Below are positions 1 through 64,000 of a DNA stretch of 64,000 nucleotides, piece after piece. The stretch is from assembly GCA_964017155.1 (NCBI GenBank), contig OZ024861.1:53954309-54018308 (forward strand), read 5' to 3'. The notes below the pieces were generated by a model that saw only the letters and a list, made by a program, of their open reading frames with translations, had not been told where the DNA came from and did not search any database. Position numbers and translations under genes: made by a program. The stretch comes from Oasisia sp. SBJ-2009 (taxonomy: Eukaryota > Annelida > Polychaeta > Sabellida > Siboglinidae). How positions within the stretch are numbered: the first letter of the stretch is position 1; each line of letters opens with the position of its first letter.

Positions 1-556
1 CTGATCCCACGTAGACGGATCGGACTTTGTCGTTTTCCTCGATTTGTTTCCAAAAGTTGGCAAGACGACGCGCACGGTCAGTTGGTTTCGTCTAGAGAGT
101 CGTAGTTACACTCCGTGCGTGGAATACGCACGAGAAGACCGACCGGCGCGTCGAACTTGGCCGTTTCTCTCGATTCTCAAAACTGATCCCCCGTAGACGG
201 ATCGGACTTTGTCGTTTTCCTCGATTTGTGCAACTATCACCGTGTTAAGGTCGCCAAATGCCTCGTCACCTCATCTAGTTAGTGTTTCATTATTACTCCC
301 GCCGTTTACCCAGCGGTCGGCACGGAATTCTGTTGAAAAGAATGTAAACAGACATTTACGCTTCCACTACTGATCCCCCGTAGACGGATCGGACTTTGTC
401 GTTTTGCTCGATTTGTGCAACTATCACCCTGTTAAGGTCGCCAAATGTCTTGACACCTCATCTAGTTAGTGGTTCATTATTACTCCCGCCGTTTACCCAG
501 CGGTCGCCACGGAATTCTGTTGAAAAGAATGTAAACAGACATTTACGCTTCCCCAA
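1..556 (+). repeat. ABB trimer, type I (first of 38 trimers)
   Basis: A 1-182, B 183-369, B 370-556. In type I trimers the first B is a special subtype: caccgtgttaag for caccctgttaag, gtgtttcatt for gtggttcatt, and an end reading ctactg (ttccacta, atctacta or cccctacta) instead of ccaactg. Trimers start at 1, 1648, 2572, 4588, 5874, 7159, 8814, 10837, 12131, 14877, 16900, 18194, 19472, 20020, 22765, 25510, 26788, 27712, 30089, 31367, 32292, 33570, 34848, 37593, 38502, 41247, 42156, 45631, 46901, 47810, 51285, 52194, 54932, 56218, 57496, 59512, 61520 and 62806. This A unit has private changes (cccacgtag and gtctagag). Confidence 0.93.
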
Positions 557-2385
557 CTGATCCCCCGTAGACGGATCGGACTTTGTCGTTTTCCTCGATT
601 TTTTTCCAAAAGTTGGCAAGACGACGCGCACGGTCAGTTGGTTTCGTCGAGAGAGTCGTAGTTACACTCCGTGCGTGGAATACGGCCGAGAAGACCGACC
701 AGCGCGTCGAACTTGGCCGTTTCTCTCGATTCTCAAAACTGATCCCCCGTAGACGGATCGGACTTTGTCGTTTTGCTCGATTTGTGCAACTATCACCCTG
801 TTAAGGTCGCCAAATGCCTTGACACCTCATCTAGTTAGTGGTTCATTATTACTCCCGCCGTTTACCCAGCGGTCGGCACGGAATTCTGTTGAAAAGAATG
901 TAAACAGACTTCCCCAACTGATCCCCCGTAGACGGATCGGACATTGTCGTTTTCCTCGATTTGTTTCCAAAAGTTGGCAAGACGACGCGCACGGTCAGTT
1001 GGTTTCGTCGAGAGAGTCGTAGTTACACCCCTTGCGTGGCACACGCCCGAGAAGTCCGACCGGCGCGTCGAACTTGGCCGTTTCTCTCGATTCTCAAAAC
1101 TGATCCCCCGTAGACGGATCGGACTTTGTCGTTTTGCTCGATTTGTGCAACTATCACCCTGTTTAGGTCGCCAAATGTCTTGACACCTCATCTAGTTAGT
1201 GGTTCATTATTACTCCCGCCGTTTACCCAGCGGTCGGCACGGAATTCTGTTGAAAAGAATGTAAACAGACACTTACGCTTCCCCAACTGATCCCCCGTAG
1301 ACGGATCGGACTTTGTCGTTTTCCACGATTTGTTTCCAAAAGTTGGCAAGACGACGCGCACGGTCAGTTGGTTTCGTCGAGAGAGTCGTAGTTACACCCC
1401 TTGCGTGGCACACGCCCGAGAAGACCGACCGGCGCGTCGAACTTGGCCGTTTCTCTCGATTCTCAAAACTGATCCCCCGTAGACGGATCGGACTTTGTCG
1501 TTTTCCTCGATTTGTGCAACTATCACCCTGTTAAGGTCGCCAAATGCCTCGTCACCTCATCTAGTTAGTGGTTCATTATTACTCCCGCCGTTTACCCAGC
1601 GGTCAGCACGGAATTCTGTTGAAAAGAATGTAAACAGACTTCCCCAACTGATCCCCCGTAGACGGATCGGACTTTGTCGTTTTCCTCGATTTGTTTCCAA
1701 AAGTTGGCAAGACGACGCGCACGGTCAGTTGGTTTCGTCGAGAGAGTCGTAGTTACACTCCATGCGTGGAATACGCCCGAGAAGACCGACCGGCGCGTCG
1801 AACTTGGCCATTTCTCTCGATTCTCAAAACTGATCCCCCGTAGACGGATCGGACTTTGTCGTTTTCCTCGATTTGTGCAACTATCACCGTGTTAAGGTCG
1901 CCAAATGCCTCGTCACCTCATCTAGTTAGTGTTTCATTATTACTCCCGCCGTTTACCCAGCGGTCGGCACGGAATTCTGTTGAAAAGAATGTAAACAGAC
2001 ATTTACGCTTCCACTACTGATCCCCCGTAGACGGATCGGACTTTGTCGTTTTGCTCGATTTGTGCAACTATCACCCTGTTAAGGTCGCCAAATGTCTTGA
2101 CACCTCATCTAGTTAGTGGTTCATTATTACTCCCGCCGTTTACCCAGCGGTCAGCACGGAATTCTGTTGAAAAGAATGTAAACAGACATTTACGCTTCCC
2201 CAACTGATCCCCCGTTAGCGGATCGGACTTTGTCGTTTTCCTCGATTTGTTTCCAAAAGTTGGCAAGACGACGCGCACGGTCAGTTGGTTTCGTCGAGAG
2301 AGTCGTAGTTACACTCCGTGCGTGGAATACGCCCGAGAAGACCGACCGGCGCGTCGAACTTGGCCATTTCTCTCGATTCTTAAAA

Positions 2386-2571
2386 CTGATCCCCCGTAGA
2401 CGGATCGGACTTTGTCGTTTTGCTCGATTTGTGCAACTATCACCCTGTTAAGGTCGCCAAATGCCTTGACACCTCATCTAGTTAGTGGTTCATTATTACT
2501 CCCGCCGCTTACCAGCGGTCGCCACGGAATTATGTTGAAAAGAATGTAAACATACATTTACGCTTCCCCAA
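2386..2571 (+). repeat. 186-bp B variant with a 1-base deletion (cgcttaccagcgg)
   Basis: The 28S-antisense part reads cgcttaccagcgg: a t-to-c change plus loss of one c relative to cgtttacccagcgg. Seven copies carry it, starting at 2386, 6973, 10651, 16714, 21119, 23864 and 27526. Three copies, with the change near 56150, 59085 and 62745, have cgcttacccagcgg with the c still present, the likely intermediate. At most of these sites the next A has gacgttgtcg and caatacgacg, so the variant spread as part of a larger block. Confidence 0.9.
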
Positions 2572-5500
2572 CTGATCCCCCGTAGACGGATCGGACGTTG
2601 TCGTTTTCCTCGATTTGTTTCCAAAAGTTGGCAATACGACGCGCAAGGTCAGTTGGTTTCGTCGAGAGAGTCGTAGTTACACTCCGTGCGTGGAATACGC
2701 CCGAGAAGACCGACCGGCGCGTCGAACTTGGCCATTTCTCTCGATTCTTAAAACTGATCCCCCGTAGACGGATCGGACTTTGTCGTTTTCCTCGATTTGT
2801 GCAACTATCACCGTGTTAAGGTCGCCAAATGCCTCGTCACCTCATCTAGTTAGTGTTTCATTATTACTCCCGCCGTTTACCCAGCGGTCGGCACGGAATT
2901 CTGTTGAAAAGAATGTAAACAGACATTTACGCATCTACTACTGATCCCCCGTAGACGGATCGGACTTTGTCGTTTTGCTCGATTTGTGCAACTATCACCC
3001 TGTTAAGGTCGCCAAATGTCTTGACACCTCATCTAGTTAGTGGTTCATTATTACTCCCGCCGTTTACCCAGCGGTCGCCACGGAATTATGTTGAAAAGAA
3101 TGTAAACAGACATTTACGCTTCCCCAACTGATCCCCCGTAGACGGATCGGACTTTGTCGTTTTCCTCGATTTGTTTCCAAAAGTTGGCAAGACGACGCGC
3201 ACGGTCAGTTGGTTTCGTCGAGAGAGTCGTAGTTACACTCCGTGCGTGGAATACGGCCGAGAAGACCGACCAGCGCGTCGAACTTGGCCGTTTCTCTCGA
3301 TTCTCAAAACTGATCCCCCGTAGACGGATCGGACTTTGTCGTTTTGCTCGATTTGTGCAACAATCACCCTGTTAAGGTCGCCAAATGCCTTGACACCTCA
3401 TCTAGTTAGTGGTTCATTATTACTCCCGCCGTTTACCCAGCGGTCGGCACGGAATTCTGTTGAAAAGAATGTAAACAGACTTCCCCAACTGATCCCCCGT
3501 AGACGGATCGGACTTTGTCGTTTTCCTCGATTTGTTTCCAAAAGTTGGCAAGACGACGCGCACGGTCAGTTGGTTTCGTCGAGAGAGTCGTAGTTACACC
3601 CCTTGCGTGGCACACGCCCGAGAAGACCGACCGGCGCGTCGAACTTGGCCGTTTCTCTCGATTCTCAAAACTGATCCCCCGTAGACGGATCGGACTTTGT
3701 CGTTTTGCTCGATTTGTGCAACTATCACCCTGTTAAGGTCGCCAAATGTCTTGACACCTCATCTAGTTAGTGGTTCATTATTACTCCCGCCGTTTACCCA
3801 GCGGTCGGCACGGAATTCTGTTGAAAAGAATGTAAACAGACATTTACGCTTCCCCAACTGATCCCCCGTAGACGGATCGGACTTTGTCGTTTTCCACGAT
3901 TTGTTTCCAAAAGTTGGCAAGACGGCGCGCACGGTCAGTTGGTTTCGTCGAGAGAGTCGTAGTTACACTCCGTGCGTGGAATACGCCCGAGAAGACCGAC
4001 CGGCGCGTCGAACTTGGCCGTTTCTCTCGATTCTCAAAACTGATCCCCCGTAGACGGATCGGACTTTGTCGTTTTCCTCGATTTGTGCAACTATCACCCT
4101 GTTAAGGTCGACAAATGCCTCGTCACCTCATCTAGTTAGTGGTTCATTATTACTCCCGCCGTTTACCCAGCGGTCAGCACGGAATTCTGTTGAAAAGAAT
4201 GTAAACAGACATTTACGCTTCCCCAACTGATCCCCCGTTACCGGATCGGACTTTGTCGTTTTCCTCGATTTGTTTCCAAAAGTTGGCAAGACGACGCGCA
4301 CGGTCAGTTGGTTTCGTCGAGAGAGTCGTAGTTACACTCCGTGCGTGGAATACGCCCGAGAAGACCGACCGGCGCGTCGAACTTGGCCGTTTCTCTCGAT
4401 TCTCAAAACTGATCCCCCGTAGACGGATCGGACTTTGTCGTTTTCCTCGATTTGTGCAACTATCACCCTGTTAAGGTCGCCAAATGCCTCGTCACCTCAT
4501 CTAGTTAGTGGTTCATTATTACTCCCGCCGTTTACCCAGCGGTCTGCACGGAATTCTGTTGAAAAGAATGTAAACAGACTTCCCCAACTGATCCCCCGTA
4601 GACGGATCGGACTTTGTCGTTTTCCTCGATTTGTTTCCAAAAGTTGGCAAGACGACGCGCACGGTCAGTTGGTTTCGTCGAGAGAGTCGTAGTTACACTC
4701 CGTGCGTGGAATACGCCCGAGAAGACTGACCGGCGCGTCGAACTTGGCCATTTCTCTCGATTCTCAAAACTGATCCCCCGTAGACGGATCGGACTTTGTC
4801 GTTTTCCTCGATTTGTGCAACTATCACCGTGTTAAGGTCGCCAAATGCCTCGTCACCTCATCTAGTTAGTGTTTCATTATTACTCCCGCCGTTTACCCAG
4901 CGGTCGGCACGGAATTCTGTTGAAAAGAATGTAAACAGACATTTACGCCTCCACTACTGATCCCCCGTAGACGGATCGGACTTTGTCGTTTTGCTCGATT
5001 TGTGCAACTATCACCCTGTTAAGGTCGCCAAATGTCTTGACACCTCATCTAGTTAGTGGTTCATTATTACTCCCGCCGTTTACCCAGCGGTCGCCACGGA
5101 ATTCTGTTGAAAAGAATGTAAACAGACATTTACGCTTCCCCAACTGATCCCCCGTAGACGGATCGGACATTGTCGTTTTCCTCGATTTGTTTCCAAAAGT
5201 TGGCAAGACGACGCGCACGGTCAGTTGGTTTCGTCGAGAGAGTCGTAGTTACACCCCTTGCGTGGCACACGCCCGAGAAGACCGACCGGCGCGTCGAACT
5301 TGGCCGTTTCTCTCGATTCTCAAAACTGATCCCCCGTAGACGGATCGGACTTTGTCGTTTTGCTCGATTTGTGCAACTATCACCCTGTTAAGGTCGCCAA
5401 ATGCCTCGTCACCTCATCTAGTTAGTGGTTCATTATTACTCCCGCCGTTTACCCAGCGGTCAGCACGGAATTCTGTTGAAAAGAATGTAAACAGACATTC

Positions 5501-6429
5501 ACGCTTCCCCAACTGATCCCCCGTAGACGGATCGGACTTTGTCGTTTTCCTCGATTTGTTTCCAAAAGTTGGCAAGACGACGCGCACGGTCAGTTGGTTT
5601 CGTCGAGAGAGTCGTAGTTACACCCCTTGCGTGGCACACGCCCGAGAAGACCGACCGGCGCGTCGAACTTGGCCGTTTCTCTCGATTCTCAAAACTGATC
5701 CCCCGTAGACGGATCGGACTTTGTCGTTTTCCTCGATTTGTGCAACTATCACCCTGTTAAGGTCGCCAAATGCCTCGTCACCTCATCTAGTTAGTGGTTC
5801 ATTATTACTCCCGCCGTTTACCCAGCGGTCTGCACGGAATTCTGTTGAAAAGAATGTAAACAGACTTCCCCAACTGATCCCCCGTAGACGGATCGGACTT
5901 TGTCGTTTTCCTCGATTTGTTTCCAAAAGTTGGCAAGACGACGCGCACGGTCAGTTGGTTTCGTCGAGAGAGTCGTAGTTACACTCCATGCGTGGAATAC
6001 GCCCGAGAAGACCGACCGGCGCGTCGAACTTGGCCATTTCTCTCGATTCTCAAAACTGATCCCCCGTAGACGGATCGGACTTTGTCGTTTTCCTCGATTT
6101 GTGCAACTATCACCGTGTTAAGGTCGCCAAATGCCTCGTCACCTCATCTAGTTAGTGTTTCATTATTACTCCCGCCGTTTACCCAGCGGTCGGCACGGAA
6201 TTCTGTTGAAAAGAATGTAAACAGACATTTACGCTTCCACTACTGATCCCCCGTAGACGGATCGGACTTTGTCGTTTTGCTCGATTTGTGCAACTATCAC
6301 CCTGTTAAGGTCGCCAAATGTCTTGACACCTCATCTAGTTAGTGGTTCATTATTACTCCCGCCGTTTACCCAGCGGTCGCCACGGAATTCTGTTGAAAAG
6401 AATGTAAACAGACATTTACGCTTCCCCAA

Positions 6430-6476
6430 CTGATCCCCCGTAGACGGATCGGACTTTGTCGTTTTCCTCGATTTGT
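6430..6476 (+). repeat. 47-bp box shared by A and B monomers (representative copy)
   Basis: This box opens every A and every B unit, about 350 times in the window, from ctgatcccccgtag to cctcgatttgt. It is the only stretch where A and B are nearly identical; past offset 47 they differ at once. Variation inside it is limited: gtagacgg, gttagcgg or gttaccgg at offsets 11-18; gactttg, gacattg or gacgttg at offsets 23-29; and cctcg, gctcg or ccacg at offsets 37-41. Its conservation could reflect frequent exchange between A and B or a protein-binding role. I see no match to the CENP-B box. Confidence 0.9.
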
Positions 6477-6491
6477 TTCCAAAAGTTGGCA

Positions 6492-6538
6492 AGACGACGC
6501 GCACGGTCAGTTGGTTTCGTCGAGAGAGTCGTAGTTAC
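6492..6538 (-). pseudogene. Decayed 28S-like fragment in A, antisense, spanning the R2 site region
   Basis: Offsets 95-109 of A, gagagtcgtagttac, match the reverse complement of 28S gtaactatgactctc at 14 of 15. Extending upstream over offsets 76-109 gives about 26 of 34 with one gap, and offsets 63-72 (agacgacgcg) resemble the reverse complement of the ctcgtcatct part. The R2 junction itself is degraded in A. Alone, the 15-base match would be marginal. It becomes persuasive because it hits the same short 28S region that B hits, in the opposite orientation to B's sense fragment. The A sequence after offset 110 may continue antisense 28S, but too loosely to claim. Confidence 0.6.
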
Positions 6539-9500
6539 ACTCCGTGCGTGGAATACGCCCGAGAAGACCGACCGGCGCGTCGAACTTGGCCGTTTCTCTC
6601 GATTCTCAAAACTGATCCCCCGTAGACGGATCGGACTTTGTCGTTTTCCTCGATTTGTGCAACTATCACCCTGTTAAGGTCGCCAAATGCCTCGTCACCT
6701 CATCTAGTTAGTGGTTCATTATTACTCCCGCCGTTTACCCAGCGGTCGGCACGGAATTATGTTGAAAAGAATGTAAACAGACTTCCCCAACTGATCCCCC
6801 GTAGACGGATCGGACTTTGTCGTTTTCCTCGATTTGTTTCCAAAAGTTGGCAAGACGACGCGCACGGTCAGTTGGTTTCGTCGAGAGAGTCGTAGTTACA
6901 CTCCGTGCGTGGAATACGCCCGAGAAGACCGACCGGCGCGTCGAACTTGGCCATTTCTCTCGATTCTTAAAACTGATCCCCCGTAGACGGATCGGACTTT
7001 GTCGTTTTGCTCGATTTGTGCAACTATCACCCTGTTAAGGTCGCCAAATGCCTTGACACCTCATCTAGTTAGTGGTTCATTATTACTCCCGCCGCTTACC
7101 AGCGGTCGCCACGGAATTATGTTGAAAAGAATGTAAACATACATTTACGCTTCCCCAACTGATCCCCCGTAGACGGATCGGACGTTGTCGTTTTCCTCGA
7201 TTTGTTTCCAAAAGTTGGCAATACGACGCGCAAGGTCAGTTGGTTTCGTCGAGAGAGTCGTAGTTACACTCCGTGCGTGGAATACGCCCGAGAAGACCGA
7301 CCGGCGCGTCGAACTTGGCCATTTCTCTCGATTCTTAAAACTGATCCCCCGTAGACGGATCGGACTTTGTCGTTTTCCTCGATTTGTGCAACTATCACCG
7401 TGTTAAGGTCGCCAAATGTCTTGACACCTCATCTAGTTAGTGGTTCATTATTACTCCCGCCGTTTACCCAGCGGTCGGCACGGAATTCTGTTGAAAAGAA
7501 TGTAAACAGACATTTACGCATCTACTACTGATCCCCCGTAGACGGATCGGACTTTGTCGTTTTGCTCGATTTGTGCAACTATCACCCTGTTAAGGTCGCC
7601 AAATGTCTTGACACCTCATCTAGTTAGTGGTTCATTATTACTCCCGCCGTTTACCCAGCGGTCGCCACGGAATTATGTTGAAAAGAATGTAAACAGACAT
7701 TTACGCTTCCCCAACTGATCCCCCGTAGACGGATCGGACTTTGTCGTTTTCCTCGATTTGTTTCCAAAAGTTGGCAAGACGACGCGCACGGTCAGTTGGT
7801 TTCGTCGAGAGAGTCGTAGTTACACTCCGTGCGTGGAATACGGCCGAGAAGACCGACCAGCGCGTCGAACTTGGCCGTTTCTCTCGATTCTCAAAACTGA
7901 TCCCCCGTAGACGGATCGGACTTTGTCGTTTTGCTCGATTTGTGCAACAATCACCCTGTTAAGGTCGCCAAATGCCTTGACACCTCATCTAGTTAGTGGT
8001 TCATTATTACTCCCGCCGTTTACCCAGCGGTCGCCACGGAATTATGTTGAAAAGAATGTAAACAGACATTTACGCTTCCCCAACTGATCCCCCGTAGACG
8101 GATCGGACTTTGTCGTTTTCCTCGATTTGTTTCCAAAAGTTGGCAAGCCGACGCGCACGGTCAGTTGGTTTCGTCGAGAGAGTCGTAGTTACACTCCGTG
8201 CGTGGAATACGGCCGAGAAGACCGACCAGCGCGTCGAACTTGGCCGTTTCTCTCGATTCTCAAAACTGATCCCCCGTAGACGGATCGGACTTTGTCGTTT
8301 TGCTCGATTTGTGCAACAATCACCCTGTTAAGGTCGCCAAATGCCTTGACACCTCATCTAGTTAGTGGTTCATTATTACTCCCGCCGTTTACCCAGCGGT
8401 CGGCACGGAATTCTGTTGAAAAGAATGTAAACATACTTCCCCAACTGATCCCCCGTAGACGGATCGGACTTTGTCGTTTTCCTCGATTTGTTTCCAAAAG
8501 TTGGCAAGACGACGCGCACGGTCAGTTGGTTTCGTCGAGAGAGTCGTAGTTACACCCCTTGCGTGGCACACGCCCGAGAAGACCGACCGGCGCGTCGAAC
8601 TTGGCCGTTTCTCTCGATTCTCAAAACTGATCCCCCGTAGACGGATCGGACTTAGTCGTTTTGCTCGATTTGTGCAACTATCACCCTGTTAAGGTCGCCA
8701 AATGTCTTGACACCTCATCTAGTTAGTGGTTCATTATTACTCCCGCCGTTTACCCAGCGGTCGGCACGGAATTCTGTTGAAAAGAATGTAAACAGACATT
8801 TACGCTTCCCCAACTGATCCCCCGTAGACGGATCGGACTTTGTCGTTTTCCACGATTTGTTTCCAAAAGTTGGCAAGACGGCGCGCACGGTCAGTTGGTT
8901 TCGTCGAGAGAGTCGTAGTTACACTCCGTGCGTGGAATACGCCCGAGAAGACCGACCGGCGCGTCGAACTTGGCCGTTTCTCTCGATTCTCAAAACTGAT
9001 CCCCCGTAGACGGATCGGACTTTGTCGTTTTCCTCGATTTGTGCAACTATCACCGTGTTAAGGTCGCCACATGCCTCGTCACCTCATCTAGTTAGTGTTT
9101 CATTATTACTCCCGCCGTTTACCCAGCGGTCGGCACGGAATTCTGTTGAAAAGAATGTAAACAGACATTTACGCTTCCACTACTGATCCCCCGTAGACGG
9201 ATCGGACTTTGTCGTTTTGCTCGATTTGTGCAACTATCACCCTGTTAAGGTCGCCAAATGTCTTGACACCTCATCTAGTTAGTGGTTCATTATTACTCCC
9301 GCCGTTTACCCAGCGGTCGCCACGGAATTCTGTTGAAAAGAATGTAAACAGACATTTACGCTTCCCCAACTGATCCCCCGTAGACGGATCGGACTTTGTC
9401 GTTTTCCTCGATTTGTTTCCAAAAGTTGGCAAGACGACGCGCACGGTCAGTTGGTTTCGTCGAGAGAGTCGTAGTTACACTCCGTGCGTGGAATACGCCC

Positions 9501-10336
9501 GAGAAGACCGACCGGCGCGTCGAACTTGGCCGTTTCTCTTGATTCTCAAAACTGATCCCCCGTAGACGGATCGGACTTTGTCGTTTTCCTCGATTTGTGC
9601 AACTATCACCCTGTTAAGGTCGCCAAATGCCTCGTCACCTCATCTAGTTAGTGGTTTATTATTACTCCCGCCGTTTACCCAGCGGTCAGCACGGAATTCT
9701 GTTGAAAAGAATGTAAACAGACATTTACGCTTCCCCAACTGATCCCCCGTAGACGGATCGAACTTTGTCGTTTTCCTCGATTTGTTTCCAAAAGTTGGCA
9801 AGACGACGCGCACGGTCAGTTGGTTTCGTCGAGAGAGTCGTAGTTACACTCCGTGCGTGGAATACGCCCGAGAAGACCGACCGGCGCGTCGAACTTGGCC
9901 GTTTCTCTCGATTCTCAAAACTGATCCCCCGTAGACGGATCGGACTTTGTCGTTTTCCTCGATTTGTGCAACTATCACCCTGTTAAGGTCGCCAAATGCC
10001 TTAACACCTCATCTAGTTAGTGGTTCATTATTACTCCCGCCGTTTACCCAGCGGTCAGCACGGAATTCTGTTGAAAAGAATGTAAACAGACATTTACGTT
10101 TCCCCAACTGATCCCCCGTTAGCGGATCGGACTTTGTCGTTTTCCTCGATTTGTTTCCAAAGGTTGGCAAGACGACGCGCACGGTCAGTTGGTTTCGTCG
10201 AGAGAGTCGTAGTTACACTCCGTGCGTGGAATACGCCCGAGAAGACCGACCGGCGCGTCGAACTTGGCCGTTTCTCTCGATTCTCAAAACTGATCCCCCG
10301 TAGACGGATCGGACTTTGTCGTTTTCCTCGATTTGT

Positions 10337-10391
10337 GCAACTATCACCCTGTTAAGGTCGCCAAATGCCTCGTCACCTCATCTAGTTAGTG
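10337..10391 (+). pseudogene. 28S rRNA-derived fragment in B, sense, containing the R2 target site
   Basis: Offsets 48-102 of monomer B align with the conserved 28S rRNA segment where R2 retrotransposons insert. From memory, the rRNA core is ttaaggtagccaaatgcc and B has ttaaggtcgccaaatgcc; the match continues through tcgtca, giving 23 of 24 bases. Upstream, gcaactatcaccctg matches gtaactatgactctc at about 11 of 15. Downstream, after 5 extra bases, tctagttagtg matches tctaattagtg at 10 of 11. The R2 cleavage point falls between offsets 68 and 69. The same segment is present in every B copy with small changes. It is a derived fragment, not a functional rRNA gene. A search against LSU rRNA would settle the exact limits. 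Confidence 0.88.
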
Positions 10392-10392
10392 G

Positions 10393-10418
10393 TTCATTAT
10401 TACTCCCGCCGTTTACCC
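10393..10418 (-). pseudogene. 28S rRNA-derived fragment in B, antisense, from just upstream of the R2 site
   Basis: Offsets 104-129 of B are the reverse complement of the 28S segment immediately 5' of the R2 target. The 19 bases ttactcccgccgtttaccc are identical to the reverse complement of the conserved rRNA gggtaaacggcgggagtaa, and the preceding tcatta extends the match to about 23 of 25. It sits only 1 base after the sense fragment and overlaps it in rRNA coordinates (both contain the gtaactatga part), so B is a fold-back of 28S. Similarity beyond offset 130 is too weak to call. Variants cgcttaccc, cgttaaccc and actaccgcc occur in some blocks; cgtttaccc is the rRNA-like, presumably ancestral state. 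Confidence 0.85.
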
Positions 10419-10450
10419 AGCGGTCGGCACGGAATTCTGTTGAAAAGAAT

Positions 10451-10468
10451 GTAAACAGACTTCCCCAA
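10451..10468 (+). other. 8-bp indel site distinguishing short from long B
   Basis: In long B (see 40503-40525) the text gtaaacagacatttacgc contains a 5-bp inverted repeat, gtaaa and tttac, around a 6-base loop. In the short B shown here the 8 bases atttacgc are absent, which removes the right arm. Whether the small hairpin matters is unknown. The deletion seems to have happened once and then spread, since every short B has exactly the same end points. Confidence 0.7.
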
Positions 10469-12130
10469 CTGATCCCCCGTAGACGGATCGGACTTTGTCG
10501 TTTTCCTCGATTTGTTTCCAAAAGTTGGCAAGACGACGCGCACGGTCAGTTGGTTTCGTCGAGAGAGTCGTAGTTACACTCCGTGCGTGGAATACGCCCG
10601 AGAAGACCGACCGGCGCGTCGAACTTGGCCATTTCTCTCGATTCTTAAAACTGATCCCCCGTAGACGGATCGGACTTTGTCGTTTTGCTCGATTTGTGCA
10701 ACTATCACCCTGTTAAGGTCGCCAAATGCCTTGACACCTCATCTAGTTAGTGGTTCATTATTACTCCCGCCGCTTACCAGCGGTCGCCACGGAATTATGT
10801 TGAAAAGAATGTAAACATACATTTACGCTTCCCCAACTGATCCCCCGTAGACGGATCGGACGTTGTCGTTTTCCTCGATTTGTTTCCAAAAGTTGGCAAT
10901 ACGACGCGCAAGGTCAGTTGGTTTCGTCGAGAGAGTCGTAGTTACACTCCGTGCGTGGAATACGCCCGAGAAGACCGACCGGCGCGTCGAACTTGGCCAT
11001 TTCTCTCGATTCTTAAAACTGATCCCCCGTAGACGGATCGGACTTTGTCGTTTTCCTCGATTTGTGCAACTATCACCGTGTTAAGGTCGCCAAATGCCTC
11101 GTCACCTCATCTAGTTAGTGTTTCATTATTACTCCCGCCGTTTACCCAGCGGTCGGCACGGAATTCTGTTGAAAAGAATGTAAACAGACATTTACGCATC
11201 TACTACTGATCCCCCGTAGACGGATCGGACTTTGTCGTTTTGCTCGATTTGTGCAACTATCACCCTATTAAGGTCGCCAAATGTCTTGACACCTCATCTA
11301 GTTAGTGGTTCATTATTACTCCCGCCGTTTACCCAGCGGTCGCCACGGAATTATGTTGAAAAGAATGTAAACAGACATTTACGCTTCCCCAACTGATCCC
11401 CCGTAGACGGATCGGACTTTGTCGTTTTCCTCGATTTGTTTCCAAAAGTTGGCAAGACGACGCGCACGGTCAGTTGGTTTCGTCGAGAGAGTCGTAGTTA
11501 CACTCCGTGCGTGGAATACGGCCGAGAAGACCGACCAGCGCGTCGAACTTGGCCGTTTCTCTCGATTCTCAAAACTGATCCCCCGTAGACGGATCGGACT
11601 TTGTCGTTTTGCTCGATTTGTGCAACTATCACCCTGTTAAGGTCGCCAAATGTCTTGACACCTCATCTAGTTAGTGGTTCATTATTACTCCCGCCGTTTA
11701 CCCAGCGGTCGGCACGGAATTCTGTTGAAAAGAATGTAAACAGACATTTACGCTTCCCCAACTGATCCCCCGTAGACGGATCGGACTTTGTCGTTTTCCA
11801 CGATTTGTTTCCAAAAGTTGGCAAGACGGCGCGCACGGTCAGTTGGTTTCGTCGAGAGAGTCGTAGTTACACTCCGTGCGTGGAATACGCCCGAGAAGAC
11901 CGACCGGCGCGTCGAACTTGGCCGTTTCTCTCGATTCTCAAAACTGATCCCCCGTAGACGGATCGGACTTTGTCGTTTTCCTCGATTTGTGCAACTATCA
12001 CCCTGTTAAGGTCGACAAATGCCTCGTCACCTCATCTAGTTAGTGGTTCATTATTACTCCCGCCGTTTACCCAGCGGTCAGCACGGAATTCTGTTGAAAA
12101 GAATGTAAACAGACATTTACGCTTCCCCAA

Positions 12131-12678
12131 CTGATCCCCCGTTACCGGATCGGACTTTGTCGTTTTCCTCGATTTGTTTCCAAAAGTTGGCAAGACGACG
12201 CGCACGGTCAGTTGGTTTCGTCGAGAGAGTCGTAGTTACACTCCGTGCGTGGCACACGCCCGAGAAGACCGACCGGCGCGTCGAACTTGGCCGTTTCTCT
12301 CGATTCTCAAAACTGATCCCCCGTAGACGGATCGGACTTTGTCGTTTTCCTCGATTTGTGCAACTATCACCCTGTTAAGGTCGCCAAATGCCTCGTCACC
12401 TCATCTAGTTAGTGGTTCATTATTACTCCCGCCGTTTACCCAGCGGTCTGCACGGAATTCTGTTGAAAAGAATGTAAACAGACTTCCCCAACTGATCCCC
12501 CGTAGACGGATCGGACTTTGTCGTTTTGCTCGATTTGTGCAACTATCACCCTGTTAAGGTCGCCAAATGTCTTGACACCTCATCTAGTTAGTGGTTCATT
12601 ATTACTCCCGCCGTTTACCCAGCGGTCGCCACGGAATTCTGTTGAAAAGAATGTAAACAGACATTTACGCTTCCCCAA
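12131..12678 (+). repeat. ABB trimer, type II (short B then long B, 548 bp)
   Basis: A 12131-12312, short B 12313-12491, long B 12492-12678. Unlike type I, the first B is an ordinary short B (tgcac variant) without the gtgtt and ctactg marks. The BB junction therefore arose separately from type I. The same structure occurs at 18194 (the duplicate of this one, 6063 bp away) and at 19472. Confidence 0.9.
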
Positions 12679-13590
12679 CTGATCCTTCGTAGACGGATCG
12701 GACTTTGTCGTTTTCCTCGATTTGTTTCCAAAAGTTGGCAAGACGACGCGCACGGTCAGTTGGTTTCGTCGAGAGAGTCGTAGTTACACTCCGTGCGTGG
12801 AATACGCCCGAGAAGACCGACCGGCGCGTCGAACTTGGCCGTTTCTCTCGATTCTCAAAACTGATCCCCCGTAGACGGATCGGACTTTGTCGTTTTCCTC
12901 GATTTGTGCAACTATCACCCTGTTAAGGTCGACAAATGCCTCGTCACCTCATCTAGTTAGTGGTTCATTATTACTCCCGCCGTTTACCCAGCGGTCAGCA
13001 CGGAATTCTGTTGAAAAGAATGTAAACAGACATTTACGCTTCCCCAACTGATCCCCCGTTACCGGATCGGACTTTGTCGTTTTCCTCGATTTGTTTCCAA
13101 AAGTTGGCAAGACGACGCGCACGGTCAGTTGGTTTCGTCGAGAGAGTCGTAGTTACACTCCGTGCGTGGAATACGCCCGAGAAGACCGACCGGCGCGTCG
13201 AACTTGGCCGTTTCTCTCGATTCTCAAAACTGATCCCCCGTAGACGGATCGGACTTTGTCGTTTTCCTCGATTTGTGCAACTATCACCCTGTTAAGGTCT
13301 CCAAATGCCTCGTCACCTCATCTAGTTAGTGGTTCATTATTACTCCCGCCGTTTACCCAGCTGTCGGCACGGAATTCTGTTGAAAAGAATGTAAACAGAC
13401 TTCCCCAACTGATCCCCCGTAGACGGATCGGACTTTGTCGTTTTCCTCGATTTGTTTCCAAAAGTTGGCAAGACGACGCGCACGGTCAGTTGGTTTCGTC
13501 GAGAGAGTCGTAGTTACACCCCTTGCGTGGCACACGCCCGAGAAGACCGACCGGCGCGTCGAACTTGGCCGTTTCTCTCGATTCTCAAAA

Positions 13591-16500
13591 CTGATCCCCC
13601 GTAGACGGATCGGACTTTGTCGTTTTGCTCGATTTGTGCAACTATCACCCTGTTAAGGTCGCCAAATGTCTTGACACCTCATCTAGTTAGTGGTTCATTA
13701 TTACTCCCGCCGTTTACCCAGCGGTCGCCACGGAATTATGTTGAAAAGAATGTAAACAGACATTTACGCTTCCCCAACTGATCCCCCGTAGACGGATCGG
13801 ACTTTGTCGTTTTCCTCGATTTGTTTCCAAAAGTTGGCAAGACGACGCGCACGGTCAGTTGGTTTCGTCGAGAGAGTCGTAGTTACACTCCGTGCGTGGA
13901 ATACGGCCGAGAAGACCGACCAGCGCGTCGAACTTGGCCGTTTCTCTCGATTCTCAAAACTGATCCCCCGTAGACGGATCGGACTTTGTCGTTTTGCTCG
14001 ATTTGTGCAACAATCACCCTGTTAAGGTCGCCAAATGCCTTGACACCTCATCTAGTTAGTGGTTCATTATTACTCCCGCCGTTTACCCAGCGGTCGCCAC
14101 GGAATTATGTTGAAAAGAATGTAAACAGACATTTACGCTTCCCCAACTGATCCCCCGTAGACGGATCGGACTTTGTCGTTTTCCTCGATTTGTTTCCAAA
14201 AGTTGGCAAGCCGACGCGCACGGTCAGTTGGTTTCGTCGAGAGAGTCGTAGTTACACTCCGTGCGTGGAATACGGCCGAGAAGACCGACCAGCGCGTCGA
14301 ACTTGGCCGTTTCTCTCGATTCTCAAAACTGATCCCCCGTAGACGGATCGGACTTTGTCGTTTTGCTCGATTTGTGCAACAATCACCCTGTTAAGGTCGC
14401 CAAATGCCTTGACACCTCATCTAGTTAGTGGTTCATTATTACTCCCGCCGTTTACCCAGCGGTCGGCACGGAATTCTGTTGAAAAGAATGTAAACAGACT
14501 TCCCCAACTGATCCCCCGTAGACGGATCGGACTTTGTCGTTTTCCTCGATTTGTTTCCAAAAGTTGGCAAGACGACGCGCACGGTCAGTTGGTTTCGTCG
14601 AGAGAGTCGTAGTTACACCCCTTGCGTGGCACACGCCCGAGAAGACCGACCGGCGCGTCGAACTTGGCCGTTTCTCTCGATTCTCAAAACTGATCCCCCG
14701 TAGACGGATCGGACTTAGTCGTTTTGCTCGATTTGTGCAACTATCACCCTGTTAAGGTCGCCAAATGTCTTGACACCTCATCTAGTTAGTGGTTCATTAT
14801 TACTCCCGCCGTTTACCCAGCGGTCGGCACGGAATTCTGTTGAAAAGAATGTAAACAGACATTTACGCTTCCCCAACTGATCCCCCGTAGACGGATCGGA
14901 CTTTGTCGTTTTCCACGATTTGTTTCCAAAAGTTGGCAAGACGGCGCGCACGGTCAGTTGGTTTCGTCGAGAGAGTCGTAGTTACACTCCGTGCGTGGAA
15001 TACGCCCGAGAAGACCGACCGGCGCGTCGAACTTGGCCGTTTCTCTCGATTCTCAAAACTGATCCCCCGTAGACGGATCGGACTTTGTCGTTTTCCTCGA
15101 TTTGTGCAACTATCACCGTGTTAAGGTCGCCACATGCCTCGTCACCTCATCTAGTTAGTGTTTCATTATTACTCCCGCCGTTTACCCAGCGGTCGGCACG
15201 GAATTCTGTTGAAAAGAATGTAAACAGACATTTACGCTTCCACTACTGATCCCCCGTAGACGGATCGGACTTTGTCGTTTTGCTCGATTTGTGCAACTAT
15301 CACCCTGTTAAGGTCGCCAAATGTCTTGACACCTCATCTAGTTAGTGGTTCATTATTACTCCCGCCGTTTACCCAGCGGTCGCCACGGAATTCTGTTGAA
15401 AAGAATGTAAACAGACATTTACGCTTCCCCAACTGATCCCCCGTAGACGGATCGGACTTTGTCGTTTTCCTCGATTTGTTTCCAAAAGTTGGCAAGACGA
15501 CGCGCACGGTCAGTTGGTTTCGTCGAGAGAGTCGTAGTTACACTCCGTGCGTGGAATACGCCCGAGAAGACCGACCGGCGCGTCGAACTTGGCCGTTTCT
15601 CTTGATTCTCAAAACTGATCCCCCGTAGACGGATCGGACTTTGTCGTTTTCCTCGATTTGTGCAACTATCACCCTGTTAAGGTCGCCAAATGCCTCGTCA
15701 CCTCATCTAGTTAGTGGTTTATTATTACTCCCGCCGTTTACCCAGCGGTCAGCACGGAATTCTGTTGAAAAGAATGTAAACAGACATTTACGCTTCCCCA
15801 ACTGATCCCCCGTAGACGGATCGAACTTTGTCGTTTTCCTCGATTTGTTTCCAAAAGTTGGCAAGACGACGCGCACGGTCAGTTGGTTTCGTCGAGAGAG
15901 TCGTAGTTACACTCCGTGCGTGGAATACGCCCGAGAAGACCGACCGGCGCGTCGAACTTGGCCGTTTCTCTCGATTCTCAAAACTGATCCCCCGTAGACG
16001 GATCGGACTTTGTCGTTTTCCTCGATTTGTGCAACTATCACCCTGTTAAGGTCGCCAAATGCCTTAACACCTCATCTAGTTAGTGGTTCATTATTACTCC
16101 CGCCGTTTACCCAGCGGTCAGCACGGAATTCTGTTGAAAAGAATGTAAACAGACATTTACGTTTCCCCAACTGATCCCCCGTTAGCGGATCGGACTTTGT
16201 CGTTTTCCTCGATTTGTTTCCAAAGGTTGGCAAGACGACGCGCACGGTCAGTTGGTTTCGTCGAGAGAGTCGTAGTTACACTCCGTGCGTGGAATACGCC
16301 CGAGAAGACCGACCGGCGCGTCGAACTTGGCCGTTTCTCTCGATTCTCAAAACTGATCCCCCGTAGACGGACCGGACTTTGTCGTTTTCCTCGATTTGTG
16401 CAACTATCACCCTGTTAAGGTCGCCAAATGCCTCGTCACCTCATCTAGTTAGTGGTTCATTATTACTCCCGCCGTTTACCCAGCGGTCGGCACGGAATTC

Positions 16501-19500
16501 TGTTGAAAAGAATGTAAACAGACTTCCCCAACTGATCCCCCGTAGACGGATCGGACTTTGTCGTTTTCCTCGATTTGTTTCCAAAAGTTGGCAAGACGAC
16601 GCGCACGGTCAGTTGGTTTCGTCGAGAGAGTCGTAGTTACACTCCGTGCGTGGAATACGCCCGAGAAGACCGACCGGCGCGTCGAACTTGGCCATTTCTC
16701 TCGATTCTTAAAACTGATCCCCCGTAGACGGATCGGACTTTGTCGTTTTGCTCGATTTGTGCAACTATCACCCTGTTAAGGTCGCCAAATGCCTTGACAC
16801 CTCATCTAGTTAGTGGTTCATTATTACTCCCGCCGCTTACCAGCGGTCGCCACGGAATTATGTTGAAAAGAATGTAAACATACATTTACGCTTCCCCAAC
16901 TGATCCCCCGTAGACGGATCGGACGTTGTCGTTTTCCTCGATTTGTTTCCAAAAGTTGGCAATACGACGCGCAAGGTCAGTTGGTTTCGTCGAGAGAGTC
17001 GTAGTTACACTCCGTGCGTGGAATACGCCCGAGAAGACCGACCGGCGCGTCGAACTTGGCCATTTCTCTCGATTCTTAAAACTGATCCCCCGTAGACGGA
17101 TCGGACTTTGTCGTTTTCCTCGATTTGTGCAACTATCACCGTGTTAAGGTCGCCAAATGCCTCGTCACCTCATCTAGTTAGTGTTTCATTATTACTCCCG
17201 CCGTTTACCCAGCGGTCGGCACGGAATTCTGTTGAAAAGAATGTAAACAGACATTTACGCATCTACTACTGATCCCCCGTAGACGGATCGGACTTTGTCG
17301 TTTTGCTCGATTTGTGCAACTATCACCCTATTAAGGTCGCCAAATGTCTTGACACCTCATCTAGTTAGTGGTTCATTATTACTCCCGCCGTTTACCCAGC
17401 GGTCGCCACGGAATTATGTTGAAAAGAATGTAAACAGACATTTACGCTTCCCCAACTGATCCCCCGTAGACGGATCGGACTTTGTCGTTTTCCTCGATTT
17501 GTTTCCAAAAGTTGGCAAGACGACGCGCACGGTCAGTTGGTTTCGTCGAGAGAGTCGTAGTTACACTCCGTGCGTGGAATACGGCCGAGAAGACCGACCA
17601 GCGCGTCGAACTTGGCCGTTTCTCTCGATTCTCAAAACTGATCCCCCGTAGACGGATCGGACTTTGTCGTTTTGCTCGATTTGTGCAACTATCACCCTGT
17701 TAAGGTCGCCAAATGTCTTGACACCTCATCTAGTTAGTGGTTCATTATTACTCCCGCCGTTTACCCAGCGGTCGGCACGGAATTCTGTTGAAAAGAATGT
17801 AAACAGACATTTACGCTTCCCCAACTGATCCCCCGTAGACGGATCGGACTTTGTCGTTTTCCACGATTTGTTTCCAAAAGTTGGCAAGACGGCGCGCACG
17901 GTCAGTTGGTTTCGTCGAGAGAGTCGTAGTTACACTCCGTGCGTGGAATACGCCCGAGAAGACCGACCGGCGCGTCGAACTTGGCCGTTTCTCTCGATTC
18001 TCAAAACTGATCCCCCGTAGACGGATCGGACTTTGTCGTTTTCCTCGATTTGTGCAACTATCACCCTGTTAAGGTCGACAAATGCCTCGTCACCTCATCT
18101 AGTTAGTGGTTCATTATTACTCCCGCCGTTTACCCAGCGGTCAGCACGGAATTCTGTTGAAAAGAATGTAAACAGACATTTACGCTTCCCCAACTGATCC
18201 CCCGTTACCGGATCGGACTTTGTCGTTTTCCTCGATTTGTTTCCAAAAGTTGGCAAGACGACGCGCACGGTCAGTTGGTTTCGTCGAGAGAGTCGTAGTT
18301 ACACTCCGTGCGTGGCACACGCCCGAGAAGACCGACCGGCGCGTCGAACTTGGCCGTTTCTCTCGATTCTCAAAACTGATCCCCCGTAGACGGATCGGAC
18401 TTTGTCGTTTTCCTCGATTTGTGCAACTATCACCCTGTTAAGGTCGCCAAATGCCTCGTCACCTCATCTAGTTAGTGGTTCATTATTACTCCCGCCGTTT
18501 ACCCAGCGGTCTGCACGGAATTCTGTTGAAAAGAATGTAAACAGACTTCCCCAACTGATCCCCCGTAGACGGATCGGACTTTGTCGTTTTGCTCGATTTG
18601 TGCAACTATCACCCTGTTAAGGTCGCCAAATGTCTTGACACCTCATCTAGTTAGTGGTTCATTATTACTCCCGCCGTTTACCCAGCGGTCGCCACGGAAT
18701 TCTGTTGAAAAGAATGTAAACAGACATTTACGCTTCCCCAACTGATCCTTCGTAGACGGATCGGACTTTGTCGTTTTCCTCGATTTGTTTCCAAAAGTTG
18801 GCAAGACGACGCGCACGGTCAGTTGGTTTCGTCGAGAGAGTCGTAGTTACACTCCGTGCGTGGAATACGCCCGAGAAGACCGACCGGCGCGTCGAACTTG
18901 GCCGTTTCTCTCGATTCTCAAAACTGATCCCCCGTAGACGGATCGGACTTTGTCGTTTTCCTCGATTTGTGCAACTATCACCCTGTTAAGGTCGACAAAT
19001 GCCTCGTCACCTCATCTAGTTAGTGGTTCATTATTACTCCCGCCGTTTACCCAGCGGTCAGCACGGAATTCTGTTGAAAAGAATGTAAACAGACATTTAC
19101 GCTTCCCCAACTGATCCCCCGTTACCGGATCGGACTTTGTCGTTTTCCTCGATTTGTTTCCAAAAGTTGGCAAGACGACGCGCACGGTCAGTTGGTTTCG
19201 TCGAGAGAGTCGTAGTTACACTCCGTGCGTGGAATACGCCCGAGAAGACCGACCGGCGCGTCGAACTTGGCCGTTTCTCTCGATTCTCAAAACTGATCCC
19301 CCGTAGACGGATCGGACTTTGTCGTTTTCCTCGATTTGTGCAACTATCACCCTGTTAAGGTCTCCAAATGCCTCGTCACCTCATCTAGTTAGTGGTTCAT
19401 TATTACTCCCGCCGTTTACCCAGCTGTCGGCACGGAATTCTGTTGAAAAGAATGTAAACAGACTTCCCCAACTGATCCCCCGTAGACGGATCGGACTTTG

Positions 19501-19653
19501 TCGTTTTCCTCGATTTGTTTCCAAAAGTTGGCAAGACGACGCGCACGGTCAGTTGGTTTCGTCGAGAGAGTCGTAGTTACACCCCTTGCGTGGCACACGC
19601 CCGAGAAGACCGACCGGCGCGTCGAACTTGGCCGTTTCTCTCGATTCTCAAAA
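13591..19653 (+). repeat. 6063-bp higher-order block, copy 2
   Basis: Same unit order as 7528-13590, shifted by exactly 6063 bp. I found two differences: 8434 t versus 14497 g, and 10309 t versus 16372 c. Identity extends from about 7526 to 13626 in copy 1 and ends at 19690 in copy 2, where cctcg replaces gctcg. The 38-bp overlap at the junction lies inside the shared 47-bp box, marking where the unequal exchange took place. Confidence 0.93.
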
Positions 19654-20201
19654 CTGATCCCCCGTAGACGGATCGGACTTTGTCGTTTTCCTCGATTTGT
19701 GCAACTATCACCCTGTTAAGGTCGCCAAATGCCTCGTCACCTCATCTAGTTAGTGGTTCATTATTACTCCCGCCGTTTACCCAGCGGTCTGCACGGAATT
19801 CTGTTGAAAAGAATGTAAACAGACTTCCCCAACTGATCCCCCGTAGACGGATCGGACTTTGTCGTTTTGCTCGATTTGTGCAACTATCACCCTGTTAAGG
19901 TCGCCAAATGTCTTGACACCTCATCTAGTTAGTGGTTCATTATTACTCCCGCCGTTTACCCAGCGGTCGCCACGGAATTCTGTTGAAAAGAATGTAAACA
20001 GACATTTACGCTTCCCCAACTGATCCCCCGTAGACGGATCGGACTTTGTCGTTTTCCACGATTTGTTTCCAAAAGTTGGCAAGACGGCGCGCACGGTCAG
20101 TTGGTTTCGTCGAGAGAGTCGTAGTTACACTCCGTGCGTGGAATACGCCCGAGAAGACCGACCGGCGCGTCGAACTTGGCCATTTCTCTCGATTCTCAAA
20201 A
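19654..20201 (+). repeat. Linker between the 6063-bp and 2745-bp duplications
   Basis: Short B 19654-19832, long B 19833-20019 and A 20020-20201. This A is a mosaic: its front has the ccacg and gacggcgcgc marks and its end has the catttctc mark. All other ccacg copies have cgtttctc, so this A is probably a recombination product. Confidence 0.8.
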
Positions 20202-22946
20202 CTGATCCCCCGTAGACGGATCGGACTTTGTCGTTTTCCTCGATTTGTGCAACTATCACCGTGTTAAGGTCGCCAAATGCCTCGTCACCTCATCTAGTTA
20301 GTGTTTCATTATTACTCCCGCCGTTTACCCAGCGGTCGGCACGGAATTCTGTTGAAAAGAATGTAAACAGACATTTACGCTTCCACTACTGATCCCCCGT
20401 AGACGGATCGGACTTTGTCGTTTTCCTCGATTTGTGCAACTATCACCGTGTTAAGGTCGCCAAATGCCTTAACACCTCATCTAGTTAGTGGTTCATTATT
20501 ACTCCCGCCGTTTACCCAGCGGTCAGCACGGAATTCTGTTGAAAAGAATGTAAACAGACATTTACGCTTCCCCAACTGATCCCCCGTTAGCGGATCGGAC
20601 TTTGTCGTTTTCCTCGATTTGTTTCCAAAAGTTGGCAAGACGACGCGCACGGTCAGTTGGTTTCGTCGAGAGAGTCGTAGTTACACTCCGTGCGTGGAAT
20701 ACGCCCGAGAAGACCGACCGGCGCGTCGAACTTGGCCGTTTCTCTCGATTCTCAAAACTGATCCCCCGTAGACGGATCGGACTTTGTCGTTTTCCTCGAT
20801 TTGTGCAACTATCACCCTGTTAAGGTCGCCAAATGCCTCGTCACCTCATCTAGTTAGTGGTTCACTATTACTCCCGCCGTTTACCCAGCGGTCGGCACGG
20901 AATTCTGTTGAAAAGAATGTAAACAGACTTCCCCAACTGATCCCCCGTAGACGGATCGGACTTTGTCGTTTTCCTCGATTTGTTTCCAAAAGTTGGCAAG
21001 ACGACGCGCACGGTCAGTTGGTTTCGTAGAGAGAGTCGTAGTTACACTCCGTGCGTGGAATACGCCCGAGAAGACCGACCGGCGCGTCGAACTTGGCCAT
21101 TTCTCTCGATTCTTAAAACTGATCCCCCGTAGACGGATCGGACTTTGTCGTTTTGCTCGATTTGTGCAACTATCACCCTGTTAAGGTCGCCAAATGCCTT
21201 GACACCTCATCTAGTTAGTGGTTCATTATTACTCCCGCCGCTTACCAGCGGTCGCCACGGAATTATGTTGAAAAGAATGTAAACATACATTTACGCTTCC
21301 CCAACTGATCCCCCGTAGACGGATCGGACTTTGTCGTTTTCCTCGATTTGTTTCCAAAAGTTGGCAAGACGACGCGCACGGTCAGTTGGTTTCGTCGAGA
21401 GAGTCGTAGTTACACTCCGTGCGTGGAATACGGCCGAGAAGACCGACCAGCGCGTCGAACTTGGCCGTTTCTCTCGATTCTCAAAACTGATCCCCCGTAG
21501 ACGGATCGGACTTTGTCGTTTTGCTCGATTTGTGCAACTATCACCCTGTTAAGGTCGCCAAATGTCTTGACACCTCATCTAGTTAGTGGTTCATTATTAC
21601 TCCCGCCGTTTACCCAGCGGTCGGCACGGAATTCTGTTGAAAAGAATGTAAACAGACATTTACGCTTCCCCAACTGATCCCCCGTAGACGGATCGGACTT
21701 TGTCGTTTTCCACGATTTGTTTCCAAAAGTTGGCAAGACGGCGCGCACGGTCAGTTGGTTTCGTCGAGAGAGTCGTAGTTACACTCCGTGCGTGGAATAC
21801 GCCCGAGAAGACCGACCGGCGCGTCGAACTTGGCCGTTTCTCTCGATTCTCAAAACTGATCCCCCGTAGACGGATCGGACTTTGTCGTTTTCCTCGATTT
21901 GTGCAACTATCACCCTGTTAAGGTCGACAAATGCCTCGTCACCTCATCTAGTTAGTGGTTCATTATTACTCCCGCCGTTTACCCAGCGGTCAGCACGGAA
22001 TTCTGTTGAAAAGAATGTAAACAGACATTTACGCTTCCCCAACTGATCCCCCGTTACCGGATCGGACTTTGTCGTTTTCCTCGATTTGTTTCCAAAAGTT
22101 GGCAAGACGACGCGCACGGTCAGTTGGTTTCGTCGAGAGAGTCGTAGTTACACTCCGTGCGTGGAATACGCCCGAGAAGACCGACCGGCGCGTCGAACTT
22201 GGCCGTTTCTCTCGATTCTCAAAACTGATCCCCCGTAGACGGATCGGACTTTGTCGTTGTCCTCGATTTGTGCAACTATCACCCTGTTAAGGTCTCCAAA
22301 TGCCTCGTCACCTCATCTAGTTAGTGGTTCATTATTACTCCCGCCGTTTACCCAGCTGTCGGCACGGAATTCTGTTGAAAAGAATGTAAACAGACTTCCC
22401 CAACTGATCCCCCGTAGACGGATCGGACTTTGTCGTTTTCCTCGATTTGTTTCCAAAAGTTGGCAAGACGACGCGCACGGTCAGTTGGTTTCGTCGAGAG
22501 AGTCGTAGTTACACCCCTTGCGTGGCACACGCCCGAGAAGACCGACCGGCGCGTCGAACTTGGCCGTTTCTCTCGATTCTCAAAACTGATCCCCCGTAGA
22601 CGGATCGGACTTTGTCGTTTTCCTCGATTTGTGCAACTATCACCCTGTTAAGGTCGCCAAATGCCTCGTCACCTCATCTAGTTAGTGGTTCATTATTACT
22701 CCCGCCGTTTACCCAGCGGTCTGCACGGAATTCTGTTGAAAAGAATGTAAACAGACTTCCCCAACTGATCCCCCGTAGACGGATCGGACTTTGTCGTTTT
22801 CCTCGATTTGTTTCCAAAAGTTGGCAAGACGACGCGCACGGTCAGTTGGTTTCGTCGAGAGAGTCGTAGTTACACTCCGTGCGTGGAATACGCCCGAGAA
22901 GACCGACCGGCGCGTCGAACTTGGCCATTTCTCTCGATTCTCAAAA
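20202..22946 (+). repeat. 2745-bp higher-order block, copy 1
   Basis: Order: B20202 B20389 s20576 d20937 l21305 l21674 s22043 s22404 A22765. Marks unique to this pair are gtcgttgtcc (near 22255) and gtagagagag (near 21027). The second B at 20389 is a mosaic: it starts like a type I first B (gtgttaag) and continues with the gccttaacacc and agcac variants. Confidence 0.92.
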
Positions 22947-25691
22947 CTGATCCCCCGTAGACGGATCGGACTTTGTCGTTTTCCTCGATTTGTGCAACTA
23001 TCACCGTGTTAAGGTCGCCAAATGCCTCGTCACCTCATCTAGTTAGTGTTTCATTATTACTCCCGCCGTTTACCCAGCGGTCGGCACGGAATTCTGTTGA
23101 AAAGAATGTAAACAGACATTTACGCTTCCACTACTGATCCCCCGTAGACGGATCGGACTTTGTCGTTTTCCTCGATTTGTGCAACTATCACCGTGTTAAG
23201 GTCGCCAAATGCCTTAACACCTCATCTAGTTAGTGGTTCATTATTACTCCCGCCGTTTACCCAGCGGTCAGCACGGAATTCTGTTGAAAAGAATGTAAAC
23301 AGACATTTACGCTTCCCCAACTGATCCCCCGTTAGCGGATCGGACTTTGTCGTTTTCCTCGATTTGTTTCCAAAAGTTGGCAAGACGACGCGCACGGTCA
23401 GTTGGTTTCGTCGAGAGAGTCGTAGTTACACTCCGTGCGTGGAATACGCCCGAGAAGACCGACCGGCGCGTCGAACTTGGCCGTTTCTCTCGATTCTCAA
23501 AACTGATCCCCCGTAGACGGATCGGACTTTGTCGTTTTCCTCGATTTGTGCAACTATCACCCTGTTAAGGTCGCCAAATGCCTCGTCACCTCATCTAGTT
23601 AGTGGTTCATTATTACTCCCGCCGTTTACCCAGCGGTCGGCACGGAATTCTGTTGAAAAGAATGTAAACAGACTTCCCCAACTGATCCCCCGTAGACGGA
23701 TCGGACTTTGTCGTTTTCCTCGATTTGTTTCCAAAAGTTGGCAAGACGACGCGCACGGTCAGTTGGTTTCGTAGAGAGAGTCGTAGTTACACTCCGTGCG
23801 TGGAATACGCCCGAGAAGACCGACCGGCGCGTCGAACTTGGCCATTTCTCTCGATTCTTAAAACTGATCCCCCGTAGACGGATCGGACTTTGTCGTTTTG
23901 CTCGATTTGTGCAACTATCACCCTGTTAAGGTCGCCAAATGCCTTGACACCTCATCTAGTTAGTGGTTCATTATTACTCCCGCCGCTTACCAGCGGTCGC
24001 CACGGAATTATGTTGAAAAGAATGTAAACATACATTTACGCTTCCCCAACTGATCCCCCGTAGACGGATCGGACTTTGTCGTTTTCCTCGATTTGTTTCC
24101 AAAAGTTGGCAAGACGACGCGCACGGTCAGTTGGTTTCGTCGAGAGAGTCGTAGTTACACTCCGTGCGTGGAATACGGCCGAGAAGACCGACCAGCGCGT
24201 CGAACTTGGCCGTTTCTCTCGATTCTCAAAACTGATCCCCCGTAGACGGATCGGACTTTGTCGTTTTGCTCGATTTGTGCAACTATCACCCTGTTAAGGT
24301 CGCCAAATGTCTTGACACCTCATCTAGTTAGTGGTTCATTATTACTCCCGCCGTTTACCCAGCGGTCGGCACGGAATTCTGTTGAAAAGAATGTAAACAG
24401 ACATTTACGCTTCCCCAACTGATCCCCCGTAGACGGATCGGACTTTGTCGTTTTCCACGATTTGTTTCCAAAAGTTGGCAAGACGGCGCGCACGGTCAGT
24501 TGGTTTCGTCGAGAGAGTCGTAGTTACACTCCGTGCGTGGAATACGCCCGAGAAGACCGACCGGCGCGTCGAACTTGGCCGTTTCTCTCGATTCTCAAAA
24601 CTGATCCCCCGTAGACGGATCGGACTTTGTCGTTTTCCTCGATTTGTGCAACTATCACCCTGTTAAGGTCGACAAATGCCTCGTCACCTCATCTAGTTAG
24701 TGGTTCATTATTACTCCCGCCGTTTACCCAGCGGTCAGCACGGAATTCTGTTGAAAAGAATGTAAACAGACATTTACGCTTCCCCAACTGATCCCCCGTT
24801 ACCGGATCGGACTTTGTCGTTTTCCTCGATTTGTTTCCAAAAGTTGGCAAGACGACGCGCACGGTCAGTTGGTTTCGTCGAGAGAGTCGTAGTTACACTC
24901 CGTGCGTGGAATACGCCCGAGAAGACCGACCGGCGCGTCGAACTTGGCCGTTTCTCTCGATTCTCAAAACTGATCCCCCGTAGACGGATCGGACTTTGTC
25001 GTTGTCCTCGATTTGTGCAACTATCACCCTGTTAAGGTCTCCAAATGCCTCGTCACCTCATCTAGTTAGTGGTTCATTATTACTCCCGCCGTTTACCCAG
25101 CTGTCGGCACGGAATTCTGTTGAAAAGAATGTAAACAGACTTCCCCAACTGATCCCCCGTAGACGGATCGGACTTTGTCGTTTTCCTCGATTTGTTTCCA
25201 AAAGTTGGCAAGACGACGCGCACGGTCAGTTGGTTTCGTCGAGAGAGTCGTAGTTACACCCCTTGCGTGGCACACGCCCGAGAAGACCGACCGGCGCGTC
25301 GAACTTGGCCGTTTCTCTCGATTCTCAAAACTGATCCCCCGTAGACGGATCGGACTTTGTCGTTTTCCTCGATTTGTGCAACTATCACCCTGTTAAGGTC
25401 GCCAAATGCCTCGTCACCTCATCTAGTTAGTGGTTCATTATTACTCCCGCCGTTTACCCAGCGGTCTGCACGGAATTCTGTTGAAAAGAATGTAAACAGA
25501 CTTCCCCAACTGATCCCCCGTAGACGGATCGGACTTTGTCGTTTTCCTCGATTTGTTTCCAAAAGTTGGCAAGACGACGCGCACGGTCAGTTGGTTTCGT
25601 CGAGAGAGTCGTAGTTACACTCCGTGCGTGGAATACGCCCGAGAAGACCGACCGGCGCGTCGAACTTGGCCATTTCTCTCGATTCTCAAAA
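22947..25691 (+). repeat. 2745-bp higher-order block, copy 2
   Basis: Same unit order shifted by 2745 bp. Identity runs from 20088/22833 to 23114/25859 (about 3.0 kb) with one difference found: 20865 c (ttcactatta) versus 23610 t. The left edge is set by gacggcg versus gacgacg at 20087/22832 and the right edge by aacag versus aacat at 23115/25860. Confidence 0.92.
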
Positions 25692-28600
25692 CTGATCCCC
25701 CGTAGACGGATCGGACTTTGTCGTTTTCCTCGATTTGTGCAACTATCACCGTGTTAAGGTCGCCAAATGCCTCGTCACCTCATCTAGTTAGTGTTTCATT
25801 ATTACTCCCGCCGTTTACCCAGCGGTCGGCACGGAATTCTGTTGAAAAGAATGTAAACATACATTTACGCTTCCCCTACTGATCCCCCGTGGACGGATCG
25901 GACTTTGTCGTTTTGCTCGATTTGTGCAACTATCACCCTGTTAAGGTCGCCAAATGTCTTGACACCTCATCTAGTTAGTGGTTCATTATTACTCCCGCCG
26001 TTTACCCAGCGGTCGCCACGGAATTCTGTTGAAAAGAATGTAAACAGACATTTACGCTTCCCCAACTGATCCTTCGTAGACGGATCGGACTTTGTCGTTT
26101 TCCTCGATTTGTTTCCAAAAGTTGGCAAGACGACGCGCACGGTCAGTTGGTTTCGTCGAGAGAGTCGTAGTTACACTCCGTGCGTGGAATACGCCCGAGA
26201 AGACCGACCGGCGCGTCGAACTTGGCCGTTTCTCTCGATTCTCAAAACTGATCCCCCGTAGACGGATCGGACTTTGTCGTTTTCCTCGATTTGTGCAACT
26301 ATCACCCTGTTAAGGTCTCCAAATGCCTCGTCACCTCATCTAGTTAGTGGTTCATTATTACTCCCGCCGTTTACCCAGCGGTCGGCACGGAATTCTGTTG
26401 AAAAGAATGTAAACAGACTTCCCCAACTGATCCCCCGTAGACGGATCGGACTTTGTCGTTTTCCTCGATTTGTTTCCAAAAGTTGGCAAGACGACGCGCA
26501 CGGTCAGTTGGTTTCGTCGAGAGAGTCGTAGTTACACCCCTTGCGTGGCACACGCCCGAGAAGACCGACCGGCGCGTCGAACTTGGCCGTTTCTCTCGAT
26601 TCTCAAAACTGATCCCCCGTAGACGGATCGGACTTTGTCGTTTTCCTCGATTTGTGCAACTATCACCCTGTTAAGGTCGCCAAATGCCTCGTCACCTCAT
26701 CTAGTTAGTGGTTCATTATTACTCCCGCCGTTTACCCAGCGGTCTGCACGGAATTATGTTGAAAAGAATGTAAACAGACTTCCCCAACTGATCCCCCGTA
26801 GACGGATCGGACTTTGTCGTTTTCCTCGATTTGTTTCCAAAAGTTGGCAAGACGACGCGCACGGTCAGTTGGTTTCGTCGAGAGAGTCGTAGTTACACTC
26901 CGTGCGTGGAATACGCCCGAGAAGACCGACCGGCGCGTCGAACTTGGCCATTTCTCTCGATTCTCAAAACTGATCCCCCGTAGACGGATCGGACTTTGTC
27001 GTTTTCCTCGATTTGTGCAACTATCACCGTGTTAAGGTCGCCAAATGCCTCGTCACCTCATCTAGTTAGTGTTTCATTATTACTCCCGCCGTTTACCCAG
27101 CGGTCGGCACGGAATTCTGTTGAAAAGAATGTAAACAGACATTTACGCTTCCCCTACTGATCCCCCGTAGACGGATCGGACTTTGTCGTTTTGCTCGATT
27201 TGTGCAACTATCACCCTGTTAAGGTCGCCAAATGTCTTGACACCTCATCTAGTTAGTGGTTCATTATTACTCCCGCCGTTTACCCAGCGGTCGCCACGGA
27301 ATTCTGTTGAAAAGAATGTAAACAGACATTTACGCTTCCCCAACTGATCCTCCGTAGACGGATCGGACTTTGTCGTTTTCCTCGATTTGTTTCCAAAAGT
27401 TGGCAAGACGACGCGCACGGTCAGTTGGTTTCGTCGAGAGAGTCGTAGTTACACTCCGTGCGTGGAATACGGCCGAGAAGACCGACCAGCGCGTCGAACT
27501 TGGCCGTTTCTCTCGATTCTCAAAACTGATCCCCCGTAGACGGATCGGACTTTGTCGTTTTGCTCGATTTGTGCAACTATCACCCTGTTAAGGTCGCCAA
27601 ATGCCTTGACACCTCATCTAGTTAGTGGTTCATTATTACTCCCGCCGCTTACCAGCGGTCGCCACGGAATTATGTTGAAAAGAATGTAAACATACATTTA
27701 CGCTTCCCCAACTGATCCCCCGTAGACGGATCGGACGTTGTCGTTTTCCTCGATTTGTTTCCAAAAGTTGGCAATACGACGCGCAAGGTCAGTTGGTTTC
27801 GTCGAGAGAGTCGTAGTTACACTCCGTGCGTGGAATACGCCCCAGAAGACCGACCGGCGCGTCGAACTTGGCCATTTCTCTCGATTCTTAAAACTGATCC
27901 CCCGTAGACGGATCGGACTTTGTCGTTTTCCTCGATTTGTGCAACTATCACCGTGTTAAGGTCGCCAAATGCCTCGTCACCTCATCTAGTTAGTGTTTCA
28001 TTATTACTCCCGCCGTTTACCCAGCGGTCGGCACGGAATTCTGTTGAAAAGAATGTAAACAGACATTTACGCATCTACTACTGATCCCCCGTAGACGGAT
28101 CGGACTTTGTCGTTTTGCTCGATTTGTGCAACTATCACCCTGTTAAGGTCGCCAAATGTCTTGACACCTCATCTAGTTAGTGGTTCATTATTACTCCCGC
28201 CGTTTACCCAGCGGTCGCCACGGAATTATGTTGAAAAGAATGTAAACAGACATTTACGCTTCCCCAACTGATCCCCCGTAGACGGATCGGACTTTGTCGT
28301 TTTCCTCGATTTGTTTCCAAAAGTTGGCAAGACGACGCGCACGGTCAGTTGGTTTCGTCGAGAGAGTCGTAGTTACACTCCGTGCGTGGAATACGGCCGA
28401 GAAGACCGACCAGCGCGTCGAACTTGGCCGTTTCTCTCGATTCTCAAAACTGATCCCCCGTAGACGGATCGGACTTTGTCGTTTTGCTCGATTTGTGCAA
28501 CAATCACCCTGTTAAGGTCGCCAAATGCCTTGACACCTCATCTAGTTAGTGGTTCATTATTATTCCCGCCGTTTACCCAGCGGTCGGCACGGAATTCTGT

Positions 28601-29216
28601 TGAAAAGAATGTAAACAGACTTCCCCAACTGATCCCCCGTAGACGGATCGGACTTTGTCGTTTTCCTCGATTTGTTTCCAAAAGTTGGCAAGACGACGCG
28701 CACGGTCAGTTGGTTTCGTCGAGAGAGTCGTAGTTACACCCCTTGCGTGGCACACGCCCGAGAAGACCGACCGGCGCGTCGAACTTGGCCGTTTCTCTCG
28801 ATTCTCAAAACTGATCCCCCGTAGACGGATCGGACTTTGTCGTTTTGCTCGATTTGTGCAACTATCACCCTGTTAAGGTCGCCAAATGTCTTGACACCTC
28901 ATCTAGTTAGTGGTTCATTATTACTCCCGCCGTTTACCCAGCGGTCGGCACGGAATTCTGTTGAAAAGAATGTAAACAGACATTTACGCTTCCCCAACTG
29001 ATCCCCCGTAGACGGATCGGACTTTGTCGTTTTCCACGATTTGTTTCCAAAAGTTGGCAAGACGGCGCGCACGGTCAGTTGGTTTCGTCGAGAGAGTCGT
29101 AGTTACACTCCGTGCGTGGAATACGCCCGAGAAGACCGACCGGCGCGTCGAACTTGGCCGTTTCTCTCGATTCTCAAAACTGATCCCCCGTAGACGGATC
29201 GGACTTTGTCGTTTTC
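25692..29216 (+). repeat. Segment resembling 2204-4408 at 25.1-kb distance
   Basis: Order: B25692 B25879 s26066 s26427 t26788 d27344 t27712 s28268 l28629 A28998 and the start of its B. From 27344 on, the order d t s l l s equals that at 2204, offset 25140 bp, with the same rare marks (caatacgacg with gcaagg, and caacaatcaccc). Differences such as cccagaag at 27841 and attattcccg near 28562 show it is older than the adjacent tandem pairs. Private mark: ccgtggacgg near 25888. Confidence 0.8.
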
Positions 29217-32200
29217 CTCGATTTGTGCAACTATCACCCTGTTAAGGTCGACAAATGCCTCGTCACCTCATCTAGTTAGTGGTTCATTATTACTCCCGCC
29301 GTTTACCCAGCGGTCAGCACGGAATTCTGTTGAAAAGAATGTAAACAGACATTTACGCTTCCCCAACTGATCCCCCGTTACCGGATCGGACTTTGTCGTT
29401 TTCCTCGATTTGTTTCCAAAAGTTGGCAAGACGACGCGCACGGTCAGTTGGTTTCGTCGAGAGAGTCGTAGTTACACTCCGTGCGTGGAATACGCCCGAG
29501 AAGACCGACCGGCGCGTCGAACTTGGCCGTTTCTCTCGATTCTCAAAACTGATCCCCCGTAGACGGATCGGACTTTGTCGTTTTCCTCGATTTGTGCAAC
29601 TATCACCCTGTTAAGGTCTCCAAATGCCTCGTCACCTCATCTAGTTAGTGGTTCATTATTACTCCCGCCGTTTACCCAGCTGTCGGCACGGAATTCTGTT
29701 GAAAAGAATGTAAACAGACTTCCCCAACTGATCCCCCGTAGACGGATCGGACTTTGTCGTTTTCCTCGATTTGTTTCCAAAAGTTGGCAAGACGACGCGC
29801 ACGGTCAGTTGGTTTCGTCGAGAGAGTCGTAGTTACACCCCTTGCGTGGCACACGCCCGAGAAGACCGACCGGCGCGTCGAACTTGGCCGTTTCTCTCGA
29901 TTCTCAAAACTGATCCCCCGTAGACGGATCGGACTTTGTCGTTTTCCTCGATTTGTGCAACTATCACCCTGTTAAGGTCGCCAAATGCCTCGTCACCTCA
30001 TCTAGTTAGTGGTTCATTATTACTCCCGCCGTTTACCCAGCGGTCTGCACGGAATTCTGTTGAAAAGAATGTAAACAGACTTCCCCAACTGATCCCCCGT
30101 AGACGGATCGGACTTTGTCGTTTTCCTCGATTTGTTTCCAAAAGTTGGCAAGACGACGCGCACGGTCAGTTGGTTTCGTCGAGAGAGTCGTAGTTACACT
30201 CCGTGCGTGGAATACGCCCGAGAAGACCGACCGGCGCGTCGAACTTGGCCATTTCTCTCGATTCTCAAAACTGATCCCCCGTAGACGGATCGGACTTTGT
30301 CGTTTTCCTCGATTTGTGCAACTATCACCGTGTTAAGGTCGCCAAATGCCTCGTCACCTCATCTAGTTAGTGTTTCATTATTACTCCCGCCGTTTACCCA
30401 GCGGTCGGCACGGAATTCTGTTGAAAAGAATGTAAACATACATTTACGCTTCCCCTACTGATCCCCCGTAGACGGATCGGACTTTGTCGTTTTGCTCGAT
30501 TTGTGCAACTATCACCCTGTTAAGGTCGCCAAATGTCTTGACACCTCATCTAGTTAGTGGTTCATTATTACTCCCGCCGTTTACCCAGCGGTCGCCACGG
30601 AATTCTGTTGAAAAGAATGTGAACAGACATTTACGCTTCCCCAACTGATCCTTCGTAGACGGATCGGACTTTGTCGTTTTCCTCGATTTGTTTCCAAAAG
30701 TTGGCAAGACGACGCGCACGGTCAGTTGGTTTCGTCGAGAGAGTCGTAGTTACACTCCGTGCGTGGAATACGCCCGAGAAGACCGACCGGCGCGTCGAAC
30801 TTGGCCGTTTCTCTCGATTCTCAAAACTGATCCCCCGTAGACGGATCGGACTTTGTCGTTTTCCTCGATTTGTGCAACTATCACCCTGTTAAGGTCTCCA
30901 AATGCCTCGTCACCTCATCTAGTTAGTGGTTCATTATTACTCCCGCCGTTTACCCAGCGGTCGGCACGGAATTCTGTTGAAAAGAATGTAAACAGACTTC
31001 CCCAACTGATCCCCCGTAGACGGATCGGACTTTGTCGTTTTCCTCGATTTGTTTCCAAAAGTTGGCAAGACGACGCGCACGGTCAGTTGGTTTCGTCGAG
31101 AGAGTCGTAGTTACACCCCTTGCGTGGCACACGCCCGAGAAGACCGACCGGCGCGTCGAACTTGGCCGTTTCTCTCGATTCTCAAAACTGATCCCCCGTA
31201 GACGGATCGGACTTTGTCGTTTTCCTCGATTTGTGCAACTATCACCCTGTTAAGGTCGCCAAATGCCTCGTCACCTCATCTAGTTAGTGGTTCATTATTA
31301 CTCCCGCCGTTTACCCAGCGGTCTGCACGGAATTCTGTTGAAAAGAATGTAAACAGACTTCCCCAACTGATCCCCCGTAGACGGATCGGACTTTGTCGTT
31401 TTCCTCGATTTGTTTCCAAAAGTTGGCAAGACGACGCGCACGGTCAGTTGGTTTCGTCGAGAGAGTCGTAGTTACACTCCGTGCGTGGAATACGCCCGAG
31501 AAGACCGACCGGCGCGTCGAACTTGGCCATTTCTCTCGATTCTCAAAACTGATCCCCCGTAGACGGATCGGACTTTGTCGTTTTCCTCGATTTGTGCAAC
31601 TATCACCGTGTTAAGGTCGCCAAATGCCTCGTCACCTCATCTAGTTAGTGTTTCATTATTACTCCCGCCGTTTACCCAGCGGTCGGCACGGAATTCTGTT
31701 GAAAAGAATGTAAACAGACATTTACGCATCTACTACTGATCCCCCGTAGACGGATCGGACTTTGTCGTTTTGCTCGATTTGTGCAACTATCACCCTATTA
31801 AGGTCGCCAAATGTCTTGACACCTCATCTAGTTAGTGGTTCATTATTACTCCCGCCGTTTACCCAGCGGTCGCCACGGAATTATGTTGAAAAGAATGTAA
31901 ACAGACATTTACGCTTCCCCAACTGATCCCCCGTAGACGGATCGGACTTTGTCGTTTTCCTCGATTTGTTTCCAAAAGTTGGCAAGACGACGCGCACGGT
32001 CAGTTGGTTTCGTCGAGAGAGTCGTAGTTACACTCCGTGCGTGGAATACGGCCGAGAAGACCGACCAGCGCGTCGAACTTGGCCGTTTCTCTCGATTCTC
32101 AAAACTGATCCCCCGTAGACGGATCGGACTTTGTCGTTTTGCTCGATTTGTGCAACTATCACCCTGTTAAGGTCGCCAAATGTCTTGACACCTCATCTAG

Positions 32201-32532
32201 TTAGTGGTTCATTATTACTCCCGCCGTTTACCCAGCGGTCGGCACGGAATTCTGTTGAAAAGAATGTAAACAGACATTTACGCTTCCCCAACTGATCCCC
32301 CGTAGACGGATCGGACTTTGTCGTTTTCCACGATTTGTTTCCAAAAGTTGGCAAGACGGCGCGCACGGTCAGTTGGTTTCGTCGAGAGAGTCGTAGTTAC
32401 ACTCCGTGCGTGGAATACGCCCGAGAAGACCGACCGGCGCGTCGAACTTGGCCGTTTCTCTCGATTCTCAAAACTGATCCCCCGTAGACGGATCGGACTT
32501 TGTCGTTTTCCTCGATTTGTGCAACTATCACC
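29217..32532 (+). repeat. 3.3-kb block, copy 1 (3481-bp offset)
   Basis: Contains s29367 s29728 t30089 s30645 s31006 t31367 l31923 A32292 with parts of the flanking B units. Marks shared with copy 2: aatgtgaacagac (near 30620), caccctatta (near 31794) and aacatacatttacgcttcccctactg-type ends (near 30437). Confidence 0.88.
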
Positions 32533-32697
32533 GTGTTAAGGTCGCCAAATGCCTCGTCACCTCATCTAGTTAGTGTTTCATTATTACTCCCGCCGTTTAC
32601 CCAGCGGTCGGCACGGAATTCTGTTGAAAAGAATGTAAACAGACATTTACGCTTCCACTACTGATCCCCCGTAGACGGATCGGACTTTGTCGTTTTG

Positions 32698-35600
32698 CTC
32701 GATTTGTGCAACTATCACCCTGTTAAGGTCGACAAATGCCTCGTCACCTCATCTAGTTAGTGGTTCATTATTACTCCCGCCGTTTACCCAGCGGTCAGCA
32801 CGGAATTCTGTTGAAAAGAATGTAAACAGACATTTACGCTTCCCCAACTGATCCCCCGTTACCGGATCGGACTTTGTCGTTTTCCTCGATTTGTTTCCAA
32901 AAGTTGGCAAGACGACGCGCACGGTCAGTTGGTTTCGTCGAGAGAGTCGTAGTTACACTCCGTGCGTGGAATACGCCCGAGAAGACCGACCGGCGCGTCG
33001 AACTTGGCCGTTTCTCTCGATTCTCAAAACTGATCCCCCGTAGACGGATCGGACTTTGTCGTTTTCCTCGATTTGTGCAACTATCACCCTGTTAAGGTCT
33101 CCAAATGCCTCGTCACCTCATCTAGTTAGTGGTTCATTATTACTCCCGCCGTTTACCCAGCTGTCGGCACGGAATTCTGTTGAAAAGAATGTAAACAGAC
33201 TTCCCCAACTGATCCCCCGTAGACGGATCGGACTTTGTCGTTTTCCTCGATTTGTTTCCAAAAGTTGGCAAGACGACGCGCACGGTCAGTTGGTTTCGTC
33301 GAGAGAGTCGTAGTTACACCCCTTGCGTGGCACACGCCCGAGAAGACCGACCGGCGCGTCGAACTTGGCCGTTTCTCTCGATTCTCAAAACTGATCCCCC
33401 GTAGACGGATCGGACTTTGTCGTTTTCCTCGATTTGTGCAACTATCACCCTGTTAAGGTCGCCAAATGCCTCGTCACCTCATCTAGTTAGTGGTTCATTA
33501 TTACTCCCGCCGTTTACCCAGCGGTCTGCACGGAATTCTGTTGAAAAGAATGTAAACAGACTTCCCCAACTGATCCCCCGTAGACGGATCGGACTTTGTC
33601 GTTTTCCTCGATTTGTTTCCAAAAGTTGGCAAGACGACGCGCACGGTCAGTTGGTTTCGTCGAGAGAGTCGTAGTTACACTCCGTGCGTGGAATACGCCC
33701 GAGAAGACCGACCGGCGCGTCGAACTTGGCCATTTCTCTCGATTCTCAAAACTGATCCCCCGTAGACGGATCGGACTTTGTCGTTTTCCTCGATTTGTGC
33801 AACTATCACCGTGTTAAGGTCGCCAAATGCCTCGTCACCTCATCTAGTTAGTGTTTCATTATTACTCCCGCCGTTTACCCAGCGGTCGGCACGGAATTCT
33901 GTTGAAAAGAATGTAAACATACATTTACGCTTCCCCTACTGATCCCCCGTAGACGGATCGGACTTTGTCGTTTTGCTCGATTTGTGCAACTATCACCCTG
34001 TTAAGGTCGCCAAATGTCTTGACACCTCATCTAGTTAGTGGTTCATTATTACTCCCGCCGTTTACCCAGCGGTCGCCACGGAATTCTGTTGAAAAGAATG
34101 TGAACAGACATTTACGCTTCCCCAACTGATCCTTCGTAGACGGATCGGACTTTGTCGTTTTCCTCGATTTGTTTCCAAAAGTTGGCAAGACGACGCGCAC
34201 GGTCAGTTGGTTTCGTCGAGAGAGTCGTAGTTACACTCCGTGCGTGGAATACGCCCGAGAAGACCGACCGGCGCGTCGAACTTGGCCGTTTCTCTCGATT
34301 CTCAAAACTGATCCCCCGTAGACGGATCGGACTTTGTCGTTTTCCTCGATTTGTGCAACTATCACCCTGTTAAGGTCTCCAAATGCCTCGTCACCTCATC
34401 TAGTTAGTGGTTCATTATTACTCCCGCCGTTTACCCAGCGGTCGGCACGGAATTCTGTTGAAAAGAATGTAAACAGACTTCCCCAACTGATCCCCCGTAG
34501 ACGGATCGGACTTTGTCGTTTTCCTCGATTTGTTTCCAAAAGTTGGCAAGACGACGCGCACGGTCAGTTGGTTTCGTCGAGAGAGTCGTAGTTACACCCC
34601 TTGCGTGGCACACGCCCGAGAAGACCGACCGGCGCGTCGAACTTGGCCGTTTCTCTCGATTCTCAAAACTGATCCCCCGTAGACGGATCGGACTTTGTCG
34701 TTTTCCTCGATTTGTGCAACTATCACCCTGTTAAGGTCGCCAAATGCCTCGTCACCTCATCTAGTTAGTGGTTCATTATTACTCCCGCCGTTTACCCAGC
34801 GGTCTGCACGGAATTCTGTTGAAAAGAATGTAAACAGACTTCCCCAACTGATCCCCCGTAGACGGATCGGACTTTGTCGTTTTCCTCGATTTGTTTCCAA
34901 AAGTTGGCAAGACGACGCGCACGGTCAGTTGGTTTCGTCGAGAGAGTCGTAGTTACACTCCGTGCGTGGAATACGCCCGAGAAGACCGACCGGCGCGTCG
35001 AACTTGGCCATTTCTCTCGATTCTCAAAACTGATCCCCCGTAGACGGATCGGACTTTGTCGTTTTCCTCGATTTGTGCAACTATCACCGTGTTAAGGTCG
35101 CCAAATGCCTCGTCACCTCATCTAGTTAGTGTTTCATTATTACTCCCGCCGTTTACCCAGCGGTCGGCACGGAATTCTGTTGAAAAGAATGTAAACAGAC
35201 ATTTACGCATCTACTACTGATCCCCCGTAGACGGATCGGACTTTGTCGTTTTGCTCGATTTGTGCAACTATCACCCTATTAAGGTCGCCAAATGTCTTGA
35301 CACCTCATCTAGTTAGTGGTTCATTATTACTCCCGCCGTTTACCCAGCGGTCGCCACGGAATTATGTTGAAAAGAATGTAAACAGACATTTACGCTTCCC
35401 CAACTGATCCCCCGTAGACGGATCGGACTTTGTCGTTTTCCTCGATTTGTTTCCAAAAGTTGGCAAGACGACGCGCACGGTCAGTTGGTTTCGTCGAGAG
35501 AGTCGTAGTTACACTCCGTGCGTGGAATACGGCCGAGAAGACCGACCAGCGCGTCGAACTTGGCCGTTTCTCTCGATTCTCAAAACTGATCCCCCGTAGA

Positions 35601-36013
35601 CGGATCGGACTTTGTCGTTTTGCTCGATTTGTGCAACTATCACCCTGTTAAGGTCGCCAAATGTCTTGACACCTCATCTAGTTAGTGGTTCATTATTACT
35701 CCCGCCGTTTACCCAGCGGTCGGCACGGAATTCTGTTGAAAAGAATGTAAACAGACATTTACGCTTCCCCAACTGATCCCCCGTAGACGGATCGGACTTT
35801 GTCGTTTTCCACGATTTGTTTCCAAAAGTTGGCAAGACGGCGCGCACGGTCAGTTGGTTTCGTCGAGAGAGTCGTAGTTACACTCCGTGCGTGGAATACG
35901 CCCGAGAAGACCGACCGGCGCGTCGAACTTGGCCGTTTCTCTCGATTCTCAAAACTGATCCCCCGTAGACGGATCGGACTTTGTCGTTTTCCTCGATTTG
36001 TGCAACTATCACC
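32698..36013 (+). repeat. 3.3-kb block, copy 2 (3481-bp offset)
   Basis: Matches 29217-32532 at a constant 3481-bp shift; I found no difference on reading. The 165 bp between the copies (32533-32697) do not belong to either. They cover a type I first B and the front of a hybrid B at 32661 that joins gctcg to gtcgacaaatg, a combination I see nowhere else. Its right end overlaps the first 3654-bp unit. Confidence 0.86.
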
Positions 36014-37232
36014 CTGTTAAGGTCGACAAATGCCTCGTCACCTCATCTAGTTAGTGGTTCATTATTACTCCCGCCGTTTACCCAGCGGTCAGCACGGAAT
36101 TCTGTTGAAAAGAATGTAAACAGACATTTACGCTTCCCCAACTGATCCCCCGTTACCGGATCGGACTTTGTCGTTTTCCTCGATTTGTTTCCAAAAGTTG
36201 GCAAGACGACGCGCACGGTCAGTTGGTTTCGTCGAGAGAGTCGTAGTTACACTCCGTGCGTGGAATACGCCCGAGAAGACCGACCGGCGCGTCGAACTTG
36301 GCCGTTTCTCTCGATTCTCAAAACTGATCCCCCGTAGACGGATCGGACTTTGTCGTTTTCCTCGATTTGTGCAACTATCACCCTGTTAAGGTCTCCAAAT
36401 GCCTCGTCACCTCATCTAGTTAGTGGTTCATTATTACTCCCGCCGTTTACCCAGCTGTCGGCACGGAATTCTGTTGAAAAGAATGTAAACAGACTTCCCC
36501 AACTGATCCCCCGTAGACGGATCGGACTTTGTCGTTTTCCTCGATTTGTTTCCAAAAGTTGGCAAGACGACGCGCACGGTCAGTTGGTTTCGTCGAGAGA
36601 GTCGTAGTTACACCCCTTGCGTGGCACACGCCCGAGAAGACCGACCGGCGCGTCGAACTTGGCCGTTTCTCTCGATTCTCAAAACTGATCCCCCGTAGAC
36701 GGATCGGACTTTGTCGTTTTCCTCGATTTGTGCAACTATCACCCTGTTAAGGTCGCCAAATGCCTCGTCACCTCATCTAGTTAGTGGTTCATTATTACTC
36801 CCGCCGTTTACCCAGCGGTCTGCACGGAATTCTGTTGAAAAGAATGTAAACAGACATTTACGCTTCCCCAACTGATCCCCCGTTAGCGGATCGGACTTTG
36901 TCGTTTTCCTCGATTTGTTTCCAAAAGTTGGCAAGACGACGCGCACGGTCAGTTGGTTTCGTCGAGAGAGTCGTAGTTACACTCCGTGCGTGGAATACGC
37001 CCGAGAAGACCGACCGGCGCGTCGAACTTGGCCGTTTCTCTCGATTCTCAAAACTGATCCCCCGTAGACGGATCGGACTTTGTCGTTTTCCTCGATTTGT
37101 GCAACTATCACCCTGTTAAGGTCTCCAAATGCCTCGTCACCTCATCTAGTTAGTGGTTCATTATTACTCCCGCCGTTTACCCAGCGGTCGGCACGGAATT
37201 CTGTTGAAAAGAATGTAAACAGACTTCCCCAA

Positions 37233-37413
37233 CTGATCCCCGTAGACGGATCGGACTTTGTCGTTTTCCTCGATTTGTTTCCAAAAGTTGGCAAGACGAC
37301 GCGCACGGTCAGTTGGTTTCGTCGAGAGAGTCGTAGTTACACCCCTTGCGTGGCACACGCCCGAGAAGACCGACCGGCGCGTCGAACTTGGCCGTTTCTC
37401 TCGATTCTCAAAA
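37233..37413 (+). repeat. 181-bp A variant with a 1-base deletion in the box (gatccccgtag)
   Basis: One c is missing from the c-run of the box. Four A units carry it, at 37233, 40887, 45271 and 50925. It occurs only in the 3654-bp higher-order unit and marks each of its four copies. The frame shift is why a different 115-codon open frame appears here; that frame has no other support. Confidence 0.92.
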
Positions 37414-37592
37414 CTGATCCCCCGTAGACGGATCGGACTTTGTCGTTTTCCTCGATTTGTGCAACTATCACCCTGTTAAGGTCGCCAAATGCCTCGTCAC
37501 CTCATCTAGTTAGTGGTTCATTATTACTCCCGCCGTTTACCCAGCGGTCTGCACGGAATTCTGTTGAAAAGAATGTAAACAGACTTCCCCAA

Positions 37593-38140
37593 CTGATCCC
37601 CCGTAGACGGATCGGACTTTGTCGTTTTCCTCGATTTGTTTCCAAAAGTTGGCAAGACCACGCGCACGGTCAGTTGGTTTCGTCGAGAGAGTCGTAGTTA
37701 CACTCCGTGCGTGGAATACGCCCGAGAAGACCGACCGGCGCGTCGAACTTGGCCATTTCTCTCGATTCTCAAAACTGATCCCCCGTAGACGGATCGGACT
37801 TTGTCGTTTTCCTCGATTTGTGCAACTATCACCGTGTTAAGGTCGCCAAATGCCTCGTCACCTCATCTAGTTAGTGTTTCATTATTACTCCCGCCGTTTA
37901 CCCAGCGGTCGGCACGGAATTCTGTTGAAAAGAATGTAAACAGACATTTACGCTTCCACTACTGATCCCCCGTAGACGGATCGGACTTTGTCGTTTTGCT
38001 CGATTTGTGCAACTATCACCCTGTTAAGGTCGCCAAATGTCTTGACACCTTATCTAGTTAGTGGTTCATTATTACTACCGCCGTTTACCCAGCGGTCGCC
38101 ACGGAATTATGTTGAAAAGAATGTAAACAGACTTCCCCAA
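37593..38140 (+). repeat. ABB trimer with long B then short B (548 bp), tagged variant
   Basis: A 37593-37774, type I first B 37775-37961, short second B 37962-38140. The second B has two private marks, accttatctag and actaccgcc. The same tagged trimer recurs at 41247, 45631, 46901 and 51285, so all five derive from one event. This copy differs from the other four in having gaattatg rather than gaattctg in the second B, and gaccacgcg in the A unit. Confidence 0.9.
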
Positions 38141-39057
38141 CTGATCCCCCGTAGACGGATCGGACTTTGTCGTTTTCCTCGATTTGTTTCCAAAAGTTGG
38201 CAAGACGACGCGCACGGTCAGTTGGTTTCGTCGAGAGAGTCGTAGTTACACCCCTTGCGTGGCACACGCCCGAGAAGACCGACCGGCGCGTCGAACTTGG
38301 CCGTTTCTCTCGATTCTCAAAACTGATCCCCCGTAGACGGATCGGACTTTGTCGTTTTCCTCGATTTGTGCAACTATCACCCTGTTAAGGTCGCCAAATG
38401 CCTCGTCACCTCATCTAGTTAGTGGTTCATTATTACTCCCGCCGTTTACCCAGCGGTCTGCACGGAATTCTGTTGAAAAGAATGTAAACAGACTTCCCCA
38501 ACTGATCCCCCGTAGACGGATCGGACTTTGTCGTTTTCCTCGATTTGTTTCCAAAAGTTGGCAAGACGACGCGCACGGTCAGTTGGTTTCGTCGAGAGAG
38601 TCGTAGTTACACTCCGTGCGTGGAATACGCCCGAGAAGACCGACCGGCGCGTCGAACTTGGCCATTTCTCTCGATTCTCAAAACTGATCCCCCGTAGACG
38701 GATCGGACATTGTCGTTTTCCTCGATTTGTGCAACTATCACCGTGTTAAGGTCGCCAAATGCCTCGTCACCTCATCTAGTTAGTGTTTCATTATTACTCC
38801 CGCCGTTTACCCAGCGGTCGGCACGGAATTCTGTTGAAAAGAATGTAAACAGACATTTACGCTTCCACTACTGATCCCCCGTAGACGGATCGGACTTTGT
38901 CGTTTTGCTCGATTTGTGCAACTATCACCCTGTTAAGGTCGCCAAATGTCTTGACACCTCATCTAGTTAGTGGTTCATTATTACTCCCGCCGTTTACCCA
39001 GCGGTCGCCACGGAATTCTGTTGAAAAGAATGTAAACAGACATTTACGCTTCCCCAA

Positions 39058-42000
39058 CTGATCCCCCGTTACCGGATCGGACTTTGTCGTTTTCCTCGAT
39101 TTGTTTCCAAAAGTTGGCAAGACGACGCGCACGGTCAGTTGGTTTCGTCGAGAGAGTCGTAGTTACACTCCGTGCGTGGAATACGGCCGAGAAGACCGAC
39201 CAGCGCGTCGAACTTGGCCGTTTCTCTCGATTCTCAAAACTGATCCCCCGTAGACGGATCGGACTTTGTCGTTTTGCTCGATTTGTGCAACTATCACCCT
39301 GTTAAGGTCGCCAAATGTCTTGACACCTCATCTAGTTAGTGGTTCATTATTACTCCCGCCGTTTACCCAGCGGTCGGCACGGAATTCTGTTGAAAAGAAT
39401 GTAAACAGACATTTACGCTTCCCCAACTGATCCCCCGTAGACGGATCGGACTTTGTCGTTTTCCACGATTTGTTTCCAAAAGTTGGCAAGACGGCGCGCA
39501 CGGTCAGTTGGTTTCGTCGAGAGAGTCGTAGTTACACTCCGTGCGTGGAATACGCCCGAGAAGACCGACCGGCGCGTCGAACTTGGCCGTTTCTCTCGAT
39601 TCTCAAAACTGATCCCCCGTAGACGGATCGGACTTTGTCGTTTTCCTCGATTTGTGCAACTATCACCCTGTTAAGGTCGACAAATGCCTCGTCACCTCAT
39701 CTAGTTAGTGGTTCATTATTACTCCCGCCGTTTACCCAGCGGTCAGCACGGAATTCTGTTGAAAAGAATGTAAACAGACATTTACGCTTCCCCAACTGAT
39801 CCCCCGTTACCGGATCGGACTTTGTCGTTTTCCTCGATTTGTTTCCAAAAGTTGGCAAGACGACGCGCACGGTCAGTTGGTTTCGTCGAGAGAGTCGTAG
39901 TTACACTCCGTGCGTGGAATACGCCCGAGAAGACCGACCGGCGCGTCGAACTTGGCCGTTTCTCTCGATTCTCAAAACTGATCCCCCGTAGACGGATCGG
40001 ACTTTGTCGTTTTCCTCGATTTGTGCAACTATCACCCTGTTAAGGTCTCCAAATGCCTCGTCACCTCATCTAGTTAGTGGTTCATTATTACTCCCGCCGT
40101 TTACCCAGCTGTCGGCACGGAATTCTGTTGAAAAGAATGTAAACAGACTTCCCCAACTGATCCCCCGTAGACGGATCGGACTTTGTCGTTTTCCTCGATT
40201 TGTTTCCAAAAGTTGGCAAGACGACGCGCACGGTCAGTTGGTTTCGTCGAGAGAGTCGTAGTTACACCCCTTGCGTGGCACACGCCCGAGAAGACCGACC
40301 GGCGCGTCGAACTTGGCCGTTTCTCTCGATTCTCAAAACTGATCCCCCGTAGACGGATCGGACTTTGTCGTTTTCCTCGATTTGTGCAACTATCACCCTG
40401 TTAAGGTCGCCAAATGCCTCGTCACCTCATCTAGTTAGTGGTTCATTATTACTCCCGCCGTTTACCCAGCGGTCTGCACGGAATTCTGTTGAAAAGAATG
40501 TAAACAGACATTTACGCTTCCCCAACTGATCCCCCGTTAGCGGATCGGACTTTGTCGTTTTCCTCGATTTGTTTCCAAAAGTTGGCAAAACGACGCGCAC
40601 GGTCAGTTGGTTTCGTCGAGAGAGTCGTAGTTACACTCCGTGCGTGGAATACGCCCGAGAAGACCGACCGGCGCGTCGAACTTGGCCGTTTCTCTCGATT
40701 CTCAAAACTGATCCCCCGTAGACGGATCGGACTTTGTCGTTTTCCTCGATTTGTGCAACTATCACCCTGTTAAGGTCTCCAAATGCCTCGTCACCTCATC
40801 TAGTTAGTGGTTCATTATTACTCCCGCCGTTTACCCAGCGGTCGGCACGGAATTCTGTTGAAAAGAATGTAAACAGACTTCCCCAACTGATCCCCGTAGA
40901 CGGATCGGACTTTGTCGTTTTCCTCGATTTGTTTCCAAAAGTTGGCAAGACGACGCGCACGGTCAGTTGGTTTCGTCGAGAGAGTCGTAGTTACACCCCT
41001 TGCGTGGCACACGCCCGAGAAGACCGACCGGCGCGTCGAACTTGGCCGTTTCTCTCGATTCTCAAAACTGATCCCCCGTAGACGGATCGGACTTTGTCGT
41101 TTTCCTCGATTTGTGCAACTATCACCCTGTTAAGGTCGCCAAATGCCTCGTCACCTCATCTAGTTAGTGGTTCATTATTACTCCCGCCGTTTACCCAGCG
41201 GTCTGCACGGAATTCTGTTGAAAAGAATGTAAACAGACTTCCCCAACTGATCCCCCGTAGACGGATCGGACTTTGTCGTTTTCCTCGATTTGTTTCCAAA
41301 AGTTGGCAAGACGACGCGCACGGTCAGTTGGTTTCGTCGAGAGAGTCGTAGTTACACTCCGTGCGTGGAATACGCCCGAGAAGACAGACCGGCGCGTCGA
41401 ACTTGGCCATTTCTCTCGATTCTCAAAACTGATCCCCCGTAGACGGATCGGACTTTGTCGTTTTCCTCGATTTGTGCAACTATCACCGTGTTAAGGTCGC
41501 CAAATGCCTCGTCACCTCATCTAGTTAGTGTTTCATTATTACTCCCGCCGTTTACCCAGCGGTCGGCACGGAATTCTGTTGAAAAGAATGTAAACAGACA
41601 TTTACGCTTCCACTACTGATCCCCCGTAGACGGATCGGACTTTGTCGTTTTGCTCGATTTGTGCAACTATCACCCTGTTAAGGTCGCCAAATGTCTTGAC
41701 ACCTTATCTAGTTAGTGGTTCATTATTACTACCGCCGTTTACCCAGCGGTCGCCACGGAATTCTGTTGAAAAGAATGTAAACAGACTTCCCCAACTGATC
41801 CCCCGTAGACGGATCGGACTTTGTCGTTTTCCTCGATTTGTTTCCAAAAGTTGGCAAGACGACGCGCACGGTCAGTTGGTTTCGTCGAGAGAGTCGTAGT
41901 TACACCCCTTGCGTGGCACACGCCCGAGAAGACCGACCGGCGCGTCGAACTTGGCCGTTTCTCTCGATTCTCAAAACTGATCCCCCGTAGACGGATCGGA

Positions 42001-42711
42001 CTTTGTCGTTTTCCTCGATTTGTGCAACTATCACCCTGTTAAGGTCGCCAAATGCCTCGTCACCTCATCTAGTTAGTGGTTCATTATTACTCCCGCCGTT
42101 TACCCAGCGGTCTGCACGGAATTCTGTTGAAAAGAATGTAAACAGACTTCCCCAACTGATCCCCCGTAGACGGATCGGACTTTGTCGTTTTCCTCGATTT
42201 GTTTCCAAAAGTTGGCAAGACGACGCGCACGGTCAGTTGGTTTCGTCGAGAGAGTCGTAGTTACACTCCGTGCGTGGAATACGCCCGAGAAGACCGACCG
42301 GCGCGTCGAACTTGGCCATTTCTCTCGATTCTCAAAACTGATCCCCCGTAGACGGATCGGACATTGTCGTTTTCCTCGATTTGTGCAACTATCACCGTGT
42401 TAAGGTCGCCAAATGCCTCGTCACCTCATCTAGTTAGTGTTTCATTATTACTCCCGCCGTTTACCCAGCGGTCGGCACGGAATTCTGTTGAAAAGAATGT
42501 AAACAGACATTTACGCTTCCACTACTGATCCCCCGTAGACGGATCGGACTTTGTCGTTTTGCTCGATTTGTGCAACTATCACCCTGTTAAGGTCGCCAAA
42601 TGTCTTGACACCTCATCTAGTTAGTGGTTCATTATTACTCCCGCCGTTTACCCAGCGGTCGCCACGGAATTCTGTTGAAAAGAATGTAAACAGACATTTA
42701 CGCTTCCCCAA
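39058..42711 (+). repeat. 3654-bp higher-order unit, copy b
   Basis: Order: l39058 l39427 s39796 l40157 s40526 m40887 u41247 s41795 t42156, directly abutting copy a. Private changes: gcaaaacgac near 40588 and agacagacc near 41386. Confidence 0.92.
40339..40525 (+). repeat. Monomer B, long form, representative copy (187 bp)
   Basis: Offsets 1-47 are the shared box. Offsets 48-187 are specific to B, beginning gcaactatcaccc and ending acatttacgcttccccaa. GC is about 48%, with 13 CpG against about 10.5 expected. An EcoRI site (gaattc) lies near offset 143 in most copies and is lost in copies reading gaattatg. Offsets 48-102 and 104-129 resemble 28S rRNA in opposite orientations; these are annotated separately on another copy. 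Main variants: cctcg or gctcg at the end of the box; gcctcgtcacc, gccttgacacc, gccttaacacc or gtcttgacacc at offsets 78-88; and ggcac, gccac, agcac or tgcac at offsets 136-140. Confidence 0.95.
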
Positions 42712-43441
42712 CTGATCCCCCGTAGACGGATCGGACTTTGTCGTTTTCTTCGATTTGTTTCCAAAAGTTGGCAAGACGACGCGCACGGTCAGTTGGTTTC
42801 GTCGAGAGAGTCGTAGTTACACTCCGTGCGTGGAATACGGCCGAGAAGACCGACCAGCGCGTCGAACTTGGCCGTTTCTCTCGATTCTCAAAACTGATCC
42901 CCCGTAGACGGATCGGACTTTGTCGTTTTGCTCGATTTGTGCAACTATCACCCTGTTAAGGTCGCCAAATGCCTTGACACCTCATCTAGTTAGTGGTTCA
43001 TTATTACTCCCGCCGTTAACCCAGCGGTCGGCACTGAATTCTGTTGAAAAGAATGTAAACAGACTTCCCCAACTGATCCCCCGTAGACGGATCGGACTTT
43101 GTCGTTTTCCTCGATTTGTTTCCAAAAGTTGGCAAGACGACGCGCACGGTCAGTTGGTTTCGTCGAGAGAGTCGTAGTTACACCCCTTGCGTGGCACACG
43201 CCCGAGAAGACCGACCGGCGCGTCGAACTTGGCCGTTTCTCTCGATTCTCAAAACTGATCCCCCGTAGACGGATCGGACTTTGTCGTTTTGCTCGATTTG
43301 TGCAACTATCACCCTGTTAAGGTCGCCAAATGTCTTGACACCTCATCTAGTTAGTGGTTCATTATTACTCCCGCCGTTTACCCAGCGGTCGCCACGGAAT
43401 TCTGTTGAAAAGAATGTAAACAGACATTTACGCTTCCCCAA
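42712..43441 (+). repeat. 730-bp spacer (s + l) between higher-order units
   Basis: s42712 and l43073. The short B of the first dimer has two unusual changes, cgttaaccc and cactgaattc. The same pair recurs at 48366-49095 and 52750-53479, so copies c and d are best seen as 730 + 3654 = 4384-bp units. Private change here: gttttcttcg near 42749. Confidence 0.88.
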
Positions 43442-46400
43442 CTGATCCCCCGTTACCGGATCGGACTTTGTCGTTTTCCTCGATTTGTTTCCAAAAGTTG
43501 GCAAGACGACGCGCACGGTCAGTTGGTTTCGTCGAGAGAGTCGTAGTTACACTCCGTGCGTGGAATACGGCCGAGAAGACCGACCAGCGCGTCGAACTTG
43601 GCCGTTTCTCTCGATTCTCAAAACTGATCCCCCGTAGACGGATCGGACTTTGTCGTTTTGCTCGATTTGTGCAACTATCACCCTGTTAAGGTCGCCAAAT
43701 GTCTTGACACCTCATCTAGTTAGTGGTTCATTATTACTCCCGCCGTTTACCCAGCGGTCGGCACGGAATTCTGTTGAAAAGAATGTAAACAGACATTTAC
43801 GCTTCCCCAACTGATCCCCCGTAGACGGATCGGACTTTGTCGTTTTCCACGATTTGTTTCCAAAAGTTGGCAAGACGGCGCGCACGGTCAGTTGGTTTCG
43901 TCGAGAGAGTCGTAGTTACACTCCGTGCGTGGAATACGCCCGAGAAGACCGACCGGCGCGTCGAACTTGGCCGTTTCTCTCGATTCTCAAAACTGATCCC
44001 CCGTAGACGGATCGGACTTTGTCGTTTTCCTCGATTTGTGCAACTATCACCCTGTTAAGGTCGACAAATGCCTCGTCACCTCATCTAGTTAGTGGTTCAT
44101 TATTACTCCCGCCGTTTACCCAGCGGTCAGCACGGAATTCTGTTGAAAAGAATGTAAACAGACATTTACGCTTCCCCAACTGATCCCCCGTTACCGGATC
44201 GGACTTTGTCGTTTTCCTCGATTTGTTTCCAAAAGTTGGCAAGACGACGCGCACGGTCAGTTGGTTTCGTCGAGAGAGTCGTAGTTACACTCCGTGCGTG
44301 GAATACGCCCGAGAAGACCGACCGGCGCGTCGAACTTGGCCGTTTCTCTCGATTCTCAAAACTGATCCCCCGTAGACGGATCGGACTTTGTCGTTTTCCT
44401 CGATTTGTGCAACTATCACCCTGTTAAGGTCTCCAAATGCCTCGTCACCTCATCTAGTTAGTGGTTCATTATTACTCCCGCCGTTTACCCAGCTGTCGGC
44501 ACGGAATTCTGTTGAAAAGAATGTAAACAGACTTCCCCAACTGATCCCCCGTAGACGGATCGGACTTTGTCGTTTTCCTCGATTTGTTTCCAAAAGTTGG
44601 CAAGACGACGCGCACGGTCAGTTGGTTTCGTCGAGAGAGTCGTAGTTACACCCCTTGCGTGGCACACGCCCGAGAAGACCGACCGGCGCGTCGAACTTGG
44701 CCGTTTCTCTCGATTCTCAAAACTGATCCCCCGTAGACGGATCGGACTTTGTCGTTTTCCTCGATTTGTGCAACTATCACCCTGTTAAGGTCGCCAAATG
44801 CCTCGTCACCTCATCTAGTTAGTGGTTCATTATTACTCCCGCCGTTTACCCAGCGGTCTGCACGGAATTCTGTTGAAAAGAATGTAAACAGACATTTACG
44901 CTTCCCCAACTGATCCCCCGTTAGCGGATCGGACTTTGTCGTTTTCCTCGATTTGTTTCCAAAAGTTGGCAAGACGACGCGCACGGTCAGTTGGTTTCGT
45001 CGAGAGAGTCGTAGTTACACTCCGTGCGTGGAATACGCCCGAGAAGACCGACCGGCGCGTCGAACTTGGCCGTTTCTCTCGATTCTCAAAACTGATCCCC
45101 CGTAGACGGATCGGACTTTGTCGTTTTCCTCGATTTGTGCAACTATCACCCTGTTAAGGTCTCCAAATGCCTCGTCACCTCATCTAGTTAGTGGTTCATT
45201 ATTACTCCCGCCGTTTACCCAGCGGTCGGCACGGAATTCTGTTGAAAAGAATGTAAACAGACTTCCCCAACTGATCCCCGTAGACGGATCGGACTTTGTC
45301 GTTTTCCTCGATTTGTTTCCAAAAGTTGGCAAGACGACGCGCACGGTCAGTTGGTTTCGTCGAGAGAGTCGTAGTTACACCCCTTGCGTGGCACACGCCC
45401 GAGAAGACCGACCGGCGCGTCGAACTTGGCCGTTTCTCTCGATTCTCAAAACTGATCCCCCGTAGACGGATCGGACTTTGTCGTTTTCCTCGATTTGTGC
45501 AACTATCACCCTGTTAAGGTCGCCAAATGCCTCGTCACCTCATCTAGTTAGTGGTTCATTATTACTCCCGCCGTTTACCCAGCGGTCTGCACGGAATTCT
45601 GTTGAAAAGAATGTAAACAGACTTCCCCAACTGATCCCCCGTAGACGGATCGGACTTTGTCGTTTTCCTCGATTTGTTTCCAAAAGTTGGCAAGACGACG
45701 CGCACGGTCAGTTGGTTTCGTCGAGAGAGTCGTAGTTACACTCCGTGCGTGGAATACGCCCGAGAAGACCGACCGACGCGTCGAACTTGGCCATTTCTCT
45801 CGATTCTCAAAACTGATCCCCCGTAGACGGATCGGACTTTGTCGTTTTCCTCGATTTGTGCAACTATCACCGTGTTAAGGTCGCCAAATGCCTCGTCACC
45901 TCATCTAGTTAGTGTTTCATTATTACTCCCGCCGTTTACCCAGCGGTCGGCACGGAATTCTGTTGAAAAGAATGTAAACAGACATTTACGCTTCCACTAC
46001 TGATCCCCCGTAGACGGATCGGACTTTGTCGTTTTGCTCGATTTGTGCAACTATCACCCTGTTAAGGTCGCCAAATGTCTTGACACCTTATCTAGTTAGT
46101 GGTTCATTATTACTACCGCCGTTTACCCAGCGGTCGCCACGGAATTCTGTTGAAAAGAATGTAAACAGACTTCCCCAACTGATCCCCCGTAGACGGATCG
46201 GACTTTGTCGTTTTCCTCGATTTGTTTCCAAAAGTTGGCAAGACGACGCGCACGGTCAGTTGGTTTCGTCGAGAGAGTCGTAGTTACACCCCTTGCGTGG
46301 CACACGCCCGAGAAGACCGACCGGCGCGTCGAACTTGGCCGTTTCTCTCGATTCTCAAAACTGATCCCCCGTAGACGGATCGGACTTTGTCGTTTTCCTC

Positions 46401-48365
46401 GATTTGTGCAACTATCACCCTGTTAAGGTCGCCAAATGCCTCGTCACCTCATCTAGTTAGTGGTTCATTATTACTCCCGCCGTTTACCCAGCGGTCTGCA
46501 CGGAATTCTGTTGAAAAGAATGTAAACAGACTTCCCCAACTGATCCCCCGTAGACGGATCGGACTTTGTCGTTTTCCTCGATTTGTTTCCAAAAGTTGGC
46601 AAGACGACGCGCACGGTCAGTTGGTTTCGTCGAGAGAGTCGTAGTTACACTCCGTGCGTGGAATACGCCCGAGAAGACCGACCGGCGCGTCGAACTTGGC
46701 CATTTCTCTCGATTCTCAAAACTGATCCCCCGTAGACGGATCGGACTTTGTCGTTTTCCTCGATTTGTGCAACTATCACCCTGTTAAGGTCGCCAAATGC
46801 CTCGTCACCTCATCTAGTTAGTGGTTCATTATTACTCCCGCCGTTTACCCAGCGGTCTGCACGGAATTCTGTTGAAAAGAATGTAAACAGACTTCCCCAA
46901 CTGATCCCCCGTAGACGGATCGGACTTTGTCGTTTTCCTCGATTTGTTTCCAAAAGTTGGCAAGACGACGCGCACGGTCAGTTGGTTTCGTCGAGAGAGT
47001 CGTAGTTACACTCCGTGCGTGGAATACGCCCGAGAAGACCGACCGGCGCGTCGAACTTGGCCATTTCTCTCGATTCTCAAAACTGATCCCCCGTAGACGG
47101 ATCGGACTTTGTCGTTTTCCTCGATTTGTGCAACTATCACCGTGTTAAGGTCGCCAAATGCCTCGTCACCTCATCTAGTTAGTGTTTCATTATTACTCCC
47201 GCCGTTTACCCAGCGGTCGGCACGGAATTCTGTTGAAAAGAATGTAAACAGACATTTACGCTTCCACTACTGATCCCCCGTAGACGGATCGGACTTTGTC
47301 GTTTTGCTCGATTTGTGCAACTATCACCCTGTTAAGGTCGCCAAATGTCTTGACACCTTATCTAGTTAGTGGTTCATTATTACTACCGCCGTTTACCCAG
47401 CGGTCGCCACGGAATTCTGTTGAAAAGAATGTAAACAGACTTCCCCAACTGATCCCCCGTAGACGGATCGGACTTTGTCGTTTTCCTCGATTTGTTTCCA
47501 AAAGTTGGCAAGACGACGCGCACGGTCAGTTGGTTTCGTCGAGAGAGTCGTAGTTACACCCCTTGCGTGGCACACGCCCGAGAAGACCGACCGGCGCGTC
47601 GAACTTGGCCGTTTCTCTCGATTCTCAAAACTGATCCCCCGTAGACGGATCGGACTTTGTCGTTTTCCTCGATTTGTGCAACTATCACCCTGTTAAGGTC
47701 GCCAAATGCCTCGTCACCTCATCTAGTTAGTGGTTCATTATTACTCCCGCCGTTTACCCAGCGGTCTGCACGGAATTCTGTTGAAAAGAATGTAAACAGA
47801 CTTCCCCAACTGATCCCCCGTAGACGGATCGGACTTTGTCGTTTTCCTCGATTTGTTTCCAAAAGTTGGCAAGACGACGCGCACGGTCAGTTGGTTTCGT
47901 CGAGAGAGTCGTAGTTACACTCCGTGCGTGGAATACGCCCGAGAAGACCGACCGGCGCGTCGAACTTGGCCATTTCTCTCGATTCTCAAAACTGATCCCC
48001 CGTAGACGGATCGGACATTGTCGTTTTCCTCGATTTGTGCAACTATCACCGTGTTAAGGTCGCCAAATGCCTCGTCACCTCATCTAGTTAGTGTTTCATT
48101 ATTACTCCCGCCGTTTACCCAGCGGTCGGCACGGAATTCTGTTGAAAAGAATGTAAACAGACATTTACGCTTCCACTACTGATCCCCCGTAGACGGATCG
48201 GACTTTGTCGTTTTGCTCGATTTGTGCAACTATCACCCTGTTAAGGTCGCCAAATGTCTTGACACCTCATCTAGTTAGTGGTTCATTATTACTCCCGCCG
48301 TTTACCCAGCGGTCGCCACGGAATTCTGTTGAAAAGAATGTAAACAGACATTTACGCTTCCCCAA
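43442..48365 (+). repeat. 3654-bp higher-order unit, copy c, with internal 1270-bp duplication
   Basis: Order: l43442 l43811 s44180 l44541 s44910 m45271 u45631 s46179 s46540 u46901 s47449 t47810. The part u s s (45631-46900, 1270 bp) is repeated by u s plus the start of t (46901-48170), which makes this copy 4924 bp. Private change: ccgacgcg near 45775, present in the first but not the second 1270-bp copy. Confidence 0.9.
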
Positions 48366-49095
48366 CTGATCCCCCGTAGACGGATCGGACTTTGTCGTTT
48401 TCCTCGATTTGTTTCCAAAAGTTGGCAAGACGACGCGCACGGTCAGTTGGTTTCGTCGAGAGAGTCGTAGTTACACTCCGTGCGTGGAATACGGCCGAGA
48501 AGACCGACCAGCGCGTCGAACTTGGCCGTTTCTCTCGATTCTCAAAACTGATCCCCCGTAGACGGATCGGACTTTGTCGTTTTGCTCGATTTGTGCAACT
48601 ATCACCCTGTTAAGGTCGCCAAATGCCTTGACACCTCATCTAGTTAGTGGTTCATTATTACTCCCGCCGTTAACCCAGCGGTCGGCACTGAATTCTGTTG
48701 AAAAGAATGTAAACAGACTTCCCCAACTGATCCCCCGTAGACGGATCGGACTTTGTCGTTTTCCTCGATTTGTTTCCAAAAGTTGGCAAGACGACGCGCA
48801 CGGTCAGTTGGTTTCGTCGAGAGAGTCGTAGTTACACCCCTTGCGTGGCACACGCCCGAGAAGACCGACCGGCGCGTCGAACTTGGCCGTTTCTCTCGAT
48901 TCTCAAAACTGATCCCCCGTAGACGGATCGGACTTTGTCGTTTTGCTCGATTTGTGCAACTATCACCCTGTTAAGGTCGCCAAATGTCTTGACACCTCAT
49001 CTAGTTAGTGGTTCATTATTACTCCCGCCGTTTACCCAGCGGTCGCCACGGAATTCTGTTGAAAAGAATGTAAACAGACATTTACGCTTCCCCAA
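48366..49095 (+). repeat. 730-bp spacer (s + l), second copy
   Basis: s48366 and l48727, with the cgttaaccc and cactgaattc marks near 48670 and 48687. It lacks the private gttttcttcg change of the first spacer. Confidence 0.88.
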
Positions 49096-52000
49096 CTGAT
49101 CCCCCGTTACCGGATCGGACTTTGTCGTTTTCCTCGATTTGTTTCCAAAAGTTGGCAAGACGACGCGCACGGTCAGTTGGTTTCGTCGAGAGAGTCGTAG
49201 TTACACTCCGTGCGTGGAATACGGCCGAGAAGACCGACCAGCGCGTCGAACTTGGCCGTTTCTCTCGATTCTCAAAACTGATCCCCCGTAGACGGATCGG
49301 ACTTTGTCGTTTTGCTCGATTTGTGCAACTATCACCCTGTTAAGGTCGCCAAATGTCTTGACACCTCATCTAGTTAGTGGTTCATTATTACTCCCGCCGT
49401 TTACCCAGCGGTCGGCACGGAATTCTGTTGAAAAGAATGTAAACAGACATTTACGCTTCCCCAACTGATCCCCCGTAGACGGATCGGACTTTGTCGTTTT
49501 CCACGATTTGTTTCCAAAAGTTGGCAAGACGGCGCGCACGGTCAGTTGGTTTCGTCGAGAGAGTCGTAGTTACACTCCGTGCGTGGAATACGCCCGAGAA
49601 GACCGACCGGCGCGTCGAACTTGGCCGTTTCTCTCGATTCTCAAAACTGATCCCCCGTAGACGGATCGGACTTTGTCGTTTTCCTCGATTTGTGCAACTA
49701 TCACCCTGTTAAGGTCGACAAATGCCTCGTCACCTCATCTAGTTAGTGGTTCATTATTACTCCCGCCGTTTACCCAGCGGTCAGCACGGAATTCTGTTGA
49801 AAAGAATGTAAACAGACATTTACGCTTCCCCAACTGATCCCCCGTTACCGGATCGGACTTTGTCGTTTTCCTCGATTTGTTTCCAAAAGTTGGCAAGACG
49901 ACGCGCACGGTCAGTTGGTTTCGTCGAGAGAGTCGTAGTTACACTCCGTGCGTGGAATACGCCCGAGAAGACCGACCGGCGCGTCGAACTTGGCCGTTTC
50001 TCTCGATTCTCAAAACTGATCCCCCGTAGACGGATCGGACTTTGTCGTTTTCCTCGATTTGTGCAACTATCACCCTGTTAAGGTCTCCAAATGCCTCGTC
50101 ACCTCATCTAGTTAGTGGTTCATTATTACTCCCGCCGTTTACCCAGCTGTCGGCACGGAATTCTGTTGAAAAGAATGTAAACAGACTTCCCCAACTGATC
50201 CCCCGTAGACGGATCGGACTTTGTCGTTTTCCTCGATTTGTTTCCAAAAGTTGGCAAGACGACGCGCACGGTCAGTTGGTTTCGTCGAGAGAGTCGTAGT
50301 TACACCCCTTGCGTGGCACACGCCCGAGAAGACCGACCGGCGCGTCGAACTTGGCCGTTTCTCTCGATTCTCAAAACTGATCCCCCGTAGACGGATCGGA
50401 CTTTGTCGTTTTCCTCGATTTGTGCAACTATCACCCTGTTAAGGTCGCCAAATGCCTCGTCACCTCATCTAGTTAGTGGTTCATTATTACTCCCGCCGTT
50501 TACCCAGCGGTCTGCACGGAATTCTGTTGAAAAGAATGTAAACAGACATTTACGCTTCCCCAACTGATCCCCCGTTAGCGGATCGGACTTTGTCGTTTTC
50601 CTCGATTTGTTTCCAAAAGTTGGCAAGACGACGCGCACGGTCAGTTGGTTTCGTCGAGAGAGTCGTAGTTACACTCCGTGCGTGGAATACGCCCGAGAAG
50701 ACCGACCGGCGCGTCGAACTTGGCCGTTTCTCTCGATTCTCAAAACTGATCCCCCGTAGACGGATCGGACTTTGTCGTTTTCCTCGATTTGTGCAACTAT
50801 CACCCTGTTAAGGTCTCCAAATGCCTCGTCACCTCATCTAGTTAGTGGTTCATTATTACTCCCGCCGTTTACCCAGCGGTCGGCACGGAATTCTGTTGAA
50901 AAGAATGTAAACAGACTTCCCCAACTGATCCCCGTAGACGGATCGGACTTTGTCGTTTTCCTCGATTTGTTTCCAAAAGTTGGCAAGACGACGCGCACGG
51001 TCAGTTGGTTTCGTCGAGAGAGTCGTAGTTACACCCCTTGCGTGGCACACGCCCGAGAAGACCGACCGGCGCGTCGAACTTGGCCGTTTCTCTCGATTCT
51101 CAAAACTGATCCCCCGTAGACGGATCGGACTTTGTCGTTTTCCTCGATTTGTGCAACTATCACCCTGTTAAGGTCGCCAAATGCCTCGTCACCTCATCTA
51201 GTTAGTGGTTCATTATTACTCCCGCCGTTTACCCAGCGGTCTGCACGGAATTCTGTTGAAAAGAATGTAAACAGACTTCCCCAACTGATCCCCCGTAGAC
51301 GGATCGGACTTTGTCGTTTTCCTCGATTTGTTTCCAAAAGTTGGCAAGACGACGCGCACGGTCAGTTGGTTTCGTCGAGAGAGTCGTAGTTACACTCCGT
51401 GCGTGGAATACGCCCGAGAAGACCGACCGGCGCGTCGAACTTGGCCATTTCTCTCGATTCTCAAAACTGATCCCCCGTAGACGGATCGGACTTTGTCGTT
51501 TTCCTCGATTTGTGCAACTATCACCGTGTTAAGGTCGCCAAATGCCTCGTCACCTCATCTAGTTAGTGTTTCATTATTACTCCCGCCGTTTACCCAGCGG
51601 TCGGCACGGAATTCTGTTGAAAAGAATGTAAACAGACATTTACGCTTCCACTACTGATCCCCCGTAGACGGATCGGACTTTGTCGTTTTGCTCGATTTGT
51701 GCAACTATCACCCTGTTAAGGTCGCCAAATGTCTTGACACCTTATCTAGTTAGTGGTTCATTATTACTACCGCCGTTTACCCAGCGGTCGCCACGGAATT
51801 CTGTTGAAAAGAATGTAAACAGACTTCCCCAACTGATCCCCCGTAGACGGATCGGACTTTGTCGTTTTCCTCGATTTGTTTCCAAAAGTTGGCAAGACGA
51901 CGCGCACGGTCAGTTGGTTTCGTCGAGAGAGTCGTAGTTACACCCCTTGCGTGGCACACGCCCGAGAAGACCGACCGGCGCGTCGAACTTGGCCGTTTCT

Positions 52001-52749
52001 CTCGATTCTCAAAACTGATCCCCCGTAGACGGATCGGACTTTGTCGTTTTCCTCGATTTGTGCAACTATCACCCTGTTAAGGTCGCCAAATGCCTCGTCA
52101 CCTCATCTAGTTAGTGGTTCATTATTACTCCCGCCGTTTACCCAGCGGTCTGCACGGAATTCTGTTGAAAAGAATGTAAACAGACTTCCCCAACTGATCC
52201 CCCGTAGACGGATCGGACTTTGTCGTTTTCCTCGATTTGTTTCCAAAAGTTGGCAAGACGACGCGCACGGTCAGTTGGTTTCGTCGAGAGAGTCGTAGTT
52301 ACACTCCGTGCGTGGAATACGCCCGAGAAGACCGACCGGCGCGTCGAACTTGGCCATTTCTCTCGATTCTCAAAACTGATCCCCCGTAGACGGATCGGAC
52401 ATTGTCGTTTTCCTCGATTTGTGCAACTATCACCGTGTTAAGGTCGCCAAATGCCTCGTCACCTCATCTAGTTAGTGTTTCATTATTACTCCCGCCGTTT
52501 ACCCAGCGGTCGGCACGGAATTCTGTTGAAAAGAATGTAAACAGACATTTACGCTTCCACTACTGATCCCCCGTAGACGGATCGGACTTTGTCGTTTTGC
52601 TCGATTTGTGCAACTATCACCCTGTTAAGGTCGCCAAATGTCTTGACACCTCATCTAGTTAGTGGTTCATTATTACTCCCGCCGTTTACCCAGCGGTCGC
52701 CACGGAATTCTGTTGAAAAGAATGTAAACAGACATTTACGCTTCCCCAA
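49096..52749 (+). repeat. 3654-bp higher-order unit, copy d
   Basis: Order: l49096 l49465 s49834 l50195 s50564 m50925 u51285 s51833 t52194, without the 1270-bp internal duplication. I noticed no private change, so it may be closest to the form from which copy c was made. Confidence 0.91.
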
Positions 52750-53650
52750 CTGATCCCCCGTAGACGGATCGGACTTTGTCGTTTTCCTCGATTTGTTTCC
52801 AAAAGTTGGCAAGACGACGCGCACGGTCAGTTGGTTTCGTCGAGAGAGTCGTAGTTACACTCCGTGCGTGGAATACGGCCGAGAAGACCGACCAGCGCGT
52901 CGAACTTGGCCGTTTCTCTCGATTCTCAAAACTGATCCCCCGTAGACGGATCGGACTTTGTCGTTTTGCTCGATTTGTGCAACTATCACCCTGTTAAGGT
53001 CGCCAAATGCCTTGACACCTCATCTAGTTAGTGGTTCATTATTACTCCCGCCGTTAACCCAGCGGTCGGCACTGAATTCTGTTGAAAAGAATGTAAACAG
53101 ACTTCCCCAACTGATCCCCCGTAGACGGATCGGACTTTGTCGTTTTCCTCGATTTGTTTCCAAAAGTTGGCAAGACGACGCGCACGGTCAGTTGGTTTCG
53201 TCGAGAGAGTCGTAGTTACACCCCTTGCGTGGCACACGCCCGAGAAGACCGACCGGCGCGTCGAACTTGGCCGTTTCTCTCGATTCTCAAAACTGATCCC
53301 CCGTAGACGGATCGGACTTTGTCGTTTTGCTCGATTTGTGCAACTATCACCCTGTTTAGGTCGCCAAATGTCTTGACACCTCATCTAGTTAGTGGTTCAT
53401 TATTACTCCCGCCGTTTACCCAGCGGTCGGCACGGAATTCTGTTGAAAAGAATGTAAACAGACATTTACGCTTCCCCAACTGATCCCCCGTAGACGGATC
53501 GGACTTTGTCGTTTTCCACGATTTGTTTCCAAAAGTTGGCAAGACGACGCGCACGGTCAGTTGGTTTCGTCGAGAGAGTCGTAGTTACACTCCGTGCGTG
53601 GAATACGCCCGAGAAGACCGACCGGCGCGTCGAACTTGGCCGTTTCTCTT
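52750..53650 (+). repeat. Third 730-bp spacer and transition into the 6588-bp block
   Basis: s52750, l53111 and most of A53480. The spacer matches the earlier two except that the long B has ctgtttaggtcg in place of ctgttaaggtcg, and ggcac in place of gccac. A53480 has ccacg with gacgacg, and cttgattc at its end. After it the order changes from the 3654-bp pattern to a new one. Confidence 0.82.
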
Positions 53651-56600
53651 GATTCTCAAAACTGATCCCCCGTAGACGGATCGGACTTTGTCGTTTTCCT
53701 CGATTTGTGCAACTATCACCCTGTTAAGGTCGCCAAATGCCTCGTCACCTCATCTAGTTAGTGGTTTATTATTACTCCCGCCGTTTACCCAGCGGTCAGC
53801 ACGGAATTCTGTTGAAAAGAATGTAAACAGACATTTACGCTTCCCCAACTGATCCCCCGTAGACGGATCGGACTTTGTCGTTTTCCTCGATTTGTTTCCA
53901 AAAGTTGGCAAGACGACGCGCACGGTCAGTTGGTTTCGTCGAGAGAGTCGTAGTTACACTCCGTGCGTGGAATACGCCCGAGAAGACCGACCGGCGCGTC
54001 GAACTTGGCCGTTTCTCTCGATTCTCAAAACTGATCCCCCGTAGACGGATCGGACTTTGTCGTTTTCCTCGATTTGTGCAACTATCACCCTGTTAAGGTC
54101 TCCAAATGCCTCGTCACCTCATCTAGTTAGTGGTTCATTATTACTCCCGCCGTTTACCCAGCGGTCGGCACGGAATTCTGTTGAAAAGAATATAAACAGA
54201 CTTCCCCAACTGATCCCCCGTAGACGGATCGGACTTTGTCGTTTTCCTCGATTTGTTTCCAAAAGTTGGCAAGACGACGCGCACGGTCAGTTGGTTTCGT
54301 CGAGAGAGTCGTAGTTACACTCCGTGCGTGGAATACGGCCGAGAAGACCGACCAGCGCGTCGAACTTGGCCGTTTCTCTCGATTCTCAAAACTAATCCCC
54401 CGTAGACGGATCGGACTTTGTCGTTTTGCTCGATTTGTGCAACTATCACCCTGTTAAGGTCGCCAAATGCCTTGACACCTCATCTAGTTAGTGGTTCATT
54501 ATTACTCCCGCCGTTAACCCAGCGGTCGGCACGGAATTCTGTTGAAAAGAATGCAAACAGACTTCCCCAACTGATCCCCCGTAGACGGATCGGACTTTGT
54601 CGTTTTCCTCGATTTGTTTCCAAAAGTTGGCAAGACGACGCGCACGGTCAGTTGGTTTCGTCGAGAGAGTCGTAGTTACACCCCTTGCGTGGCACACGCC
54701 CGAGAAGACCGACCGGCGCGTCGAACTTGGCCGTTTCTCTCGATTCTCAAAACTGATCCCCCGTAGACGGATCGGACTTTGTCGTTTTCCTCGATTTGTG
54801 CAACTATCACCCTGTTAAGGTCGCCAAATGCCTCGTCACCTCATCTATTTAGTGGTTCATTATTACTCCCGCCGTTTACCCAGCGGTCTGCACGGAATTC
54901 TGTTGAAAAGAATGTAAACAGACTTCCCCAACTGATCCCCCGTAGACGGATCGGACTTTGTCGTTTTCCTCGATTTGTTTCCAAAAGTTGGCAAGACGAC
55001 GCGCACGGTCAGTTGGTTTCGTCGAGAGAGTCGTAGTTACACTCCGTGCGTGGAATACGCCCGAGAAGACCGACCGGCGCGTCGAACTTGGCCATTTCTC
55101 TCGATTCTCAAAACTGATCCCCCGTAGACGGATCGGACATTGTCGTTTTCCTCGATTTGTGCAACTATCACCGTGTTAAGGTCGCCAAATGCCTCGTCAC
55201 CTCATCTAGTTAGTGTTTCATTATTACTCCCGCCGTTTACCCAGCGGTCGGCACGGAATTCTGTTGAAAAGAATGTAAACAGACATTTACGCTTCCACTA
55301 CTGATCCCCCGTAGACGGATCGGACTTTGTCGTTTTGCTCGATTTGTGCAACTATCACCCTGTTTAGGTCGCCAAATGTCTTGACACCTCATCTAGTTAG
55401 TGGTTCATTATTACTCCCGCCGTTTACCCACCGGTCGGCACGGAATTCTGTTGAAAAGAATGTAAACAGACATTTACGCTTCCCCAACTGATCCCCCGTA
55501 GACGGATCGGACTTTGTCGTTTTCCACGATTTGTTTCCAAAAGTTGGCAAGACGACGCGCACGGTCAGTTGGTTTCGTCGAGAGAGTCGTAGTTACACTC
55601 CGTGCGTGGAATACGCCCGAGAAGACCGACCGGCGCGTCGAACTTGGCCGTTTCTCTCGATTCTCAAAACTGATCCCCCGTAGACGGATCGGACTTTGTC
55701 GTTTTCCTCGATTTGTGCAACTATCACCCTGTTAAGGTCTCCAAATGCCTCGTCACCTCATCTAGTTAGTGGTTCATTATTACTCCCGCCGTTTACCCAG
55801 CGGTCGGCACGGAATTCTGTTGAAAAGAATATAAACAGACTTCCCCAACTGATCCCCCGTAGACGGATCGGACTTTGTCGTTTTCCTCGATTTGTTTCCA
55901 AAAGTTGGCAAGACGACGCGCACGGTCAGTTGGTTTCGTCGAGAGAGTCGTAGTTACACCCCTTGCGTGGCACACGCCCGAGAAGACCGACCGGCGCGTC
56001 GAACTTGGCCGTTTCTCTCGATTCTCAAAACTGATCCCCCGTAGACGGATCGGACTTTGTCGTTTTGCTCGATTTGTGCAACTATCACCCTGTTAAGGTC
56101 GCCAAATGCCTTGACACCTCATCTAGTTAGTGGTTCATTATTACTCCCGCCGCTTACCCAGCGGTCGCCACGGAATTATGTTGAAAAGAATGTAAACAGA
56201 CATTTACGCTTCCCCAACTGATCCCCCGTAGACGGATCGGACGTTGTCGTTTTCCTCGATTTGTTTCCAAAAGTTGGCAATACGACGCGCAAGGTCAGTT
56301 GGTTTCGTCGAGAGAGTCGTAGTTACACTCCGTGCGTGGAATACGCCCGAGAAGACCGACCGGCGCGTCGAACTTGGCCATTTCTCTCGATTCTCAAAAC
56401 TGATCCCCCGTAGACGGATCGGACTTTGTCGTTTTCCTCGATTTGTGCAACTATCACCGTGTTAAGGTCGCCAAATGTCTTGACACCTCATCTAGTTAGT
56501 GGTTCATTATTACTCCCGCCGTTTACCCAGCGGTCGCCACGGAATTATGTTGAAAAGAATGTAAACAGACATTTACGCATCTACTACTGATCCCCCGTAG

Positions 56601-59600
56601 ACGGATCGGACTTTGTCGTTTTGCTCGATTTGTGCAACTATCACCCTGTTAAGGTCGCCAAATGTCTTGACACCTCATCTAGTTAGTGGTTCATTATTAC
56701 TCCCGCCGTTTACCCAGCGGTCGCCACGGAATTATGTTGAAAAGAATGTAAACAGACATTTACGCTTCCCCAACTGATCCCCCGTTAGCGGATCGGACTT
56801 TGTCGTTTTCCTCGATTTGTTTCCAAAAGTTGGCAAGACGACGCGCACGGTCAGTTGGTTTCGTCGAGAGAGTCGTAGTTACACTCCGTGCGTGGAATAC
56901 GCCCGAGAAGACCGACCGGCGCGTCGAACTTGGCCGTTTCTCTCGATTCTCAAAACTGATCCCCCGTAGACGGATCGGACTTTGTCGTTTTCCTAGATTT
57001 GTGCAACTATCACCCTGTTAAGGTCTCCAAATGCCTCGTCACCTCATCTAGTTAGTGGTTCATTATTACTCCCGCCGTTTACCCAGCGGTCGGAACGGAA
57101 TTATGTTGAAAAGAATGTAAACAGACTTCCCCAACTGATCCCCCGTAGACGGATCGGACTTTGTCGTTTTCCTCGATTTGTTTCCAAAAGTTGGCAAGAC
57201 GACGCGCACGGTCAGTTGGTTTCGTCGAGAGAGTCGTAGTTACACCCCTTGCGTGGCACACGCCCGAGAAGACCGACCGGCGCGTCGAACTTGGCCGTTT
57301 CTCTCGATTCTCAAAACTGATCCCCCGTAGACGGATCGGACTTTGTCGTTTTGCTCGATTTGTGCAACTATCACCCTGTTAAGGTCGCCAAATGCCTCGT
57401 CACCTCATCTAGTTAGTGGTTCATTATTACTCCCGCCGTTTACCCAGCGGTCTGCACGGAATTCTGTTGAAAAGAATGTAAACAGACTTCCCCAACTGAT
57501 CCCCCGTAGACGGATCGGACTTTGTCGTTTTCCTCGATTTGTTTCCAAAAGTTGGCAAGACGACGCGCACGGTCAGTTGGTTTCGTCGAGAGAGTCGTAG
57601 TTACACTCCGTGCGTGGAATACGCCCGAGAAGACCGACCGGCGCGTCGAACTTGGCCATTTCTCTCGATTCTCAAAACTGATCCCCCGTAGACGGATCGG
57701 ACTTTGTCGTTTTCCTCGATTTGTGCAACTATCACCGTGTTAAGGTCGCCAAATGCCTCGTCACCTCATCTAGTTAGTGTTTCATTATTACTCCCGCCGT
57801 TTACCCAGCGGTCGGCACGGAATTCTGTTGAAAAGAATGTAAACAGACATTTACGCTTCCACTACTGATCCCCCGTAGACGGATCGGACTTTGTCGTTTT
57901 GCTCGATTTGTGCAACTATCACCCTGTTAAGGTCGCCAAATGTCTTGACACCTCATCTAGTTAGTGGTTCATTATTACTCCCGCCGTTTACCCAGCGGTC
58001 GCCACGGAATTCTGTTGAAAAGAATGTAAACAGACATTTACGCTTCCCCAACTGATCCCCCGTAGACGGATCGGACTTTGTCGTTTTCCTCGATTTGTTT
58101 CCAAAAGTTGGCAAGACGACGCGCACGGTCAGTTGGTTTCGTCGAGAGAGTCGTAGTTACACTCCGTGCGTGGAATACGCCCGAGAAGACCGACCGGCGC
58201 GTCGAACTTGGCCGTTTCTCTTGATTCTCAAAACTGATCCCCCGTAGACGGATCGGACTTTGTCGTTTTCCTCGATTTGTGCAACTATCACCCTGTTAAG
58301 GTCGCCAAATGCCTCGTCACCTCATCTAGTTAGTGGTTTATTATTACTCCCGCCGTTTACCCAGCGGTCAGCACGGAATTCTGTTGAAAAGAATGTAAAC
58401 AGACATTTACGCTTCCCCAACTGATCCCCCGTAGACGGATCGGACTTTGTCGTTTTCCTCGATTTGTTTCCAAAAGTTGGCAAGACGACGCGCACGGTCA
58501 GTTGGTTTCGTCGAGAGAGTCGTAGTTACACCCCTTGCGTGGCACACGCCCGAGAAGACCGACCGGCGCGTCGAACTTGGCCGTTTCTCTCGATTCTCAA
58601 AACTGATCCCCCGTAGACGGATCGGACTTTGTCGTTTTCCTCGATTTGTGCAACTATCACCCTGTTAAGGTCTCCAAATGCCTCGTCACCTCATCTAGTT
58701 AGTGGTTCATTATTACTCCCGCCGTTTACCCAGCGGTCGGCACGGAATTCTGTTGAAAAGAATATAAACAGACTTCCCCAACTGATCCCCCGTAGACGGA
58801 TCGGACTTTGTCGTTTTCCTCGATTTGTTTCCAAAAGTTGGCAAGACGACGCGCACGGTCAGTTGGTTTCGTCGAGAGAGTCGTAGTTACACCCCTTGCG
58901 TGGCACACGCCCGAGAAGACCGACCGGCGCGTCGAACTTGGCCGTTTCTCTCGATTCTCAAAACTGATCCCCCGTAGACGGATCGGACTTTGTCGTTTTG
59001 CTCGATTTGTGCAACTATCACCCTGTTAAGGTCGCCAAATGCCTTGACACCTCATCTAGTTAGTGGTTCATTATTACTCCCGCCGCTTACCCAGCGGTCG
59101 CCACGGAATTATGTTGAAAAGAATGTAAACAGACATTTACGCTTCCCCAACTGATCCCCCGTAGACGGATCGGACGTTGTCGTTTTCCTCGATTTGTTTC
59201 CAAAAGTTGGCAATACGACGCGCACGGTCAGTTGGTTTCGTCGAGAGAGTCGTAGTTACACCCCTTGCGTGGCACACGCCCGAGAAGACCGACCGGCGCG
59301 TCGAACTTGGCCGTTTCTCTCGATTCTCAAAACTGATCCCCCGTAGACGGATCGGACTTTGTCGTTTTCCTCGATTTGTGCAACTATCACCCTGTTAAGG
59401 TCGCCAAATGCCTCGTCACCTCATCTAGTTAGTGGTTCATTATTACTCCCGCCGTTTACCCAGCGGTCTGCACGGAATTCTGTTGAAAAGAATGTAAACA
59501 GACTTCCCCAACTGATCCCCCGTAGACGGATCGGGCTTTGTCGTTTTCCTCGATTTGTTTCCAAAAGTTGGCAAGACGACGCGCACGGTCAGTTGGTTTC

Positions 59601-60238
59601 GTCGAGAGAGTCGTAGTTACACTCCGTGCGTGGAATACGGCCGAGAAGACCGACCAGCGCGTCGAACTTGGCCGTTTCTCTCGATTCTCAAAACTGATCC
59701 CCCGTAGACGGATCGGACTTTGTCGTTTTGCTCGATTTGTGCAACTATCACCCTGTTAAGGTCGCCAAATGCCTTGACACCTCATCTAGTTAGTGGTTCA
59801 TTATTACTCCCGCCGTTAACCCAGCGGTCGGCACTGAATTCTGTTGAAAAGAATGTAAACAGACATTTACGCTTCCACTACTGATCCCCCGTAGACGGAT
59901 CGGACTTTGTCGTTTTGCTCGATTTGTGCAACTATCACCCTGTTAAGGTCGCCAAATGTCTTGACACCTCATCTAGTTAGTGGTTCATTATTACTCCCGC
60001 CGTTTACCCAGCGGTCGCCACGGAATTCTGTTGAAAAGAATGTAAACAGACATTTACGCTTCCCCAACTGATCCCCCGTAGACGGATCGGACTTTGTCGT
60101 TTTCCTCGATTTGTTTCCAAAAGTTGGCAAGACGACGCGCACGGTCAGTTGGTTTCGTCGAGAGAGTCGTAGTTACACTCCGTGCGTGGAATACGGCCGA
60201 GAAGACCGACCAGCGCGTCGAACTTGGCCGTTTCTCTC
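53651..60238 (+). repeat. 6588-bp higher-order block, copy 1
   Basis: Order from 53849: s53849 s54210 s54571 t54932 s55488 l55849 t56218 s56774 s57135 t57496 l58052 s58421 l58782 s59151 t59512 and most of A60068. Marks shared with copy 2: aatataaac (54190), actaatcccc (54393), catctattta (54845), acccaccggtc (55428), cctagattt (56993) and cggaacgg (57091). A smaller older duplication at 2933-bp offset lies inside it (55488-56218 against 58421-59151). Confidence 0.9.
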
Positions 60239-63200
60239 GATTCTCAAAACTGATCCCCCGTAGACGGATCGGACTTTGTCGTTTTCCTCGATTTGTGCAA
60301 CTATCACCCTGTTAAGGTCGCCAAATGCCTCGTCACCTCATCTAGTTAGTGGTTTATTATTACTCCCGCCGTTTACCCAGCGGTCAGCACGGAATTCTGT
60401 TGAAAAGAATGTAAACAGACATTTACGCTTCCCCAACTGATCCCCCGTAGACGGATCGGACTTTGTCGTTTTCCTCGATTTGTTTCCAAAAGTTGGCAAG
60501 ACGACGCGCACGGTCAGTTGGTTTCGTCGAGAGAGTCGTAGTTACACTCCGTGCGTGGAATACGCCCGAGAAGACCGACCGGCGCGTCGAACTTGGCCGT
60601 TTCTCTCGATTCTCAAAACTGATCCCCCGTAGACGGATCGGACTTTGTCGTTTTCCTCGATTTGTGCAACTATCACCCTGTTAAGGTCTCCAAATGCCTC
60701 GTCACCTCATCTAGTTAGTGGTTCATTATTACTCCCGCCGTTTACCCAGCGGTCGGCACGGAATTCTGTTGAAAAGAATATAAACAGACTTCCCCAACTG
60801 ATCCCCCGTAGACGGATCGGACTTTGTCGTTTTCCTCGATTTGTTTCCAAAAGTTGGCAAGACGACGCGCACGGTCAGTTGGTTTCGTCGAGAGAGTCGT
60901 AGTTACACTCCGTGCGTGGAATACGGCCGAGAAGACCGACCAGCGCGTCGAACTTGGCCGTTTCTCTCGATTCTCAAAACTAATCCCCCGTAGACGGATC
61001 GGACTTTGTCGTTTTGCTCGATTTGTGCAACTATCACCCTGTTAAGGTCGCCAAATGCCTTGACACCTCATCTAGTTAGTGGTTCATTATTACTCCCGCC
61101 GTTAACCCAGCGGTCGGCACGGAATTCTGTTGAAAAGAATGTAAACAGACTTCCCCAACTGATCCCCCGTAGACGGATCGGACTTTGTCGTTTTCCTCGA
61201 TTTGTTTCCAAAAGTTGGCAAGACGACGCGCACGGTCAGTTGGTTTCGTCGAGAGAGTCGTAGTTACACCCCTTGCGTGGCACACGCCCGAGAAGACCGA
61301 CCGGCGCGTCGAACTTGGCCGTTTCTCTCGATTCTCAAAACTGATCCCCCGTAGACGGATCGGACTTTGTCGTTTTCCTCGATTTGTGCAACTATCACCC
61401 TGTTAAGGTCGCCAAATGCCTCGTCACCTCATCTATTTAGTGGTTCATTATTACTCCCGCCGTTTACCCAGCGGTCTGCACGGAATTCTGTTGAAAAGAA
61501 TGTAAACAGACTTCCCCAACTGATCCCCCGTAGACGGATCGGACTTTGTCGTTTTCCTCGATTTGTTTCCAAAAGTTGGCAAGACGACGCGCACGGTCAG
61601 TTGGTTTCGTCGAGAGAGTCGTAGTTACACTCCGTGCGTGGAATACGCCCGAGAAGACCGACCGGCGCGTCGAACTTGGCCATTTCTCTCGATTCTCAAA
61701 ACTGATCCCCCGTAGACGGATCGGACATTGTCGTTTTCCTCGATTTGTGCAACTATCACCGTGTTAAGGTCGCCAAATGCCTCGTCACCTCATCTAGTTA
61801 GTGTTTCATTATTACTCCCGCCGTTTACCCAGCGGTCGGCACGGAATTCTGTTGAAAAGAATGTAAACAGACATTTACGCTTCCACTACTGATCCCCCGT
61901 AGACGGATCGGACTTTGTCGTTTTGCTCGATTTGTGCAACTATCACCCTGTTTAGGTCGCCAAATGTCTTGACACCTCATCTAGTTAGTGGTTCATTATT
62001 ACTCCCGCCGTTTACCCACCGGTCGGCACGGAATTCTGTTGAAAAGAATGTAAACAGACATTTACGCTTCCCCAACTGATCCCCCGTAGACGGATCGGAC
62101 TTTGTCGTTTTCCACGATTTGTTTCCAAAAGTTGGCAAGACGACGCGCACGGTCAGTTGGTTTCGTCGAGAGAGTCGTAGTTACACTCCGTGCGTGGAAT
62201 ACGCCCGAGAAGACCGACCGGCGCGTCGAACTTGGCCGTTTCTCTCGATTCTCAAAACTGATCCCCCGTAGACGGATCGGACTTTGTCGTTTTCCTCGAT
62301 TTGTGCAACTATCACCCTGTTAAGGTCTCCAAATGCCTCGTCACCTCATCTAGTTAGTGGTTCATTATTACTCCCGCCGTTTACCCAGCGGTCGGCACGG
62401 AATTCTGTTGAAAAGAATATAAACAGACTTCCCCAACTGATCCCCCGTAGACGGATCGGACTTTGTCGTTTTCCTCGATTTGTTTCCAAAAGTTGGCAAG
62501 ACGACGCGCACGGTCAGTTGGTTTCGTCGAGAGAGTCGTAGTTACACCCCTTGCGTGGCACACGCCCGAGAAGACCGACCGGCGCGTCGAACTTGGCCGT
62601 TTCTCTCGATTCTCAAAACTGATCCCCCGTAGACGGATCGGACTTTGTCGTTTTGCTCGATTTGTGCAACTATCACCCTGTTAAGGTCGCCAAATGCCTT
62701 GACACCTCATCTAGTTAGTGGTTCATTATTACTCCCGCCGCTTACCCAGCGGTCGCCACGGAATTATGTTGAAAAGAATGTAAACAGACATTTACGCTTC
62801 CCCAACTGATCCCCCGTAGACGGATCGGACGTTGTCGTTTTCCTCGATTTGTTTCCAAAAGTTGGCAATACGACGCGCAAGGTCAGTTGGTTTCGTCGAG
62901 AGAGTCGTAGTTACACTCCGTGCGTGGAATACGCCCGAGAAGACCGACCGGCGCGTCGAACTTGGCCATTTCTCTCGATTCTCAAAACTGATCCCCCGTA
63001 GACGGATCGGACTTTGTCGTTTTCCTCGATTTGTGCAACTATCACCGTGTTAAGGTCGCCAAATGTCTTGACACCTCATCTAGTTAGTGGTTCATTATTA
63101 CTCCCGCCGTTTACCCAGCGGTCGCCACGGAATTATGTTGAAAAGAATGTAAACAGACATTTACGCATCTACTACTGATCCCCCGTAGACGGATCGGACT

Positions 63201-64000
63201 TTGTCGTTTTGCTCGATTTGTGCAACTATCACCCTGTTAAGGTCGCCAAATGTCTTGACACCTCATCTAGTTAGTGGTTCATTATTACTCCCGCCGTTTA
63301 CCCAGCGGTCGCCACGGAATTATGTTGAAAAGAATGTAAACAGACATTTACGCTTCCCCAACTGATCCCCCGTTAGCGGATCGGACTTTGTCGTTTTCCT
63401 CGATTTGTTTCCAAAAGTTGGCAAGACGACGCGCACGGTCAGTTGGTTTCGTCGAGAGAGTCGTAGTTACACTCCGTGCGTGGAATACGCCCGAGAAGAC
63501 CGACCGGCGCGTCGAACTTGGCCGTTTCTCTCGATTCTCAAAACTGATCCCCCGTAGACGGATCGGACTTTGTCGTTTTCCTAGATTTGTGCAACTATCA
63601 CCCTGTTAAGGTCTCCAAATGCCTCGTCACCTCATCTAGTTAGTGGTTCATTATTACTCCCGCCGTTTACCCAGCGGTCGGAACGGAATTATGTTGAAAA
63701 GAATGTAAACAGACTTCCCCAACTGATCCCCCGTAGACGGATCGGACTTTGTCGTTTTCCTCGATTTGTTTCCAAAAGTTGGCAAGACGACGCGCACGGT
63801 CAGTTGGTTTCGTCGAGAGAGTCGTAGTTACACCCCTTGCGTGGCACACGCCCGAGAAGACCGACCGGCGCGTCGAACTTGGCCGTTTCTCTCGATTCTC
63901 AAAACTGATCCCCCGTAGACGGATCGGACTTTGTCGTTTTGCTCGATTTGTGCAACTATCACCCTGTTAAGGTCGCCAAATGCCTCGTCACCTCATCTAG
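60239..64000 (+). repeat. 6588-bp higher-order block, copy 2, cut by the window end
   Basis: Order: end of A60068, its B, then s60437 s60798 s61159 t61520 s62076 l62437 t62806 s63362 A63723 and a partial B (63905-64000). It matches copy 1 at a 6588-bp shift for all 3.76 kb visible, with one difference found: 54554 c versus 61142 t. The block must continue past 64000. Confidence 0.9.

Follow-up and report, generated by a model that had tools for sequence, protein, structure and literature searches.

Our results strongly support the view that the satellite near the end of contig C8 was seeded from the part of the 28S rRNA gene that surrounds the R2 retrotransposon target site, because this abundant repeat carries copies of the R2 insertion segment in both orientations. 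The window, by which we mean the whole 64,000-nucleotide stretch that was analysed (C8:53954309-54018308), ends 200 bp short of the end of C8 (54,018,508 bp), and Tandem Repeats Finder places all of its A and B monomers head-to-tail in one orientation across the array. The features that the argument needs are given here, with signed positions counted from the R2 nick.

178..63769, plus strand: A/B satellite array, with A of ~182 bp and B of ~187 or 179 bp (Tandem Repeats Finder, anchor spacing and A/B typing).
10201..10216, minus strand: A monomer, decayed inverted R2 region, GTAACTACGACTCTCT on the minus strand (15/16 identical; 4/2000 shuffles).
10290..10336, plus strand: linker common to A and B, CTGATCCCCCGTAGACGGATCGGACTTTGTCGTTTTCCTCGATTTG (pi 0.013 versus 0.094 in the tail; its 28S score is matched by 27/400 shuffles).
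10337..10391, plus strand: B monomer, forward copy of the 28S R2 target, about -19 to +28 (41/48 columns, 0/2000 shuffles; 0/400 against 3.1 kb of 28S).
10352..10375, plus strand: the 24-base core TTAAGGTCGCCAAATGCCTCGTCA in B (read directly from the sequence; 23/24 identical to 28S).
10394..10422, minus strand: the same B monomer, inverted upstream 28S flank, about -39 to -12, reverse complement CGC.GGGTAAACGGCGGGAGTAAnnATGA (26/29 columns, 0/2000; 0/400).

The reference target was the 84-nt 28S R2 region as printed in PMC12180492, with which the A and B consensus sequences were compared. The forward alignment of B covers 48 columns with 41 identities and runs across the nick with a score of 59, a value reached by none of 2000 dinucleotide shuffles, the best of which scored 25. 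The inverted piece of B (-39 to -12, 26/29 identical) was likewise reached by 0/2000 shuffles, and the forward and inverted pieces overlap at -19 to -12 of the 84-nt target. The preliminary description had claimed that the core is identical to 28S at 23 of 24 bases, that such a match is not expected by chance, that a comparison of the B consensus with LSU rRNA would give a significant alignment and that shuffled monomers would not score as well, and all of this was borne out. It had also described weaker similarity on both sides; that similarity is present, but there is more to it, namely the inverted flank within B and an inverted copy in A. The host's own 28S, which is available from +1 (L223; the downstream side of the nick only), can be aligned with B from +3 to +29 if a five-base insertion is allowed (2/3000 shuffles do as well), as had also been anticipated. 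With the nick position taken from the host R2 junctions, the predicted R2 nick in the B core falls after base 10357, between TTAAGG and TCGCC. B was said to keep about 12 of the 15 bases of the I-PpoI site, and we count 12/15 in the core against what we take to be the 15-base recognition site of that enzyme. The window holds 194 B cores within two edits of the 18-mer TTAAGGTCGCCAAATGCC, 99 of them exact, and 72 have the exact 23/24 form TTAAGGTCGCCAAATGCCTCGTCA. The roughly 193 relics of the target that had been announced are present in number, but they are unequally decayed fragments and none is intact, the unchanged 28S 24-mer having 0 copies among the 194.

The evidence from the A monomer depends on which array is considered. 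The window A consensus has an inverted 16-base match (15/16), reached by 4/2000 shuffles, and in the forward direction nothing against the 84-nt target (329/2000 shuffles as good). A divergent A from the start of C13 (L182) gives an inverted alignment over 55 columns that 0/3000 shuffles reach, and a C11 variant of A (L156) one over 50 columns (1/3000). In BLAST comparisons with three small 28S contigs, B matches with E values of 1.4e-6 forward and 2e-5 inverted, and the window A weakly, with an E value of 0.31. The possibility that A and B are inverted copies of each other was rejected, as direct alignment of their nonlinker parts is equalled by 505/1000 shuffles, and by 79/1000 when the C13 A is used; since these parts do not align beyond shuffles, the copy in A rests on its own match to 28S. 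The nonlinker part of A folds better than its shuffles (z -2.78), with GC-rich arms flanking the inverted R2-like piece. A stable hairpin formed by the forward and inverted pieces of B is ruled out, at z +1.39 relative to shuffles.

The likeness to 28S is confined to the R2 region of the 28S tested. When seven monomer segments were compared with one 3.1 kb partial 28S contig (L075, a contaminant), three of them beat their shuffles (B forward, B inverted and the C13-type A inverted; 0/400 each), and all three map to a single stretch of ~70 bp, from -39 to +28, at the R2 site. Against the same contig the linker, both tails and the head of A gave no score beyond shuffles, and a derivation of the linker from 28S ~350 bp upstream was dropped because 27/400 shuffles did as well. 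The stretch of B that is homologous to 28S is only ~50 bp, and the Rfam LSU_rRNA_eukarya model gives 0 matches in the window and no LSU match up to an E value of 10 in 801 bases. The B core is also conserved in archaeal 23S. The core matches at least 110 loci; among the 110 listed, the three that score best against B (59, 59 and 52) read as eukaryote-type 28S and the others score at most 47; an archaeal source of the core was rejected, since the eukaryote-type flanks fit B best. In several of the archaeal 23S genes, eight loci and others, unrelated sequence ending in TTGC or ATGC lies directly before TTAAGGTAGCC, as if introns sat a few bases from the R2/I-PpoI site.

The repeat is abundant throughout the host genome (764.1 Mb in 33 contigs, 14 of them of 42-71 Mb). 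The 18-mer TTAAGGTCGCCAAATGCC has 13,789 exact copies (6829 in forward and 6960 in reverse orientation), and a control with the backwards pattern gave 0. Because 99 of the 194 B cores in the window are exact for this 18-mer, the genome may, by extrapolation, contain ~27,000 copies of B, with the satellite amounting to ~9 Mb. The unchanged 28S 24-mer was found in 221 copies (3 + 218), and all 30 of the 30 places inspected are satellite B; GCCAAATGCCTCGTCACCTCATCTAG with the prefix TAAGG was found in 9,252 (4202 + 5050). The bases after the nick are TCGCC rather than TAGCC in most copies. Pattern searches of viral_contigs gave 0 and 0 matches. The mitochondrial contig C33 has the order cox1, cox2, later cox3; nad4L, nad4; nad1, nad3, nad2, with genes named by eye, which we take to look annelid.

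The satellite lies near some, but not all, contig ends and also within subtelomeric regions, as judged from a survey of ends and from internal sites. It occupies both ends of C8, the left one reversed, and it is found at the starts of C10 (forward) and C13 (reverse), on C1 from 366 kb (forward) and at 716-888 kb (reverse), and at C3 58.17 Mb and C8 53.0 Mb. On C11 it was present in 17/17 samples between 475 kb and 1.0 Mb and in 0/3 samples at 300-370 kb. Left contig ends, surveyed over 0.6-10 kb each, contain satellite in 3/14 cases, lack it in 9/14 and consist of N in 2/14; among three right ends it is on C8 and absent from C1 and C2. The telomere-type repeats of this host are TTAGGG, and at the left end of C8 they are joined directly to an A monomer. 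This junction (C8:1-1300, L160) lies inside the R2-like part of A, ...CCCTAACCCTAACTCTCTCGACG, and looks like a healed chromosome end. The C11 arrays are built from a ~1.1 kb higher-order repeat in which A and a GC-rich block accompany three types of B; in some copies (L155, L156) the block starts with a TATATA-containing stretch, TTCGATTATATACACAAGTGATCTCTACC..., which is perhaps a remnant of an rDNA spacer promoter. A second subtelomeric satellite, AT-richer and with internal inverted repeats (AGCGCGTCTTGGCAAACTTTTGAGGTCGAAAAGACAGCGC..., seen at four loci), is found at the ends of C1, C2 and C11 and at C8 53.4-53.7 Mb, and on C1 it meets the A/B satellite inside the R2-like block.

The host carries R2 at the 28S nick. 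A 53-base 28S pattern (+4 to +56, at most 3 mismatches) has matches at five places in the genome, and in all five other sequence, poly-T or not, runs up to the first base of the 28S TAGCC (+1), with an uncertainty of one shared T. A copy on C9 (L223) has its 3′ junction at nick +1 and an open C-terminus with CCHC and PD...D motifs, recognized by eye. This C-terminus matches R2Bm (8gh6, E 1.1e-12) and vertebrate R2 (9nl3, E 1.7e-10, and also 9dou), and in Pfam it has a sub-threshold zf-RVT match only (E 0.094). At least 129 genome matches to it were obtained, with 150 of 195 candidates scored, several of them in frames of more than 1000 codons. The longer query, host 28S from +1 to +122 (122 bases), gave nine matches at seven places, at five of which only 36-76 bp of 28S lie in one piece; the 28S piece on C8 is located 552 bp after an R2 protein match. 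Neither the 53-base nor the 122-base query found uninterrupted 28S across or downstream of the R2 site assembled anywhere in the genome, since the places are five R2 junctions and two more short pieces, and the assembly seems to lack the rDNA arrays. The short 28S pieces of 36-76 bp at or next to nick +1 (L225, L226, L227, C8:43033856 and C3:6323951), some of them followed by rearranged 28S, seem to be R2 copies that carried 28S tails out of the rDNA. R2-like protein matches also form tandem blocks at C13:138-173 kb, C3:9.886-9.927 Mb and C11:49.78-49.88 Mb, where the period is ~8.93 kb on C13, each unit there containing two R2 types, and 1.49 kb on C3; the +1 to +122 query had no match in these three blocks.

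Our preferred explanation, to which we would give about an even chance, is that a 28S site cut by R2 gave rise to a fold-back fragment, whose capture and amplification produced the satellite. The seed would have been a short fragment of host 28S centred on the R2 target, its likeliest source being faulty repair of a break made there by the R2 endonuclease. Fold-back copying would have produced the forward piece from -19 to +28 followed by the inverted upstream flank, and a further inverted copy would have become part of A. After joining an unrelated linker, the fragment would have multiplied through unequal exchange and gene conversion, forming arrays of which several lie near chromosome ends. 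The observations behind this explanation are the homology to 28S, which in the 28S tested is confined to the R2 region, its two orientations, the abundance and a host R2 at the site; what the explanation would add to them is the break, the fold-back copying and the way in which the repeat was amplified. Fold-back copying at a broken 28S site agrees with where the homology lies, with its two orientations and with the stretch from -19 to -12 that both pieces share, and R2 is the natural suspect, though not proven, because it cuts at that site. Arrays that keep more 28S, such as those with the 221 unchanged 24-mers and the 55 columns of the C13 A, support the seed origin. Against the preferred view, the A monomer of the window resembles 28S only weakly (4/2000 shuffles; E 0.31), the nonlinker parts of A and B do not align with each other beyond shuffles, no R2 end or target-primed reverse transcription scar was seen beside the satellite in the sequence inspected, and no uninterrupted 28S that could represent the source was found assembled. 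Against a trigger by R2, a fold-back could also form at this site without it. The proposal that the satellite was seeded from 28S rDNA or by an R2-related insertion event is strongly supported in its first part; an R2-related event is a plausible cause, and no insertion into the satellite was found in our limited tests.

A tentative alternative, possible if somewhat doubtful in our view, is that the rDNA intergenic spacer had already trapped a copy of the 28S R2 site and that a piece of this spacer was then amplified into the satellite. There is a precedent in Drosophila ananassae, where, according to PMC2718515, the R1 target of 28S recurs in the rDNA spacer as a copy of 22 bp and R1 inserts there. 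The ~1.1 kb repeat on C11, with its added GC-rich block and TATATA-containing start, looks like spacer sequence, but this resemblance was judged by eye, and none of the nine host 28S matches (+1 to +122, seven places) lies within the satellite arrays. No assembled rDNA unit, whose spacer could have been compared with the satellite, was found.

It is unlikely that the R2-site blocks are kept by selection because the R2 protein binds or cuts them, so that they serve as a landing pad or decoy. The presence of both orientations, the tens of thousands of copies reached by extrapolation and the R2 of the host would suit such a role, as would the low diversity of the two R2 blocks of B relative to the tail. 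Among 152 B monomers of the window, pi is 0.013 in the linker, 0.047 in the forward block, 0.016 in the inverted block and 0.094 in the tail; among 37 monomers from the window and C11 the values are 0.047, 0.059, 0.099 and 0.138. No special constraint on the R2 target is evident, because the linker, not an R2 block, varies least, though the R2 blocks vary less than the tail. TCGCC in place of TAGCC after the nick in most copies also speaks against such selection, as does the failure to find insertions. In the window, an interruption at the nick was seen in 0 of the 151 B copies that have the tested form. An exact poly-T/satellite junction pattern for one R2 family gave 0 matches genome-wide, and a junction pattern for a second family occurs at one place only, of the 28S type. 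Rare or different junctions could be missed because these patterns are exact and cover two families. The tandem R2 block with the 8.93 kb period near the left end of C13 was considered as a candidate for R2 sitting in satellite and rejected, since the 121 bases that surround the putative 3′ end of one copy (L229) contain, as judged by eye, neither satellite nor 28S. The present arrays look like a passive satellite and not a working R2 target.

The satellite acting as a sponge for R2 is quite improbable: its partial binding sites would compete with 28S for R2 and be kept because they lessen damage to the rDNA. There would be tens of thousands of such sites, in both orientations and many near chromosome ends, and the copy number, the orientations and the host R2 are all that speaks for it. 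Less credible still is the idea that the array consists of degenerate, non-autonomous elements of the R2 type that spread through target-primed reverse transcription. R2 copies that carry short 28S tails are indeed scattered elsewhere in the genome, but in the satellite the target reads straight through the nick and 28S sequence lies to either side of it, the arrays are head-to-tail, and 0 of the 129 listed matches to the R2 C-terminus lie in the window. Chance or convergence to rRNA-like sequence, which the shortness of the 24-base core alone and the weak window A match alone (4/2000) might suggest, is effectively excluded for B, as three segments at 0/2000, 0/2000 and 0/3000 shuffles all map to one spot and the backwards-pattern control is 0 in 764 Mb.

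How a satellite was born can seldom be traced. In this case the seed can be narrowed down to ~70 bp, present in both orientations, at the place where a known site-specific endonuclease cuts, and the genome still carries an R2 element. The arrays offer a testable case for the idea that breaks made by transposons can found satellites, and a natural series of graded R2 target variants that could be used in binding and cutting assays. In the titles and abstract openings of the open-access literature searched, there was no report of a 28S R2-target satellite, and the passages of PMC13188248 on animal R2 contain no mention of annelid, satellite or telomere terms.

Among known systems, the spacer copy of the R1 site in D. 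ananassae is similar in that a short 28S stretch around an R-element target lies outside the gene in a repetitive setting; it differs in that the stretch here is of ~70 bp, concerns the R2 site, occurs in both orientations and in large arrays, and has no insertion found in our limited tests. With rDNA-derived satellites, a literature that from its titles and abstract openings is mostly 5S or B-chromosome work and reviews, our repeat shares a segment derived from an rRNA gene within the monomer and a tandem organization, and by these features it belongs among them. With the R2 retrotransposons themselves (R2Bm 8gh6; vertebrate R2 9nl3 and 9dou) it shares the 28S position, and R2 is present in the same genome. 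Unlike an R2 element, however, the satellite lacks any listed R2 protein match within the window and does not sit in the site as an insertion, but resembles the empty target.
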